Of a stretch of 55,186 nt of DNA, positions 1 to 55,186 are shown one piece after another. The DNA comes from a virus. Where the stretch lies: positions 1 to 55,186 of the IMG/VR virus record IMGVR_UViG_3300030099_006009; one strand, written 5' to 3'. Within the stretch, counting starts at the first letter, position 1. The number at the start of each line of letters is the position of its first letter. The notes below the pieces were generated by a model. The model saw only the letters and a list, made by a program, of their open reading frames with translations. It ran no database searches and had not been told where the DNA came from. Made by a program: the position numbers and the translations under genes.

Positions 1-298
1 ATGTTGCACCACCATATTCAAGTTCGTAACTTACTGAGATTTTTTTTCCAGGTGTTTTACCTTCTTTTCTCGCACAAATCACACCACCACCAAATTGAGT
101 TGCAAGTGCCGATGAAAATAAATAACCACGAGAGTCTATACCAACCCAATAATCAGGATTTCTAACTCTTCTACCCATATCAACTATGGCTTCTAAAAAC
201 ATTTGTTGATCTGCCAGTAATGGTGATATGTCTTTAAAATTTACACCTTTAATTGGAAAGTCTGGTACTTCTTTTATAAATCTTTTATACCCATCCAT
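1..298 (-). CDS. apt: Adenine phosphoribosyltransferase, N-terminal part (cut by window edge)
   Basis: Apt makes AMP from adenine and PRPP (purine salvage, cytoplasm). I translated 99 codons from the ATG at 298-296; the frame stays open to base 1. Family landmarks seen are PDFPIKGVNFKDISPLL (residues 12-28), VGIDSRGYLF (52-61, matching the VGTEARGFLF block of bacterial Apt), RKGKTPGK (77-84) and a YELEYG block near the edge. The PRPP-binding loop would lie outside the window. The start lies inside the last codons of thyX (14-base overlap), implying coupled translation. Apt is uncommon in phages; with ThyX, MazG and the ribonucleotide reductase it suggests nucleotide supply. Another type I phosphoribosyltransferase is possible but less likely. 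Confidence 0.82.
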   Translation of the reverse strand, partial: MDGYKRFIKEVPDFPIKGVNFKDISPLLADQQMFLEAIVDMGRRVRNPDYWVGIDSRGYLFSSALATQFGGGVICARKEGKTPGKKISVSYELEYGGAT

Positions 299-1010
299 GA
301 GCTTCACTCCATAATTTAGTTGTTTTTGGAAACACTTCTTTCATTTGTTTTAACAATACTTTAGCATACTCCTGTATTTCCCATTGCGATGTCTTTTCAT
401 TTCTTAATTCGATAAAATTCATCACGGCTTGAAAAGATGCTGTCCAATATACTTCTGTATATTGTGATAAGGGTAAGACTACCCTGGCTTGTTCTTTAGC
501 CACACCTACATCTATCAAACTTTCATAATACATCTTAACTTGTTTCATAAGTGAATGATACATATGGTCTGGTCTAGGATCAACTATCTCGGTGCCATCT
601 TCCTTAACAAACATGACCTGACCTTCACTTGCCTGTTTATTATCTTCTGATTGTTTTCTCCAAACATCAGGAACATAAAAATCCTCAACCTCTACATATC
701 TACCACTTATCTCGTTCCAAGCATGGTCTTTCGCGGATGAGTTAGATGTAGTCTCAATACCAACCACATGTTTGTACCATTGTCTCATTACAAACTCTGG
801 TGCTTTGATATGAAACTGAACTTGTAGATGTCTGAATGGAGAATAGTGTTTGTGTTTTGCCAAATAACGAACTAATCTTTCATCTGACTTGTCCCACTTT
901 TCTTTTCTTTTACCAAATGATACACGAGCAGAATTAACTACGGTCAAATCATTACCGAGTGAATCAACGACCTCTATGAAACCCTTGTCCAAAACATCGG
1001 ATTTAATCAT
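285..1010 (-). CDS. thyX: Flavin-dependent thymidylate synthase ThyX, variant signature
   Basis: ThyX methylates dUMP to dTMP using methylene-tetrahydrofolate, FAD and NADPH. The 241-residue protein has normal length. Family blocks seen are SARVSF (27-32), HYSPFRH (55-61), a signature region starting RQWYKH (76-81) and ending NEISGRY (99-105), and LPLSQYTEVYWTAS further on. In most ThyX proteins the signature reads RHRxxSxxxxSxRY without a break. Here RHR is replaced by YKH and about 17 residues separate the two halves, so this is a divergent branch. The ATG overlaps the stop of the small basic gene upstream, and apt begins inside the thyX end, so the three are probably co-translated. Confidence 0.9.
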   Translation of the reverse strand: MIKSDVLDKGFIEVVDSLGNDLTVVNSARVSFGKRKEKWDKSDERLVRYLAKHKHYSPFRHLQVQFHIKAPEFVMRQWYKHVVGIETTSNSSAKDHAWNEISGRYVEVEDFYVPDVWRKQSEDNKQASEGQVMFVKEDGTEIVDPRPDHMYHSLMKQVKMYYESLIDVGVAKEQARVVLPLSQYTEVYWTASFQAVMNFIELRNEKTSQWEIQEYAKVLLKQMKEVFPKTTKLWSEAHGWV

Positions 1011-1153
1011 CTACCTTGTCCTCTGTATTTTTTCTTAAATCTCTTTGAACCAACTTTTGTACTAAACTTTGTACCTCGGCCTTGTCCTTGTCTTGTTTTC
1101 TTTTTGGCTTTGGTTACTCTTTCAGCACCAAAACCACCTTTAGCTTTTGCCAT
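1007..1153 (-). CDS. Small very basic protein, 48 aa
   Basis: Not recognised. The 48-residue product starts MAKAKGGFGAERVTK and is rich in Lys, Arg, Gly and Gln, with clusters such as KAKKKT and KRFKKKYR. It could bind nucleic acid, but no fold is evident. The start is supported by GAGG six bases upstream of the ATG (1153-1151), and the TGA overlaps the thyX ATG in an ATGA arrangement, a coupling seen throughout the window. Coding is inferred from the ribosome site, the tight overlap and the biased composition. Confidence 0.6.
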   Translation of the reverse strand: MAKAKGGFGAERVTKAKKKTRQGQGRGTKFSTKVGSKRFKKKYRGQGR

Positions 1154-1234
1154 ATAACCTCTTATTTTTTATTTATTTTACCGAAATTTAGTTTGGGTGA
1201 ACCTACTCTTCTTTTCAGTTCTAATAACGAAATA

Positions 1235-1621
1235 TCACCCACCAAAGACTTTTTTCTTTTCGCCGTGGTACTCGTAGGCATGTCCATTCTCCTTTAATAA
1301 TTCATTAACTGACTTCTCGTGTCCTTTAACGAATATCTCTCCGAGAACACGACCATACTTACCTTTACCGTGTGATATGATACTGAACTTACCCTCGTCT
1401 GAATTTTCTAACAGGTCTTTAACATATGCTTTTGCTTCCAAACCTTTAGCTTTTTCCTCTAAGTCTCTTGTCCTCGATTCCCAAGTATCTACACCATAAA
1501 ATCTGATTCTATTTTTTACCCAAACATCAAATCCTAAATCTATCATTGCGTCACAAGTGTCACCATCGACAACCCTAACTAACTTACAACTATAACCATG
1601 TTTTTTTACTTGTTTACCCAT
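1235..1621 (-). CDS. Staphylococcal-nuclease-like (thermonuclease) protein
   Basis: Predicted Ca2+-dependent nuclease of the SNase (OB-fold) family, 128 residues, about one domain. VVDGDT (17-22) matches the first metal-site strand, and RFYGVDTWE (40-48) is the RLxGIDAPE-like block supplying Arg40, Asp45 and Glu48. GKYGRVLGEI contains the second catalytic Arg (Arg91). The catalytic set therefore looks complete. No signal peptide is visible, so it would act in the cytoplasm, perhaps in host nucleic-acid turnover. The start overlaps the end of the rhodanese gene. Exact substrate is unknown. Confidence 0.85.
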   Translation of the reverse strand: MGKQVKKHGYSCKLVRVVDGDTCDAMIDLGFDVWVKNRIRFYGVDTWESRTRDLEEKAKGLEAKAYVKDLLENSDEGKFSIISHGKGKYGRVLGEIFVKGHEKSVNELLKENGHAYEYHGEKKKVFGG

Positions 1622-2018
1622 TACTATCTCCTAATTTATATCCATCTTGTTGCCATTTCGTAACTCCACCTTCAAGTAAATGTACATCTTCAAAACCCAT
1701 GTCTTGTAATAGTTTTCCACCTATTGCAGCACATAGACCAAGTCCACAAGTCATAACGACTTTTTTTGACCTGTCTTGTATTCTATTATCTTTAAAATCA
1801 TCCGGCACAGAAGCATCAGCTTTATAATATAAAGTTCCTAAAGAAATATTTATGGCACCATCGATCATTCCTCGAGCATCTACCTCTTCTTTGTCATTAA
1901 CATCTAAGATTACCATGTCTTCTTTATTTTCAATCATACTATTCAATTCGTCTGAATTTATTACATTTAATTCATTAACGGCATCTCCAACTATTGTATT
2001 GAAGTCTGTTTTGTTCAT
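1614..2018 (-). CDS. Rhodanese-domain protein
   Basis: A single rhodanese domain of 134 residues. Such domains carry sulfur on a catalytic Cys as a persulfide. Blocks seen are ILDVND (37-42), GAINISLG (54-61) and the active loop TCGLGLCA with the likely catalytic Cys91, followed by GFEDVHLLEGGVTKW. The loop has the usual size (CxxGxx), but a second Cys (96) lies inside it. GAGG lies upstream of the ATG. It is the second gene after the promoter near 2520. Its role in infection is unclear; sulfur transfer or redox stress are options. Confidence 0.85.
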   Translation of the reverse strand: MNKTDFNTIVGDAVNELNVINSDELNSMIENKEDMVILDVNDKEEVDARGMIDGAINISLGTLYYKADASVPDDFKDNRIQDRSKKVVMTCGLGLCAAIGGKLLQDMGFEDVHLLEGGVTKWQQDGYKLGDSNG

Positions 2019-2054
2019 TTTGTCCTCTTGGGTTTTTATTATTTAAATACTAAA

Positions 2055-2456
2055 TTAAATTTTTTTATTATTTAATTTATTTTTTGCTTTCTTTAAAACT
2101 TTCTTTTTCTTTTCGTGTCTTGCTAAAAGTATTTCCTCTTTAGTTCTACGTTTTGCTTTCTTTTTGGGTTTTATTTTGGTAGGTGGTAGTGTGCCTTTCA
2201 AATCTGACTGCTCCTTACCCTTATGAAAAACATTTCCATCCTTATCAACAAATTCATTCATAAAGTGCCAACCTGATGGACGACCTGTTTTAACTCTTGT
2301 GGGTTTACTTTGTTCAGGAAACATTTTGTTCATTCGAACCGTTAGGGCTCTACTACCCATAACAGATGTAGCCTCCACACCTACGTTACGAACTGGTTCG
2401 CCTGTTATCTTACAATCCATATATGGGATTCCATCAATAAAATAACCACCATTCAT
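2055..2456 (-). CDS. Hypothetical protein with Lys-rich C-terminus
   Basis: Not recognised. From the ATG at 2456 the product is 133 residues: a N-terminal half with GYFIDGIPYMDCK and GRPSGWHFMNEFVDKDGN, and a C-terminal third dominated by Lys and Arg (KPKKKAKRRTKEE, then KKKKVLKKAKNKLNNKK), probably helical and nucleic-acid-binding or disordered. Start choice is uncertain. AGGAG lies 8 bases before the 2456 ATG, but an in-frame ATG at 2498 (147 residues) lies exactly 6 bases after the -10 box of the promoter at 2505-2534 and could be a leaderless start. I prefer 2456 because of the ribosome site. Confidence 0.7.
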   Translation of the reverse strand: MNGGYFIDGIPYMDCKITGEPVRNVGVEATSVMGSRALTVRMNKMFPEQSKPTRVKTGRPSGWHFMNEFVDKDGNVFHKGKEQSDLKGTLPPTKIKPKKKAKRRTKEEILLARHEKKKKVLKKAKNKLNNKKI

Positions 2457-2504
2457 TTCAAATCTCCTTTCTTTGTTTTCTGGTTGTTTTTGTTTCATAA
2501 CAAT

Positions 2505-2534
2505 AATATACTTTTAAATAACTATATAAGTCAA
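2505..2534 (-). promoter_or_regulatory. Sigma70-type promoter P1
   Basis: Reads CTTGACT, an 18-base spacer, then TATATT on the minus strand. It serves the hypothetical gene, rhodanese, nuclease, basic protein, thyX and apt. It is nearly identical at its -35 side (ACTTGACTTATATA) to the promoter before the DNA polymerase, which supports it as a real repeated signal. The -10 box ends 6 bases before an ATG at 2498. Confidence 0.75.
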
Positions 2535-2539
2535 GTATT

Positions 2540-2821
2540 TTATTCATATTTTATTAACTCTATTTTGTTACCACTTGGATCTTCAATGTACTTACTTACA
2601 CTACCATCTCTGTGTTTTTTACCAACAACTTCCTCCACTTCGAATGCTATATGATAAGGATGCTCGTCTTCTGTAACTAATGCTAATTTAATATTGTCGA
2701 ACTGTAAAAATGCCCATGTATCGTCACTATATAAAATTCGACAATCGTAATTATCATGATACCAAGCAACAGATTCTTTAATATTATTTACTTGAATGGC
2801 AATATGATCAATTTTTTTCAT
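2540..2821 (-). CDS. VOC/glyoxalase-family protein
   Basis: A 93-residue single vicinal-oxygen-chelate module. It opens MKKIDHIAIQVNNIKES with the metal-type His at 6, continues with HIAFEVEEV, and ends with the DPSGNKIELI strand typical of VOC domains. The family covers glyoxalases, dioxygenases, and fosfomycin or bleomycin resistance proteins; the substrate cannot be told. I chose the ATG at 2821 instead of an in-frame TTG five codons upstream, since VOC proteins begin just before the DHIAI strand. The start overlaps the preceding small gene by 14 bases. Confidence 0.8.
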   Translation of the reverse strand: MKKIDHIAIQVNNIKESVAWYHDNYDCRILYSDDTWAFLQFDNIKLALVTEDEHPYHIAFEVEEVVGKKHRDGSVSKYIEDPSGNKIELIKYE

Positions 2822-2990
2822 AAAATTCTGTGTCAATTATTTTCATACATACATACCAATCATTATCTTTTCGTAAAATAGTGTCGGCCAATCTCCATTG
2901 ACTCTTTAACTCTTCAGTAGAGAACGAAGTATTGACCGACACAACACCGAGAACGATATAACCATTATCTCCTACGGAGACTATTTTCAC
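2808..2990 (-). CDS. Hypothetical protein, 60 aa
   Basis: Not recognised. The 60-residue product begins MKIVSVGDNGYIVLGVV and ends with WYVCMKIIDTEFYEKN, suggesting a small beta-rich fold. It uses a GTG start (2990-2988) overlapping the hsp20 TGA, and its end overlaps the VOC gene. Tight overlap on both sides supports coding. No signal peptide or membrane segment. Confidence 0.65.
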   Translation of the reverse strand: MKIVSVGDNGYIVLGVVSVNTSFSTEELKSQWRLADTILRKDNDWYVCMKIIDTEFYEKN

Positions 2991-3463
2991 TTGATTTTCA
3001 CGATGTTCTTCTTCGGTAGTTCGGGTTCTACTTTCGGAATTTCTACTGAAAGGATTCCATCCTTGAAATTAGCAGAGATATTATCTCCATCTAATAATTC
3101 CCCCAAGGTGAATGACCTTTTAAATGAAGAGTGTTTCAACTCTCTACGAAGCACTTTAGCTTTTGCTTCATCAAATACACCACGATGTTTCTCACCTGAT
3201 ATAGTTAGAGTTCCATCTTCTACTTCAACGTTTAAGTCCTTCTTATCAAGACCAGGAATCTCAGCAACTAAACCAACCTTATCATCGTATTCGTATACGT
3301 TGACTTTTGGATATGCTGAATTACTAAAAGGTGTAACTCCGACTTGTTCATTGATTTGTGGAAAAGATGTTGATACTATATCATCAAACATCTTATCGAA
3401 TGGTGTTAAAAATGATTCCCTATCGATTACAGGCAATCCTCTATGAAATGTGACTTTTGTCAT
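2987..3463 (-). CDS. hsp20: Small heat-shock protein Hsp20 (alpha-crystallin family)
   Basis: ATP-independent holdase chaperone that binds unfolding proteins. The 158 residues hold a N-terminal arm (1-50), an alpha-crystallin domain (about 50-142) with PKVNVYEYDDKVGLVAEIPG and the conserved NFKDGILSVEIPK strand (G-I-L-S pattern), and a short tail. Length is normal. Hsp20 occurs in several marine T4-like phages. AGGAG stands 8 bases before the ATG. The leader can form a 12-bp helix over the start codon (see 3459-3542), so translation may be temperature-controlled. Two small genes follow in overlap. Confidence 0.95.
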   Translation of the reverse strand: MTKVTFHRGLPVIDRESFLTPFDKMFDDIVSTSFPQINEQVGVTPFSNSAYPKVNVYEYDDKVGLVAEIPGLDKKDLNVEVEDGTLTISGEKHRGVFDEAKAKVLRRELKHSSFKRSFTLGELLDGDNISANFKDGILSVEIPKVEPELPKKNIVKIK

Positions 3464-3542
3464 TGTACTACTCCTATGTTATTCATTTGAACTAACGACA
3501 TCCCACTTTGTGGCGATGTTCTTACCTATATAGTACAATAAC
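3459..3542 (-). promoter_or_regulatory. Structured hsp20 leader, possible RNA thermometer
   Basis: On the RNA, GUUAUUGUACUA (3542-3531) can pair with UAGUACAAUGAC (3470-3459) over 12 base pairs with one G-U; the second arm contains the hsp20 AUG. The AGGAG ribosome site (3475-3471) lies directly at the helix base. Inside is a second hairpin (3519-3498) with arms ACAUC-G-CCAC and GUGG-GAUGU, a 9-bp stem with one bulged G and an AAA loop. Covering of a small-heat-shock start by a melt-able helix is the principle of ROSE and fourU thermometers. The pairing is read from the sequence; the function is inferred. Confidence 0.55.
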
Positions 3543-3579
3543 TGTTCCAATAATTTTTTAATGACAATATGACAGAGTT

Positions 3580-3828
3580 TTATGGTTTATCTATGTCAAG
3601 GTATGACTCTTCGTCTTTCCACCATTCATACTGTTTATTTTGTAGTGTAGCTCTGAAAACAGATTCATACTCTTCATCGGACATAACTTTCCATAATTTA
3701 TCAAAAGAACTTTCCTCTATTCTTTTTCTACCAACAAAATACATTTTTGCTGCTTTTTTACCGTAACCAGAGTGTAACTCTGTTGTATCAACGATATTAT
3801 CATGTTTATCAATTAATACCCATCTCAT
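3580..3828 (-). CDS. Hypothetical protein, 82 aa
   Basis: Not recognised. The product begins MRWVLIDKHDNIVDTTELHSG, has a central KKAAKMYFVGRKR segment and an acidic, aromatic C-terminus (YEWWKDEESYLDIDKP). No membrane segment or signal peptide. AGGAG lies 7 bases upstream of the ATG. It follows the lipoprotein gene by 10 bases and is the last gene before the hsp20 leader. Confidence 0.7.
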   Translation of the reverse strand: MRWVLIDKHDNIVDTTELHSGYGKKAAKMYFVGRKRIEESSFDKLWKVMSDEEYESVFRATLQNKQYEWWKDEESYLDIDKP

Positions 3829-3838
3829 CTTTTGTCTC

Positions 3839-4261
3839 CTACTCGCTGTCTACAACCTCTACCTTTACAGAGTCTATTTTTTCGTGACCGTGGTCGTCTA
3901 TGTAACTGCCATAAATAGTTATGGTTGAATCTATAAATTCTTCCCAAACAGCAAAAACTATATGAGCATTACCATCTTCATCGGTCATACTTGACGGATT
4001 AACTAAATTAATCCGGTCATACCCAATTTGATAAATTTCTTTTGATTCCCATGATATGTGTTGAGCCCAACCACATTCCGTTGTGATGTCTAAAACTGAA
4101 TAGGTTTGTTGTAGGTTATGATTAAATTCTAATTGATATACACCACCAACCGATGGCAAAGTTGACGTTATTTCAAATACACACTCACAATCCTCTTCAA
4201 CTGCAACTGGATTTGAACAACCGATAACTAAAAAAACTAATGACAAAAATAACCTTATCAT
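3839..4261 (-). CDS. Predicted lipoprotein, 140 aa
   Basis: Begins MIRLFLSLVFLVIGCSNP: a short charged start, a hydrophobic stretch and a lipobox (VIGC) with Cys15 as the predicted acylated residue. Ser and Asn follow, so it is not an obvious inner-membrane retention signal. The mature part is acidic with alternating hydrophobic strands (for example GGVYQLEFNH and DSTITIYGSYIDDHG), suggesting a beta-sandwich. The family is not recognised. Start chosen at 4261 because AGGAG lies 5 bases upstream and the lipobox then sits properly; longer in-frame starts would bury the signal. Likely placed in the host outer membrane, so this phage dresses the host envelope during infection. Confidence 0.75.
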   Translation of the reverse strand: MIRLFLSLVFLVIGCSNPVAVEEDCECVFEITSTLPSVGGVYQLEFNHNLQQTYSVLDITTECGWAQHISWESKEIYQIGYDRINLVNPSSMTDEDGNAHIVFAVWEEFIDSTITIYGSYIDDHGHEKIDSVKVEVVDSE

Positions 4262-4263
4262 TG

Positions 4264-4479
4264 CTACTCCTTTTCTATTTTTACATCCTTCATTTTTATA
4301 ATCTTTAATTTGGTTTCCTCTAACCATTGTATCCACTCATCAATCTGAGTTATAATTTTAATCTTATTAACATCGTGATCTTCATTATCAAGTATTCTAT
4401 CTACCCATTTCTTTATCATAGCAAGATAACCTGACAACCATGTGGCAATTTCTTTTCTTTCTGTTTCCCAAACACTCAT
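4264..4479 (-). CDS. Hypothetical protein, 71 aa
   Basis: Not recognised. Begins MSVWETERKEIATWLSGYL and is mostly charged, probably alpha-helical (KKWVDRILDNE, DEWIQWLEETKLK). Two ATGs adjoin (4482 and 4479); AGGAG is 4 and 7 bases upstream, and I prefer 4479. It ends 2 bases before the lipoprotein start, so the two are likely translated together. No membrane segment. Confidence 0.65.
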   Translation of the reverse strand: MSVWETERKEIATWLSGYLAMIKKWVDRILDNEDHDVNKIKIITQIDEWIQWLEETKLKIIKMKDVKIEKE

Positions 4480-4493
4480 CATATTACTCCTAA

Positions 4494-4522
4494 AGTTAAC
4501 GCTAAATATCATTAATAGTCAA
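4494..4522 (-). promoter_or_regulatory. Possible sigma70-type promoter P2 (weak -10)
   Basis: CTTGACT matches the -35 form seen at the other promoters, but 17 bases later the best -10 is TTAACT, a poor match, and it would start the RNA inside the ribosome site. It overlaps the end of the 35-aa gene. Kept at low confidence because of the -35 identity. Confidence 0.35.
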
Positions 4523-4619
4523 GCACTTTGTAAACTATTTTTATTTTGTAAGAAGTGGTTATCGTCCACTTATTTACTAACGGAGTAAAGGATTGATCTT
4601 TTGAATTTTTTACTTTCAT
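4512..4619 (-). CDS. Small ORF, 35 aa
   Basis: Not recognised. Begins MKVKNSKDQSFTPLVNK and ends KIKIVYKVLDY; basic, with a short hydrophobic beta-like end. GAGG lies 3 to 5 bases before the ATG. It is separated by 17 bases from the outer-membrane-like gene upstream, and its final codons contain the next promoter's -35 box. Coding is plausible but rests on the ribosome site and position alone. Confidence 0.45.
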   Translation of the reverse strand: MKVKNSKDQSFTPLVNKWTITTSYKIKIVYKVLDY

Positions 4620-4636
4620 TTCCTCACCTATAAATA

Positions 4637-5227
4637 TCAAAATGAATATTCAAAACCTATTTTAGCCTTGTAGAACTGTTTACCTTGTAACTTAGAGATT
4701 TCTCCAAGATTGTATATTCGTATCTTATCAGTAAGTTTCCAGCTTACTTTAAATTTATCCTCAAACTCAAATGTATCTCTATCTTCTTCTTCGTTTGGTG
4801 GGAAGTATCCATCGAATGTAATCTCAACTTCTATCTTATCGTTATGATACTTTTTCTTTTTACTCATACCAAAAGATATGAATGTTACAAAATTTTGACT
4901 AAGAATATTATCTTCATCATTACGACTTGTAAATCCAAACGACCAATCTTTCCACTTACTTCGCCAGTCAATCTTTAGATACTTGACATTACGACTCTGT
5001 TTATTCATGTACTCAGGCTTGAAATATATTTGATTGTCTAGTTTCAACCAAATTAAATCATCAACATAAGGTTCACCAAGTTCCCTCTCCCATTGTCTAT
5101 TGACGTAAAAATTTTCATGATTTAATCCGACACTAATTTCATAGTCATCAGGATTAGGTTCGACATTGGCTGTCCTTGCCGCGAATGAACTGAATAACAT
5201 TACACCGGCTAATAAACTATCTAACAT
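4637..5227 (-). CDS. Predicted outer-membrane beta-barrel-like protein
   Basis: A 196-residue protein with a N-terminal segment MLDSLLAGVMLFSSFAARTA that resembles a signal peptide (cleavage near 17-20). The rest alternates polar and aromatic residues in strand-like runs (KVKYLKIDWRSKWKDWSFGF-type pattern) and ends KIGFEYSF, a C-terminal Phe preceded by alternating hydrophobics like the beta-signal recognised by the BAM machinery. About 175 mature residues would fit an 8-strand barrel. The family is not recognised. GGAG lies 9 bases upstream and the ATG overlaps the stop of the small gene before it (TAATG). Could alter host surface or block other phages. Confidence 0.6.
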   Translation of the reverse strand: MLDSLLAGVMLFSSFAARTANVEPNPDDYEISVGLNHENFYVNRQWERELGEPYVDDLIWLKLDNQIYFKPEYMNKQSRNVKYLKIDWRSKWKDWSFGFTSRNDEDNILSQNFVTFISFGMSKKKKYHNDKIEVEITFDGYFPPNEEEDRDTFEFEDKFKVSWKLTDKIRIYNLGEISKLQGKQFYKAKIGFEYSF

Positions 5228-5349
5228 TACTTTAATCTCCGATTGAAAAACTCATCAATGAAACCTTTACCAACATACATAATTGTTATCCATAATGATA
5301 TTTCAAATACCTCTCCATATCCAAGATAATTTAAAGTCTCAATGTCCAT
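5227..5349 (-). CDS. Small ORF, 40 aa
   Basis: Not recognised. MDIETLNYLGYGEVFEISLW, then a short hydrophobic stretch (ISLWITIMYVG) and a charged end DEFFNRRLK; possibly membrane-associated. AGGAG 7 bases upstream. Its TAA overlaps the ATG of the outer-membrane-like gene (TAATG), as does its own ATG with the upstream stop, which supports coupled translation. Confidence 0.6.
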   Translation of the reverse strand: MDIETLNYLGYGEVFEISLWITIMYVGKGFIDEFFNRRLK

Positions 5350-5495
5350 TACTTTCTCCTATCCGATTTTATACCGGCTTTTCTTTTCTCGTATTTTCTT
5401 TTTCGTGGTTTCTTTTTTCTTCTGTCTTCACCACTTCTTTTATCTATACCTATCCATCGTTTTAGTGTCTCTATTGCTTTCATGAATTTACTCAT
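5349..5495 (-). CDS. Small basic ORF, 48 aa
   Basis: Not recognised. Starts MSKFMKAIETLKRWIGID, then a strongly basic stretch (RRKKKPRKRKYEKRKAG). An amphipathic helix followed by a poly-basic tail suggests membrane-surface or nucleic-acid contact. GGAG 6 bases upstream; the stop overlaps the next ATG as TAATG. Confidence 0.6.
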   Translation of the reverse strand: MSKFMKAIETLKRWIGIDKRSGEDRRKKKPRKRKYEKRKAGIKSDRRK

Positions 5496-5510
5496 TGTTT
5501 TCTCCTAGCT

Positions 5511-5717
5511 TTAAATTCCTAATATATCCTCATCTTTTTCTTGTTTTGGGTATTCTACAAACTTAGGTTTATAACCCACAGACTCTAATAAATATCTAAA
5601 TATCTTATTTAATGTAAATGAAATATGATAAAGACCATTTGAAAATAAATAAGACAAAAAAATAACCAATAACTTACCTATCTCATTAATTGATTGATGC
5701 TCTAGTTCTAACTTCAT
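5511..5717 (-). CDS. Small membrane-associated protein, 68 aa
   Basis: Not recognised. From the ATG at 5717 it reads MKLELEHQSINEIGKLLVIF, continuing with a hydrophobic stretch (LLVIFLSYLFSNGLYHI, residues 15-31) that could be one membrane helix, then a charged tail KPKFVEYPKQEKDEDILGI. I chose 5717, not an in-frame start at 5771, because it forms a TAATG overlap with the preceding small gene. No good ribosome site, so reinitiation is likely. Confidence 0.6.
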   Translation of the reverse strand: MKLELEHQSINEIGKLLVIFLSYLFSNGLYHISFTLNKIFRYLLESVGYKPKFVEYPKQEKDEDILGI

Positions 5718-5839
5718 TACGCCCAACCCATTATAACAAAATGAAAGTACAAATACCCTAATATTAACCAAACAAAACCTTTAAAATACTCCCACCTTAC
5801 GTCCGCTTCGGTTACACTTCTTTTTGATTTACTTTTCAT
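5717..5839 (-). CDS. Small membrane protein, 40 aa
   Basis: Not recognised. A basic N-terminus (MKSKSKRSVTEADVRWEYFK) precedes one clear membrane helix (GFVWLILGYLYFHFVIMGW). Both ends form TAATG overlaps with neighbours. Such one-helix proteins next to others could affect the host membrane, but there is no evidence for a lysis role. Confidence 0.55.
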   Translation of the reverse strand: MKSKSKRSVTEADVRWEYFKGFVWLILGYLYFHFVIMGWA

Positions 5840-5940
5840 TACCACTCTTCTCTTCTACCGAAATCATTCTTTTCGATTCTCTTTTTCAGATGTCTTTTAT
5901 ATTTCCAAAGAAATATTAACTTCTGTAACCTATCAACCAT
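5839..5940 (-). CDS. Small basic ORF, 33 aa
   Basis: Not recognised. Starts MVDRLQKLIFLWKYKRHLKK and ends NDFGRREEW. Its ATG lies in the last codons of the UvdE gene and its TAA overlaps the next ATG, so it is the first of a chain of small coupled genes. Ribosome site weak. Confidence 0.5.
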   Translation of the reverse strand: MVDRLQKLIFLWKYKRHLKKRIEKNDFGRREEW

Positions 5941-6871
5941 GTAGTTCAAGATACTTAGCAACAGCCAACTCCTTGTGTTTAGCCTCTACCATGATATCAA
6001 CATCATTACCATAAGTGTCAATATAATCGTAGACGTAATCAGAATGGGCTTGAGGTCTAATTGATTCGTCAAGTCGTTCTTTACTCCGACTCTCGCTATA
6101 GTGTACAACTGGTGTGATACCCTCCGGCCAAGTTGATATAGCCAACTCCAAAGCCTCTTGTTCACTAAGCCCCCCATCACAAAAACGGTGGTGATGGTAG
6201 TCGAACACAATGGGCACGCCAATTCTACTGTATACTCCATGATATAACTCCTTAACTGAATACATACTTGATTTATCATCATTCTCTACCGTCAAACGAG
6301 ACTTAACTCTATCCGGTAGTCTTTCAAAATTTTTACAAAACCTTTCCATTGATTTTGGTTTGTCACCATAAGCACCACCGATGTGAATATTAATTTTGTT
6401 GTATGGTGTTCTACTGAGATTCATCATATCAAATGTATCGCCATGCATCGTCAAGTCACCAACACAATTTTCAACAACATGTTCGTGTGGCGAAGTCAAT
6501 ACATTGAAAGGACCTGGATGAGATGTAATCCTAACACCATGTGTATCTACCTTAACACCAGCAGAATGTAAATATCTTTTAATCCACTTCAAATCTTTTA
6601 AGTCTTCCCATTCATACTCCGACTTCCAAGGTGCAAGTCCACTAGTAATACGAAAAAACTTATAACCATTTAAAATGTTCCAATCGATAATTTTATCTAA
6701 GTCCATGGCATTTGCCAGTGCAAGTTCACTCGCATAATCCACACCTTTGGACTCAAACGTTCTCTTAATCATACTACGACCTGTAGTGATTGGTTTAACT
6801 CCCTTTTCTTTACCACCCCACTTTTGTGGATATGATAATTGCATGTTTATACACGCATAACCTATGTTCAT
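5933..6871 (-). CDS. uvsE: UV-damage endonuclease UvdE/UvsE
   Basis: Predicted TIM-barrel endonuclease that nicks DNA 5' to pyrimidine dimers and some other lesions, using metal ions. The 312 residues match the family from the first strand (MNIGYACINMQL) through RMSPHP-like variants: here RITSHPGPFNVLTSP (about 114-128), then NIHIGGAYGDK, LTVENDDK (metal-ligand Glu), PIVFDYHHHRFC with clustered His, and TPVVHYSESR. Length is normal for the core family. Common in marine T4-like phages, where it repairs UV damage to phage DNA. Overlaps MazG by 4 bases. Confidence 0.93.
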   Translation of the reverse strand: MNIGYACINMQLSYPQKWGGKEKGVKPITTGRSMIKRTFESKGVDYASELALANAMDLDKIIDWNILNGYKFFRITSGLAPWKSEYEWEDLKDLKWIKRYLHSAGVKVDTHGVRITSHPGPFNVLTSPHEHVVENCVGDLTMHGDTFDMMNLSRTPYNKINIHIGGAYGDKPKSMERFCKNFERLPDRVKSRLTVENDDKSSMYSVKELYHGVYSRIGVPIVFDYHHHRFCDGGLSEQEALELAISTWPEGITPVVHYSESRSKERLDESIRPQAHSDYVYDYIDTYGNDVDIMVEAKHKELAVAKYLELHG

Positions 6872-7179
6872 AATAAGTTACTCCATCTTTTTAATTTTTT
6901 CTTTTTAACTTCTACTCTTTCGTAGACATCTTCCCAACTTATAAGGTCATATTCATGCATCAATTCCATCATACACACAACATCACCAACCTCTTTGATG
7001 AGTTTTTCATTGTCATGGTAATTATCACACCTTATAGCTTTACTACATTGTTGTATAAGTTCACCACACTCTTCCATAGTAATGGTCATTAATTCTTGTA
7101 GTTGATCTTCCATTTCATGTTTTTTATCTTTTAATTCCATAGCCATCCCCTCTATCCAATTGCTTGGTTTTTTTTTCAT
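6868..7179 (-). CDS. mazG: MazG-like nucleotide pyrophosphohydrolase
   Basis: Single-domain MazG-type protein of 103 residues, expected to hydrolyse (d)NTPs or alarmones to monophosphates with Mg2+. The metal-binding pattern is visible as EECGE (about 36-40) followed by EVGD (about 64-67), the ExxE...ExxD arrangement of all-alpha NTP pyrophosphatases. It sits in overlap between deformylase and UvdE. MazG proteins are frequent in marine phages, though their in vivo substrate is debated. Confidence 0.87.
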   Translation of the reverse strand: MKKKPSNWIEGMAMELKDKKHEMEDQLQELMTITMEECGELIQQCSKAIRCDNYHDNEKLIKEVGDVVCMMELMHEYDLISWEDVYERVEVKKKKLKRWSNLL

Positions 7180-7805
7180 TCCATCACCCAGCCTTGATTT
7201 AAAAGAGTTTGTGCCTTCTTGTATTTTAATACTTTAACTGCATCATCTTTTTTGATAGTAACTAATTGATTACGACCTATTTTCTTTTCAACTTGGACAG
7301 TAGTATCTACTTTTCTATCCATACATACAACACCGTTGAGATGGTCGATTTCATGTTGAACACAGACAGACTCCAAGGTTCTTAACTCTGCATCTTGTTT
7401 TTTACTTCGTTGTTTTTCCCAACTACCTTTAGTGTCGGTAGGTGTTTCTGCTCCACTAAAATACCAATCACTTTCTGATTGTTCTGTGGATATAATCACA
7501 TCTCTGTATCGTTTGGTGTGTACTCCTTTGCCTGGATAAGATAAACAACCCTCGTAAAAAGGTATTTCATTTTCTTTTGAAATGATTTTCGGATTGATGA
7601 GTACCAAAGGTTCACGAACATTGACAACGGCCACTTGTGCATCAATACCCACTTGATTAGCTGCCAACCCAATACCGTCCCCTCTTTTGTTAAGTATCTG
7701 AAATAGTTCTGTTGCGATAGATAGTCCTTCTTCAACTGAGACCTCACGAAGTTTTTTGTTTATAATAGGGTTGTGTTCTTTTATACAATTAATTACTTTC
7801 TTCAT
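7176..7805 (-). CDS. def: Peptide deformylase, with insert and C-terminal extension
   Basis: Removes the formyl group from nascent proteins in the cytoplasm. All three motifs are present: GIGLAANQVG (motif 1), EGCLS with the metal Cys (motif 2) and HEIDHLNG with two metal His and catalytic Glu (motif 3). Between motifs 2 and 3 there is an extra charged stretch (about 100-135, SWEKQRSKKQDAE), and after motif 3 about 45 residues that bacterial forms lack. The ATG lies 6 bases after a perfect promoter -10 box and has no ribosome site, suggesting a leaderless message. First gene of the P3 unit. Confidence 0.95.
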   Translation of the reverse strand: MKKVINCIKEHNPIINKKLREVSVEEGLSIATELFQILNKRGDGIGLAANQVGIDAQVAVVNVREPLVLINPKIISKENEIPFYEGCLSYPGKGVHTKRYRDVIISTEQSESDWYFSGAETPTDTKGSWEKQRSKKQDAELRTLESVCVQHEIDHLNGVVCMDRKVDTTVQVEKKIGRNQLVTIKKDDAVKVLKYKKAQTLLNQGWVME

Positions 7806-7811
7806 ACTATT

Positions 7812-7840
7812 AATATACGAAGAAATAATGTATATGTCAA
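7812..7840 (-). promoter_or_regulatory. Strong sigma70-type promoter P3
   Basis: TTGACA, 17 bases, TATATT: the best consensus match in the window. The -10 box ends 6 bases before the deformylase ATG, so the expected transcript starts at or next to the A of ATG. The -35 box overlaps the stop codon of the preceding 56-aa gene. Confidence 0.85.
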
Positions 7841-8007
7841 GGAATTAATTTAACGATATGTGATGGGATGACATAGATGGCACCTGTATCAGTTGTCACT
7901 CTGATAAAACCCTCAGCAGCCTTACCCTCAATAATTACTTTATCTCCACGATGTAGAGCACCCTTATCGTTAAAAAAGTCTTTAATTAACATTGCTTTTT
8001 GTTTCAT
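7837..8007 (-). CDS. Small SH3-like hypothetical protein, 56 aa
   Basis: Not recognised. MKQKAMLIKDFFNDKGALHR is followed by a compact beta-rich part (HRGDKVIIEG, GFIRVTTDTGAIYVIPSHIV) resembling a small SH3 or KOW-like barrel, a resemblance by pattern only. ATG overlaps the stop of the HNH-like gene (ATGA). The TGA lies in the -35 box of promoter P3, so this gene ends the upstream unit. Confidence 0.65.
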   Translation of the reverse strand: MKQKAMLIKDFFNDKGALHRGDKVIIEGKAAEGFIRVTTDTGAIYVIPSHIVKLIP

Positions 8008-8510
8008 TTGTAAAACCTCTCTGACGATGGCATATGTCCGTTATGTGAAAGGAAACAATTAGGACATAACAATCTCAGATTTTCTAATGTGTTGTTTGTT
8101 ACATCTCCGTCCACATAATCTAAACGAAGAGCAACTGATTCTTTACCTATGATAATTTCATTGTACCCACAAGAACTACATTCTTCTTCAACCCACTTGT
8201 CTTTAAGTAGTCGTTTCTTAATGTACCCAGCCCTCATACGATACTTTTTAGTGCCATCAAGAATTTGGTCAAGTGATTTTATCCATCTACCATAACCTTT
8301 TTTAATGCCGACACCTGATGGATTTAGATGCCCCTCAAACAAGCCGTATGTTTTAGCATACTTACGGTAAGTTAGGTAACTTACACCTAACCAACGAGCA
8401 GCTGCCATATTAGATTTAGTCTGAGATTGAGCATCTTCAATCATCTTCTTGGTAAGAACGAGTTTCTTACCTTTGATTCTTATCGGCTTTTGAAAGTTAC
8501 GACTTGACAT
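8004..8510 (-). CDS. HTH plus degenerate HNH-like zinc protein
   Basis: A 168-residue protein. Residues about 18-55 look like a helix-turn-helix (MAAARWLGVSYLTYRKYAK). The C-terminal half has two zinc knuckles, CSSC and CPNC, around LRLDYVDGDVTNNTLENLRL, which is the HNH endonuclease fold pattern. Active HNH enzymes have DH at the LDY position and usually a His after CPNC; here these are Tyr and Phe, so nuclease activity is doubtful. It may be a DNA-binding regulator derived from a homing-type nuclease. Overlaps both neighbours by a few bases. Confidence 0.75.
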   Translation of the reverse strand: MSSRNFQKPIRIKGKKLVLTKKMIEDAQSQTKSNMAAARWLGVSYLTYRKYAKTYGLFEGHLNPSGVGIKKGYGRWIKSLDQILDGTKKYRMRAGYIKKRLLKDKWVEEECSSCGYNEIIIGKESVALRLDYVDGDVTNNTLENLRLLCPNCFLSHNGHMPSSERFYK

Positions 8511-8718
8511 AGATTTCGTCTTTATCTCCTAACTGAACTTCTTTTAGTTCTTTCACATCAAGTGCAACTCCATCTTTAACTTTACGAAAAGTCTTAGCTT
8601 GACTATTTGGTCTTAGTCTAAATACTTCTCCGATATTCACATCACCAAAGAATTCTTTGTCAAAATCACTACCAACTTTTGGTGGATCATATCTGTCTTG
8701 AGCGTGATCGTTTGCCAT
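8497..8718 (-). CDS. Hypothetical protein, 73 aa
   Basis: Not recognised. Begins MANDHAQDRYDPPKVGSDFD, then a likely small beta fold (GEVFRLRPNSQAKTFRKVKDG, ALDVKELKEVQLGDKDEIYV) resembling short accessory proteins seen in other T4-like marine phages. Ends inside the HNH-like gene start; separated by 1 base from the gene before. Confidence 0.65.
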   Translation of the reverse strand: MANDHAQDRYDPPKVGSDFDKEFFGDVNIGEVFRLRPNSQAKTFRKVKDGVALDVKELKEVQLGDKDEIYVKS

Positions 8719-8719
8719 A

Positions 8720-8935
8720 TTAATCCTCCACCCTTTGAGAATCTTGTAAATCTCTGACTATTTTTGAAATGTACTCGAAGTTCTCTGATACAAGATCAAA
8801 GGGTTTTACTTCTGAATAACTCACCTTAGCACCTAGATTTTTTTTGTACAAAGTTATATTTAACTTATCGTACATGTTGTCAATAGCAGCTCTAAGTTTT
8901 TTTAACTCTACTGATGCTTCATCACTTATTTTCAT
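8720..8935 (-). CDS. Hypothetical protein, 71 aa
   Basis: Not recognised. Begins MKISDEASVELKKLRAAIDN; helical and charged throughout, with a likely coiled-coil tendency. The ATG at 8935 is preferred to a TTG four codons earlier because GGAG is 6 bases upstream. Start lies within the end of the preceding gene. Confidence 0.65.
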   Translation of the reverse strand: MKISDEASVELKKLRAAIDNMYDKLNITLYKKNLGAKVSYSEVKPFDLVSENFEYISKIVRDLQDSQRVED

Positions 8936-9155
8936 TTTTGTCTCCAAACTTAATTTCTAATTGATTTTTGTTTTCATTTTCGTCATTCCAAGGACCATCT
9001 TCCATTTCATCTATGTATCCAAATATAAAACCGGTGATGTCTTTTTCTAAGCTAGTCAATTCATTGAAGGCTAGCTTTCTGACAAAAAATCTTTCTTCTT
9101 TATCTACTATCGTGGTCATCAAGTTATTGATATAAGAACCTAATTTATTTTCCAT
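8922..9155 (-). CDS. Hypothetical protein, 77 aa
   Basis: Not recognised. Begins MENKLGSYINNLMTTIVDKE, with an acidic, Asn-rich end (WNDENENKNQLEIKFGDKNE). GAGG lies 5 bases before the ATG. First gene after the glycan cluster; 28 bases separate it from the epimerase gene upstream. Confidence 0.65.
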   Translation of the reverse strand: MENKLGSYINNLMTTIVDKEERFFVRKLAFNELTSLEKDITGFIFGYIDEMEDGPWNDENENKNQLEIKFGDKNENK

Positions 9156-9183
9156 TATAACCTCATATTACACTTATAAATAG

Positions 9184-10107
9184 TTAGTTAGTCTTACAAA
9201 CAACATAGTTTTCTTCGATAAATTTAATAATATCTCCACTAGGTTTCCAACCTAAGACATCTTTAGCTTTTGTGTCTTTATTTAGTGTCTCTCTTATTTC
9301 ACCAGGTCTGGCATCAATATATTCTGTGGGATAATCTCCAAAAGCTTTAGCTATTTCATTTATGGAGTAGTTTTTACCATTACCCAACTCAAATGATTGT
9401 CCATTTACATCTTTGTTACCCCAAACATCTAAATGAGCCTCTCCACATCTAATTAAACCGTCAACAATATCACCGACATGAGTAAAGTCTCTTCTCTGTT
9501 CTCCGTCACCAGTAATTGTTAATGGATTTCCTTTTTTAAACTTTCTCTGAAAAATACCTAGTACATTACAATAGCTACCTTCACTTGCTTGATATTCACC
9601 ATATACATTGTAAAATCTACATATCGAAGTTGGAAGTTGGTATATTTTGTTATACAAGTCCAATAAGTGTTCATTCTGCCATTTGGTGAATGTATAAGGG
9701 TTAGCAAACACATCTCCGGTAACAGATGAAGAACCAGCGTATATGACAGGCGTTTCCCAATGTCTAGCCCACTCTAATACATTAATTGTTGCCATCGGAC
9801 CTGACTTGAAGGTATCTACTGGTTTTTTAAAAGATGGCACTATTCTTGGTAGTGCTGCTAAATGAAATATAATATCAACAGGCTCTATTTGACAATCACA
9901 AGTAATATCACATTCACAAGTATTCCACAAAGACCACCATATAGTATCTGATAAATCTTTATCATAATATAAACAACCCTCTTGTTCATTTTCCTTCTTT
10001 CCCGTTGAATAGTTGTCTACGGATATGACTTCATGTCCATCTTTTAATAATCTTTTTATTAAGTTAGTGCCTACAAATCCAGCACCACCTGTAACTAATG
10101 CTCGCAT
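9184..10107 (-). CDS. NAD-dependent sugar epimerase/dehydratase (extended SDR), copy 1
   Basis: Acts on a nucleotide sugar, GalE-like 4-epimerase or 4,6-dehydratase. The 307 residues begin with the NAD-binding TGGAGFVG (6-13) and DNYSTGKK, have AGSSS as the Ser-containing strand and YTFTK as the YxxxK catalytic pair, then QRRDFTHVGD and a C-terminal GWKPS. It is a clear paralog of the epimerase at 25574 (shared TSICRFYNVYG and IVDGL). Unlike that copy it carries an insert CECDITCDC (64-72) with four Cys. Last gene of the glycan cluster; overlaps the glycosyltransferase upstream by 13 bases. Confidence 0.87.
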   Translation of the reverse strand: MRALVTGGAGFVGTNLIKRLLKDGHEVISVDNYSTGKKENEQEGCLYYDKDLSDTIWWSLWNTCECDITCDCQIEPVDIIFHLAALPRIVPSFKKPVDTFKSGPMATINVLEWARHWETPVIYAGSSSVTGDVFANPYTFTKWQNEHLLDLYNKIYQLPTSICRFYNVYGEYQASEGSYCNVLGIFQRKFKKGNPLTITGDGEQRRDFTHVGDIVDGLIRCGEAHLDVWGNKDVNGQSFELGNGKNYSINEIAKAFGDYPTEYIDARPGEIRETLNKDTKAKDVLGWKPSGDIIKFIEENYVVCKTN

Positions 10108-11321
10108 GTTATTAACTCCTTCTCATATGTTTTTAAAGAGTTGATGTGAAATTTGAATATATCAAGTTCCATCTTCCCCAACTCTCCACTTTGTTGTAAT
10201 ATTTCTGATAAATTGACAATGGTTTGAAAATTTTGATTGTTCAATTGATTACAATCAAACTCAACTATTATGTTATTTTTTAAGTCTCGTGGTTTTTTAT
10301 TTCCATACATCCATATCTTATTGTCTAAATTAAACTGAGTATTTGATTGCTCCTCCATTCGATACTCATTTGAGTATCTACCTACCGAACCATAATCTAG
10401 ATAAATGTCACTACACCAAGGTTCTAATTCATACAACATTTGTTTATCACAATTGTATGCAACAAATCCTATGTCATATTTTGGTGGTATGATAGGTTTC
10501 AAATACTCATCGTGTTTCACCATATGTCCCCACTTACGAATAAAATTACGAGTTGACCTAAGATTCTGAGCTAACCACTCTGACGATTCTCTACCCTTCA
10601 TAAACACTTGACCTGCTGGATTTCTCATAGCTCCATCTTTAAATCGTGAACCTCTACAAGTCATATGATATACATAGCCTTGCCAAGTCTGTATCGTTTC
10701 GTATCCAGCCAATACAAACCTATTAAATATATCAGAGTCCTCTTTTGATTGTGGAGCATACAACGGGTCGTGTCCACCAATACTTGTAAAGTCATCTTTA
10801 TATATTGCCCAAGGAGCAAAGATACCATCTGTAACTTTATCTTCACCTTGTTTATCATCATCAAGAAACTTTAACAAACCTAACTCGTCAAACTCTTCTG
10901 GTTCTATACCAAAGTCTTGTAGTATCTTTTCAGGACCATCAGGATGTAGTGGTGGTTCAATACGAGTCGCACTAACTACTTTACCTCGTTCCAAATGTTT
11001 TAGAACTTCTTCATCCATTTTAGGACAGGCATACATATCAGCATGATAAATCATTACGATATCACTTGTCGCCATGTCTACTAACGTATCGTAAAGTATC
11101 GTGTGACCTAACCTCGTAGGTCCTTCGTTACGATGTATCTTTATATTACCATCTTTTTCAGCAATCTCTTGCATCCACTCCCAAGTCCCATCATCGGAGA
11201 AATCATCAGCCCAACATATTTCATGTCGGTATCCTAAGTTCTTTCTGATACTATTGTAAGACCACTTAAGGTACTTTAGATTGTTTCTACTTGGTTGTAT
11301 AAAACTTATTACCTTATCCAT
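10095..11321 (-). CDS. Glycosyltransferase family 2 (GT-A) with C-terminal extension
   Basis: The N-terminal about 250 residues are a GT-A domain: ISFIQPSRNNLKYLKWSYNS, WADDFSDDGTWEWM as the nucleotide-binding acidic loop, and YHADMY as the DxD-like metal site. The last 150 residues (IGFVAYNCDKQMLYELEPW and on) form a separate part of unknown role. Sugar donor and acceptor cannot be told. Ends overlapping the epimerase; starts overlapping the GT-B gene. No membrane segment, so probably soluble or membrane-peripheral in the host cell. Confidence 0.8.
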   Translation of the reverse strand: MDKVISFIQPSRNNLKYLKWSYNSIRKNLGYRHEICWADDFSDDGTWEWMQEIAEKDGNIKIHRNEGPTRLGHTILYDTLVDMATSDIVMIYHADMYACPKMDEEVLKHLERGKVVSATRIEPPLHPDGPEKILQDFGIEPEEFDELGLLKFLDDDKQGEDKVTDGIFAPWAIYKDDFTSIGGHDPLYAPQSKEDSDIFNRFVLAGYETIQTWQGYVYHMTCRGSRFKDGAMRNPAGQVFMKGRESSEWLAQNLRSTRNFIRKWGHMVKHDEYLKPIIPPKYDIGFVAYNCDKQMLYELEPWCSDIYLDYGSVGRYSNEYRMEEQSNTQFNLDNKIWMYGNKKPRDLKNNIIVEFDCNQLNNQNFQTIVNLSEILQQSGELGKMELDIFKFHINSLKTYEKELITCEH

Positions 11322-12294
11322 TATGTAATTCCTCTAATATATTAGTTATGTATGGCACAAAATTACTCTCCGTATACAATGAACTTTCGTAGTGAGCCAT
11401 TGTGCTAGCACTACAATGTTTGTAAAATGTTTCGTTTTTTAATTGTTTTGCTAATTCAATTGCACCTTGTAAATCTCCATCCTCTACCGTTAATGTTGGA
11501 TGTAACTCTTCTTGTGTGTCTAAACCACTATATCCAATACAAGGTATACCGTGAAAAGAACAGTTTAATGCAAATGTTCCAGCAGCGTGAGTTGGCATTA
11601 AATGAACTCCAACATGGTATTGACTTAAATTATTCATCCAATCCACCCAAGTCATGTAAGGTAGATGTTGTATATCCATCTCATCTTCTCTATCTATTTT
11701 TCTACCCATTGATGGAGCAACAATTGGCATGTTAAATTCTTGAGCTACTATATAAGAATCAAACCCACCATACCACCTAACCATATTACCACCAATAATC
11801 ACAGCATCACTCCACTCATTTCGTGGCGTGATACCCAACCTTTCAGCTAACATTAGTGTTGGCATTTTATGTACAGGTTTGTTTGTGATACCTCTGTAAT
11901 AGTTTACATCTTTATGATTATGAGCAAACAACATATCAAATTCTGTAAGAGCATTAAACCACCAAATCTGCTGTTCCATTGTGTAATCTTGGAAATACCA
12001 ATGAGGACCCTCCTGCATTGATATGGTTTTTTTACATAGTTTTTTCAAATCACCCAACATATCAAATGTCATCAATTTATCAACATTTGTTTTAGGTAGT
12101 GTTACTATGCCAAAGTCAAAATGATTATCACCAAAGTGTTGTAACACCTGTGGTAATTGAAAGATGGGATAATGTTCAGCACCCAAGATATATTTTGTAG
12201 ATACGTCATTTCTCATATTAGGATTATCTAATGAAACCTTACCTTGCCAACCACCTTCGGTAAACCAAGCTATTTTGTAGTTACTTAACCCCAT
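11314..12294 (-). CDS. GT-B-type glycosyltransferase-like protein
   Basis: A 326-residue protein with two Rossmann-like halves. The C-terminal part has VIIGGNMVRWYGG, then GTFALNCSFHGIPCIGYSG, a region like the donor-sugar loop of GT4-type enzymes, followed by HPTLTVEDGDLQGAIELAKQ. The classic GT4 EGFG motif is not clear, so this may belong to a less-studied family. Within the operon it sits between the CapD-like dehydratase and a GT2, with overlaps on both sides. Confidence 0.65.
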   Translation of the reverse strand: MGLSNYKIAWFTEGGWQGKVSLDNPNMRNDVSTKYILGAEHYPIFQLPQVLQHFGDNHFDFGIVTLPKTNVDKLMTFDMLGDLKKLCKKTISMQEGPHWYFQDYTMEQQIWWFNALTEFDMLFAHNHKDVNYYRGITNKPVHKMPTLMLAERLGITPRNEWSDAVIIGGNMVRWYGGFDSYIVAQEFNMPIVAPSMGRKIDREDEMDIQHLPYMTWVDWMNNLSQYHVGVHLMPTHAAGTFALNCSFHGIPCIGYSGLDTQEELHPTLTVEDGDLQGAIELAKQLKNETFYKHCSASTMAHYESSLYTESNFVPYITNILEELHNG

Positions 12295-13187
12295 ACTAAT
12301 TTCTTCATTTCTTCTTTGGTCATTTTTTCAGCACTAGCAGAGTTATAAGGTTCAGATAGTTTGTTATTACCTTCGTTTTTTTCCATCCTTATGTGAATAT
12401 CATCTCCGTAAATAAAAGTATTTGATATTTCTCTTTCTGATATTAAATCTTCATCTGTTTTTTCGCCTGGTCTTTTACCAACTATTTCTATGTCATCAGA
12501 AATAACTTTAGCTAAATCTAACATGTTTACGCATTTCATTTTATACGACTTTACAAAACCACCACCATTTTCTCTAGTAAACCATATCGTTCTATTGATT
12601 AAACCAGCTGCATCTTCTTTAGTGAATATTAATCTATTCATGTTTGAATCTGTAAGTTTAAGTGGTTTACCTTCTTTTTTTAACTTCAACCAAAATGGTA
12701 ATACCGAACCAGCACTATGTGCCACATTAGCAAATCTAGTCAACGCAAATCTATTGTCGTATGTGTTAGTGTTCATAAAAACCCTCTCCATTAGATACTT
12801 TGAAGCACCATAAACACTCTCTGACAAACAGGCTTTGTCTGTACTGACACCAACTGTAATTGGAATATCATTTATGACACTAGCCTCTACCACATTTAAA
12901 CTACCCATCACATTTACATTACACCCAGCAATTGGATTAGTCTCCATCAAATCAATGTGTTTCATAGCAGCTGAATGAACCACTACATCTGGTTTTACTT
13001 CTTTGAATACTCTAAGTAGTAAAGATTTATCCTCTATATTACCCACATAACATTTAACATTTGGATACTCTCTTTTTAAATTTGTTATGTTTTCTTCATT
13101 TCTACTAATACTAATGTACTCATTATCATTCTGTGCTATTATGGCTTTCCCTACAGTTCCTGTTCCACCTGTTATTAATATCTTCAT
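12285..13187 (-). CDS. CapD/PseB-like nucleotide-sugar 4,6-dehydratase
   Basis: Predicted UDP-GlcNAc (or similar) inverting 4,6-dehydratase/5-epimerase, first step to several amino-deoxy sugars. Seen: TGGTGTVG (7-14, NAD site), SAAMKHID, VSTDKA with catalytic Asp/Lys, YGASK as the Tyr-Lys pair, NVAHSAGSVLPFW and a RLIFT block equivalent to MTRF. At 300 residues it is near the length of soluble PseB-type enzymes and lacks the membrane half of CapD. It fits with the aminotransferase and other sugar genes further upstream in the cluster. Confidence 0.85.
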   Translation of the reverse strand: MKILITGGTGTVGKAIIAQNDNEYISISRNEENITNLKREYPNVKCYVGNIEDKSLLLRVFKEVKPDVVVHSAAMKHIDLMETNPIAGCNVNVMGSLNVVEASVINDIPITVGVSTDKACLSESVYGASKYLMERVFMNTNTYDNRFALTRFANVAHSAGSVLPFWLKLKKEGKPLKLTDSNMNRLIFTKEDAAGLINRTIWFTRENGGGFVKSYKMKCVNMLDLAKVISDDIEIVGKRPGEKTDEDLISEREISNTFIYGDDIHIRMEKNEGNNKLSEPYNSASAEKMTKEEMKKLVWG

Positions 13188-13188
13188 A

Positions 13189-13920
13189 TCAACTCCTAAA
13201 TGCCATTTGGTTATCGTAATCTACTTTTAACCTTGGATAAAACTTTTTTTCTATATATCTAAATACGTCTTGATCTTGAGAACCTTTAGGATAGTCTTTA
13301 GGATTGGTTTTTAACCATTCATGATATTCCCCCATAGTCACACCGTGTGGAATAGCATATTTCATAGTCTCCTCTATCATTTCCTTTATAAAAGATGTTT
13401 TACCTATGTAAACTCCACTATTCAAATATCTTCCTGATTTATTAATAGTATCCACCCATTTTTTTATCTCTGGCATACAACTATAACCATCTATCGAATG
13501 TGTTGACATAAAAAGAGCATCACAATCAAAAGACTTAAATATATCCATTACTTTTTGTGGTTCATCAACCCATATCACATCTATGGCATCTAAACACATA
13601 AAGTATTCTGTTTTACATTCATCTGAATTCAAATAGTTATGTAACATCTCAAACTTAAATGTATTTCTCCACGGAAGTCTAGCATCTCTAAGAACAACTA
13701 AATCCATTCCTAAATACTCCATATTTCTTTCCAATATAGATTGTTCCTCATAACCTGATAGATGTGGTATTATTCTATCAGATAATGTTCCCTCATTTCT
13801 ACAAGTAACTATAGTCAAATCATCTGGCTTCTCAAACTGTACAGGTCCACTTTGAATCAACTGTTCCATAGCTTGTTTTACTATGTGTCTATCGTGAATT
13901 ATTGGTTGTGTTATATCCAT
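13189..13920 (-). CDS. PLOD/GT25-like glycosyltransferase
   Basis: A 243-residue protein of the glycosyltransferase type related to lysyl hydroxylase (PLOD) N-terminal and GT25 domains. The acidic metal site is FMCLDAIDVIWV, followed by YLNSGVYIGK and GSQDQDVFRYI, which are family landmarks. Such genes are common in large phages and giant viruses. Donor and acceptor unknown. Abuts the dehydratase by one base and overlaps the next gene. Confidence 0.72.
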   Translation of the reverse strand: MDITQPIIHDRHIVKQAMEQLIQSGPVQFEKPDDLTIVTCRNEGTLSDRIIPHLSGYEEQSILERNMEYLGMDLVVLRDARLPWRNTFKFEMLHNYLNSDECKTEYFMCLDAIDVIWVDEPQKVMDIFKSFDCDALFMSTHSIDGYSCMPEIKKWVDTINKSGRYLNSGVYIGKTSFIKEMIEETMKYAIPHGVTMGEYHEWLKTNPKDYPKGSQDQDVFRYIEKKFYPRLKVDYDNQMAFRS

Positions 13921-14807
13921 CCTATATCCTTCAATAGTTTTTGTATGTTTTCTAAGTAGTCCTCACCAGCTCTAAAATTACTGACAAATCCTCTCTCACC
14001 CTCAATGCAATATTTACTAATTCTTTTTGTGTTAGAAAACCACCTAGTTTTGTTTACTAACTCTAACTCTCCCAAACCACTATATAAAAAATCTCTAAAT
14101 GTTCCAGCGTGTGTGTTCCAAGCTTTAATACCATCATAACCAACACTATCAGTTCTTCCCTCTCTATTCACAATACCTAGTCCACCATCCTCAGACATAT
14201 TGAATTTATTGTCGGGTAACAAATCTATTAATTCTTTTTTATAAAAACTAAATGAACCTCTTGGTGTAAAAGCTTTTGGAATGTCCTCTGAATAACCATT
14301 GTCTAAAAAGTACCAATCATTATCATTTTTTACTAATTCAATTTTAAATTTATCTCTTCCAACTCTTGATTCTTTTATTGGCTTATAAAGTTCGATGTTA
14401 GTATCGACAATATCTAAAAATATTTTTTCAGACATTATAAGATTGTCATCATGAGTTATACAAATAATGTCATACTCCTTATAGTCGTAATATTCAGACC
14501 ATTGATTGAAACACTCCATGTCACCGACAGTATTTTCTTCAAGCATAAAATGCCAACCCAAACTAGATATCTGCTGAGTGGTTATTGGATACTCATACAT
14601 CATTTGATTTAATTGATTTAAGAAATCATCACCATCTGAGTTTCTGACATCTTCTTTTTCTTGAACAGTATTATCATCTTCTGGAAGTCTGTGTGCTACA
14701 CAAAAATAATCCACGCTCCAACCTTCAGGAACTTCTTGTTTAATCATACTCTCATAGAAATGAGAACTGAAATGCCAGCCTGTAGCTATCACCAATATCT
14801 TTTTCAC
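13911..14807 (-). CDS. Glycosyltransferase-like protein
   Basis: A 298-residue protein opening MKKILVIATGWHFSSHFYES, with YDIICITHDDNLI as a probable GT-A acidic motif (HDD) and RGSFSFYKKELIDLLPD later, typical of enzymes that display sugars on glycans. Confident family placement is not possible. It uses a GTG start overlapping the stop of the carbamoyltransferase gene. The GTG start is the only one that keeps the first beta strand. Confidence 0.6.
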   Translation of the reverse strand: MKKILVIATGWHFSSHFYESMIKQEVPEGWSVDYFCVAHRLPEDDNTVQEKEDVRNSDGDDFLNQLNQMMYEYPITTQQISSLGWHFMLEENTVGDMECFNQWSEYYDYKEYDIICITHDDNLIMSEKIFLDIVDTNIELYKPIKESRVGRDKFKIELVKNDNDWYFLDNGYSEDIPKAFTPRGSFSFYKKELIDLLPDNKFNMSEDGGLGIVNREGRTDSVGYDGIKAWNTHAGTFRDFLYSGLGELELVNKTRWFSNTKRISKYCIEGERGFVSNFRAGEDYLENIQKLLKDIGWI

Positions 14808-16267
14808 AATACTTTAACTCCGTAAAACTTTTCAAAGTCTCTACCATCTTGTTTTGTATTAACTATCGGTTGACCTTTTATGTTAAGACTTGTATTCAAT
14901 ACCATAGGACATCCTGTTTCTTTGTAAAACCTCTTTATCAAATCATAGTATCCACGATTCTCTTTTCTGTTAATAGTCTGAACTCTTGAAGTACCATCAA
15001 CATGACATATAGCTGGATACTTTTTTGGATATTTACATTTAGCAGTAAATTGCATGTAAGAAGCTCTATTTACAGGTAAATCAAATATTTCGTGTGCATG
15101 TTCTTCCAACACAGATGGAGCAAATGGTCTAAACTTTTGTCTTTTCTTAATTACATTAACCTTATCTTTAATATCATCACCTCTTGGATCTGCGATTAAA
15201 GAACGATTTCCCAATGCTCTAGGTCCAAATTCCGCTCTTCCATTTGCTATACCAACAATCTCACCTTTTAGTAATAAATCAACACCTCTTCTAACTGGAT
15301 AACTACCTTTTATATCAGTTCCTAAGAATGTGTGAACCCAATTTATTTTTCTACCATACACTCTAGCAGCTGAACCGAGAGATGAACCGGCATCACCAGG
15401 ATTAGGCATTATCCAAATACCATCCCAATCTTTAGCTATCTTTTCATTAGCGACACAATTAAGAGCAACACCACCCATAAAGACTAGATTATTTGATTCA
15501 GGAACTATTTGTTTAGCTTTATTCATTACCTTCATTATCTCCTCTTCACATACCCATTGTGTGTTGGATGCTATGTCAAACTTCCATTGTTCCGAACCAT
15601 CATCTTTGTAAAAATCTAAATCCCACCATCTACATCCTTTATGAAGATTTATATTACTATCTACCAAATCACTATGTATTTTGTTCTTTATTTTTTCATC
15701 TCTATTTCCCCAAGCATCCATACCCATAAGGATGTACTCATCCTCTTGTGGTTTCAATCCTAACCGTTGAGTCATAGCCGAATAAAAAAGACCTATGGAT
15801 TTTGGATATTTTTGACTCCATCTCTTTTCTAACTTATCACCATTACCATACCATATCGTAACAGTTTCCCACTCACCTATAGCATCAATAACAACAATAC
15901 AAGCTTCATCAAATTTTGATGTGTAGTATCCAGCAGAAGCATGACTTTCGTGATGTTGCACATACTGAATTTGTTTGTCACCTATCCATCTTTTCAGATA
16001 CTCTTTAGGAGTATTATCTCTCCTAAACACTTCATCGTATTGCCCAGCGTATAACTGACGAGATTTCTTTAACCAAGGTCTTTCAAAATATGAAACCACA
16101 TCTGGCTCACCATACGATAGAGCTTCATTCATTATTTCATCATTCAAAAGATAGTCATTTTTCTTTCTACTATATCTCTCAGAATGTGCTGCGAACTTTA
16201 TCTCACCATCCTCTAAAACGGCAACTGCAGCATCGTGATTTAAAGCGTTTACTCCTAATATCCTCAC
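14804..16267 (-). CDS. NodU/CmcH-type carbamoyltransferase, copy 1
   Basis: O-carbamoyltransferase using carbamoyl phosphate and ATP to decorate sugar hydroxyls. 487 residues. The N-terminal ASKHA-fold part has NHDAAVAVLEDG and the metal site VQHHESHASAGYY; the C-terminal YrdC-like part has GRAEFGPRALGNRSL and FRPFAPSVL, both strong family signatures. GTG start with AGGAG 6 bases before. A second member lies at 22593. Products such as carbamoylated lipopolysaccharide or nodulation-factor sugars are known from other systems. Confidence 0.93.
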   Translation of the reverse strand: MRILGVNALNHDAAVAVLEDGEIKFAAHSERYSRKKNDYLLNDEIMNEALSYGEPDVVSYFERPWLKKSRQLYAGQYDEVFRRDNTPKEYLKRWIGDKQIQYVQHHESHASAGYYTSKFDEACIVVIDAIGEWETVTIWYGNGDKLEKRWSQKYPKSIGLFYSAMTQRLGLKPQEDEYILMGMDAWGNRDEKIKNKIHSDLVDSNINLHKGCRWWDLDFYKDDGSEQWKFDIASNTQWVCEEEIMKVMNKAKQIVPESNNLVFMGGVALNCVANEKIAKDWDGIWIMPNPGDAGSSLGSAARVYGRKINWVHTFLGTDIKGSYPVRRGVDLLLKGEIVGIANGRAEFGPRALGNRSLIADPRGDDIKDKVNVIKKRQKFRPFAPSVLEEHAHEIFDLPVNRASYMQFTAKCKYPKKYPAICHVDGTSRVQTINRKENRGYYDLIKRFYKETGCPMVLNTSLNIKGQPIVNTKQDGRDFEKFYGVKVL

Positions 16268-16276
16268 ATGTAACTC

Positions 16277-16381
16277 CTATTTATATATGAAATGATCTGG
16301 ATCATTCATTTTTTTCATTCTTTTTTTGAATTTTCTTTTTTTATTCCAATTTTTAAAATAATCAACTATCTTTTTTATCAT
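16277..16381 (-). CDS. Small basic ORF, 34 aa
   Basis: Not recognised. MIKKIVDYFKNWNKKRKFKK, then RMKKMNDPDHFIYK: a basic amphipathic helix. The ATG (16381-16379) has GGAGG 6 bases before it, one of the best ribosome sites in the window, and overlaps the end of the SGNH gene by 20 bases. Fills the only gap in this part of the cluster. Confidence 0.6.
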   Translation of the reverse strand: MIKKIVDYFKNWNKKRKFKKRMKKMNDPDHFIYK

Positions 16382-17063
16382 TCTGACCTCCTGTAATATA
16401 GTTACAAATCATATCCAAAGCTAATTTATCAGCTTTTTTATTCGGATGTGGATCTATACTAATCCAATTTTTAGGTGAAATTATACTCCAATACTTTTTA
16501 AAATCCTTATCCGATTGGTTCTTGGGATTGTTAATGTGATAATATTCCCAAAACTCTAAATCATCACATTTTGTTTCATTTAAACCATATCCCGCAATCC
16601 CTTCAAACGACAAATTAATATGAGATAATTTAGCTTTTTTAAAAAAATCCACCATCTTATTATCAATATCCTTTCCATAATCATACGGATGTCTGAATGG
16701 ATAACCACCAACATTATATAAAAAGAAAACTATATTTTTGTGAATCTTATTTATATCTATAATTTTTTGTTTATATTCAGTTAACCATTTATTAGCAGCT
16801 ACTTTCTCACCCATTTTTTTAATATCACCAATAAATTCATTAAACTTTTCTGTAGTAGATACTGAATTAATTTCGTTTCTAACTGGAGTTGGTAGTTGCA
16901 CAAATATAAAATCAAAAGTATCTTTTTGAATACCTTTTAAATAACTTTCAATAGTCCACAACCCTTGACCACCAAAAGATTTTAAATCAATATCTATATC
17001 TTTTGGATAATTTTGTTTGTCCATCCTTTGAACCCAACTACAACCTGTTATTAAAATTTTCAT
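16362..17063 (-). CDS. SGNH/GDSL-like hydrolase
   Basis: A 233-residue protein with ITGCSWVQR at 5-13 (block I, Ser nucleophile in the GxS strand), FGGQGLWTIE (Gly block), VFFLYNVGGYP and a C-terminal SIDPHPNKKAD that supplies the Asp-x-x-His pair. The family includes esterases and O-acetyl hydrolases or transferases acting on glycans; here it probably adds or removes acyl groups on the cluster's product. No signal peptide. Confidence 0.68.
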   Translation of the reverse strand: MKILITGCSWVQRMDKQNYPKDIDIDLKSFGGQGLWTIESYLKGIQKDTFDFIFVQLPTPVRNEINSVSTTEKFNEFIGDIKKMGEKVAANKWLTEYKQKIIDINKIHKNIVFFLYNVGGYPFRHPYDYGKDIDNKMVDFFKKAKLSHINLSFEGIAGYGLNETKCDDLEFWEYYHINNPKNQSDKDFKKYWSIISPKNWISIDPHPNKKADKLALDMICNYITGGQNDKKDS

Positions 17064-17617
17064 TCAAAGTCCATATCATAGATTTTAGAATCATATATTG
17101 TGGACGCAGAGTATTTTATATTTTCAGTTAGTATTTCATATCCTATTTTATCTTTTACATCATACATATTTTTACCACTCACGCCATGTAAGTCTCTCTC
17201 TTTAGAACCACCTTCAAAGAAAACAACCGAACCATTTTTTATTTGGTCTTTTACACCATTATATAAAATCTCTAACTTTTCTCCAGTATTATCCACATCA
17301 AAGTACAAAAAATCAAATTCCTCAGGCTCTTTAACCCACTCAAAGAAATCTATTCTATCCAAAGTAATATAATCAGTAACACCCCATTCTTTGTATGTAT
17401 TCTGTGTTGTAGAACTATCTCCCCAATACTCATCAACCCACATATCATAAGACTTTATATGTCCATCTATATTATAATCACTAAGAGCCTTGGCCATGGT
17501 TACTGTAGTGAATCCTCTTCCTGGTCCAAACTCCACTATCTTTTTTGGTTTCACAGAAGCTACAAATCTGTACAATATTGGTAACCATTGGTACTTTCCA
17601 TGATGTGGTATTCTCAC
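17060..17617 (-). CDS. Class I SAM-dependent methyltransferase-like protein
   Basis: 185 residues. IVEFGPGRGFTTVTMAKAL is the glycine-rich SAM motif I, DGHIKSYDMW motif II and FDFLYFDVDN motif IV-like. Could methylate a sugar, but substrate is unknown. GTG start chosen since it directly follows the aminotransferase stop. Neighbours are the SGNH and DegT-type genes. Confidence 0.72.
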   Translation of the reverse strand: MRIPHHGKYQWLPILYRFVASVKPKKIVEFGPGRGFTTVTMAKALSDYNIDGHIKSYDMWVDEYWGDSSTTQNTYKEWGVTDYITLDRIDFFEWVKEPEEFDFLYFDVDNTGEKLEILYNGVKDQIKNGSVVFFEGGSKERDLHGVSGKNMYDVKDKIGYEILTENIKYSASTIYDSKIYDMDFE

Positions 17618-18549
17618 TACAAGTTCTCCTTAACTTTGTCTACTATATATTCTGTTTCTAAAAATGAAAGACTTTCATTCATAGGTAAACTAACGGTTCT
17701 TTTTTCTAACTTCTCTGATTTTGGACAATTAAATTGTAAACCATTATTATATATTGGATTTTTATGTAATGCCGGATAATGAATACCACATATTATTCCA
17801 GCATCTTTCATATTCTGAATGAACTTTTCGTTATCTAAAACCTCTATTGTGTATAAGTGTTTACTTTTGTTTTCGTAACCAAACTCTTTATTATATATAT
17901 TAACTAACTTTCCCAAGACCTTCATTTTTTGATTAAAACTTTTAAAGTTGTTCATGACTATTTTTGCTTGCATCGAGTTCATATAAAACTTATAACCAGG
18001 AAAAGAAATCCCCCTTTCCCAATTATTTTCAGCAAATGTAGTTCCATTTAGAACAGCTTCTTTCATCCACTTATATTTGTTGTAATCATCTGTAACGATT
18101 ACTCCACCATCAGCTCCACCTAAAGGTTTTGTTGGATAGTGACTAAAAAACATAATATCATCTGGTTCACACTCTTTTCTGAATTGTTGTGGTTCTAATT
18201 TTTGAGCAGAATCAATTACTTTGAATTTTCTAAATTTATGTAAAATGTAAGAGTCACCAACCCAATCCACATCGTCATTAAATCTAACTATATTACCACT
18301 TGTTATAATAGCGTTAGCAACAACAGGTGGAATTATACTCGGTATGGTTATCTTACGAGGATTGAGAAACTCTTCCATTTTAAATATTAAAAATATCGCA
18401 TTGGTGGCACTATTGATGGCACATGCATATTTAGCACCAACATAATTAGCTATCTCTTTTTCGTATTCGATTACTATTTCATCGTGTAGTAAATTACTAA
18501 ACTGTGAAGTATCTATTGTATGATTATTTATGTGAAACAGTTGAATCAT
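17617..18549 (-). CDS. DegT/DnrJ/EryC1-type sugar aminotransferase
   Basis: PLP-dependent transamination of a keto-sugar nucleotide. 310 residues, shorter than the usual 370. Seen are ACAINSATNAIFL (substrate loop), KVIDSAQ with the PLP Asp, and FSHYPTKPLGGADGG with the internal aldimine Lys. The C-terminal part includes GIHYPALHKNP, typical of this family. FdtA-like ketoisomerase (19945) and dehydratase (12285) are in the same cluster, so a 3- or 4-amino-deoxy sugar is likely made. Confidence 0.87.
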   Translation of the reverse strand: MIQLFHINNHTIDTSQFSNLLHDEIVIEYEKEIANYVGAKYACAINSATNAIFLIFKMEEFLNPRKITIPSIIPPVVANAIITSGNIVRFNDDVDWVGDSYILHKFRKFKVIDSAQKLEPQQFRKECEPDDIMFFSHYPTKPLGGADGGVIVTDDYNKYKWMKEAVLNGTTFAENNWERGISFPGYKFYMNSMQAKIVMNNFKSFNQKMKVLGKLVNIYNKEFGYENKSKHLYTIEVLDNEKFIQNMKDAGIICGIHYPALHKNPIYNNGLQFNCPKSEKLEKRTVSLPMNESLSFLETEYIVDKVKENL

Positions 18550-19255
18550 TTATAACTTTTTTCATTTTTGTTGTATCCATAGAACAATCTGTTGCCATAT
18601 TAACATCGGATATGTCTTTTAAATAAATAGGCTCTATACTACTATTTTCATTTTTTACGAAGTCGTAAACAGATTGTGATTCACCACCTACATTAATTAT
18701 ACCTTTTTTATCTAACAATCTCAAAGTAATCTTAGCAGCATCCTTTATCCACATCAAACTCTTTTTCATATCTTTAATAGCTTTCGGATGTGGAAATGGT
18801 TTTTTGTTCATAGCCATTCTTAGTATCAAATGTTTGTCATACATTTGAACTGCACACTCACCACCTAATTTAGACCATCCATATTTTGTAAATGGTTTCA
18901 TAGCATCAGTTTCTTTGTAGTTTCCATCCTTACCTTCATAGACATAATCAGTAGATATATAAATTATTTTCTTATTATATCTTTCACACATTAGAACGGT
19001 ATTGGCAGTTCCAACTATATTTGTCTGTATACTTAACGATGGATTATCCTCGTGTATAACCATAGGTCTAGTTATAGCAGCTGCGTGTATTACAATATCA
19101 AATTCCGATTGGTGTGTGTAAAAGTATCTATCTAGTTTCCAATAGTCTCTTATATCAGCATCATCTTTAGTTGGTGTAAGAAACGAGTGTTCTTTACCTT
19201 GTTTAACCAGATGTTTACAAAAATCACCCTCTCCTCCAGTAATTAATATTCTCAA
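18524..19255 (-). CDS. RmlD-like dTDP-sugar reductase (SDR)
   Basis: 243 residues, starting MRILITGGEGDF (NAD(P)-binding Gly motif) with ISTDYVYEG and YGWSKLGGE (Tyr-Lys pair), the layout of RmlD-type dTDP-4-dehydrorhamnose reductases and relatives. TTG start with GGAGTTTGA just before it. Could perform the last reduction of a deoxysugar. Overlaps the aminotransferase by 26 bases and the oxygenase gene by 4. Confidence 0.82.
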   Translation of the reverse strand: MRILITGGEGDFCKHLVKQGKEHSFLTPTKDDADIRDYWKLDRYFYTHQSEFDIVIHAAAITRPMVIHEDNPSLSIQTNIVGTANTVLMCERYNKKIIYISTDYVYEGKDGNYKETDAMKPFTKYGWSKLGGECAVQMYDKHLILRMAMNKKPFPHPKAIKDMKKSLMWIKDAAKITLRLLDKKGIINVGGESQSVYDFVKNENSSIEPIYLKDISDVNMATDCSMDTTKMKKVINDSTVSHK

Positions 19256-19896
19256 TCAAACTCCAAATTATTATTAAACTTGGCTTTAATTTGTTCACCC
19301 TCTACATCTTTAGACCAAAACATAACACCTAATGTTTTCCTATCCATACCTTTAGTAATTTCAGGTAATCCATGCCAAGAATTTTCTGAACATTTAAATA
19401 TATTTAATTGATTAAATTTATATGGTATAGTTCCATGCTCCTCTCCGTTATGAACTCTCAAGTCAAAAGAAGAATCATATTCCTCTGACAAACAAAGTAT
19501 TGCACTAAATTCTCTTTTCCAATCTTTGTGTATTCCGTGATGACTGGCATCAACATGCATTCCTAAGTAACCACCCTCTCCATTTTTGTTAGGTGTAACC
19601 ATCATACCACCACCATAATGAGACATGTCAGGAAAACATTTAGTATTGAATCCCATCATCATATCGGGATTACAATGTGTTGCTATATAATCTAACAAAA
19701 GTAAAGCTGGAGTTGGAACATTCTCACGACCTAACTTAGAACAATACTGAATCTGTCCAGCATCATCTCCACCATACTTAACCCAATCTTCAACCTCATC
19801 AAAACTCTCAGCAGCTGCTCTTACCATTGCCTCTGAAGGATGAAAATTTTCTATTGTCATCGCTGGATATGGTTTTTCTATTTTAGTTACTTTCAT
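19252..19896 (-). CDS. 2-oxoglutarate/Fe(II)-dependent oxygenase
   Basis: 214 residues with the HxD...H iron site: MHVDASHHG (HVD) and SWHGLPEI, followed by DRKTLGVMFW supplying the oxoglutarate-binding Arg. The pattern is that of prolyl-4-hydroxylase-like enzymes that are common in marine phages. It could hydroxylate a sugar, lipid or protein. It is the first gene after promoter P4 with an expected leader of only about 10 bases and no ribosome site. Confidence 0.8.
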   Translation of the reverse strand: MKVTKIEKPYPAMTIENFHPSEAMVRAAAESFDEVEDWVKYGGDDAGQIQYCSKLGRENVPTPALLLLDYIATHCNPDMMMGFNTKCFPDMSHYGGGMMVTPNKNGEGGYLGMHVDASHHGIHKDWKREFSAILCLSEEYDSSFDLRVHNGEEHGTIPYKFNQLNIFKCSENSWHGLPEITKGMDRKTLGVMFWSKDVEGEQIKAKFNNNLEFD

Positions 19897-19912
19897 TTTA
19901 AATATTCAACAT

Positions 19913-19941
19913 AATATACAAATAAATAATCATTAAGTCAA
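19913..19941 (-). promoter_or_regulatory. Sigma70-type promoter P4
   Basis: CTTGACT, 17 bases, TATATT. It divides the glycan cluster: the oxygenase and all genes down to 7837 lie behind it. Its position between two cluster genes suggests separate control of the second half. Confidence 0.78.
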
Positions 19942-19944
19942 GAA

Positions 19945-20364
19945 TTATGACGATAAGTTATTTTTTATTTTTTTGAAATCACTATAATTTTCTATGTAAT
20001 CTTTTACGTTATAATGTGTGTTTGCTAAAACTAATAAGACAGAATTTTCGTTTTCATAAATTTGTTCATCCCAAATTAGTTCAGGAATATATAATGCCTT
20101 TTCAGGCCTATCTAACACATAATTTTTTATATTTTTACCATCATCACATAAAACAGTTACTTTACCACTCAAAGCAATTAGAATTTGTTTAGTTTTTAGA
20201 TGACTATGTTTTCCTCTATCATTTTGATTTTGAACACCATATACATAAAACATTCTTTTGACTCTAAATGGTATATCTCTATCTAACTCAATTGGTGTTA
20301 ATTTACCATCTGGCTCAATAAATGTTTTTAACGTAAATTCTTTTACATCGTCTATCGTTATCAT
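19945..20364 (-). CDS. FdtA/WxcM-like sugar 3,4-ketoisomerase (cupin)
   Basis: 139 residues. A cupin with RGKHSHLKTKQILIALSGKV, the dTDP-4-keto-6-deoxyglucose-3,4-ketoisomerase signature (RGxHxH..Q), and an ending NVKDYIENYSDF like the family's YDxxDYIRDYxxF. Such enzymes give 3-keto sugars for DegT-type transamination, so it pairs with the gene at 17617. Last gene before promoter P4; overlaps the RmlC-like gene. Confidence 0.85.
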   Translation of the reverse strand: MITIDDVKEFTLKTFIEPDGKLTPIELDRDIPFRVKRMFYVYGVQNQNDRGKHSHLKTKQILIALSGKVTVLCDDGKNIKNYVLDRPEKALYIPELIWDEQIYENENSVLLVLANTHYNVKDYIENYSDFKKIKNNLSS

Positions 20365-20744
20365 TTATTCTCCGTTGTCCACTCTTCTCCAAAGTGTCCG
20401 ACTGGTACTCTGAACTCATCCTTTGGATTATATTTTTCTGTTAGATAATACAATAAAATAGAGTTTGGTTCTAATGCTCTATATCCATGATATACTCCTG
20501 GTTTCATTTCAATGACTCTCGGATTCTTATCAGATAGATAAACAAATTCACAACCATCTTCTTCTGTAGCCATTCCTACTTTGAAAGAACCTTTTATACA
20601 AGTCCAATAATCAGATTGTATATCGTGTTTGTGCCAAGCCACAATGTGTTCTGTGCTATTAACATAGGAAACATTTATCTGCCCATCTATGACTTCAAAT
20701 ACATCTAATAACCTTTGAGCTCTATCGTCTTCATTATAATACAT
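20361..20744 (-). CDS. RmlC-like cupin (dTDP-sugar epimerase related)
   Basis: 127 residues: WHKHDIQSDYWTCIKGSFKV and EMKPGVYHGYRAL are cupin strands in the dTDP-4-dehydrorhamnose-3,5-epimerase arrangement, with a Lys/His-Asp-type active site possible (HKH, DYW). Shorter than full RmlC (about 180), so it may be an epimerase of the WbtF or WxcM-related short type. Substrate is not determined. Sits with FdtA-like and C-methyltransferase genes. Confidence 0.75.
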   Translation of the reverse strand: MYYNEDDRAQRLLDVFEVIDGQINVSYVNSTEHIVAWHKHDIQSDYWTCIKGSFKVGMATEEDGCEFVYLSDKNPRVIEMKPGVYHGYRALEPNSILLYYLTEKYNPKDEFRVPVGHFGEEWTTENK

Positions 20745-20753
20745 AAAATTCTC

Positions 20754-21941
20754 CTATGAAAATGACATTACTCGTGGCACATGAGTTATAAACTGTCCAC
20801 CATTCTCTACGAATTTTCTCTCACTATTAGCTATGAAATCTTTAAAGTTCCAAGCTCCCAAAAAAACATAGTCGTATTCATTTAAATCTACAGACTCCCT
20901 ATCGACCACAGGTATGTGGCTACCAGGTGCTAATAAATTCTGTTTATCTGGCGTAGTATCAGTAATACAGTCTATTAGAGAACTATCGATTCCACAGTAG
21001 TTAAACACCGTTGTGGACTTAGATGTAGCTCCAACACTCACAACCCTCTTTCCGTTTAATTTAAAATCTCTTAGTAATTCAATTAACTCTTTTTTTGATT
21101 GTTCAACTCTTTTTGCAAATTCCACATAAGTTTCAAACTCATTGATTCCAAATAGTTTCTCATTGAGAATATTATCTCTTACACTTTCTTTGACTGTGTT
21201 ATTAGATGGAATATTTGGCTTCTTAACGTATATCCTATTAGAACCACCATGAACTGATAAGTTGTCAACATCAAAAATAATCAAACCATTCTTTCTTAAA
21301 ATACTGTCAAGTGCTGTGACTGAAAATACATGTGCATGTTCATCATATATTTGGTCATACGAACCTCTCTCTAACATTGTCAATAGTGATGGATCTTCAA
21401 AAACAAACACACCATTATCACTAAGTAAGTTTTCAACTGCCGAAAAACAATCATCTAAATCTTGTATGTGACAAATACAATTAGCAGCATAAATCAAATC
21501 CATACTCCCAACAGAACTTTTAATATCATTAGATAATCTTTTTGTCCAAAATTGTGTCCAAGTTTTATATCCCTTATTACCAGTTATTTTAGCAAAATTA
21601 TCACATGGCTCTACACAAAAAGAGTTTTCTGGTTCAAACTTTGATATAAAAGAACCATCATTTGAACCTATCTCTAAAACTTTTTTCGGACTAAATTCAG
21701 AATCTAACATTTCAGCGGTGCTTTTGAAATGATTTACCATAGGTGTTGATAATGAAGTATTGTATTTATAATCTTTATTAAACATCATTTCTGGTCGCAC
21801 AAACTCTTTCATAGAAACCAACTTAGTTTCCTCATCAAAAACTACTTTTAAATCAAAGAAGAACTCATCATTAATTTCTTCTTCCTTTAAAAACTTATTT
21901 GCTATAGGTTGTCTGCCTAAATCTAAAAACTCTTTTTTCAT
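20754..21941 (-). CDS. Sugar C-methyltransferase-like protein
   Basis: 395 residues, related to SAM-dependent C-methyltransferases that add a branching methyl to dTDP-keto sugars (TylC3/NovU type). Seen are VLEIGSNDGSFI (SAM motif I), FEDPSLLTMLE and IYDEHAHVFSVTALD (like the YHEHxxYFS active site), SVHGGSNRIYV and VVSVGATSKSTT in the C-terminal domain. The N-terminal zinc-binding Cys motif of the family is missing or cut down. Matches with the RmlC and FdtA-type genes to build a branched amino sugar. Confidence 0.8.
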   Translation of the reverse strand: MKKEFLDLGRQPIANKFLKEEEINDEFFFDLKVVFDEETKLVSMKEFVRPEMMFNKDYKYNTSLSTPMVNHFKSTAEMLDSEFSPKKVLEIGSNDGSFISKFEPENSFCVEPCDNFAKITGNKGYKTWTQFWTKRLSNDIKSSVGSMDLIYAANCICHIQDLDDCFSAVENLLSDNGVFVFEDPSLLTMLERGSYDQIYDEHAHVFSVTALDSILRKNGLIIFDVDNLSVHGGSNRIYVKKPNIPSNNTVKESVRDNILNEKLFGINEFETYVEFAKRVEQSKKELIELLRDFKLNGKRVVSVGATSKSTTVFNYCGIDSSLIDCITDTTPDKQNLLAPGSHIPVVDRESVDLNEYDYVFLGAWNFKDFIANSERKFVENGGQFITHVPRVMSFS

Positions 21942-22591
21942 CTAATTAACTCCTTGCTTGTAAATAACAAATCTTTTTGAACTATAGTTTCTCCATCATA
22001 ATGCTCACCGATACTCATTCTTTTTTCAAAACCAATATTATTCATATAATTAATAGTCTCTTCAGCTGTTGGTGCTCCTAAATTATATTCAATAAAAGCT
22101 ACCTCTAATATTATAGCAGTTGATTTACTAACTAAATTTTTACCACCTTTTAATATATCTAACTCAGAACCTTGTGTATCTATTTTTATCAAGTCAAATG
22201 AAGAATCATCTTCAAATAAATTATCTAATACTTGTAATCTCACTTTATTTTTTTGAACTAGATTTTGTATATCCCAATAATTAGCCTCTTCATAATACGA
22301 ATTTCCCTCTGTATGTGGTTTGTCACTTCTAGTATAAAAAGTAACTTCTCTTTCTTCATCACCTAAAGCAGCTATGAGGTATTCATCTTCCACCATGAAA
22401 GTCATACTCTTTAATTGTTGGTCGTGTAGAGGATTAGCCTCTATCATAAAAATAGGAGTGGTTGGCCAAACTTCTTTTGACCACCTATAAAATTGTCCTG
22501 AGTGTGCACCGATGTCTAAAATATTATTCGGCTCTATACCCAAATCTCTAACATCGCCTAATCTCATTGTTTGACCTTTTCTATAGGACAT
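21938..22591 (-). CDS. FkbM-family methyltransferase
   Basis: 217 residues. ILDIGAHSGQFYRW (motif I), FMIEANPL (motif II) and LIKIDTQGSELDILKGG (FkbM signature) are clear. FkbM enzymes methylate sugar or polyketide hydroxyls. Stop overlaps the C-methyltransferase start; separated by 1 base from the carbamoyltransferase gene upstream. Confidence 0.87.
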   Translation of the reverse strand: MSYRKGQTMRLGDVRDLGIEPNNILDIGAHSGQFYRWSKEVWPTTPIFMIEANPLHDQQLKSMTFMVEDEYLIAALGDEEREVTFYTRSDKPHTEGNSYYEEANYWDIQNLVQKNKVRLQVLDNLFEDDSSFDLIKIDTQGSELDILKGGKNLVSKSTAIILEVAFIEYNLGAPTAEETINYMNNIGFEKRMSIGEHYDGETIVQKDLLFTSKELIR

Positions 22592-22592
22592 A

Positions 22593-24200
22593 CTATACCT
22601 TTTTAACTAGCAACCCAAAATCTCTAAAATACAAATAATCTATGTTTGTTCTCAAAAAGCAATCTAATGCATGTTCTGGAGTTTCAACAATGGGTTCTCT
22701 ATCATTAAAACTTGTATTGAGAACAATAGGAACTCCTGTTCTTTCACCAAACTTTTTAATAAAATTATGATACCATTTATTATCTTCTTCATCAACACTC
22801 TGTAACCTAGCAGTTCCATCATTGTGTGTTACTGCTGGAACTTTATCAGCCATACCATCTTTAAACTTTAATGCTATACTCATGTAAGGACTATCTACAT
22901 CGTGTACAAACCAATTTGAAACCTCTTCTCTTAATATCGATGGAGCGAATGGTCTAAACCATTGTCTGTGCTTTACCTTATCATTTATAATGTCCTTCAT
23001 TTTAAGACTTCTTGGATCAGCTAATATACTTCTATTACCCAACGCTCTTCTACCCGACTCCGATCCACCACCATAAACTGATATTACGTTGTCATCTTCT
23101 GTCAATAAGTCTACCACAAAATCATCATCCGTTTGACTGAAAGTACACTCATTATCACGCGCTCTCAGAGCCTTCTGTATATCATCATCATCATAAGTTT
23201 TTCCTAAATATGGACTTCTATTTTGTGGATTGTTGTATATTCTTGGATTATCTAACACATGATGCCAAACATATCTACACCCACCTAATGTTAAACCAGC
23301 ATCATATGGTATCGGATCACAATATATATTCGTATCTGGAAACCAATCAAACATCTTACCCACCATAACACAATTTAAACTAACCCCACCAGACAAACAA
23401 ATGTTCTTTGGTTTATACTTTTCTATATAAGAACCAAATAATTCTTTACAAACATTCTCTGTTTCTAATTGAAGCGAAGCAGCTATATCAAACTTATTCT
23501 GCTCCGATTTGCATACCTGATAATGTAATTCCCTTGTATCTACTGGTCCTGTACCACCCGAACCCATATTTTTAAAGTGATTAATGTACTTATCTGGATT
23601 ACCAAAAGCAGCCATTCCCATGACAGTTCCCTCTTCACCCCTCTTAACTGGATTTCTATTCAAACCAAATATATGATATGTACAATGATCCCAATACACC
23701 CCAACATTTAACTTAACTCTATCAATTATCTCAATAGGTTCTATTTTATTGTCTCTACCTAACCAAAATGTTGTAGCTGTAACAGTAGCACCAGGTTTAG
23801 GCCATTCATCTAAGTCAGACCAACTATTTTCTCTACCATCATTATAGTCCACACCACCACCATCTATTGTAATTATCAAAGCATCTTTAAAAGGACTAGT
23901 ATAAAATGAGTTAGCGGCATGTGCCTGATGATGGTTGGTTATAAATAATTTAGCAGATGGAACAGCAGACTTAAACTGGTCCTCTGAATAACTAAAGTAT
24001 TGTTTAAATTTACCTGTTCTATTAGTTACAATATAACCAAAATCCCTATCGGTTTCTTGTTCTAAAAATAACTTTAAAGAATCACCCTTACAACCCTTTT
24101 GCCTGTTAAATCTTTCAAGTTCATTATGCACTACTGGAACACCATCTTCTAAAATAGCATAAGCAGAATCGTGTCCACCATGTAATCCTAATATTTTCAT
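22593..24200 (-). CDS. NodU/CmcH-type carbamoyltransferase, copy 2
   Basis: 535 residues, longer than copy 1 at 14804. Shared signatures: GHDSAYAILEDG, metal site TNHHQAHAANSFY, ISLSGG-type LSGGVSLNCV, YGGGSESGRRALGNRSI and WFRPFAPSIL. The N-terminal part has an insert (ENSWSDLDEWPKPGATVT). The two copies differ enough to suspect two sugar substrates. Adjacent to an FkbM methyltransferase, so carbamoylation and methylation may finish one residue. Confidence 0.93.
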   Translation of the reverse strand: MKILGLHGGHDSAYAILEDGVPVVHNELERFNRQKGCKGDSLKLFLEQETDRDFGYIVTNRTGKFKQYFSYSEDQFKSAVPSAKLFITNHHQAHAANSFYTSPFKDALIITIDGGGVDYNDGRENSWSDLDEWPKPGATVTATTFWLGRDNKIEPIEIIDRVKLNVGVYWDHCTYHIFGLNRNPVKRGEEGTVMGMAAFGNPDKYINHFKNMGSGGTGPVDTRELHYQVCKSEQNKFDIAASLQLETENVCKELFGSYIEKYKPKNICLSGGVSLNCVMVGKMFDWFPDTNIYCDPIPYDAGLTLGGCRYVWHHVLDNPRIYNNPQNRSPYLGKTYDDDDIQKALRARDNECTFSQTDDDFVVDLLTEDDNVISVYGGGSESGRRALGNRSILADPRSLKMKDIINDKVKHRQWFRPFAPSILREEVSNWFVHDVDSPYMSIALKFKDGMADKVPAVTHNDGTARLQSVDEEDNKWYHNFIKKFGERTGVPIVLNTSFNDREPIVETPEHALDCFLRTNIDYLYFRDFGLLVKKV

Positions 24201-24204
24201 TCTT

Positions 24205-24981
24205 TTACTCCTGTAAGTTTCTTAATGTTTCTACACCTTCACAAACTAATTTAATATTATGCCACGCACCGCCTTTATTTGCCCAAGGTTTATGAATACC
24301 AAATGGAGCTTTCATATCAAGTGGTGAAATATATCCATTGTCTATTGCGAAAGTTATTACATCTCTAGTGGTTGGTTTAGTGACATACTCTGAAAAGAAA
24401 TAATCTTCTGAATAAGGTTTTCCTGCAGCAAGATATTCATCGAAATGATTCTTAACTAAATCCAACATAACCTCTTTATTTCTTATAGATAGAGCACCAT
24501 TCATTGGTAATACTTGTGGTCCATTGTATGGTGCAGAGTATGCACCTCCAGGTTTTAGTGTTGGGTATAAATCATCTAACGGTTCGTATAGTTGCGATCC
24601 CCAATAACCACCTATATAATCATAGTTTTCAAACTGACTAATTTCATACTCTGAATTTGGACATAGCATAGTGTCACACTCAAATTTTAATAATATGTCC
24701 CCATTGATATTGTCCCAAAAACCCTCTGTTCTTAGTAAATCACTTTCATCTTTATGTGTCATATTTTCAACACCTAAATTATGTAACACAAACCTTTCAT
24801 TAGAATTAGCATTAGATATTATTTCACTTTCGTCTATTATACCTTTTATATAATCAATGTTGTGAGTACCGTGGTTTATTTGAACACCCCATTCTTTTGG
24901 CAAAACACTCAAGAAATTTTCCAAGACAAATTTCAATGCTTTGTGTCTTCTCGGTTCGGTTAAAAATGCTATCTTTCTCAT
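24205..24981 (-). CDS. DUF5672-like glycosyltransferase-type protein
   Basis: 258 residues with LLKFECDTMLCPNS (acidic metal site), YIGGYWGSQLY, NGALSIRNKEVML and SEDYFFSEYV, then FGIHKPWANKGG, a combination seen in DUF5672 glycosyltransferases. The activity is inferred, donor unknown. The gene lies between the carbamoyltransferase and a methyltransferase, with 4-base overlaps or gaps. Confidence 0.7.
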   Translation of the reverse strand: MRKIAFLTEPRRHKALKFVLENFLSVLPKEWGVQINHGTHNIDYIKGIIDESEIISNANSNERFVLHNLGVENMTHKDESDLLRTEGFWDNINGDILLKFECDTMLCPNSEYEISQFENYDYIGGYWGSQLYEPLDDLYPTLKPGGAYSAPYNGPQVLPMNGALSIRNKEVMLDLVKNHFDEYLAAGKPYSEDYFFSEYVTKPTTRDVITFAIDNGYISPLDMKAPFGIHKPWANKGGAWHNIKLVCEGVETLRNLQE

Positions 24982-25577
24982 TTACTTGCCTCTAAAGTAA
25001 AAGTCTCTAGTTGTAAAATTTCTGGTGTAAGACCATATTTTACATTAACTGAATCTGAACAATTTTCTAAATCTTTTAGATTTTCATCTTCACTCTCATT
25101 TATCAAATATGATTTCACTTTAGTAAACCCAACTGATTCAAGTAAATCTTTAAGCACTTTTTTATCATATATGAAAACATGTCCCCAAGCCCTAACAAAA
25201 TTATTAATAACATAAGTATCTATTGCAGTAAAAACATCATAAGCCGGATGATTAACATTATAATCAATGTACTTCTTCTGTAAGTCTGTCTTATTGTCGT
25301 TATAGAGTTCGATAAAAAACTTCAAATCAGGTGTTGAAATTCTAATTTTACCATCATTTTTTAAAACCCTAAAAGATTCCTCTAACATAAATTTACCGTC
25401 TTGCAGACTTATGTGCTCAATCATATGTTCAGAAAATATATAATCAACACTATTATCTTCATAAGGAAATTTTTCAGTAACATCTAAATATTTACATCTT
25501 CTTAAAGATTTATCAGAGTCGGTATTTATCCACCCATTAATAATATTTCTACCACAACCCAAATGTAATTTTATCAT
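24978..25577 (-). CDS. Class I SAM methyltransferase
   Basis: 199 residues: KLHLGCGRNIINGWIN is motif I, DYIFSEHMIEHISL a typical Methyltransf_11 block with the EHxIEH pattern, and FRVLKNDGKIRISTPDL motif post-III. The target is probably a glycan or precursor, but cannot be told. Overlaps its neighbours by 4 bases each. Confidence 0.83.
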   Translation of the reverse strand: MIKLHLGCGRNIINGWINTDSDKSLRRCKYLDVTEKFPYEDNSVDYIFSEHMIEHISLQDGKFMLEESFRVLKNDGKIRISTPDLKFFIELYNDNKTDLQKKYIDYNVNHPAYDVFTAIDTYVINNFVRAWGHVFIYDKKVLKDLLESVGFTKVKSYLINESEDENLKDLENCSDSVNVKYGLTPEILQLETFTLEASK

Positions 25578-26428
25578 TTACCTATCACCTTTTCTACATA
25601 TTCTTTTAAACTGTGTTTTGGTTTCCAACCAAGTTTCAACTCTGCTACAGCATAATCACATAATGTTCTATCATACTCACCCTTACGTGCTGGAAGATAC
25701 TCTCTAGGATAATCCTTACCAAACATGTCTGCTACTTCATTAATTGAAAAATTAACTCCGGTACCCAACTCGAAAAATTGAGCTTTAAATTCATGATTAA
25801 CACATCTTACTAAACCATCTACAATATCTTCAACATGAGTAAAGTCTCTTCTCTGTTGACCATCAGCAGTAATTGTCAATGACTCACCATTTCTATATTG
25901 TTTTTCAAAAATACCTAAAACCGTTGAATAATCTCCATCCTCTAATTGGTAAGGTCCATAAACATTGTAAAATCTACATATAGAAGTTGTAAGGTCATAT
26001 ACACTACTATATAGTTTACATAACTCTTCACCACTCCATTTTGACCAAGCATATGGACTCTCATATAATCCATGATGAAACGAACTAGAACCAGCATAAA
26101 CAACTGGTATATTTTTTAGTCTCGCATATTCCAATACATTAAGAGTTGATATAAAATTGTTTTCTATATGTGGAGCAGGATCTGTTAATGATGGTTGAAT
26201 TCTAGCTAAAGCTCCTATGTGAAATATTACATCTACATTATCCATAAAAAATGTATAGTCTTTGGTTTCAGATAAATCTACATCAAAATACTGACAACCA
26301 TCTTGTTCATTTTCTTTTTTACCTGTCGAGTAATTGTCTAAAGAAACCACTTTATGTCCGTCTTTCAATAACCTCTTTACTAAATTTGTACCTATGAATC
26401 CGGCACCTCCTGTAACTATAGCTCTCAT
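25574..26428 (-). CDS. NAD-dependent sugar epimerase/dehydratase (extended SDR), copy 2
   Basis: 284 residues, with TGGAGFIG (6-13), DNYSTGKK, AGSSS, YAWSK (YxxxK) and RRDFTHVED. A paralog of the gene at 9184: the same stretches TSICRFYNVYG and STGKKENEQ occur in both, and both end with a GWKP motif. This copy lacks the Cys-rich insert. The pair bounds about 16 kb of cluster, consistent with a duplication or with two imports. Likely UDP-sugar 4-epimerase, uncertain. Confidence 0.87.
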   Translation of the reverse strand: MRAIVTGGAGFIGTNLVKRLLKDGHKVVSLDNYSTGKKENEQDGCQYFDVDLSETKDYTFFMDNVDVIFHIGALARIQPSLTDPAPHIENNFISTLNVLEYARLKNIPVVYAGSSSFHHGLYESPYAWSKWSGEELCKLYSSVYDLTTSICRFYNVYGPYQLEDGDYSTVLGIFEKQYRNGESLTITADGQQRRDFTHVEDIVDGLVRCVNHEFKAQFFELGTGVNFSINEVADMFGKDYPREYLPARKGEYDRTLCDYAVAELKLGWKPKHSLKEYVEKVIGK

Positions 26429-26440
26429 AACCTTTTTCCC

Positions 26441-27211
26441 CTATTGATCTTCAATTGAATGAATTCTTGTTCTTTTGTCTTTATCTCTAAATAAATAGTT
26501 TTTAAAATCAACTAATTCAAATTTTATTTTATTATTTTCTAAATGTCTTTGTAATATTTGTTCATGCCCCATATTATCTGGCTTATCACAATAATGAGCT
26601 GTATGTATTCCGTCTTGATGAGAATTTATAATATCCACAATATTAGGAAAAACATCAGAATAAACATCCATATTTTTACTTGAACCTATTGCAAATTGAT
26701 CATTAAACCCATAGTTATGACTATTGTCATCTGGAGCATATATTACAGATTTGTCCAATCTGTCAAGGTTCAAAGGTTCAGATAAACCAAAGTCTGACCT
26801 TGTTCTTATAACCCAATCATATTCAAAATTATTTTCTATTTCAAATTCCTTTTTCAACTGATTGCATTTATATATACTATATAAACTACTGCAAACACCA
26901 AAGGTATGAGTGTATTGTAATTTTCTTTGTTCTAATACTTCAGGAACATCTAAGTCAACTTGTTTCTCAATAATCATTTTATTAATGTTAAAATTTTCAT
27001 ATAATTTTCCCACCCAATCATTATTCATAGGCTCACTTACTTCATCTTCTCTACCATCATAAAGTATTTTTTTAAATGTTTTTTGATTAGAGTTAGTATC
27101 CCACCAAGCATGGACAAAAACTTCAAAATCAAATTTCATATTATCAGTAATATTTTGTATACCTCTGTACACATTTCTTGGTTGTCCTGATAAACATAAA
27201 GCTACTCTCAT
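26441..27211 (-). CDS. Glycosyltransferase-like protein (CLSGQPR type)
   Basis: 256 residues beginning MRVALCLSGQPRNVYRGIQN, a start shared by many phage and giant-virus proteins annotated as glycosyltransferases. Further landmarks are VFVHAWWDT, WVIRTRSDFGL (probable acidic site) and FNDQFAIGSS. Function inferred from those families. Lies between the epimerase and GDPD-like genes. Confidence 0.62.
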   Translation of the reverse strand: MRVALCLSGQPRNVYRGIQNITDNMKFDFEVFVHAWWDTNSNQKTFKKILYDGREDEVSEPMNNDWVGKLYENFNINKMIIEKQVDLDVPEVLEQRKLQYTHTFGVCSSLYSIYKCNQLKKEFEIENNFEYDWVIRTRSDFGLSEPLNLDRLDKSVIYAPDDNSHNYGFNDQFAIGSSKNMDVYSDVFPNIVDIINSHQDGIHTAHYCDKPDNMGHEQILQRHLENNKIKFELVDFKNYLFRDKDKRTRIHSIEDQ

Positions 27212-27627
27212 ATATACCTCACTATATAATCACTACAAATTCCAGCACAACCATCAACATCAATTGTTTGTAATTCTGGCAAAACACAAATTGATTTTTC
27301 TGTGAGTGGTTGTGTTGGATAAGTCCAAATGTATTCTTGGGATGTCAATGTTACATTATCGTTTTGATGAAAAAAACAATGAGCACCTAATTCTAACAAC
27401 TCCTTTAATGCCTTAACATTTTTAGCATGACACCAAACTTCTTTCTTTAATAAAAAATCAGAATCTACTCTATATTGTGGTCTATCATGACCAGTCCACC
27501 AAGTATCTGTATACCAAACATCAAGTTCAATATTAAATCCTTGTGCGATAGCTTCTTCACAATACTTTTGTCCATTTTCATACTCATTCGGACCATTCAT
27601 ATTTCCTCTATGTGCTATTAAAATCAT
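27208..27627 (-). CDS. Glycerophosphodiester-phosphodiesterase-like protein (short)
   Basis: 139 residues with IAHRGNMNGPNEYENG (HRG plus EN catalytic start), NIELDVWYTD (metal Glu-x-Asp) and WTGHDRPQY (GHD), all GDPD motifs. GDPD domains are normally 220-250 residues, so this is a minimal or partly degraded form, and the C-terminal motifs are not clear. It could release or transfer glycerol phosphate groups. It overlaps the HAD-nucleotidyltransferase gene by 20 bases. Confidence 0.68.
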   Translation of the reverse strand: MILIAHRGNMNGPNEYENGQKYCEEAIAQGFNIELDVWYTDTWWTGHDRPQYRVDSDFLLKKEVWCHAKNVKALKELLELGAHCFFHQNDNVTLTSQEYIWTYPTQPLTEKSICVLPELQTIDVDGCAGICSDYIVRYI

Positions 27628-28984
27628 TTATATACCTCTCTAAATCTTCTGGTGTTCCTAATCCCCACATTTTTTCAATTGGGAATATTTTAATTTTCTT
27701 TTCATCCTCAATAGATTCATTGTAAACAGGACAAACATAAAATTCATTATTAGTTCGTATGTCTTTTTCAATCATTTGTTCAGCATACTTTACATAATCA
27801 GAACCCTTTCTCCAATAATAAACACCAACAGTAGCAATATTAGAAATAGGTTTCTTTTCAGCAACTTCAGTTACAAATCCATTTTCACCTAACTTAGCAA
27901 ATGACCACTTAGGATGAGTTGCTTCAAATGAAACAATGCCACCATCAACATCATCAGCAACCATAGAGTACATAAACTCATTACTATCCCACTCTAAAAA
28001 TTGATCTGAATTAGCCATTACTAATGGTTCATCATTATCTATTAATTCTTTTGCCAATAAAGTTGTACAAGCAGCTCCCTCTGTTATCCCATCCACTTGA
28101 ACAATCTCACAATTATTATCGGTTATTAAATTTAACAGATACTTTAAATTATATTTTTTATAATGATTCTTTTGAACAATAAATATATGTTTAGCATCTA
28201 TATTCAAATTCTCAACTACAACTTGTATCATCGGTTTACCATTAACCTCAATCAAAGGTTTTGGAAATGTATAACCTGCTTGTTCAAATCTTGAACCGGC
28301 ACCTGCCATTGGTATTAATACATTCATATCTCCACCTTGCCATTTTGGTTTAACCTCTCCATTTTTATTAGCCAAATCTATGACTCTCTTTACCTTTTCA
28401 TAAGAAACATCGTTACTATCTTCCACCGCACATAAATGAGCACCACTACTTAAAGCACCTTTTCTGCCTATATGCGAATCCTCTATTATAACAGTTTCAT
28501 TCGGATTAACTTCGGCTTTAATCATGCATCTTAAATATATTTCCGAATTAGGTTTTGGGTTTTTTACATCTTGATTTGTGTATAAAAAATCAATGTGTTC
28601 AAAGAAACCCTTTCTTATGAGTTGTAATTTAGCAGTTTTTCTAATTGAATTTGTAGCACAAGCTATTATATAACCTTCTGACTTTAAGCTTCTTAATATA
28701 CTTTGTATTCTATCATCGACTGAAAACCCATCGATTATTTTTAAAGTCATATCCTGTTTCATATTATGTATGGTATCGTGTAGTTTCTCTGACAAATCTT
28801 TGTTTTTAGATAACATTTTAAGTTTTCTCGTAGTTGTTAACCCATCGTATGTAGAAAGATGCTCATCTCTTTGAATTATATATTTTTCATCAATAGAACC
28901 TAATGCTTTATTTAATGCTTTGTAATGTAACTCCCTAGCATCAACCAAAACACCATCTAAATCAAATATTATAAGTTTTATCAT
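27608..28984 (-). CDS. HAD phosphatase fused to sugar nucleotidyltransferase
   Basis: 458 residues in two parts. Residues 1-205 are a HAD hydrolase: IFDLDGVLVD (catalytic Asp pair), CATNS (motif II Thr), KPNSEIYLR (Lys) and IIEDSHIG (motif IV). From M220 a nucleotidyltransferase domain follows: IPMAGAGSRF, FPKPLIEVNGKPMIQ, ANSDQFLEW (Asp metal site) and GTPEDLERY, the RfbA/LicC/MobA-type fold. Linked activities suggest phosphatase and NDP-sugar or CDP-alditol formation in one polypeptide. A GGTGGAG stretch sits just before M220, possibly left from two separate genes. Confidence 0.88.
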   Translation of the reverse strand: MIKLIIFDLDGVLVDARELHYKALNKALGSIDEKYIIQRDEHLSTYDGLTTTRKLKMLSKNKDLSEKLHDTIHNMKQDMTLKIIDGFSVDDRIQSILRSLKSEGYIIACATNSIRKTAKLQLIRKGFFEHIDFLYTNQDVKNPKPNSEIYLRCMIKAEVNPNETVIIEDSHIGRKGALSSGAHLCAVEDSNDVSYEKVKRVIDLANKNGEVKPKWQGGDMNVLIPMAGAGSRFEQAGYTFPKPLIEVNGKPMIQVVVENLNIDAKHIFIVQKNHYKKYNLKYLLNLITDNNCEIVQVDGITEGAACTTLLAKELIDNDEPLVMANSDQFLEWDSNEFMYSMVADDVDGGIVSFEATHPKWSFAKLGENGFVTEVAEKKPISNIATVGVYYWRKGSDYVKYAEQMIEKDIRTNNEFYVCPVYNESIEDEKKIKIFPIEKMWGLGTPEDLERYINDFNST

Positions 28985-29730
28985 ATTCTACTCTCCAGGT
29001 AATGGTCTTGTACATCAACATGACCTACATGAAGTATAATTTCATTTCCACATCCTATGTAACCACTACCAACTCCCCATTGCTGTGGCATTGAATAAGG
29101 ATGTATACCGATATTCCAACTAGCTCTACTCATCTGTAGTGGTGCTCTTTTTGGATTAGTCTCCATCAATCTACAGAACTCACTCAACCAAGCTCTACCC
29201 CTATTATCACTCACATCAAAACTACACCACCATAAATCATAGGTTAATAAATTACCCTTACTTTCATCTTCATTCAAATGATAATCACCATCGTTTCCTC
29301 TTGTGTGTATGCCATCAACTTTTACCATCTGTCTTTCATTGGTTGGAACACAAACACCAAACCTTTTTGTTATTGGTAATATGGTTCTCACATCTGGTGA
29401 AACAAACATAAGGTCCGAATCAACTGATATAGCAACGTCAGCAGTTGACTCCAATAAACCTTTAGCTTCGTAGTAATCACAACAATGCCAGCCCCATCTA
29501 TGATTAGACTTTGTAAAAGGACTTTCGTCTATATCAACTAACCTCACTTCAACATCAGGATAGTTTTTACCTAACTCTTCAATATCAGTATACAATGTTA
29601 ACTTAGCTTCTGGAAAGAATTTTTTCACAGAAGAATATGTTGGATCTAATCTAAACTCATCAGTAAAACTTCCTGGTTGATTAGCAGTAGACCTAGAACC
29701 AAATTCTGAAAATATAAACTCTACATTCAT
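28981..29730 (-). CDS. Glycosyltransferase-like protein
   Basis: 249 residues. AKLTLYTDIEEL and AISVDSDLMFVSP (DxD-type site) fit a GT-A enzyme, with WWCSFDVSDNRGRAWL and a C-terminal HVGHVDV. No named family recognised with confidence. Overlaps the HAD fusion and the cytidylyltransferase gene. Confidence 0.58.
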   Translation of the reverse strand: MNVEFIFSEFGSRSTANQPGSFTDEFRLDPTYSSVKKFFPEAKLTLYTDIEELGKNYPDVEVRLVDIDESPFTKSNHRWGWHCCDYYEAKGLLESTADVAISVDSDLMFVSPDVRTILPITKRFGVCVPTNERQMVKVDGIHTRGNDGDYHLNEDESKGNLLTYDLWWCSFDVSDNRGRAWLSEFCRLMETNPKRAPLQMSRASWNIGIHPYSMPQQWGVGSGYIGCGNEIILHVGHVDVQDHYLESRI

Positions 29731-30155
29731 TACCCTCTCTCCTCTATAATTTTAGCTATGGTATTAGTAGTGCTATAATCATGATCTCTACTATTGAATA
29801 TTATATCGATTGGCAAATCATCTCCTGTAAATGGTTTTCCTTTATGGTCTGCTCCTAATATACGGACATCAATAAATCCTACATTGTTGGATAGGTATTT
29901 ATATAGTGCTGGTTCACCATCGTATAAAAAAGCATCGTCAACATGCCTATTTGATTTTACCATTAACAACCTTTCTTCAGCTGTCCAAATAGGTTCATTT
30001 TTAATTCTGCCATCTGGCTGACTAATTTTAGTTTTATATTCATTAACTGCTACTATTAAATGGTCACAGTATTGTGTACATTCTTTTAACATCATAACAT
30101 GACCAGGATGCATGATATCGAAGTATCCGCTAGTAAATCCTATTTTCTGTATCAA
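29730..30155 (-). CDS. Cytidylyltransferase-family nucleotidyltransferase
   Basis: 141 residues, single domain. GYFDIMHPGHVMML has the HxGH motif; LGADHKG and STTNTIAKIIEERG match the second nucleotide-binding site (RTxGISTT-type). Similar to TagD glycerol-3-phosphate cytidylyltransferase or the RfaE/HldE adenylyltransferase. TTG start overlapping the previous stop. It would make a CDP-alditol or ADP-sugar, in keeping with the HAD fusion and GDPD next to it. Confidence 0.87.
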   Translation of the reverse strand: MIQKIGFTSGYFDIMHPGHVMMLKECTQYCDHLIVAVNEYKTKISQPDGRIKNEPIWTAEERLLMVKSNRHVDDAFLYDGEPALYKYLSNNVGFIDVRILGADHKGKPFTGDDLPIDIIFNSRDHDYSTTNTIAKIIEERG

Positions 30156-30955
30156 AATAACTCCTCATAAACTCTCTTCATCCAATAAGTCCTATCTCTA
30201 CCCATATCATTGTGAGGTATAGCATTGAATTGGTAAACCCAACCCGAATTATACAAATTAGTTAAGCTATCTTCCCAATAACATTTTGGATGATGATAAA
30301 ACAAATTCTTTCTAACCATATCCATCATACCAAATTGTCTTGGTAGTAAGTTCAGCTCTAAGTTAAACTCTTTTCTCATGCAATTTATCAATGCTATATC
30401 ACTTCCAGTAAGTAGTATATCATAAGATTCTATAATTTTTTTTCTATTTTTTTCATAAAAATCAAAAACTTTATCAAAAAACCATTTGTGTTTCTTACTA
30501 ATAATCACAAAGCCAGTTTGAAAAAACTCATAAGATGGTATACAAAACCCTTTGTTCCAAAACATTTTAGAGTAACCATTGATAGCTCTATTTACCCACT
30601 CATAATCACCATCAGTAAGAACACTTGTGAATTGATTATTTGTTAATTCAAAAAAATCAGGACAATTAGGATGAACTATAGAATCAGCATCAACAACTAA
30701 TACTTGGTCATACTCTATTTGATTGTGCTCTAGTATATCTAAAACACGCCATCTCTGCCAAGTTATTAACATATGAGATTCTGGACATAATAACTCTGAC
30801 ATAATGTAAACCTCGTGTCCATTTTTTTCAGCCCAAGCTTTCCAAGAGTTTATTCCATATTCATAACCTTGATGTCTATTTGAATGACCTATACTTGATT
30901 GAGCAGTTACATTTTTTTCTCTTTTTATATAAGGTATAAAAATTATATTCTTCAT
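30152..30955 (-). CDS. Glycosyltransferase-like protein
   Basis: 267 residues with YDQVLVVDADSIVHP (DxD metal site), FFQTGFVIISKKHKWF and SDIALINCMRKEF, a layout like GT8/GT34-type enzymes. A proper family name cannot be given. Ends GRDRTYWMKRVYEELF. Overlaps both neighbours by 4 bases. Confidence 0.65.
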   Translation of the reverse strand: MKNIIFIPYIKREKNVTAQSSIGHSNRHQGYEYGINSWKAWAEKNGHEVYIMSELLCPESHMLITWQRWRVLDILEHNQIEYDQVLVVDADSIVHPNCPDFFELTNNQFTSVLTDGDYEWVNRAINGYSKMFWNKGFCIPSYEFFQTGFVIISKKHKWFFDKVFDFYEKNRKKIIESYDILLTGSDIALINCMRKEFNLELNLLPRQFGMMDMVRKNLFYHHPKCYWEDSLTNLYNSGWVYQFNAIPHNDMGRDRTYWMKRVYEELF

Positions 30956-31638
30956 TTTTTACCTGTATGTTTGTCTAAGTAAAAATATAAATTGTCTCTA
31001 CAATCACTATTCATATAATTAAATTTAAATTTATTTTTCCAAGCAACGTAATTAAAACTCAATTGATCTCTCTTACTACCATATTTAATTTCTTTCCACC
31101 AATCTTCCATAACCTTAATACAATCTTTCTCATTATGTCTTCTTAATATTACACCACCAGTTATTAATCCATTCTGTTCAGGATAATTATCATTCATATA
31201 TCTTTCCATTTGATTTATTATGACTTTTGGATTATCTTTATAATTTTTCATTCCTCTTTCAGGAGTTATTTTCATATTTTTTTCACCGAACATCAGAATA
31301 GTTCTAGCCTCATCATAAATACAATTTCTTTTATCATAGGCCGGTTGTGAATCATGATTATGAAAAACTGCATTAACATTATTTAAATATTTATCTACTA
31401 ACTCATTAACATCTCTCTTTATTATATAATTACCATCTATGTAAATACTGATTTCATATCCTTCGAGAAACCTATGTGGTAGTATCTTATATCGTTTAGC
31501 ATTTCTCATGTTATCTTCATATATAGGTAAACTATTTTGCTCACTAAAACACTTCCAATCCCAACCTTCCGGTAACTGTGGTTCTACTACATCATCATAG
31601 TTTCCAAATACAGAAGTATATACAATTTTTTTGTTCAC
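30952..31638 (-). CDS. DUF616-type (TOD1/MUCI70-like) glycosyltransferase
   Basis: 228 residues: YTSVFGNYDDV, AKRYKILPHRFLEGYEISIY then IDGNYII, FHNHDS and SKRDQLSFNYVAWK, the marks of DUF616 proteins, assigned as glycosyltransferases. GTG start overlapping the stop of the gene before it. Donor and acceptor unknown. Confidence 0.78.
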   Translation of the reverse strand: MNKKIVYTSVFGNYDDVVEPQLPEGWDWKCFSEQNSLPIYEDNMRNAKRYKILPHRFLEGYEISIYIDGNYIIKRDVNELVDKYLNNVNAVFHNHDSQPAYDKRNCIYDEARTILMFGEKNMKITPERGMKNYKDNPKVIINQMERYMNDNYPEQNGLITGGVILRRHNEKDCIKVMEDWWKEIKYGSKRDQLSFNYVAWKNKFKFNYMNSDCRDNLYFYLDKHTGKK

Positions 31639-32504
31639 AGATAGGTTTCCCCTTCTACAAAATTATGTGCTATTGGAAATTGTCTTTGTACCTCATAACA
31701 ATCTGAGTATCTGGCAACGATGTGATTAGCACCACATTGATTACTTATATTCACTTTGGCTTTAGATTTTATATAAAGCTGTATTCTCAAATGCATATGT
31801 TTCATATCTAAAGCTTTATCAACCGTTTTATACCCTATATCATCCAAGTCCTTATAGCTCCAATAAAAATATGGAAGTTTATTATCGTTTAAAAATTTAT
31901 CTATTTTAGTATAGTCATTTTTGTAAGATTCTTCATCATACTTACCATACTGTGTGCCAAATCTGTCTGATATTAACAAACAACCAAACTCTTTATTACC
32001 AACATATTCACTAATGATAGCATCACCCAATTCCCTTTCCTCATCAGACCAATATACCTCTGGTTGAGAATCTTTTATTTCCTCCTTATTGAATTGCCAA
32101 AAAGTTAGCATTTGTTTTACTAATGGTATGTTTGGATTATCTTTATCATATATTCTGTAATGGTCGTGGTATACTTCACCATCTATTTTATCAACAAACT
32201 CATCTATATATGGATTATTGTCAAATGTTATATGAACATTATTATGTTCTTGTCCGAATAATTTTTTTAAAAGTTTTTTAGATGGTACGACCACTTTACA
32301 ATTAGGATACTTTTCTTTAAGTAATCTTGGCATAGCTGTCACAATGCCCCAATCACCAATACCACTAGCAGTCTTCATAACCATAAATTCTTGCCTATCT
32401 AAATACTCATCTGGTATAAATAAACCCTCAGATTTTTCGAAACCTAAATTATCAGTTTCTTTAACATGATATAAATTATTGTCTAAAATTCGAAGAAAAA
32501 TCAT
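31635..32504 (-). CDS. GT9-like (heptosyltransferase-type) protein
   Basis: 289 residues. ASGIGDWGIVTAMPRLLKEK resembles the first strand-helix of ADP-heptose glycosyltransferases, and INISNQCGANHIVARYS is like their donor-site loop (NVSNQC here). Overall similarity looks distant, so glycosyltransferase is the safest call. Overlaps a GT2 gene upstream and the DUF616 gene downstream. Confidence 0.58.
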   Translation of the reverse strand: MIFLRILDNNLYHVKETDNLGFEKSEGLFIPDEYLDRQEFMVMKTASGIGDWGIVTAMPRLLKEKYPNCKVVVPSKKLLKKLFGQEHNNVHITFDNNPYIDEFVDKIDGEVYHDHYRIYDKDNPNIPLVKQMLTFWQFNKEEIKDSQPEVYWSDEERELGDAIISEYVGNKEFGCLLISDRFGTQYGKYDEESYKNDYTKIDKFLNDNKLPYFYWSYKDLDDIGYKTVDKALDMKHMHLRIQLYIKSKAKVNISNQCGANHIVARYSDCYEVQRQFPIAHNFVEGETYL

Positions 32505-33133
32505 TTGATACTGTTTATTTCTTCATTATAAAATCTATTCTGCTCTACTTGTCTCTGTATTGTTTTTGGGTGAACAATAGAATACTTTTGCTCCATCGGT
32601 AAATGTGCATAAGTTTGAAATCCCACTATCTGTTCGTGGACAGGTTTTTCCCAACGTATGTTTGGTCGGTTACGAAAGATACGACCTTGCCAGTCAGGAT
32701 AGTTTATCCATCCCTTTTCATTTATTTGATACCCATACATTCTACAATGCTCTTCCGTTATCCCATCTACCGTGTTTATTCTTGGAACATATATCAAATC
32801 AACTTCATTACCATCAAGTATCTCATGTATATCTTTCATGAACCAATGTGAAACCATTTCATCCGCATCCAAATTAAAACTATAATCACCAGAACACATA
32901 TTCTTAAGGTAGTTTTTTTGACTGGCAAAATCATGTAATAGATTTCTTTGGTCTAATACAACATCCTCTGCTGATGAATAATAATCCAAAATAGCTTTGG
33001 TTTTTTCCTCAGTAGAATAATCATCTAATACAACGATCTCGTCCTGTGGTTGTTTAAATTTTACTAAAAATTCTAATAATTTTTCAAGAGTGTCGGTTTC
33101 ATTATGAACCAACATTGAGTAACTAATTTTCAT
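32501..33133 (-). CDS. Glycosyltransferase family 2
   Basis: 210 residues, a compact GT-A domain of the WaaE type. SYSMLVHNETDTLEKLLEFL, IVVLDDYSTEEKTK (first acidic site), SFNLDADEMV (DxD) and RIFRNRPNIRWEKPVHEQI are classic. First glycan gene behind the two unknown genes at 33130 and 33554. Confidence 0.86.
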   Translation of the reverse strand: MKISYSMLVHNETDTLEKLLEFLVKFKQPQDEIVVLDDYSTEEKTKAILDYYSSAEDVVLDQRNLLHDFASQKNYLKNMCSGDYSFNLDADEMVSHWFMKDIHEILDGNEVDLIYVPRINTVDGITEEHCRMYGYQINEKGWINYPDWQGRIFRNRPNIRWEKPVHEQIVGFQTYAHLPMEQKYSIVHPKTIQRQVEQNRFYNEEINSIK

Positions 33134-33588
33134 TGAATAAATTGAGTATTTATTTGTGTAACTTTTAGTGAGGTCAATTTACCTATTTTATAAGCTCTAT
33201 ATGCTTCTTTAAAAAATTTATCAGATAATATTACATCACTATAAAATCTTTTGGTGGACATTGCAGACCTTTTCTTTGGGTTAGAAATCTGAATCCTAAA
33301 ATAATCATCAGTTAAATTAATTAGATTTTCGACTTCATCCAACTTAGTTTTTTTGAAATCCATTACTTGGAATAATTTTTTTAACTTAGTTGGGTTAAGA
33401 TAATTTAAATTTAAACCTTCAATATTTTTTGTCTTACTGTCTTCATGTAAAAAAAGTAAAATAGGACGAGGATCCATAACACCTTGTTCAGAATAGTTAA
33501 ATGTGACTATCATACCAGGTATTAGCCTACGAGATGGGACTGTTTGAATTGACTTAATTATCCGTCTGTTGTTGTATCGTCTTGCCAA
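33130..33588 (-). CDS. Hypothetical protein, 152 aa
   Basis: Not recognised. RRLIPGMIVTFNYS and DPRPILLFLHED suggest a small SH3-like barrel, then NIEGLNLNYLNPTKLKKLF and a basic C-terminus. This general shape is frequent among phage proteins. A PemK/MazF-like fold was considered but there is no sequence proof. TTG start with GGAG 7 bases before it, within the end of the previous gene. Confidence 0.65.
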   Translation of the reverse strand: MARRYNNRRIIKSIQTVPSRRLIPGMIVTFNYSEQGVMDPRPILLFLHEDSKTKNIEGLNLNYLNPTKLKKLFQVMDFKKTKLDEVENLINLTDDYFRIQISNPKKRSAMSTKRFYSDVILSDKFFKEAYRAYKIGKLTSLKVTQINTQFIQ

Positions 33589-33955
33589 GAACTTTCTCCA
33601 TTTTTTCTACCATTTTATAAGCATCAGAAAATAGTGGGACCACCACCTCTGTCTCAGGACTCTGATGAGCAAATATTCTCCATTTTAATACACCATCATC
33701 AACCATAGGAATAACATTATAGTTTTCCGTGGTGAACACCGATGGTGCCCAATATCTACCCTTATCTGTTTCTATACATACATCTTTAAAATCTTCAGGA
33801 AAGGGTTTGATGTGAGTTTTCATTTTACTATTAGAAGCGTACCCACAGGCTAAACATTGCATATTTTGTTCACCATCACCTAACAATACCATTGACTCTT
33901 CTATCTCACTACAAGTTTCTAGTGGACACTTAACTCTTAACACAAAATCTTCCAT
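33554..33955 (-). CDS. Zinc-ribbon hypothetical protein, 133 aa
   Basis: Starts MEDFVLRVKCPLETCSE; two Cys pairs (CPLETC, then CLACG at 35-39) form a likely zinc ribbon. The remaining part is alpha/beta with FPEDFKDVCIETDKGRYWAP. Role unknown; a DNA or RNA-binding or structural role is possible. Sits directly before the GT4 gene (one base overlap). Confidence 0.65.
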   Translation of the reverse strand: MEDFVLRVKCPLETCSEIEESMVLLGDGEQNMQCLACGYASNSKMKTHIKPFPEDFKDVCIETDKGRYWAPSVFTTENYNVIPMVDDGVLKWRIFAHQSPETEVVVPLFSDAYKMVEKMEKVLGKTIQQQTDN

Positions 33956-35310
33956 TATGTTACCTTCTTTAATTTTGGTAATTTAAGTTTTGGTGGTTGT
34001 GGATTTTCGCCATCAACTTTTTTAAGTTTTGGTAATTTTAGACTAACAGCTTGTGGTGTTTCTTTTAACACATCATTAATAATACCATTAAATTTATTTG
34101 CCATAGCTTTTAGAGAAAACTCTCTTCTGTTTTTTTTACCTAAACGAGTAGCTTTCTTTTGTATTAATTTTCTTTTCTTGTGAAAAGTTCTAATTTTTCT
34201 AACTACATCCGCTTCATTTACATTAAACCACTTTGACGGTTCTACAATAATTGGTTTCCACAAAGCCGATTTAGGAACTTCTTTTAGAAACCCATCAATC
34301 AACATAGATTCTGAATCTGTAAGAAAGTCAAGATGACCACTCCATTTAGTAGCAATCACAGGTAAGTCACAGCAACTGGCTTCTAACATAGGTCTTCCAA
34401 ATCCCTCACCATGAGTACAAGTAATGAAAGCGGCAATCTTTGGATGATTGTAAAGTGTTGACATTTCTTCAATAGTAAAGTCACCGTGTATTAAATAAAT
34501 ATTAGGTAAGTCTACACCCGTAAACATATCTTTTACTTTTTGTATTTTCTTCTTTGTTTCGTCTCTATCAAGAATACTAAAGTTGGCACCACTGGTTTTA
34601 AGAACAAGTGCTGGTGGATTAATAATATTAGAAAATGCTTTCAAAAATGATTTTATTAAAACTCCGATGTTTTTTCTATCTTCACCAAAACCACCCTTAC
34701 CCCATTGCCCTACATGTAGATAAGCATAATCTTCTTTAATAAGTTCATTTAATTCTTGATACACATTTTTTTCTAATTCATGTTTTTCTTTAGGAAAATA
34801 TATGTCTGTATCAACTCCCTCGAACAATACAGCTATAGGTTTTTCATTCTTTATCTCACCGGCTTTTTGTTTTTGACCATTGGGTAAATCTTGCATCTTA
34901 TCGTATGTACAACGATTGAAAGTATCTGCCGTAAATTTAGATGGAACTATATTAAAGTTCATTCGATTCATACCCTCTAAAAATTCAGGAGACACAACAT
35001 CTGTTTCTACACCAGCAGTTATACCGATATTGACCTTAGCACCACTGGCAAACTCATTAGGTATCCGGATATCAATAAGAACGTCTGGTTGACCTTGTAT
35101 TTGTTCTTGATTTACAAAACTATCTAATAACTTTCTATGTCTTGGAACTTCAGGTCTTAGATGATTTCGTGGTGTGTTTCCCCACTTAACATCAAGACAT
35201 TTAATATCCAAATCTTCCCTATCCATAATAGAATAAAAAAGAGAACGAGCATGGTCACCATAACCACTACGGGTATTAAAAGGTGCAATCATAACTACTG
35301 AACGTTTCAT
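33955..35310 (-). CDS. GT4 glycosyltransferase with basic C-terminal repeats
   Basis: 451 residues, GT-B fold. RSGYGDHARSLFYSI starts the acceptor domain and ITCTHGEGFGRPMLEASCCD holds the EGFG-type donor-binding motif; VIATKWSGHLDFL follows. The end carries a duplicated LKLPKLKKV (424-432 and 442-450) joined by a Pro-rich linker, basic and probably flexible. Two related GT4 genes in a row (with 35307) may be a duplication. Start ATG overlaps the stop of the upstream GT4. Confidence 0.88.
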   Translation of the reverse strand: MKRSVVMIAPFNTRSGYGDHARSLFYSIMDREDLDIKCLDVKWGNTPRNHLRPEVPRHRKLLDSFVNQEQIQGQPDVLIDIRIPNEFASGAKVNIGITAGVETDVVSPEFLEGMNRMNFNIVPSKFTADTFNRCTYDKMQDLPNGQKQKAGEIKNEKPIAVLFEGVDTDIYFPKEKHELEKNVYQELNELIKEDYAYLHVGQWGKGGFGEDRKNIGVLIKSFLKAFSNIINPPALVLKTSGANFSILDRDETKKKIQKVKDMFTGVDLPNIYLIHGDFTIEEMSTLYNHPKIAAFITCTHGEGFGRPMLEASCCDLPVIATKWSGHLDFLTDSESMLIDGFLKEVPKSALWKPIIVEPSKWFNVNEADVVRKIRTFHKKRKLIQKKATRLGKKNRREFSLKAMANKFNGIINDVLKETPQAVSLKLPKLKKVDGENPQPPKLKLPKLKKVT

Positions 35311-36668
35311 ACTGCCTCCATATGATATTTAGGTTGTGGTTTCCAATTATCAAAAGCATCATTCATAGAATCAATAAATCTCTGTCCCATAGCTTTTGAT
35401 GTCATTAGATTTTCTTTACAAAACTCAGTTCCTAACGAACCAAGTCTTTTTCTCTCTTCTCTACCCAAGTCGTATAGTTTTCTCAACTGAACAGCAGCAT
35501 CTTCGGGTTGACATCTGTCATCCCAAATGTAAGGTGTCATAGGAGAACCTTGTAAAGACCTGTTAGTTGGATAAACAGGAAATACCCATTCACCATGTTC
35601 GGTATAAGTTCCTTCATGATTAGAACCTAACTCTATATAATCATCAGGTGTTAATAACTCCCCATCTTTTCTAAAACCACATTGGTCTTGTAGACCACCA
35701 GTAACATTTACGATGATTGGTGTTCCAACGGTAAGTGCTTCACAACTACCTAATCCAAAACCCTCATTACTGGCAAGGTTGATATAAACATCAGACGAGT
35801 TAAATAATAAATTCATTTCATCATCATTGAAAGGTCTATTATCTATATTATAAGTAAAACAAATATCGTAGTCAGGACATAAATGTTTATGAACTCTTGG
35901 TAAATCTGTACCGTTTTCATCTATTGGAGAACAGTGAAAGATGAGAACACATTTTTCTCTTTGTTCAGGTGTTAATCCATCCATAAAATATTTGTATGCC
36001 AATAGAACATCACCTGGCATTTTTCTACGAATGTTTCTATTACTATAAAGTATCTTAAAGGTCTTATCAGATAAACCATACTTTACATCAAAATCCAATA
36101 GTGAAGTATTATCATCTTCTATCTTATGAAATCTTCTATTTGATATACCATGAGGTACATAAGTTATCTGCCAGTCATCATAATGAGGTAATAATCTTTT
36201 GTTAATACCATAAGTTTGTTTTGATATACCCATCAACAAATCACAACTTTTATAGTAGTTAGTATTGTATTGTGGATCTGGTAAGTCATCCCAAATGTTA
36301 TAGTAAAATATTGGAATATCTCTACGAATCTCAGATTCCATATTATAAAACCAAATCCAAAAACGAGGATCTGTATAGTGGAGTATCGCATCAGGTTTTT
36401 CCATTTCCATAACTTGTCTAAGTAAGTCTTCATTACCGTATCCACTCACTGGATATATTCTAAGATATCCATTTTTTATGCCAAAATCTTTTTCAAGACC
36501 TTCAGACATATCAACAATCTTTCCCTCTTCCGGATGTTTGATAGCTCCACCTAGTTGAACCCAATCGTATTCATTTAGTGTTTCAAACACAATGTCTTTT
36601 GATACAGTAGCTACTCCACTATGCATCCTTAAGTCATCAGACATCAATAATATTTTTTTCTTAGCCAT
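35307..36668 (-). CDS. GT4 glycosyltransferase
   Basis: 453 residues, GT-B fold. MHSGVATVSKDIV (substrate loop), PHGISNRRFH, LIFHCSPID and ASNEGFGLGSCEALTVGTPI with the donor EGFG motif. Common in T4-like marine phages. First gene of the cluster to be translated; its ATG overlaps the 80-aa gene before it. Confidence 0.9.
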   Translation of the reverse strand: MAKKKILLMSDDLRMHSGVATVSKDIVFETLNEYDWVQLGGAIKHPEEGKIVDMSEGLEKDFGIKNGYLRIYPVSGYGNEDLLRQVMEMEKPDAILHYTDPRFWIWFYNMESEIRRDIPIFYYNIWDDLPDPQYNTNYYKSCDLLMGISKQTYGINKRLLPHYDDWQITYVPHGISNRRFHKIEDDNTSLLDFDVKYGLSDKTFKILYSNRNIRRKMPGDVLLAYKYFMDGLTPEQREKCVLIFHCSPIDENGTDLPRVHKHLCPDYDICFTYNIDNRPFNDDEMNLLFNSSDVYINLASNEGFGLGSCEALTVGTPIIVNVTGGLQDQCGFRKDGELLTPDDYIELGSNHEGTYTEHGEWVFPVYPTNRSLQGSPMTPYIWDDRCQPEDAAVQLRKLYDLGREERKRLGSLGTEFCKENLMTSKAMGQRFIDSMNDAFDNWKPQPKYHMEAV

Positions 36669-36903
36669 TTATCAACTTCCTTGTGTCATCACCTTGATAA
36701 TCTTTAGGAAAATATTTATTCAGAACACTTAATTTATCATCATATTCGGCGATAAATTCTAACTCTTTTTCTATAGTTTCCATGATGTCAGCGTGTTCTG
36801 CCACACCGACTGAATTGTGTAATAGATTCTCAACATTAATACGATGTTTTTCTATGTGTGCCTCAAAATGTATTTTACTAGCTTTAATTAATTCTTCTCT
36901 CAT
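36661..36903 (-). CDS. Hypothetical protein, 80 aa
   Basis: Not recognised. Begins MREELIKASKIHFEAHIEKH and is fully alpha-helical in appearance (VENLLHNSVGVAEHADIMET, IEKELEFIAEYDDKLSV). Similar short helical proteins occur near replication genes of marine T4-like phages. The stop overlaps the GT4 start and its ATG overlaps the previous stop. Confidence 0.65.
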   Translation of the reverse strand: MREELIKASKIHFEAHIEKHRINVENLLHNSVGVAEHADIMETIEKELEFIAEYDDKLSVLNKYFPKDYQGDDTRKLING

Positions 36904-37106
36904 CAGAATTGACTCCCACTTACATGAAGTTGGTCATAAGTTTCTATTTGTTCCTGAATAGTATTGTCATGTATGTATTGATGAATAGAACGATTGACTA
37001 ACTTTTGTAAATTCATTGATGAGTTGACAGTTTTAAACTTAAATTGTTCATATAGTGATTTAAGTATTTTTACAGATGTCAACTTTGTTAAACTATCTCT
37101 TTTCAT
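36903..37106 (-). CDS. Ribbon-helix-helix-like small protein, 67 aa
   Basis: SLTKLTSVKILKSLYEQFKF shows a basic beta strand then helix, followed by NLQKLVNRSIHQYI, the pattern of ribbon-helix-helix DNA binding proteins (Arc/MetJ type). Perhaps a transcription regulator of the cluster behind it. AGGA lies 7 bases before ATG and a possible promoter is just upstream (37133). Confidence 0.65.
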   Translation of the reverse strand: MKRDSLTKLTSVKILKSLYEQFKFKTVNSSMNLQKLVNRSIHQYIHDNTIQEQIETYDQLHVSGSQF

Positions 37107-37132
37107 AACCGATTCCTTGTTTATAACTCGTA

Positions 37133-37162
37133 TATATAAATATATGACTCAATTAATAACAA
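37133..37162 (-). promoter_or_regulatory. Possible promoter for the regulator and glycan cluster
   Basis: TTGTTA, 18 bases, TATATA on the minus strand, inside the end of the SLOG gene and the 42-base gap after it. It would produce a leader of about 20 bases with the AGGA site. Weaker than P1 and P3-P6 and not of the CTTGACT type. Confidence 0.4.
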
Positions 37163-37565
37163 GGGTTTTTTTTCCAAATTTCTTAGCATAATTTATGGTT
37201 GATACAGAACCTGGTGATTCAACTCCTCTTGGAATAAATGCCACAACATACTCTGAATGAATGGCAATCTGTTTATTACGAGCAAAGAAGTTTTTAACAC
37301 TATAAGGTTTACCATAATTCCTCTCATGTAGTGGACAATATAAATTATGTGCCTGATGTGCTGGTGGATACTCTTCATATTGTAATCCCAATTCAAGAGC
37401 ATACTTTTTAGCATAAAAATCAGCTCCTTTGGGACAACCACCACTCACGATGATTGTGGTGAGACCTTTCTCTTCTTTTAATTTAAAAATAAATTCTTTT
37501 ATCTTCTTTCGGTTTTCGTATTCTCGACTACCGACAATTCCTACCTTTAAAGGATTTTCCCCCAT
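37149..37565 (-). CDS. SLOG-domain (YspA-like) protein
   Basis: 138 residues. VGIVGSREYENR and IVSGGCPKGADFYAKK are the Rossmann-type nucleotide-binding strands of the SLOG superfamily (YspA/DprA-like). RNKQIAIHSEYVVAFI and SPGSVSTINYAKKFG complete the fold. SLOG proteins bind or make nucleotide-derived ligands; many appear in defence or DNA-uptake systems. Actual role here unknown. Overlaps the nuclease gene by 19 bases. Confidence 0.82.
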   Translation of the reverse strand: MGENPLKVGIVGSREYENRKKIKEFIFKLKEEKGLTTIIVSGGCPKGADFYAKKYALELGLQYEEYPPAHQAHNLYCPLHERNYGKPYSVKNFFARNKQIAIHSEYVVAFIPRGVESPGSVSTINYAKKFGKKTLVIN

Positions 37566-38410
37566 TTACAATGCTCCGTATCATAAAATTCACAAAACTT
37601 ACATACCTTACCTGGCTTCGCAGCGTAAGTTCTTTCTAATAGATATTTACCCTTATCATCAAACACACCTTTTCTAAACTCATCAAACTTAGTCATAACC
37701 TTATTAATACTTGGAACTCCGTTTGCCGGTTCAAACTTCTGGAGTCTTGTGATTAGAAAATCAGAATTCTTAGCTATCTTTCTTTTTAGAATCAAAAACA
37801 TTACATCTATCTTATCTAACGGAACATCAAATAGTTCTGAGTAATATTTCTTGTAAAGCAATAACTGAGACTTCTTATTGAAATCCTTCTTCTGATAATC
37901 TGTCCAACCACGAGTAGCAGTTTTTAGGTCAACGATAACCACCTTACCTGATATCTTGTTTCGTAAAACAACATCCAGGAAACCCATCATTTCCACACCC
38001 TCTTGGACATCTTTTAGGATTGGAACTTCTATACCAACTAACTCCCAATTCTGTTTCATAAAGTATTTATTACGATACTTTCTGAAATGTTCTAAGATAG
38101 CAAGACCATCTTGATAGAACTCCATCATTTCGTCTTGACTACAAGGTAACACATTTTGACTTTCTTTTATCTTAGTAAACTCGGCAACCATCTCTTCTTT
38201 TAACCGAGACTCCATATTAATCTTCTCAGCAGCAACAATAGATTTATTGTACATTACCGATAGATACTCTTGTATTACGGTGTGCATTGCTGAACCAAAG
38301 AGAGTATGTATGTTACCTACGAAAGTTCCTAACTTATCTATATAACGAAGTTTCCATTTAAGGTTACAATCGTTATAAGTGGTAAACTGACTATGTGATA
38401 TATGTGCCAT
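37547..38410 (-). CDS. PD-(D/E)XK nuclease of the RecB/Cas4 type
   Basis: 287 residues. HSQFTTYNDCNLKWKLRY, FGSAMHTVIQEYL (GxxxH motif), MGFLDVVLRN (Asp) and VVIVDLKTATRG (DxK) form the PD-(D/E)XK core, with SQLLLYKKYY as the following motif (QLxxY). The end has CKFCEFYDTEHC, Cys positions like the iron-sulfur cluster of Cas4/AddB-type nucleases. Probable exonuclease in DNA recombination or replication. Neighbouring ClpP start overlaps by one base. Confidence 0.87.
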   Translation of the reverse strand: MAHISHSQFTTYNDCNLKWKLRYIDKLGTFVGNIHTLFGSAMHTVIQEYLSVMYNKSIVAAEKINMESRLKEEMVAEFTKIKESQNVLPCSQDEMMEFYQDGLAILEHFRKYRNKYFMKQNWELVGIEVPILKDVQEGVEMMGFLDVVLRNKISGKVVIVDLKTATRGWTDYQKKDFNKKSQLLLYKKYYSELFDVPLDKIDVMFLILKRKIAKNSDFLITRLQKFEPANGVPSINKVMTKFDEFRKGVFDDKGKYLLERTYAAKPGKVCKFCEFYDTEHCKWGKIL

Positions 38411-39003
38411 TAAATAATTTCATCAATCATTCCATATTCTAAACAAGTTTTAGCATCCCACATCAAATCGTGTTTTAGTATTTCGTTGAGTTTCTTCATT
38501 GGTATCTTTGTGTATTCTTTATAGATGTTCTTAATATTCTTCATCATCAAATCCAAGTTTTGCTTCTCATCCTCGAAGTTTGAGTATGTGCCCCAAAATG
38601 TAGTAGATAATTGATGAACCAACATATAAGAATTCCTACTCATATATCTTTTCTTACCAACTACCGTTAAGAATGTCGCGGCACTAGCAGAAAAACCATC
38701 AACATATGTCTCAACAGGAACTTTACATCTCAATATAGTATCCATAGAAGCAATACCACTAACTATAGTTCCACCACCTGAATTAATAAATATTTTTACT
38801 GACGGTGGTAATATACCAAGAGTTTTTGATAATGTCAAGCTTTTACTTTCTAATTCACCAATCTTTTTATTTAACTCTACACAAGAATTCCTATTTACGC
38901 CGGAGTAAAAATATATTTTATTATCTTGTACTGATATGTGTTTTTCACCAGTAGAAGTATCAGCTTTTCTTGGTTTTTGTTTCTCTCCCCAATGTCTTTC
39001 CAT
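38410..39003 (-). CDS. clpP: ClpP-like serine protease
   Basis: 197 residues, the normal ClpP size. VKIFINSGGGTIVSG fits the family's INSPGG strand, DGFSASAATFL gives the catalytic Ser, and NSYMLVHQLS the catalytic His. The N-terminal 25 residues are extra and charged. No Clp ATPase is seen in the window, so it would need the host partner or work alone. It is not next to capsid genes, so a prohead protease role is unlikely. Confidence 0.88.
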   Translation of the reverse strand: MERHWGEKQKPRKADTSTGEKHISVQDNKIYFYSGVNRNSCVELNKKIGELESKSLTLSKTLGILPPSVKIFINSGGGTIVSGIASMDTILRCKVPVETYVDGFSASAATFLTVVGKKRYMSRNSYMLVHQLSTTFWGTYSNFEDEKQNLDLMMKNIKNIYKEYTKIPMKKLNEILKHDLMWDAKTCLEYGMIDEII

Positions 39004-39383
39004 TATTTACCCCATTTTCCATTTTTAACGATTGTTGCCATAATACCATAGTTAGATACATCCAAATAAGCATCTTCCATAGGTTCACCTTGTACTGCAT
39101 TATCTCTACCACTCATTAGTAAAGTCTTAAGTCTTTGTATCTTGTCATTCATTCTAAACCAAAGACCTGTAAGTGATAGGTGTATTTCCTCTTCAGTTTG
39201 TAACATAGTACCAACTGAAATATTACCAGGACCATAGTCGTGTTGTTTCTTTAAGAACAACTCGTATTGTTGTCTTTGTAATCTTTTGAACTCTTTTGTC
39301 ATAACTGGCCATTCCTTTTCCATTTGTTCTACAACTGGATGAATGTCCTCTACAACTTCTAGTTCTCTTTCTTTTATATTCAT
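39003..39383 (-). CDS. DUF1599/Nmad1-like protein
   Basis: 126 residues. KKQHDYGPGNISVGTM, GLWFRMNDKIQRLKTLL and DAYLDVSNYGIMATIV match DUF1599, a domain predicted to be associated with nucleotide modification in phages. Actual chemistry is unknown. Located among replication genes, between the membrane protein and ClpP. Confidence 0.82.
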   Translation of the reverse strand: MNIKERELEVVEDIHPVVEQMEKEWPVMTKEFKRLQRQQYELFLKKQHDYGPGNISVGTMLQTEEEIHLSLTGLWFRMNDKIQRLKTLLMSGRDNAVQGEPMEDAYLDVSNYGIMATIVKNGKWGK

Positions 39384-39384
39384 G

Positions 39385-39735
39385 TTATACCTTTATTACA
39401 TTTGTTAATTGTATTAAAATAATTGATATCGCTAATAATATACTTATTAATGTTTTAAGTGTAGGAATTTCACCAATTAGTAACCAAGCTAGTAGACCAA
39501 ACACAATCGTACTAATACCAAATCCAGCCAATCTCATGTTCCAAAAAGCACCAAAGTATTCATAAGACCATTTGGTGCTCCAAAAGAATAGTGGTGCTAT
39601 AACAAGACTTGTAGCGTACATCCACCAGATAGATTGTAACCATTGTTTATTCCACACAACCCATCCTTGTAACTGAAAAAATGCGAATAATGAACCAATC
39701 AATTGAGCAATAATTGCCATCCATAACTTACTCAT
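39385..39735 (-). CDS. Four-helix membrane protein, DMT-like
   Basis: 116 residues with four hydrophobic segments: about 4-24, 35-52, 65-86 and 92-112. Size and topology are those of small DMT-superfamily (EmrE or EamA-half) transporters. No substrate can be told. It lies oddly inside the replication operon, between gp62 and DUF1599, and overlaps gp62 by 4 bases. Could alter the host inner membrane. Confidence 0.7.
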   Translation of the reverse strand: MSKLWMAIIAQLIGSLFAFFQLQGWVVWNKQWLQSIWWMYATSLVIAPLFFWSTKWSYEYFGAFWNMRLAGFGISTIVFGLLAWLLIGEIPTLKTLISILLAISIILIQLTNVIKV

Positions 39736-40151
39736 TTAACACCCATCTTTTTTATTTCCTTTTCTGTTTTACCATACTTGGTTAGTAAAGACTTTAACTC
39801 GTCTTTGTTCATCAGTCGATAGTATTCACCGGCTTGTATCTTGCTGACCTCAAAGTATTCTTGAATAAAAGGAACAACCTTTTCATTGACCTTTGTTTTT
39901 TTACCACTAAGGTATCTTAGATATGTTTTCTTGTTTGGAAGTAAAGAACAATAAAACTTGTAGACAGCCGAATGTGGCATCACCTCGATTGTTAACTTCT
40001 GAAAGTGATTAACAATAGGTAAGAAATCATCACTCATACTTAAATAACGATTAACCATGAACGGACTAAACTTCTTTTGCTCTTCTTCCGAAAAACTATC
40101 CCAAGGTCTTTTTTTGGTAAATAGTTCATCTATCCACTTAAATAAGTTCAT
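39732..40151 (-). CDS. 62: Clamp-loader small subunit gp62
   Basis: 139 residues. FSEEEQKKFSPFMVNRYLSM, a PHSAVYKFYCSLLPNKK stretch and KYGKTEKEIKKMG are features I know from gp62 of T4-like marine phages. It forms the 4:1 loader complex with gp44 that opens the gp45 clamp. Gene order 45-44-(zinc ribbon)-62 matches the T4 pattern with one added gene. Confidence 0.87.
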   Translation of the reverse strand: MNLFKWIDELFTKKRPWDSFSEEEQKKFSPFMVNRYLSMSDDFLPIVNHFQKLTIEVMPHSAVYKFYCSLLPNKKTYLRYLSGKKTKVNEKVVPFIQEYFEVSKIQAGEYYRLMNKDELKSLLTKYGKTEKEIKKMGVK

Positions 40152-40377
40152 CTAATTCCTGTAGTGGTAACATCTCCCCACAATTTCCACAATTAAAAAC
40201 TTGGATTGGAGCGATAACTTCTTTACCAGTAGGTGAAACAATAGCAGATATTTTCTTTATAACATAACCTTGTATAAAGATACTATTCCCACACGATTGA
40301 CACTTCATAGTATCAGCATCCTTCAAATCAACTTGAACTTGTTGTTGTGGTAATGGTTTTTTTGGTTTCATATTCAT
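40138..40377 (-). CDS. Zinc-ribbon protein, 79 aa
   Basis: CQSCGNSIFIQG and FNCGNCGEMLPL make a two-CxxC zinc ribbon with a beta hairpin between. The N-terminus is Pro/Gln rich (MNMKPKKPLPQQQVQVDL). Similar small zinc proteins occur among replication genes of related phages; function unknown. Overlaps gp62 by 14 bases and gp44 by 4. Confidence 0.7.
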   Translation of the reverse strand: MNMKPKKPLPQQQVQVDLKDADTMKCQSCGNSIFIQGYVIKKISAIVSPTGKEVIAPIQVFNCGNCGEMLPLQELDELI

Positions 40378-41285
40378 TGTAGTCTCCTAAGTATGTTAGA
40401 GATGGTAGCCATAAAATTTATTTCTTTATCTACGACCAATACATCTTGATAAGAACCATTTGATATATCAACGATAATCTCTGGTAGTTTCTCTACAGAA
40501 ATATTCTCTACCTCATCATATAGGAAACGATACAGCTCTGTGTAATCTGTAAAGTTACTATCGGCCACAAACTTACGAATAGTTCTTAAATCAACACCTT
40601 GTTTTATCATATCTAAGAACTGAAGTTTGAACTCGTTATGTAACATTCCATCTTTGTCTATCTTTAACTGACCATCAATCGCCTGTCTCTGTAAATCATT
40701 GATGACTTTTCTTAAGTCAGGATATCCTGCAGTTACCACGAGTGCCAAATCGTCTAAATCAAAAGAGATATTCTCTTCTTCCAAGATATACTTGGCGTGA
40801 ACAGCAACATCTTTCTTTGATGGTGGGATAATCTTATAGGTCTGACATCTACTTTGTATCGGGTCAATAATTTTCTCAACATAGTTACAAGTCAAGATGA
40901 ATCGACAATGTTGTGAGAATGTCTCCATAAGATTACGAAGAGCCGGTTGAGCTGAGTTAACATTAAGATAATCAGCCTCATCCAAGATTACAATTTTGTT
41001 TGGTTTAAAACCAACAGAAGAAGCAAAGTTCTTAAGTTTATCTCTTACCAAGTCTATGTTTCGTTCATCCGAAGCATTAATATAGAGATAGTCACATTCA
41101 ATAGCATTTACGATAATCTTGGCAAGGGTTGTTTTACCCCCACCGGCTCTACCATACAATAATAGGTGTGGAACGTTTTGTTCCTCTATGAACCTCTCGA
41201 CTTTTGTCTTGAGAGTTTCATTACCAACATATGTATCTAATGTCGATGGACGATATCGTTCCACCCATAATCCATGTGAACTCAT
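40374..41285 (-). CDS. 44: Clamp-loader large subunit gp44 (AAA+ ATPase)
   Basis: 303 residues: ERYRPSTLDTYVG start, Walker A GRAGGGKTT (45-53), Walker B VILDEAD, sensor LTCNY and the SRC motif (QSRCQTY) for the arginine finger. Typical T4 gp44/RFC-type. With gp62 it loads the gp45 clamp for gp43. One base separates it from the clamp gene. Confidence 0.96.
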   Translation of the reverse strand: MSSHGLWVERYRPSTLDTYVGNETLKTKVERFIEEQNVPHLLLYGRAGGGKTTLAKIIVNAIECDYLYINASDERNIDLVRDKLKNFASSVGFKPNKIVILDEADYLNVNSAQPALRNLMETFSQHCRFILTCNYVEKIIDPIQSRCQTYKIIPPSKKDVAVHAKYILEEENISFDLDDLALVVTAGYPDLRKVINDLQRQAIDGQLKIDKDGMLHNEFKLQFLDMIKQGVDLRTIRKFVADSNFTDYTELYRFLYDEVENISVEKLPEIIVDISNGSYQDVLVVDKEINFMATISNILRRLQ

Positions 41286-41286
41286 A

Positions 41287-42009
41287 CTATACCTGTTGTG
41301 ATACTAAGTAATATTTAACAGAAAAGTCATCTATCTTAAACTCAATATGAGCAAGACCACCTGAACTTACTTGAAGAACTGCCTTAGAACATTCTTTGTT
41401 CGCATTTAGAACTTCCTTAAATAAGTTGGCGTTGAAGACGATTGGTTCAGTTAGTTTTACAGCACCACTCTGAACTTTGATACTAATACGATTTGAGTTG
41501 ATGTCACTAAAACCAATGACGAACTCTACACCACCATCTGTTGGTTGTATAGAAAAATGTTCTACATCGGATAAAGCACCTTTACCACGAATAAAAGAAT
41601 TGATGAACTGAGAATCGATATTGATAAGAGTATCAAACTCAGGTATGTTCTTTAGTTCTGGCACATCAGGAATTACACCAAGAGCAGCAAGAACATAACT
41701 TACAGATATTTTACCATCTGAAAATCCAAATGCTACAGGTTGTGATTCATCTGCTGGTGACTTAATTACATTGAAATCAATCTTATCAGCAAGAGTTCCT
41801 AACATTTTAGAAAGAAGTGGTGTGTCATAAACACCTACCTCAAAGTTTGGAAGTGATTGTTTACTAAGTGATAATTCACCCAAAAGACTTTTGTCTGGTG
41901 ATATAAAACGAGTAGAAAGTGTATCGCCATTTGACTCCCACTTTACTGAATTTATACTACCACCAAGATTGTATTTTTGGATAAATGTATCTAATGTGAT
42001 TTTATTCAT
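41287..42009 (-). CDS. 45: Sliding clamp gp45
   Basis: 240 residues, in line with T4 gp45 (228). Strand patterns FVIGFSDINSNRISIKV and AHIEFKIDDFSVKYYL, plus its position right before gp44, identify it. The clamp ring tethers the polymerase and in T4 activates late transcription. It starts behind promoter P5 with GGAG 10 bases before ATG. Confidence 0.92.
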   Translation of the reverse strand: MNKITLDTFIQKYNLGGSINSVKWESNGDTLSTRFISPDKSLLGELSLSKQSLPNFEVGVYDTPLLSKMLGTLADKIDFNVIKSPADESQPVAFGFSDGKISVSYVLAALGVIPDVPELKNIPEFDTLINIDSQFINSFIRGKGALSDVEHFSIQPTDGGVEFVIGFSDINSNRISIKVQSGAVKLTEPIVFNANLFKEVLNANKECSKAVLQVSSGGLAHIEFKIDDFSVKYYLVSQQV

Positions 42010-42036
42010 TATTGTTATTCTCCATATTAATATATT

Positions 42037-42065
42037 AATTTACTAACTATTTGACTAAAAGTCAA
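42037..42065 (-). promoter_or_regulatory. Sigma70-type promoter P5 with palindrome at -35
   Basis: CTTGACT, 17 bases, TAAATT. The -35 box is half of a perfect 6-3-6 palindrome, TTGACT-TTT-AGTCAA (42065-42051), which could be a protein-binding operator or chance in AT-rich DNA. It drives gp45, gp44, gp62 and the following genes. Confidence 0.72.
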
Positions 42066-42066
42066 G

Positions 42067-44592
42067 TTAAAAAAACTTTTCAATTGTATTTTTCTTTTCT
42101 ACTGGCATATCCCAAGACATAGCATCATAAAACATCTTAATCTTTTTACTAAGGGCTTTATCAAATAATTTATCTCGGTCAATATATTGATTGATAAAAT
42201 CTATGATTTGTTTAGGATCGTCATAACCTTTGTAAGCCAAACCATCAATATTATAAGGATTTTGTTTTAGATAAACCCAACGAACCTTGTTACCATTTGA
42301 AATAGGTTCGTGGTTAGTAACCTTGAAATGTCTAAGTAAGTCATTGTAAATAACAGAAGCTTTGGTGTGAACTGGTGCTCCTTTCTTCATTGATGTAAAC
42401 ATTGTCTTACTCTGAAATCCATTTTTTGATTTATCAATGTATTTATTCATACCTTTAACACCTGTTGGAAGAGCAATCTTATCTAACTCCTCATCCTTTA
42501 GATTATTTTTAAAATTTAGAATAAACTCATCAATCTTTTCTTTTGGAACTTTGGCAAGGATAGCTTTTAGAACCTTAGTCATGAAGTCACGAAATGCTGG
42601 TGGAAATGAACTACGAACAATATCTAAACCTTTAACATCAAGTTTCTCTACTTCCAAACCACCATCGTTGATAATCCATTGACCATATCTTTTCTTGGTA
42701 ACCCAAAAAGCAGATTTAGCAATCATCTCTTGTTTAATCTCAAAACGATGGTCGCCTCTGATATTTAAAAACTTACTACTGAAGTAATTGTAAGATTTAT
42801 TAATATAGTCTTGAACCTCACCAGCAATCTTAAGGATTTGTTCTGTCATAAACTTATCATCTTCGACATCAGCATTCGGAAACCTATTCTTAACAAGTGG
42901 TAGAGCAGAGTAGAAAACTGAGTCTGTATCTGTGTAAATACAATAATCTTCCTTCGTGTTTAGTATCTTATTATAGTAACTATTAGCAATCGTTTCTGTA
43001 AATTGAATCAATTTCTGACCTGTTGTTGTCGTACCTTCAGCGTTGTCAATATCATAAAACCTAAATACTGTCAATCCTAAAACTCCGTACAAACTATTTA
43101 GAAGAATTTTCTGTACCAATTGTCGTCTGTCAAAATAACCGTGTAGTTCGTCATTCCCTTCTTCACCATACTTCTTTGCCAGTTTTCTATACTCTACTCT
43201 TTCGTTAAACCACTTCTCAAGTATTGCTGGTATAACACCCTTTTGTTTGAGGTCATACAAAACACCATTTGATGAAATGGATACTTCATTCTTGTTAAAG
43301 AAATCTTTAAGTTGTCCACTTGTAAAGGTTCTGATTGTCTTACCACCCTTATCTACAGAATAGTGTTTCTCTTCACCTTTAATAAATTCTTCCGCATCCC
43401 AACCATTTATCTTACCTATTTTAGTTTCTGGCGACATATTCAAAGACATAATGATACTTGGATACATAGATGTTAAGTCTAAATCAAATACCCAATCATA
43501 ACGACCTGGTATTGGTGATTTAACATACGCACCACTAAATCTACCCTCCGAACCGTCATATGTCACATTAGCTCCTTTACTCGGAGCAACTAAACCTAAA
43601 CTACGAAGATATACTAACATAGCACCCTCAATGTATCGAGAACTAAAGTAAACCTCTTCGTAAGGTATCCTACCCAAGTGAGATACAGCTCTAGCTAAAT
43701 CCAAAAATTTAAACTTTTGGTCAAGTGCCTTAACTATCTCAACATCGTTTAGGTTGTATTCAATAAACTTATCAATGTCATCTCTGTATAAATCATCTAA
43801 TGTACCTTCATACTCGACCTTACCTAACCCTACCTCTATTGTTCCGATATGGTCTAAACGATAACTTGATTGTTGTGTATATGTAAATTTTCTGTATAAA
43901 TCCATATAATCTAAAGAACTAACACCAGCAATTCTATACATCTTTTTGTTTGGATTATATTTAACGATTTGTATTGGTGATAGAGCATTAGCAAACTCCT
44001 CACCTAAAACTTTTGAAAGACGATTATATAAATAAGGAATATCAAAGCCATTAGTGTTCCAACCAGTAACACAAGTCGGTTGAACCTTTATCCAATATCT
44101 TAAAAACTCTTTGAGTAACTCTGACTCTGTAGAATAAAAACGAATGTCTACTTCGTCTTTGATATTGTTTTGTCCCTCTCCTAAAACATAAACACGATAC
44201 TTTCCATCGTGTTTGGTATACATAGCAACCGAGGTAACTTTGTTTTGTGCTTTAGATGGTTCAGGAAAACCATCGGTAACTTCTACCTCGATATCAAAAA
44301 ATAATTCTCTGTGGTTTTTAGATGGTTCATCAGAGTCTTCGTACCTATCCAAAAGGATACGAGTTTCTAATGGAACATCAGACTCGAACACACGACCAGT
44401 CTTAAAATCTTCCTCTGTCCAATATGTGACTTTCTTAAGTTTGTCTCCATAGATAGAGCGATATGTGCCACTTCCATCTCGAACATAGGCGTAATTCTTA
44501 AATATAAAATTTTGATAACCAGCTACATCATCCCAAAGATGAACTTCTACTTGATTACCACCTCTTTTTTCACACCAAATATTTTGATACAT
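42067..44592 (-). CDS. 43: Family B DNA polymerase gp43
   Basis: 841 residues (T4 gp43 has 898). Exonuclease motif FFDIEVEV (98-105, Asp100/Glu102), GWNTNGFDIPY exo II, DLDLTSMYPSIIMS polymerase motif A, KILLNSLYGVLG motif B, CIYTDTDSVF motif C and WVTKKRYG KKRY-like motif are all present. Proofreading and polymerase active sites appear complete. The C-terminal MPVEKKNTIEKFF may bind the clamp. The message lacks a ribosome site and has a small hairpin (44602-44615). Confidence 0.97.
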   Translation of the reverse strand: MYQNIWCEKRGGNQVEVHLWDDVAGYQNFIFKNYAYVRDGSGTYRSIYGDKLKKVTYWTEEDFKTGRVFESDVPLETRILLDRYEDSDEPSKNHRELFFDIEVEVTDGFPEPSKAQNKVTSVAMYTKHDGKYRVYVLGEGQNNIKDEVDIRFYSTESELLKEFLRYWIKVQPTCVTGWNTNGFDIPYLYNRLSKVLGEEFANALSPIQIVKYNPNKKMYRIAGVSSLDYMDLYRKFTYTQQSSYRLDHIGTIEVGLGKVEYEGTLDDLYRDDIDKFIEYNLNDVEIVKALDQKFKFLDLARAVSHLGRIPYEEVYFSSRYIEGAMLVYLRSLGLVAPSKGANVTYDGSEGRFSGAYVKSPIPGRYDWVFDLDLTSMYPSIIMSLNMSPETKIGKINGWDAEEFIKGEEKHYSVDKGGKTIRTFTSGQLKDFFNKNEVSISSNGVLYDLKQKGVIPAILEKWFNERVEYRKLAKKYGEEGNDELHGYFDRRQLVQKILLNSLYGVLGLTVFRFYDIDNAEGTTTTGQKLIQFTETIANSYYNKILNTKEDYCIYTDTDSVFYSALPLVKNRFPNADVEDDKFMTEQILKIAGEVQDYINKSYNYFSSKFLNIRGDHRFEIKQEMIAKSAFWVTKKRYGQWIINDGGLEVEKLDVKGLDIVRSSFPPAFRDFMTKVLKAILAKVPKEKIDEFILNFKNNLKDEELDKIALPTGVKGMNKYIDKSKNGFQSKTMFTSMKKGAPVHTKASVIYNDLLRHFKVTNHEPISNGNKVRWVYLKQNPYNIDGLAYKGYDDPKQIIDFINQYIDRDKLFDKALSKKIKMFYDAMSWDMPVEKKNTIEKFF

Positions 44593-44601
44593 TTAGATTA
44601 T

Positions 44602-44615
44602 AAAATCCCCATTTT
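44602..44615 (-). promoter_or_regulatory. Small hairpin in polymerase leader
   Basis: AAAAU-GGGG-AUUUU lies between the likely RNA start and the polymerase ATG, which has no AGGAG-type site. T4 gp43 represses its own translation by binding a leader hairpin; this stem is short (5 bp, AU-only), so the analogy is only a suggestion. Confidence 0.35.
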
Positions 44616-44624
44616 CGATATGTA

Positions 44625-44654
44625 AATATAATAATAAAACCATATATAAGTCAA
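44625..44654 (-). promoter_or_regulatory. Sigma70-type promoter P6
   Basis: ACTTGACTTATATA at the -35 side, 18-base spacer, TATATT. Nearly the same as promoter P1 before the gene at 2055. It drives the DNA polymerase. Located just after the stop of the lipoprotein gene. Confidence 0.78.
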
Positions 44655-44661
44655 GTGTTTT

Positions 44662-45162
44662 TTAATCCATTAAAAAAATTTCTTGTGAATCTATCAATGT
44701 GTTTTGTATACTCCAATACAATCTCATTTCACTACCAGAGCCTTTATTTTGCATAACCTGTGTTGGACTTAATAAGTTATAAAAATATCCTAGACTGTCA
44801 ACTATAGAATATCTATTAGTAGTCCATCTCAAAGTGTCTACATTTACATTCATTGTATCTCTATTACCAAAGTTATCATACCATATTGCTTTAGTTCTAC
44901 TATTAGACAATAATCTGTAATGTCCACTTGAGTCATCTTCATCCCAATACATATTACTCCACCAATGCACCACTAATCTTTCTAAAGGTATGCTATCTTC
45001 GGAATGTAAATGTCCCCATATTGGTGTTGACGTAATCCATGTGTTATCTAATATTTCTATTCTAGGAACTCTTAGCATTGTAACTATGATATTTGATTTA
45101 TTTTGCTCTTCAATCCTATCATCACATCCGAATAATAATAATAAAAATAATAACTTTTTCAT
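44662..45162 (-). CDS. Predicted lipoprotein, 166 aa
   Basis: Begins MKKLLFLLLLFGCDDRIEEQ: a classic short lipoprotein signal with lipobox LFGC and Cys13. Asp at +2 is the inner-membrane retention signal in E. coli, but this rule varies in other phyla. The mature part is rich in Trp and Tyr (HWWSNMYWDEDDSSG, IWYDNFGNRD) and looks like a beta protein. Family unknown. It lies between the TonB-receptor terminator and the polymerase promoter, so it is probably a partner or immunity-type surface protein. AAGG lies 9 bases before ATG. Confidence 0.75.
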   Translation of the reverse strand: MKKLLFLLLLFGCDDRIEEQNKSNIIVTMLRVPRIEILDNTWITSTPIWGHLHSEDSIPLERLVVHWWSNMYWDEDDSSGHYRLLSNSRTKAIWYDNFGNRDTMNVNVDTLRWTTNRYSIVDSLGYFYNLLSPTQVMQNKGSGSEMRLYWSIQNTLIDSQEIFLMD

Positions 45163-45177
45163 TTAAATACCTTTGAT

Positions 45178-45205
45178 AAAAAGGGGGATATATTTCAATC
45201 CCCCT
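45178..45205 (-). terminator. Intrinsic terminator behind TonB receptor
   Basis: On the minus strand GGGGGAT, an 8-base loop, ATCCCCC, then TTTTT. The stem is perfect and GC-rich against an AT-rich background. It ends the receptor unit 13 bases after the stop codon. Confidence 0.85.
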
Positions 45206-45217
45206 AAATTTATCGTT

Positions 45218-47947
45218 TTAGAAATTAACAGAAAGTCCTAAGTTAAAATGTCTTGGTGTTCCCAAGAATACTTCGGCATTATGAGCAAGGTGAAGTTTAT
45301 CACCGTAGCCATTGTACTTACTGTTATCAACAGCATCTTGAACATATACATCGTCAAGTGCATTAAATACATGACCTGAAAGTGTCATGTTCAAACCAGC
45401 AATTTCTGGTAGTTTATAAGATAGATGTAAATCTAACTTACCATAAGATGGAGATTTCCATACTTGTGCTCTATCAGCATCACCGTCAACCTCACGAGAA
45501 TCAGGACTCCAATCAGCATAGTGATTATCATACCACCTGTAAAGACCTTGTACTCTTAATCCATCGATAGGTTTAACAGTTAATCCACCAACATAAGAAG
45601 TTTGTGGCATGTCTCCAACTTTGAGATTATTAAGAGCATATTCATACTCTGTAGAAGTCTGACCTATAATCTGACCTTCTTCATTGTATTCCATCTCTTG
45701 ATAATCACCTTTGGCGTCCCCATCAAAATACCAATCACCTATACTCACAGCTACATCTAAATCAACCATCTCGTGAAGAGCAATCTTAGATTCGACCTCT
45801 ACACCAGAGTGTGATTGATTTACACCTGTAAGATAAATGATGTCTGTATCGCCAGAATCACCTTGACCTGTGGTTACAGATTTAGTAAGGTTTCTATCAT
45901 TCCATTTGGTATTATAATAACTACCTTTGATAGCAACCGATTCACTTCTGTATTCCCCACCGATTTCAGTAGATGTAAATTTCTCATTATCAGGATCCGT
46001 TGAAACAGTTCCATCATAAGCAATTACATTATCTAAAATGGGTGGTTTTTGGACATATCCAACATTAGCAAATGCTGAAAGCCTGTCGTCAAGATTATAT
46101 CTACCACCACCTTTTACTTGGAAAGTAGTAATAGCATCGGCTTTTACAAGTTCTTTCTCAACAGAGAAATGGTCTTTGTAAGTATATCCAATGGTTGAAA
46201 TACCACCCATACCATAAAGATTAATCTTCTCTGTATCGTACTGTCCTTGTAAAAAAGCACCAAACCAATCAACTGTGGTATTGTTGTGATAAGCAATAAT
46301 ATCACCCAATCCAACTTTCTTACCGTCAGCATAATTGTCATCAGCATAGTCTACATAGTAGTCTCCACCAAGTAAGTCACGAACTTCTCTAGCATGTTCG
46401 ATACCAGCAGTTCTCCAATCAATACCAATCTGAACTTCAAGTTCGTCTGATACATCATAGTTTAACTTTGAAATCAAACCATAAGTATCTTGTCTATTGA
46501 TTGAGTTTCTAAGGATACCAGTGGAGCGGTTTTCGGTTTCTGACCATGCTGAATCTACATTAGTAGAGTTTTCTGCAATCTCGCCATCCCAATCCCATCT
46601 CCAAGGTGAACTCGCCCACCATTGATTACCTTCAACAGCAGGAAGTCTTTTTACACTTCCATAAGTTCCTGTACCACCACCAGAACCACCTGACCAATAA
46701 AGAACAGATGATAATCTAACATCTTCATTGATATCATAAAAATGATTTAGGTTTACAAGTGGTTTGTGAAAGAAGTTCTCTCTCTCGTTCAAAAGAGTAG
46801 GACTGTATCTATCCACAATGTTTGCACCATACATATACCAATATTGTTTTCCCTTATAGTCTGAACTAACGGGAGCCCAATTTTGGTTAAAGAACCTACC
46901 AGCTTCATGTTGAAACTTTTCACCTTCCGCAAAAGCAGTGACATCATATCCATCAATATCACCTGCTAACTCTTGTGAATAAGTAGCTATGTTCTGTTTG
47001 TATAGGTTCTGACCATGACGCTGTGGAGCACCAATGGCATACAACTCGAATCTTTGGTCATCACTTACCGCATAAGATGTACCAAGATAATAAGCCCAAG
47101 CGTCTGTCCATGTTCCGTCTATAAAACCATCACCGGTTTTACGAACAATCGTTCCACTTACTGCCAGTTTATCATTGATTAGACCTGAGTTATAATTCAA
47201 GGTAGATTTTAGAAATCCACCCTCACCGACTTCCTGTTTGAACTTTCCACCCTTTTCTTGGGCAGCAGGATCGGTGATTATATTCATAGTTCCACCAATA
47301 GATGGTGTTGCTAGATTTACGGCTGATAGACCTCTTTGCATCTGAATTGAAGAAGTGGCATCACCCACTCCATCCCAATTAGACCAATAAACCCATCCGT
47401 TCTCCATGTCATTTTGGGGAACACCGTTTATCATTACTGCAACGTTTCTCTGATTGAATCCACGAACATTGATACGGGCATCTCCCGCACCACCACCTTG
47501 TTGTGTAGCATAAACACTTGGTGTCGTATTAAGAATCATTGGTATGTCTTGTGAACCAAGACGAACTTCCATTTCCTCTTTACTGACATTAGTGTAAGCT
47601 ACAGGTGTTGTTTCATCTGCACGAGAAGCAAGAACTTCAAGTGCTGTGAGAGCAACAACATCAGTTTCTAAGTCGAAACTAACACTCCCAACTATGTCCC
47701 CAACCCTTACACTTTTGGTTTGGGATACATAACCGATGTATGAAGCAGTAAGATCGAAAGTACCTGTACCCGTCTCTATGACGAACTTACCCTCAGCGTC
47801 TGTTACGCCACCGAGTTCAGTACCTTCTATAACTACGTTTGCTCCAACAAGTGGTTCTTCTCCGTTTCCAACAAAACCAGTTACGGCTTGTCCAAAGACA
47901 AGACCAACTGACATCATCAGAACAGAGATAAGATTACGATAATTCAT
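45218..47947 (-). CDS. TonB-dependent outer-membrane receptor
   Basis: A full-length receptor of 909 residues. Signal peptide MNYRNLISVLMMSVGLVFGQ (cleavage about 19-20); a carboxypeptidase-regulatory-like domain (about 22-100: GEEPLVGANVVIEGTELGG, GVTDAEGKFVIETG); a possible TonB-box region TTPVAYTNVS; a plug with INVRGFNQRNVAVMINGVPQ, GWVYWSNWDGVG and SIGGTMNIIT; then a long barrel ending HFNLGLSVNF with a terminal Phe. Nothing looks disrupted. Start taken at 47947 as AGGAG is 7 bases upstream and the signal then starts the protein. It is between B12-dependent RNR and a strong terminator. Ligand unknown; B12, siderophore or glycan are options. Very unusual on a phage. Confidence 0.93.
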   Translation of the reverse strand: MNYRNLISVLMMSVGLVFGQAVTGFVGNGEEPLVGANVVIEGTELGGVTDAEGKFVIETGTGTFDLTASYIGYVSQTKSVRVGDIVGSVSFDLETDVVALTALEVLASRADETTPVAYTNVSKEEMEVRLGSQDIPMILNTTPSVYATQQGGGAGDARINVRGFNQRNVAVMINGVPQNDMENGWVYWSNWDGVGDATSSIQMQRGLSAVNLATPSIGGTMNIITDPAAQEKGGKFKQEVGEGGFLKSTLNYNSGLINDKLAVSGTIVRKTGDGFIDGTWTDAWAYYLGTSYAVSDDQRFELYAIGAPQRHGQNLYKQNIATYSQELAGDIDGYDVTAFAEGEKFQHEAGRFFNQNWAPVSSDYKGKQYWYMYGANIVDRYSPTLLNERENFFHKPLVNLNHFYDINEDVRLSSVLYWSGGSGGGTGTYGSVKRLPAVEGNQWWASSPWRWDWDGEIAENSTNVDSAWSETENRSTGILRNSINRQDTYGLISKLNYDVSDELEVQIGIDWRTAGIEHAREVRDLLGGDYYVDYADDNYADGKKVGLGDIIAYHNNTTVDWFGAFLQGQYDTEKINLYGMGGISTIGYTYKDHFSVEKELVKADAITTFQVKGGGRYNLDDRLSAFANVGYVQKPPILDNVIAYDGTVSTDPDNEKFTSTEIGGEYRSESVAIKGSYYNTKWNDRNLTKSVTTGQGDSGDTDIIYLTGVNQSHSGVEVESKIALHEMVDLDVAVSIGDWYFDGDAKGDYQEMEYNEEGQIIGQTSTEYEYALNNLKVGDMPQTSYVGGLTVKPIDGLRVQGLYRWYDNHYADWSPDSREVDGDADRAQVWKSPSYGKLDLHLSYKLPEIAGLNMTLSGHVFNALDDVYVQDAVDNSKYNGYGDKLHLAHNAEVFLGTPRHFNLGLSVNF

Positions 47948-48022
47948 AATCTGTCTCCTAGCTTTGTTATTGTTAAGACACATTTTTAATCACAGGTGTG
48001 TCGTCTGCCTGTCCGCATTTCA

Positions 48023-50035
48023 TTAGTTGGCATAATCCTGGTCATCATTATCACCATGCATTGGTGGAATTTCACAACTATCGTTGTTACAGAACTTATC
48101 GACATCAGCCTCTTCATTCTTTATCACACCAAATGATAACTTACCAAGTTTTGCAACTTCTTTGTTGTAAGTTTCTTCGTCAATCGCTTCATAAGGCATT
48201 TGTGGATATGCTCCCCAATCATGTCTCGGTAATAAACTAATACCCTTTAGATGATACTGATAATAGTTTAAACAAGGAGCAATCTGATTTGCCTCTGTTT
48301 CAGGATTAAATGTAACCGTACAACTTACTTGGTTGTCAGCCCAATGTCGTTGTAAAAACGCAGCAAGTGAGAATTGTTCCCAAATGGAGAGTTCGGAAGC
48401 AGTTCTGATTCCCTCTCCTACATCTACGGGCACATCGACAACCATAGTAGTTTCTTCAGAACCAAAAGCTGGTTCTAACTTATATCCAGCTTTCTCCAAT
48501 GGTTCTAATAATTCTGAGTGTTTTGATAACCTTATTCTTCTTATGTAAAATCTTGATTCAGGATAGTGAAGTCCTGGTGTAGCACCAGCAAGTAATGATA
48601 CAGTTCCACTTGGTTTAACTGAAGTGGTTTTGATACTTCTTGGAACTGCCATCCAATCTGAATATTGTTTATCCCATTGTTGGATAACATCGTACCCATC
48701 GTTTAACCACTCCTTAAACTCATCTAATCCTCTGTTGGTAACAAACTGAGCAACACCACTCACAGAACAACCTATTCTTCTATTTCTTAACATCACTCTG
48801 TTTGTATCACTCCAATGAGTTCTACCAAGTGTTACTGTTTTGGCATATAGATAAGCATACTTAAGAGTTTTCGCATAGTCTTCGAAATCATCGTGGTTGT
48901 TAGGAAATGTTTCCACTAAACAACACAACTCGTATGACTCTAAGGTTTGTTCCAAACAAGGATTACCACCCATAGCACGATGGTCTTTATTATCTCCACC
49001 ATTTTTCATACGAGAATACTTTCTCATATTATCTAACCAAGCAAAGCCAGGCTCACCATTATCCACGATTCGTTTGGCAGCCTCTGTATAATCCATACCC
49101 AACTCTGCGAATATACTATTATTACTTGTCCATCCATATGTTTCTCTATGTGGGTTTACTTTATAATTCTTTAAATCTAAATATTCTTCTGAGTGTGAAT
49201 TACCAAAGACAATTTCAGCAGTTCTTCTTACGTTACCAGCCACAACACATTTTCCGATAAGATTCATAATGTCAACTATTGTCGTGATAGTGATTGGTTC
49301 TCCACTATTTTTTTCTAATACCTTTCTAATGTCTTCATGTACTTCTTCTAATGGTTCATGTCCACTTGATACACCACCAAAACCACTTATTGGTTCTCCT
49401 GCTGGTCTTATCTTTGTGTAATCAAACTCTATTGGAGCTTGTCCGTGAAAGTAACTTTCTAATAGTAGTCTTAAAGATTCAACCCAACCCTCACGAGTAT
49501 CAGGTATTTCGTATACTTGTTCTTCTCTATTTTCTTGTATACCTTTAACTACTATCTCCCCAGCACCTTTTGTATCAAACCCCACACCGACACCTAACAT
49601 ACTCGCATCCATAAGGAAACAGAAAGGTTTAGCATAGTCTTCTTTTAGTGTTTTGGTTGATACGAAGGCACAATTGTTTAGGGCGGCATATAAACCCTTT
49701 TTCTCTGTGATAGGTGTTCCCATAGCCCACAGACCGCGTCCAGGCGGCAAAAACTTCATATTGAAAATTCGGTCATACATATCTTGAGCCGACTTTTGAG
49801 CTTGCCACGCATTCCACCCTAATTGATGTGATTCAATCCAATTCATTTGCATATTGTAAGTCCCCTCTACAACACGCTGTACGGTTTCCCACCATCTTTC
49901 ATTTTTACCATTATCTTTGATTCTTGAGTAAGTTCTCATATAAACTAATTCACCCAAACCATTGAAACCAAACGGAGCTTTTTTTCTTTTGTATTTGCTT
50001 ATAAAGTTCTCCGATAAAACAAACTTTTTACTCAT
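48023..50035 (-). CDS. nrdJ: Class II (adenosylcobalamin) ribonucleoside-triphosphate reductase
   Basis: 670 residues, related to the monomeric RTPR of Lactobacillus type (about 740). FLPPGRGLWAMGT, ALNNCAFVST (first active Cys), GGNPCLEQTLESYELCCLVE (NPCxE radical site and thiyl Cys), SVKPSGTVSLLAGATPG, and C-terminal CNNDSC (redox shuttle CxxxxC) are present. It converts NTPs to dNTPs and needs vitamin B12. AAGGAAAG lies about 6 bases before ATG. The TonB-dependent receptor follows in the same direction, 75 bases on, without a terminator. Confidence 0.95.
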   Translation of the reverse strand: MSKKFVLSENFISKYKRKKAPFGFNGLGELVYMRTYSRIKDNGKNERWWETVQRVVEGTYNMQMNWIESHQLGWNAWQAQKSAQDMYDRIFNMKFLPPGRGLWAMGTPITEKKGLYAALNNCAFVSTKTLKEDYAKPFCFLMDASMLGVGVGFDTKGAGEIVVKGIQENREEQVYEIPDTREGWVESLRLLLESYFHGQAPIEFDYTKIRPAGEPISGFGGVSSGHEPLEEVHEDIRKVLEKNSGEPITITTIVDIMNLIGKCVVAGNVRRTAEIVFGNSHSEEYLDLKNYKVNPHRETYGWTSNNSIFAELGMDYTEAAKRIVDNGEPGFAWLDNMRKYSRMKNGGDNKDHRAMGGNPCLEQTLESYELCCLVETFPNNHDDFEDYAKTLKYAYLYAKTVTLGRTHWSDTNRVMLRNRRIGCSVSGVAQFVTNRGLDEFKEWLNDGYDVIQQWDKQYSDWMAVPRSIKTTSVKPSGTVSLLAGATPGLHYPESRFYIRRIRLSKHSELLEPLEKAGYKLEPAFGSEETTMVVDVPVDVGEGIRTASELSIWEQFSLAAFLQRHWADNQVSCTVTFNPETEANQIAPCLNYYQYHLKGISLLPRHDWGAYPQMPYEAIDEETYNKEVAKLGKLSFGVIKNEEADVDKFCNNDSCEIPPMHGDNDDQDYAN

Positions 50036-50095
50036 AGACTTTCCTTATGTTAACATCTTTGTGTGGACACATTCATAAATATTAAGAACAATCTT

Positions 50096-51172
50096 TTAAT
50101 TCTTCTTAAATACAAAAATCGGTTCATATTTATATCCCGCACCCATCACACTTGATAATGTTAGTTGTAGTGTATCATTTTGAACAAACCCAAGTTCCTT
50201 TGCTATTCTCTGAGTCTCTTCCTCTATGAACTTATACTTTGGTGTATTAGCAATATTGATTAACATATATTTACCACCCTTTAAACCTCTGTAGCAGTTC
50301 TCTATTGTTTTTCTTAAAAAACCATTTACCCACTCTTGCTTTGTCGGAAACTTTATGTAACTTTGTGTATCCTCGTCACTATACTTCTCTGTATCAAAAT
50401 AAGGAGGCGATGTAAAACATAAATCCAAAGAATTTCTATCTGGTATAAACTCTTCACTTCCTAATTTATGTAATTCTACTGACTTTTTCAAGTAAAAAAA
50501 ATCTTTTTTTATTTTTTGCAATCCCTCGAATGTCAAACTCGATGGTTCTGTACCAATGTACTTTTTTCGTGAACTTGCCAGAAAACCTATGAGTCTTCCA
50601 CCCCATCCACACGACATATCCCAAATATTATCACCACCAAACTTCTCATATATCAGTTTAGCAGCAGTTGGTCTAAAATTACTGACAGATTGTGTACCTG
50701 TGTATATCTTTATGGATTGTCTGAGTCTATTTTCTTTAAAAGTGTTTTTTTCCATACCCTCTTCACCTTTAAAATGTGTCGTATTCCACTTCCAACACTT
50801 ACGAATTGTCTTTTTGAATTTTTCATCGTCATTATAGATGTCCATAGGTGACATTTTAGCACCACCACATTTAACTTCCCAAAAATGTGGAAAGTATGTC
50901 CAAGCTAACCTCAAACAATGCATTGTCTGAACTATCTTATCCTCATCTAATATGGTATCAATATTAAACTTCTGTAACTTTCTCATATGGTCGTGTTTTT
51001 CTTCTTCGCGAATTGTGTAGTGGGGAAACCCATGTCTTCTGTAGTAATCAAAGACAACTTCTATCCCATACTCAATATCAACATTACGAATATCGTTTAC
51101 AACTCTATCAAACTCAACATCTCGTTCATCATATCCAAAGACATTTGTTAATATATCGGGATTACTATTCAC
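50096..51172 (-). CDS. TSPPY-motif DNA methyltransferase-like protein
   Basis: 358 residues. IWDMSCGWGGRLIGFLASS (SAM-binding, DxxxGxG-type), KYIGTEPSS and CFTSPPYFDTEKYS with the catalytic TSPPY make an amino-methyltransferase of the N4-cytosine/N6-adenine type. The N-terminal about 150 residues are a separate helical part with RRHGFPHYTIREEEK. No restriction partner is adjacent, so it may protect phage DNA or set its methylation. GTG start overlaps the helicase stop. Confidence 0.82.
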   Translation of the reverse strand: MNSNPDILTNVFGYDERDVEFDRVVNDIRNVDIEYGIEVVFDYYRRHGFPHYTIREEEKHDHMRKLQKFNIDTILDEDKIVQTMHCLRLAWTYFPHFWEVKCGGAKMSPMDIYNDDEKFKKTIRKCWKWNTTHFKGEEGMEKNTFKENRLRQSIKIYTGTQSVSNFRPTAAKLIYEKFGGDNIWDMSCGWGGRLIGFLASSRKKYIGTEPSSLTFEGLQKIKKDFFYLKKSVELHKLGSEEFIPDRNSLDLCFTSPPYFDTEKYSDEDTQSYIKFPTKQEWVNGFLRKTIENCYRGLKGGKYMLINIANTPKYKFIEEETQRIAKELGFVQNDTLQLTLSSVMGAGYKYEPIFVFKKN

Positions 51173-52526
51173 TCATTAAATCCTCATAACGAGCAGACAA
51201 CATTTGTTTAGTTTGGTTGTCTCTATTGTTGATTCTATGTTGAACATCTTTACCTTGAACTGAATTACTCTCAAAAATCTCAATCTTACCGATGTTTGTG
51301 TTGATTCTTGCTGGATAAGTTAATCCATCAGGACCAAATCTGTTCTTTATCACATGAAATCTACCAGTATTACCTATCTTATCTTCTATCTTACGACTTA
51401 ACGACATTACGAAGTCTGCTGTCATCACTTTCGCATAAGATTCAGCAACTTTAGTTGCCTCAATCACATCCTCATCCAATGCACTTCTGTTTGCCTGTGA
51501 TGCTGTCCATATTGGAACTTGTAATTCACCAGCCAAACCTCGTAAGTCCTCATAGATGTTACCAAGAGCATGTCTCATCTCACTTGACTTGTGAACATCT
51601 CTCATGATGTCAGCATAATCTACTAAAACCATATCTACTTTATCACCAAATGTAACCACTTTTTTCAGATGAGCGGAAAGAGTATTAACAGTACAAGATT
51701 TGGTTGGATAGTATTTGATAGTCAAGTTACCTTTTAGATTGAACAGTTTTTCCATCACTTCTTCTTTATGATATTTTAGGTTCTGACTTTCCACACCACT
51801 AAAAATACTATCATATCTTAATCCAACATAAGCCTCGTTTAACTCCAAAGTATAATGAACTACATTTAGTCCTTGTGATAAAGCATAAGCACCCATAGCA
51901 CTTAACACCCAAGACTTACCAATACCAGCAGGTGCCACAACAACACCAAGTTCTCCACCACCTAAACCACCTTGCATCAACTCGTTCATAATATCCCAAG
52001 GTGTTGGTGATGTCACACGAGCAGACTCCTCGTATCTTTGCTCTATATCTTGTAAGTAGTCGTGTCCTAAGTTTCTCTCAACACCAGCTTGCATAGCAGA
52101 GTCGATAAGGGATTTTATTTCATCAGTATTACCATCAACCTCTAATATCTTAGCAGATTGGATAACAGCATCTTTTAAAACTTGTGTTTTGTGGAAGTCT
52201 AATGCCTTATCTTTGATATATTCCAAGTCTTCGGCTTCCATATGTTTGTAGACTTCTTTCAAAGAGTCCTTTACATTTACTTGTAGTAAATCCGAATCAA
52301 TATCTTTTATCTTTATCTTAAATACTTCCATCGTGATGTTTGTTTTGTATTCTTGATAATACTCACGAATAGCTTTTACAATCCACTTGAAACCATCATT
52401 AGTTATATACTTCTCATCTAAGATGTCTACAATTTGCTCTAAAAAAAGTTTATCACTAATTAAACATACGACAAACTTTACTTGAAAATTATATCCAAAC
52501 TCTGATATGTTTTTTGTCTTACTCAT
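51165..52526 (-). CDS. 41: DnaB-family replicative helicase gp41
   Basis: 453 residues from the ATG at 52526 (a TTG five codons earlier is possible). The C-terminal RecA-like half holds GGELGVVVAPAGIGKSW (Walker A APAGIGKS), DMVLVDYADIM (Walker B) and WTASQANRSALDED (motif H3/H4). N-terminal part is the helical domain that contacts primase. Unwinds DNA 5'-3' on the lagging strand. Near the T4 gp41 length (475). Primase gp61 is not in the window. Overlaps the rnh fragment by 4 bases (ATGA). Confidence 0.94.
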   Translation of the reverse strand: MSKTKNISEFGYNFQVKFVVCLISDKLFLEQIVDILDEKYITNDGFKWIVKAIREYYQEYKTNITMEVFKIKIKDIDSDLLQVNVKDSLKEVYKHMEAEDLEYIKDKALDFHKTQVLKDAVIQSAKILEVDGNTDEIKSLIDSAMQAGVERNLGHDYLQDIEQRYEESARVTSPTPWDIMNELMQGGLGGGELGVVVAPAGIGKSWVLSAMGAYALSQGLNVVHYTLELNEAYVGLRYDSIFSGVESQNLKYHKEEVMEKLFNLKGNLTIKYYPTKSCTVNTLSAHLKKVVTFGDKVDMVLVDYADIMRDVHKSSEMRHALGNIYEDLRGLAGELQVPIWTASQANRSALDEDVIEATKVAESYAKVMTADFVMSLSRKIEDKIGNTGRFHVIKNRFGPDGLTYPARINTNIGKIEIFESNSVQGKDVQHRINNRDNQTKQMLSARYEDLMSE

Positions 52527-53122
52527 TTTTTGTTCTTCCAATAGTGGTCAAGAATATTAAACTCTGTTAACCAGTTGTCAAAATTAGGTATTTGTCCCCA
52601 TAATTTATCCTTTACGAACAAAGTTTGCAACTGATATTTTACTAATTTTGGCGCCATTCCTCTGACCGAATCTCCGATTTTTAGTTTTGTCTGATTTTTG
52701 ATATCAGGATCTCCCAACTGCATTAGAAGATAGTTCCTCTTTATTATCAACTCATTATCTTGTATCATCTTTGATATTCTTGTGTTTCGTGATTTCGCCA
52801 TGTCTATAAGGTCTTTGGTATTAAACTCCCTATCCTCTACTAAAAGTGGGAACTCTTTTATTAAGGTTTTAACACCTATACCTCTAACACCAGGTATATC
52901 ATCTGATTTATCACCATCCACCACTCTACAAGTTAATACATTTTGCGGGTAAACTCCAAACTCTTTTTTTACTAATTCTCTATCATATAATATTTTTTTA
53001 GTAGGTGAATAAAGTTTCACCCTATCATCCACCAACTGATAGAAGTCTTTATCAGCTGACATAATCGTAAACTTACTATCTTTAAGAACAACACTTGGGA
53101 TATAACCGTTAGTGGAAGACAT
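52523..53122 (-). CDS. rnh: RNase H/5'-3' exonuclease, C-terminal fragment
   Basis: 199 residues read from an ATG in another frame than the N-terminal piece. FTIMSADKDFYQLVDDRVKL (metal Asp and DFxQL), CRVVDGDKSDDIPGVRGIG (H3TH DNA-binding block with SDNIPG-like motif) and VKTLIKEFP are family blocks of FEN/T4 RNase H. It lacks the N-terminal nuclease start, so by itself it would be inactive. Together with 53017-53541 it makes almost a full enzyme, missing the EADD strip and in a shifted frame. A gene broken by a deletion or an assembly error. Confidence 0.8.
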   Translation of the reverse strand: MSSTNGYIPSVVLKDSKFTIMSADKDFYQLVDDRVKLYSPTKKILYDRELVKKEFGVYPQNVLTCRVVDGDKSDDIPGVRGIGVKTLIKEFPLLVEDREFNTKDLIDMAKSRNTRISKMIQDNELIIKRNYLLMQLGDPDIKNQTKLKIGDSVRGMAPKLVKYQLQTLFVKDKLWGQIPNFDNWLTEFNILDHYWKNKK

Positions 53123-53541
53123 TCCAAATACTCAACAAGTCTCTTAAGTTGGAGAGCCATACTTTCTCGTTCATCATGAGGACCTCCACCCCAATCGACA
53201 AGACGATTCAAACGACTTCTAATCTTACGACCAGCTTTATATTGTGGATATATTTTTTGTCGTGGTTTGGAAGAGTTCTTACCGTCAAATACAATAATAC
53301 AACGAGTAGGTTTAAACTTGTTAATTGTATATCTTATCGATTTTAAAAACCCAACCAAACCACCAACATGAGCACCATCTTCGTTTAAGGAAGGATTGAC
53401 GCTGAAACTACGAATAAATGTATTGAAACCATCGACCAATAGAACATGATCGTTTAAGTTTTTAGTTTCAGGATTTACGTCAATCTCATCCTTAAATTCA
53501 TAGAATCTTTTATTTAATAGATTCTTATTGGCACTACCCAT
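53017..53541 (-). CDS. rnh: RNase H/5'-3' exonuclease, N-terminal fragment (frameshifted)
   Basis: About 174 residues from the ATG at 53541, overlapping the uvsX stop. VLLVDGFNTFIRSFS (metal Asp), IIVFDGKNSSKPRQKIYPQY with DG and the helical-arch base, and LKRLVEYLECLPLTVI are FEN-family blocks. After this the expected EADD metal site is absent; instead the frame drifts into unrelated residues and stops. The other frame continues the family at SADKDF. About 15-20 residues appear deleted, with a frame shift. T4 RNase H removes RNA primers; the phage may rely on host enzymes. Confidence 0.8.
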   Translation of the reverse strand: MGSANKNLLNKRFYEFKDEIDVNPETKNLNDHVLLVDGFNTFIRSFSVNPSLNEDGAHVGGLVGFLKSIRYTINKFKPTRCIIVFDGKNSSKPRQKIYPQYKAGRKIRSRLNRLVDWGGGPHDERESMALQLKRLVEYLECLPLTVISQVLFLKIVSLRLCQLIKTSISWWMIG

Positions 53542-54631
53542 CGGCAAACTCTTCGTCTGTAGTTACATCATCAATACCAAGTTGAGCAGAGTCATACTTT
53601 AGTATCAACTTTTCACAGATAGAGTCGTAGATGTATTCTTGAGTTTCTACATCAGATATAAGAGCACCGAAGTCTTTAGATTGGAACTTATGTTCTTCTC
53701 CATTTTGGTCAACGAAAGTATACCAAGCACCAGCTTGTTTTACTAACTTGTGGTCTTTCATTACAGTTAACCAACTCCCATAATCATCAATACCTTTATC
53801 AAAGAAAAGTGGAAACTCAGCACTTCTCAAAGGTGGACCTAATCGGTTCTTGATTACTTGAGCTCTTATTTTAATACCAATAGTATCTTTTTTGGTATCT
53901 TTGATTTGTCCCATATTCTTTAATCGAATACGAGTCGAGGCATGAAAAGGAAGAGCCTTACCACCAGAAGTAGTCCAAGGATCTCCAAACATCACACCTA
54001 ATTTTTGTCTTAACTGATTGGTAAAGATTAAACAAACTTTTTGACGAGCAATCATTTGAGTAATCTTTCTCATAGCTTTAGACAGAACGATGGCTTTACT
54101 TGTAGCCCAACCATCCTTGTCGAAGTCGGCATCCATCTCCACTTTGGTTGAAGCAGCAGCCAAACTATCGACTAATATTGTAACCAGTTTATCTTTACTT
54201 GATTCACGAATCTTTGTAACTATTGTTTCGATTGTATCAAATATATCCTCAATTGTTTCTAAGTGGACATATAACATACTATCAGTATTCACACCAATAG
54301 CCTGTAAGAACTCACTTGAAACAGCAGACTCGGTATCAATATAAACTGCAAGACCATCTTTTCTTTGGGTAGAAGCAAGAGCGTGAGCACCAATAAGTGA
54401 TTTACCACTTCCCTCTAATCCATTGATTTCTGTAATCCTTCCAGCAGCTAAACCACCGTGTGGTCTATTTGATATTGCCAAATCTAACAAGGTTGAACCT
54501 GTGCCAACCCAATCTGTTACATCGGTTGGAGTTTCTTGAACACCATCCAAGAAGTAAGCAACTTGGTTTGACTTGAATTGTTTGTTTAGTTCCCCAGCAA
54601 TTATATCCGCTAATTCATCTCTATTAGACAT
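53534..54631 (-). CDS. uvsX: UvsX/RecA-like recombinase
   Basis: 365 residues (T4 UvsX 391). Walker A GLEGSGKS (71-78), AVYIDTESAVS, Walker B VTILVDSLAA, LIFTNQLRQKLG and the DNA-binding loop region TTSGGKALPFHAS are characteristic. Promotes strand exchange and recombination-dependent replication, working with gp32. The start has AGGAG 6 bases before it, placed right behind the hairpin at 54643-54683. Confidence 0.95.
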   Translation of the reverse strand: MSNRDELADIIAGELNKQFKSNQVAYFLDGVQETPTDVTDWVGTGSTLLDLAISNRPHGGLAAGRITEINGLEGSGKSLIGAHALASTQRKDGLAVYIDTESAVSSEFLQAIGVNTDSMLYVHLETIEDIFDTIETIVTKIRESSKDKLVTILVDSLAAASTKVEMDADFDKDGWATSKAIVLSKAMRKITQMIARQKVCLIFTNQLRQKLGVMFGDPWTTSGGKALPFHASTRIRLKNMGQIKDTKKDTIGIKIRAQVIKNRLGPPLRSAEFPLFFDKGIDDYGSWLTVMKDHKLVKQAGAWYTFVDQNGEEHKFQSKDFGALISDVETQEYIYDSICEKLILKYDSAQLGIDDVTTDEEFADG

Positions 54632-54642
54632 TTATTTCTCCT

Positions 54643-54683
54643 AAAAATTGGGTGAGCCGGAAAAGGAGGAAACCAGCTCACCC
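54643..54683 (-). terminator. Attenuator-like terminator between gp32 and uvsX
   Basis: An 11-bp stem (GGGTGAGCTGG / CCGGCTCACCC, one G-U), a 12-base loop and AATTTTT, 12 bases behind the gp32-like stop. The loop holds CUCCU that could pair with the uvsX AGGAG site (54642-54638) just after the U-run. Since uvsX starts directly behind, partial read-through is likely, giving more gp32 than UvsX. Confidence 0.82.
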
Positions 54684-54694
54684 CACCGCACGGT

Positions 54695-55186
54695 TTATGA
54701 ATTAAATAACTTATCGAAATCATCTTCTACATTTGAAGAACCTTCAGTAGCAACCATTTCTGGTTCTTTTTCTGTTGTTTCTTCTGTAGAATCTGATGGG
54801 TTTAGAAAGTTAGAAAGATGACTCTTTAACTCATCAAAAGTTGGTTCTTGATACAACTCTTTGATGTCAGGTTGTTCATCTAACAATCTTTGTAGTAAGT
54901 TAGAATCATCGGAAAGTGCTGTAACGTTTGGTTTGACACGAATGGTAGTCTTACCATATTGGTTACCAGCTTCAGCAGGCGTTTGTCTTTCGACAACAAT
55001 ATCACGACCTGTTGTAGCATCGGATATATCACCATAGTCTGGATCGGCTATGATACCAAGAAGTTCTTGATATACAGTTTTACCAAATCCCCAAAACTTT
55101 ACACCTTCGGATTCTTCACCACGAACAACGACAGGAACAAAAGTTCTCATCTTTGGTTCGATTCTCTTACCTTGAATCCATTCATC
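54695..55186 (-). CDS. 32: ssDNA-binding protein gp32-like, C-terminal part (cut by window edge)
   Basis: The frame is open to the right edge; 163 residues are visible and the start is outside. Seen are MRTFVPVVVRGEESEGVKFW, GFGKTVYQELLGIIADPDYG (as in T4 gp32 near the zinc-core end), GRDIVVERQTP, and a low-complexity acidic tail ending NVEDDFDKLFNS like the gp32 acidic C-terminal tail that recruits partners. Followed by a terminator, as is gene 32 in T4. The N-terminal zinc-binding part is not in the window. Confidence 0.85.
   Translation of the reverse strand, partial: DEWIQGKRIEPKMRTFVPVVVRGEESEGVKFWGFGKTVYQELLGIIADPDYGDISDATTGRDIVVERQTPAEAGNQYGKTTIRVKPNVTALSDDSNLLQRLLDEQPDIKELYQEPTFDELKSHLSNFLNPSDSTEETTEKEPEMVATEGSSNVEDDFDKLFNS

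Follow-up and report, generated by a model that had tools for sequence, protein, structure and literature searches.

The window analysed here, a 55,186-nucleotide stretch of viral DNA (IMG/VR record IMGVR_UViG_3300030099_006009), carries on its minus strand an intact gene for a TonB-dependent receptor (TBDR; Table 1). Its start is conserved among relatives and gives the 909 residues proposed in the initial annotation, while a plus-strand reading of the same interval contains 42 stops. Pfam recognised a CarbopepD_reg_2 domain (7.6e-15) and a Plug domain (PF07715, 4.8e-14; 53.2 bits, cut-off 23.9), with no Pfam match for the barrel, and the last residue is a Phe that is invariant in 40 phage rows (F909). 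The carboxypeptidase-regulatory domain, plug and Phe end noted earlier were thereby recovered. The N-terminus is hydrophobic, the signal peptide being judged by eye only. The predicted model (pLDDT 85.5, pTM 0.80) matched solved TBDRs over plug and barrel with Z up to 39.4, including 532–533 residues aligned to BtuB at that score (rmsd 2.6), so that the structure prediction and fold search proposed in the initial annotation confirmed the plug-barrel fold. An earlier model, built from phage rows only, was poor (pLDDT 56.8) and was set aside. Within the TonB-box-like segment, EVLASRA was invariant among 40 phage copies, and A107, R109 and A110 were almost invariant across 82 phage and host rows.

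The B12-dependent ribonucleotide reductase (RNR; 370.9 bits against TIGR02505, cut-off 340.05), family B DNA polymerase, DnaB-like helicase, UvsX, single-strand DNA-binding protein (SSB) and clamp loader genes all lie on the same strand. The shared direction with RNR and polymerase, and the placing of a complete receptor inside a phage replication unit, were thus correctly described, and the latter now holds for many related phages. The lipoprotein-like gene directly downstream matched no family in Pfam, NCBIfam or PHROGs, was present at a minority of related loci (9 of 81, including the window's own), and was matched weakly and in part by 2 of 17 host genomes.

Table 1. Positions of the receptor gene, its leader and neighbouring genes in the window
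Feature	Position	Strand	Basis
TBDR, 909 aa (open frame to 47983, 921 aa)	45218..47947	-	translation, conserved start, Pfam, model
TonB-box-like segment ALEVLASRA, residues 102-110, N-terminal domain/plug junction	47618..47644	-	"TonB box" is a positional assignment
Shine-Dalgarno-like AGGAG, 7 nt 5' of the ATG at 47947	47955..47959	-	sequence only
H-type pseudoknot leader, ~36 nt, A-rich loop between helices	47977..48012	-	covariation, phage loci comparison
Leader P1 helix	48012-48008 with 47996-47992	-	
Leader P2 helix	48002-47997 with 47982-47977	-	
Class II (adenosylcobalamin-dependent) RNR, RTPR type, directly upstream of TBDR	48023..50035	-	TIGR02505, PF17975, PF21995
Small lipoprotein-like gene, 166 aa, MKKLLFLLLLFGC..., directly downstream of TBDR	44662..45162	-	lipoprotein by eye
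Family B DNA polymerase, next in unit	42067..44592	-	PF00136, phrog_262
DnaB-like replicative helicase	51165..52541	-	phrog_19
UvsX-like recombinase	53534..54631	-	phrog_97
SSB, frame open at window end	54695..55186	-	phrog_1192
Clamp loader subunit	40374..41285	-	phrog_168

The pseudoknot leader

A pseudoknot precedes the TBDR gene in all 149 phage loci with enough upstream sequence, and its helices show compensatory changes. It was found in the phage copies only: a pattern that recovers 71 of 80 phage loci detected it in none of 80 host loci, and a pattern search of 20 host genomes was likewise negative. The simple fold was unremarkable (z -1.13), as calculated by a program that cannot draw pseudoknots. 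No Rfam 15 family matched in the window, the leader giving sub-threshold hits only (E 0.42 or worse), and a known riboswitch was accordingly rejected. A switch sequestering the Shine-Dalgarno sequence was also rejected, the expected pairs between the 3' strand of P2 and this region being 1.59 against 1.98 in the shuffled control (73 of 76 distinct leaders). We regard the covarying leader as a candidate for a new family of RNAs, one whose target gene is defined.

Distribution, selection and origin of the phage copies

The search for viral homologs called for in the initial annotation found relatives encoded in 307 of 308 pattern-matched viral stretches. Among the best 80, which were kept, the TBDR gene lies between RNR and polymerase in all 68 loci with both in order. 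RNR ends within 1300 nt upstream in all 135 fetched TBDR loci with more than 1300 nt of upstream sequence. Because independent contigs, in records of up to 165 kb, hold the gene in the same place, it is not chimeric. Frames open for 850 codons or more were present in 114 fetched loci (75 distinct proteins), a set that omits an uncounted number of shorter frames and loci cut by contig ends. One match (G144) contained a stop, which falls in the extension before the conserved start; from that start the frame is open (L028:5769-8495). Among phage copies, the median dN/dS was 0.149 and the maximum 0.27 (calculated for those pairs, 654 of 780, whose dS was below 1.6), which indicates that the gene is under purifying selection.

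The gene was missing from 22 fetched RNR-polymerase intervals on 20 contigs (16 of 33 in the polymerase search and 6 of 34 in the RNR search). Whole-record searches found it absent from 8 of 8 such records and from one carrying another RNR (L130), any of which may be fragments. Since related phages often lack it, the gene is dispensable and accessory. Unannotated "Bacteriophage sp." records of 5–32 kb from human faeces also matched the TBDR, two of them over 95–99% of the query at 30% identity; these were left aside.

In the tree, 13 phage rows nest among homologs from Marinimicrobia (Fidelibacterota), in a clade otherwise made up of Marinimicrobia and FCB-group rows, and chromosomal Marinimicrobia receptors (e.g., L231 and L232) are full-length matches of up to 68% identity. 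The phage TBDR was apparently borrowed from ocean Marinimicrobia, and the phylogeny indicates repeated exchange between phage and host. The phage RNR was found in none of 16 host genomes, a search that had no positive control and is hence uninformative. The cellular origin and the patchy presence among related phages are those of an auxiliary metabolic gene.

Possible import of nucleotide-type compounds and other readings

The best explanation, to which we give a probability of roughly 40%, is a host-derived auxiliary metabolic gene: a functional outer-membrane importer from Marinimicrobia kept among the replication genes of T4-like marine phages, with nucleotide-type compounds as the favoured ligand. 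The protein is likely to be an importer driven by TonB, whatever its kind, and a receptor with no import role would be unlikely; nucleotide-type organophosphates as its ligand are possible rather than probable. This ligand is favoured because homologs in other phyla often precede a pyrophosphatase of the ENPP type and because the phage neighbours belong to nucleotide metabolism. On the phage side, the surroundings are those of dNTP and nitrogen metabolism. Besides RNR, they include thymidylate synthase, a PNKP-type phosphatase and dUTPase, which separate the TBDR from the polymerase in two loci (L062 and L072), and glutamine synthetase, which directly adjoins the receptor in 19 loci on 16 contigs; no phosphodiesterase was found beside the TBDR.

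On the host side, a same-strand gene for an ENPP-type nucleotide pyrophosphatase (NPP) starts no more than 700 nt downstream in 18 of the 72 loci with at least 500 nt of downstream sequence, usually as the next gene. One NPP tested matched PF01663 at 1.4e-96, its best PDB matches being ENPP5, ENPP1 and a bacterial NPP. A deoxynucleoside kinase directly follows the homolog in two loci (L232 and L276), an NPP and an S1/P1 nuclease lie 3–5 kb upstream in another (L236), and an S1/P1 nuclease 1.1 kb upstream in a fourth (L249). The association with NPP is mostly outside Marinimicrobia: in 19 genomes of the Marinimicrobia set, none of 15 strong NPP genes lay within 1.5 kb of a TBDR homolog, and an NPP was directly downstream in 1 of 60 loci of that set (L519), some loci having been fetched twice. 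Most Marinimicrobia neighbours point to no pathway. When the phylum to which the L293 genome belongs was sampled evenly, 2 of 16 strong NPPs were found to adjoin the TBDR family (3 of 17 if the chosen centre is counted), and two more adjoin a more distant TBDR; in a further search, a strong NPP was present in 10 of 14 genomes and adjoined the TBDR in nine, 9 of the 14 having been chosen for adjacency.

From expression and leader control to TonB dependence, transport and ligand, we infer the following course. The TBDR would be translated during infection under the phage-specific pseudoknot leader, exported and inserted in the outer membrane, where the host TonB-ExbBD would drive it and so increase the uptake of one scarce compound for DNA synthesis. 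Nucleotides, dinucleotides, nucleic-acid fragments or other organophosphates would be the ligand class, and ENPP-type or S1/P1-type enzymes of the host would cleave them after import. Of the three roles offered in the initial annotation, feeding the infected cell is the best supported, with a proposed ligand.

Import of another nutrient, such as a peptide, glycan or iron complex, is about as likely as that of nucleotide-type compounds. Carbohydrate uptake has been suggested for a megaphage SusC (PMC9723777), and the TBDR shows weak similarity to the heme/transferrin and SusC models of NCBIfam, the two best scores being far under their cut-offs (58.8 against 323.75 bits, and 53.7 against 368.25 bits for SusC/RagA TIGR04056). 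Fold does not discriminate between ligands, as BtuB (Z 39.4), Fiu (39.3) and FecA (38.9) are tied. Against this reading, the neighbours of the host homologs, judged only by eye and by clustering, included no recognisable SusD, CAZyme or siderophore gene. As for a SusD-type partner in the phages, the lipoprotein-like gene downstream in the window matches no family and is absent from most relatives fetched.

Cobalamin import by a BtuB-like receptor, feeding the B12-dependent RNR encoded immediately upstream, was considered first because of this neighbouring class II enzyme, whose gene ends within 1300 nt upstream of the TBDR in every one of the 135 loci. B12 supply is discussed as a constraint for phages with such an RNR (PMC6370689, PMC10547690). 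BtuB structures also head the fold list, in the tie given above. We now think this reading unlikely, as the riboswitch test went against it. One cobalamin riboswitch each was found in 15 of 20 Marinimicrobia-set genomes holding a TBDR homolog, followed in 14 of the 15 loci by an open frame in the same direction, of which the one tested has a Plug domain; in all 15 the riboswitch lies away from the TBDR homolog, and in those 14 it precedes a different gene. The phage TBDR matches these loci at only 21–26% over the N-terminal domain and plug (E up to 0.001 at five of the 15 loci, weaker or no matches at the others), so the likely BtuB of the host is another receptor. No cobalamin riboswitch was found in 11 host TBDR loci, the window or 5 phage loci. 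The co-occurrence with RNR is itself uninformative, because many related phages with the same RNR, those of the 22 intervals described above, lack the TBDR.

FhuA, BtuB and similar TBDRs are known phage receptors, and a phage-made copy might serve as receptor decoy, receptor replacement or means of superinfection exclusion, altering the adsorption of other phages. FhuA-pb5 structures are among the fold matches, and the downstream lipoprotein-like gene of some phages loosely recalls Llp, the FhuA-binding exclusion lipoprotein (8a60). We consider this more doubtful than cobalamin import. A comparison of the phage copies gave the long barrel loops and the strands the same average conservation (0.783 each; loops 0.55 to 0.87), so that the loops do not on average evolve faster. 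The lipoprotein-like gene is confined to the minority of loci noted above, and one would expect an additional intact receptor to promote adsorption rather than block it. With loops of this kind, a dN/dS of 0.15 and a full-length, host-like copy, neither replacing or decoying the entry receptor nor blocking superinfection, both raised in the initial annotation, found support. That the gene is a bystander or an assembly artefact (a piece of bacterial DNA joined to viral contigs, or an unused gene), as its bacterial-like domain architecture and close cellular kin might suggest, is very improbable in view of its constant position and orientation across many independent contigs, its low dN/dS and a leader seen in phage contigs alone.

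The usual view of phages is that they recycle the nucleotides of the host and rely on its uptake, and we know of no cultured phage for Marinimicrobia. Marine phages carrying the TBDR may instead feed the cells they infect. More tentatively than the importer reading itself, a large group of T4-like marine phages, probably infecting Marinimicrobia, could run its own import, with a captured TBDR that takes up nucleotide-type compounds (or B12) and is switched on or off by a new pseudoknot RNA confined to phages, bringing DNA building material from seawater into phage replication; the leader would stay at the site while the coding sequence was exchanged with host copies more than once. An outer-membrane importer that is conserved, under selection and equipped with its own leader would imply that lytic phages also alter what an infected cell takes up, here in Marinimicrobia and in the most nutrient-poor part of the biosphere. 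The way in which phages that depend on a B12-dependent RNR and need much P and N meet that demand thereby becomes a testable question.

Comparison with known systems

Phage TBDRs were known before only as annotations. The initial annotation's remark that there is no well-described phage equivalent is nearly right: PMC9723777 already annotates a SusC-type TBDR, with a suggested role, in Mar_Mega_1, a marine megaphage, and in LR745206. In a literature search that did not extend to preprints or to most subscription journals, no study of the function of a phage TBDR was recognised. The best viral fold match, BFVD A0A8D9FQQ5 ("TonB-dependent receptor SusC [uncultured marine phage]", E 3e-28), is, we infer, the Mar_Mega_1 protein, and tblastn matched LR745206 weakly (27% over 22% of the query). 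These are also marine-phage TBDRs, of low similarity and described by annotation only; unlike the Mar_Mega_1 SusC, the TBDR studied here is a conserved gene of a phage group with its own leader and a fixed operon position.

In Flavobacterium, clusters of TBDTs with phosphodiesterases have been proposed to serve organic phosphorus uptake, with nucleic acids among the suggested targets (PMC8115612). These PUS TBDTs cluster with phosphodiesterases or phytase, and some of them share pf07715 and pf13715 with the phage TBDR, beside which no phosphodiesterase was found. BtuB-type receptors share the plug-barrel fold, and the phage TBDR adjoins a B12-dependent enzyme; in contrast to BtuB, it carries an N-terminal carboxypeptidase-regulatory-like domain and its host counterpart is not under a cobalamin riboswitch.

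Cyanophages carry host-derived auxiliary metabolic genes for nutrients. Like these, the phage TBDR is host-derived and may relieve a limiting resource for replication, whereas it is a TonB-dependent importer of the outer membrane and theirs are periplasmic or cytoplasmic proteins. The mRNA of phage T4 gene 32 has an H-type pseudoknot upstream of its ribosome binding site, and the leader described here is likewise an H-type pseudoknot 5' of the ribosome binding site in a T4-like phage, preceding a TBDR gene rather than an SSB gene.

The receptor gene in the replication unit

At window positions 45218–47947, where the initial annotation had placed it, translation and Pfam searches showed a complete TonB-dependent receptor (TBDR), encoded on the minus strand. 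The open frame begins at 47983 (921 codons), and the start at 47947, common to the relatives, gives 909 codons; the Pfam domains of the protein are CarbopepD_reg_2, at the N-terminus, and Plug. The AlphaFold2 model (pLDDT 85.5, pTM 0.80), whose input alignment combined 13 phage rows with 69 cellular ones, had a SusC entry of an uncultured marine phage as its top viral structure match. Among known structures BtuB (Z 39.4), Fiu (39.3) and FecA (38.9) tied; the predicted fold thus confirms the receptor class and does not separate ligands. By its plug, its predicted barrel and its C-terminal Phe, the protein belongs to the TBDR class.

Upstream, the same strand carries SSB, UvsX, a DnaB-like helicase, a DNA methylase-like gene and the B12-dependent class II ribonucleotide reductase (RNR); a small lipoprotein-like gene, the family B polymerase and a clamp loader follow downstream. 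TBDR relatives were encoded in 307 of 308 pattern-matched stretches of viral contigs, and the best 80 were retained. In this set the TBDR lay between RNR and polymerase in all 68 loci with both found in order. The RNR ended within 1300 nt upstream in 135/135 loci with enough sequence (loci up to L230, several being views of one contig), and the TBDR was present in six of six chosen records of 94–165 kb. Because the arrangement recurs across viral contigs and long records, a chimeric contig is excluded, and the proposed placement in a phage replication unit stands. The gene is real, conserved, phage-borne and selected.

Features with coordinates in the window and in compared loci
Feature	Position	Strand	Remark
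TBDR	45218–47947	minus	feature under study
Pseudoknot leader	48012–47977	minus	H-type; between RNR stop and TBDR start
Lipoprotein-like gene	44662–45162	minus	after TBDR
Exonuclease-like gene	52523–53547		split over two overlapping frames
Nol-like carbamoyltransferase	22593–24200		away from replication unit
Glycosyltransferase	33955–35310		away from replication unit
GtrB-like gene	10095–11321		weak match; away from replication unit
Leader without TBDR match	L217:8004–9673		first TBDR-like codons, then 483-aa gene of another kind
Protein at TBDR's usual place	L122:7298–7936		dockerin-like stretch; C-terminus resembling type 9 secretion sorting signal (both by eye)
manA RNA	L006:2862–3062		RF01745, 73 bits; TBDR phage record

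The lipoprotein-like gene, for which family searches gave no match, also occurs in a few relatives (77–85% identity in most, 49% in L025). Two loci, L062 and L072, carry thymidylate synthase, PNKP-type phosphatase and dUTPase between TBDR and polymerase; their polymerases are 26–27% identical to that of the window, and their RNR and TBDR 75–81%. Among the loci compared, glutamine synthetase (PF00120) stands directly beside the TBDR in 19, from 16 contigs, either between RNR and TBDR (L009, L010, L077) or after the TBDR (L011, L034, L047 and others), and is a candidate second metabolic gene of these phages. The split gene, which looks like a 5'-3' exonuclease gene, is a single frame of ~350 codons in the related contigs L003, L005, L016, L020 and L030. 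The split could reflect an error of sequencing or assembly, or else a frameshift, genuine or programmed. The carbamoyltransferase, glycosyltransferase and GtrB-like genes suggest sugar modification.

The pseudoknot leader

All 149 TBDR-bearing phage loci that extend >150 nt upstream carry the leader. The 156 leader-bearing loci, which include the separate phage branch L107, L142 and L220, represent 76 distinct sequences. Covariation was evaluated on 56 distinct leaders, 55 of these 76 plus that of the window. Standard pairs filled 98.2% of the pair cells, and 6 of the 11 pairs had changed on both sides. None of 500 shuffles matched the standard-pair, both-side-change or covariation values, and 85/500 matched one measure, further pair types. 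Shifting the pairing partners cut pairing to 18–58%.

The pattern that detects 71 of 80 phage loci found no leader in 80 host loci, and a pattern tolerating at most one mismatch found none in 20 host genomes. This one-mismatch pattern matched five of six TBDR phage records, the sixth (G139) having a longer loop, and none of three records without TBDR. Among the matches listed in a viral-wide pattern scan, 76 loci were examined: 73 lead into a TBDR, and the sequence of the remaining three breaks off within 65 nt. L217, L221 and L223 keep the leader with no TBDR match, L217 being a natural replacement of the receptor. The leader matched no Rfam family and is the most novel part of the finding. 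We tested whether it acts as a switch by masking the SD and rejected this reading.

Accessory status and exchange with hosts

The TBDR occupied 17 of 33 RNR–polymerase intervals when the polymerase was the query and 28 of 34 when the RNR was. It was missing from 22 intervals (20 contigs), 15 of them just 27–137 nt long by matched ends. In the nine records that lack it at this position (of at most 131 kb, possibly fragments; one, L130, with a different RNR), no copy was present elsewhere. The gene is accessory but under selection. Median dN/dS among phage copies was 0.149 (maximum 0.27; 654 of 780 pairs, those with dS <1.6). Median identity to the window across the 80 TBDR-selected loci was 82% for the TBDR (n=80), a value inflated by the choice of loci, 87% for the RNR (n=75), not selected directly, 54% for the polymerase (n=73) and 56% for the helicase (n=54).

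The closest cellular relatives, up to 68% identical, are from Marinimicrobia (Neomarinimicrobiota/Fidelibacterota), where the family occurs at E ≤1e-150 in 34 of 61 genomes of the phylum, with one match in 32 of these. A tree built by a quick method, rooted at the midpoint and with SH-aLRT support, placed the 13 phage rows within a clade otherwise of Marinimicrobia and FCB-group rows. They did not form one group there, and the starred branches require at least three label changes. Three captures would explain this, as would a single capture with two transfers back to hosts; under either history, phage and host swapped the gene repeatedly. Since phage TBDRs nest among Marinimicrobia homologs, we infer that these phages infect Marinimicrobia. 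One Marinimicrobia MAG contig (L231, JAFMFP010000048.1) encodes a TBDR that the tree places within the phage rows, and behind it a second copy begins; this is possibly a phage-to-host transfer.

Candidate roles and known systems

Import of nucleotide-type organophosphates is suggested by the host loci: in 18 of 72, from records with the labels Calditrichia, KSB1, Ignavibacteria/Melioribacteraceae, Bacteroidetes/Bacteroidales, Chlorobiota and Gracilimonas, a same-strand gene for an ENPP-type nucleotide pyrophosphatase (NPP) starts within 700 nt downstream of the TBDR homolog. The phage gene itself is surrounded by RNR and polymerase and, in some phages, by thymidylate synthase, dUTPase and PNKP-type phosphatase (L062, L072) or by glutamine synthetase. 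In Marinimicrobia, none of 15 strong NPP genes lay within 1.5 kb of a TBDR homolog and 1 of 60 loci had the link; when the L293 phylum was sampled evenly and the centre left out, it held for 2 of 16 strong NPPs. Because the link is nearly absent from the former and sparse in the latter, we give this ligand only about one chance in three.

Another hypothesis, import of cobalamin for the adjacent B12-dependent RNR, was tested through the cobalamin riboswitches of host genomes. Exactly one cobalamin riboswitch exceeded the cut-off in 15 of 20 genomes with a host TBDR homolog, followed in 14 of the 15 by an open frame in its direction. That frame is not this TBDR: five of the 15 loci matched it (E ≤0.001) at 21–26% identity across N-terminal domain and plug, with weaker or no similarity at the rest, and the one such frame tested contained a Plug domain. 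No cobalamin riboswitch was found at 11 host TBDR loci. As the riboswitch precedes a different gene, the host B12 receptor is probably another protein; the ligand may have changed within phages. A decoy or superinfection-exclusion role, also raised in the initial annotation, would predict truncated or fast-evolving loops or lost transport features and has no support: nothing of the kind was seen, and among phage copies the mean conservation of long loops equals that of the strands (both 0.783; single loops 0.55 to 0.87).

The earlier view that no well-described phage equivalent exists is nearly right: our literature search, with most subscription journals and all preprints outside its scope, brought up no study that we recognised as testing the function of a phage TBDR. 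A passage of PMC12494485 does no more than name a TBDR as one of the genes of metagenomic islands, ExbB is reported in phages of Lentisphaerae strains (PMC11361711), and the main text of a virioplankton study of B12-dependent RTPR contains neither "transporter" nor "btuB"; a text listing gave no TonB for it either (PMC10547690). Clusters of TBDT and phosphodiesterase have their model in PMC8115612, and PMC9723777 annotates a SusC-like TBDR in the marine megaphage Mar_Mega_1 and in LR745206, suggesting carbohydrate uptake for it.
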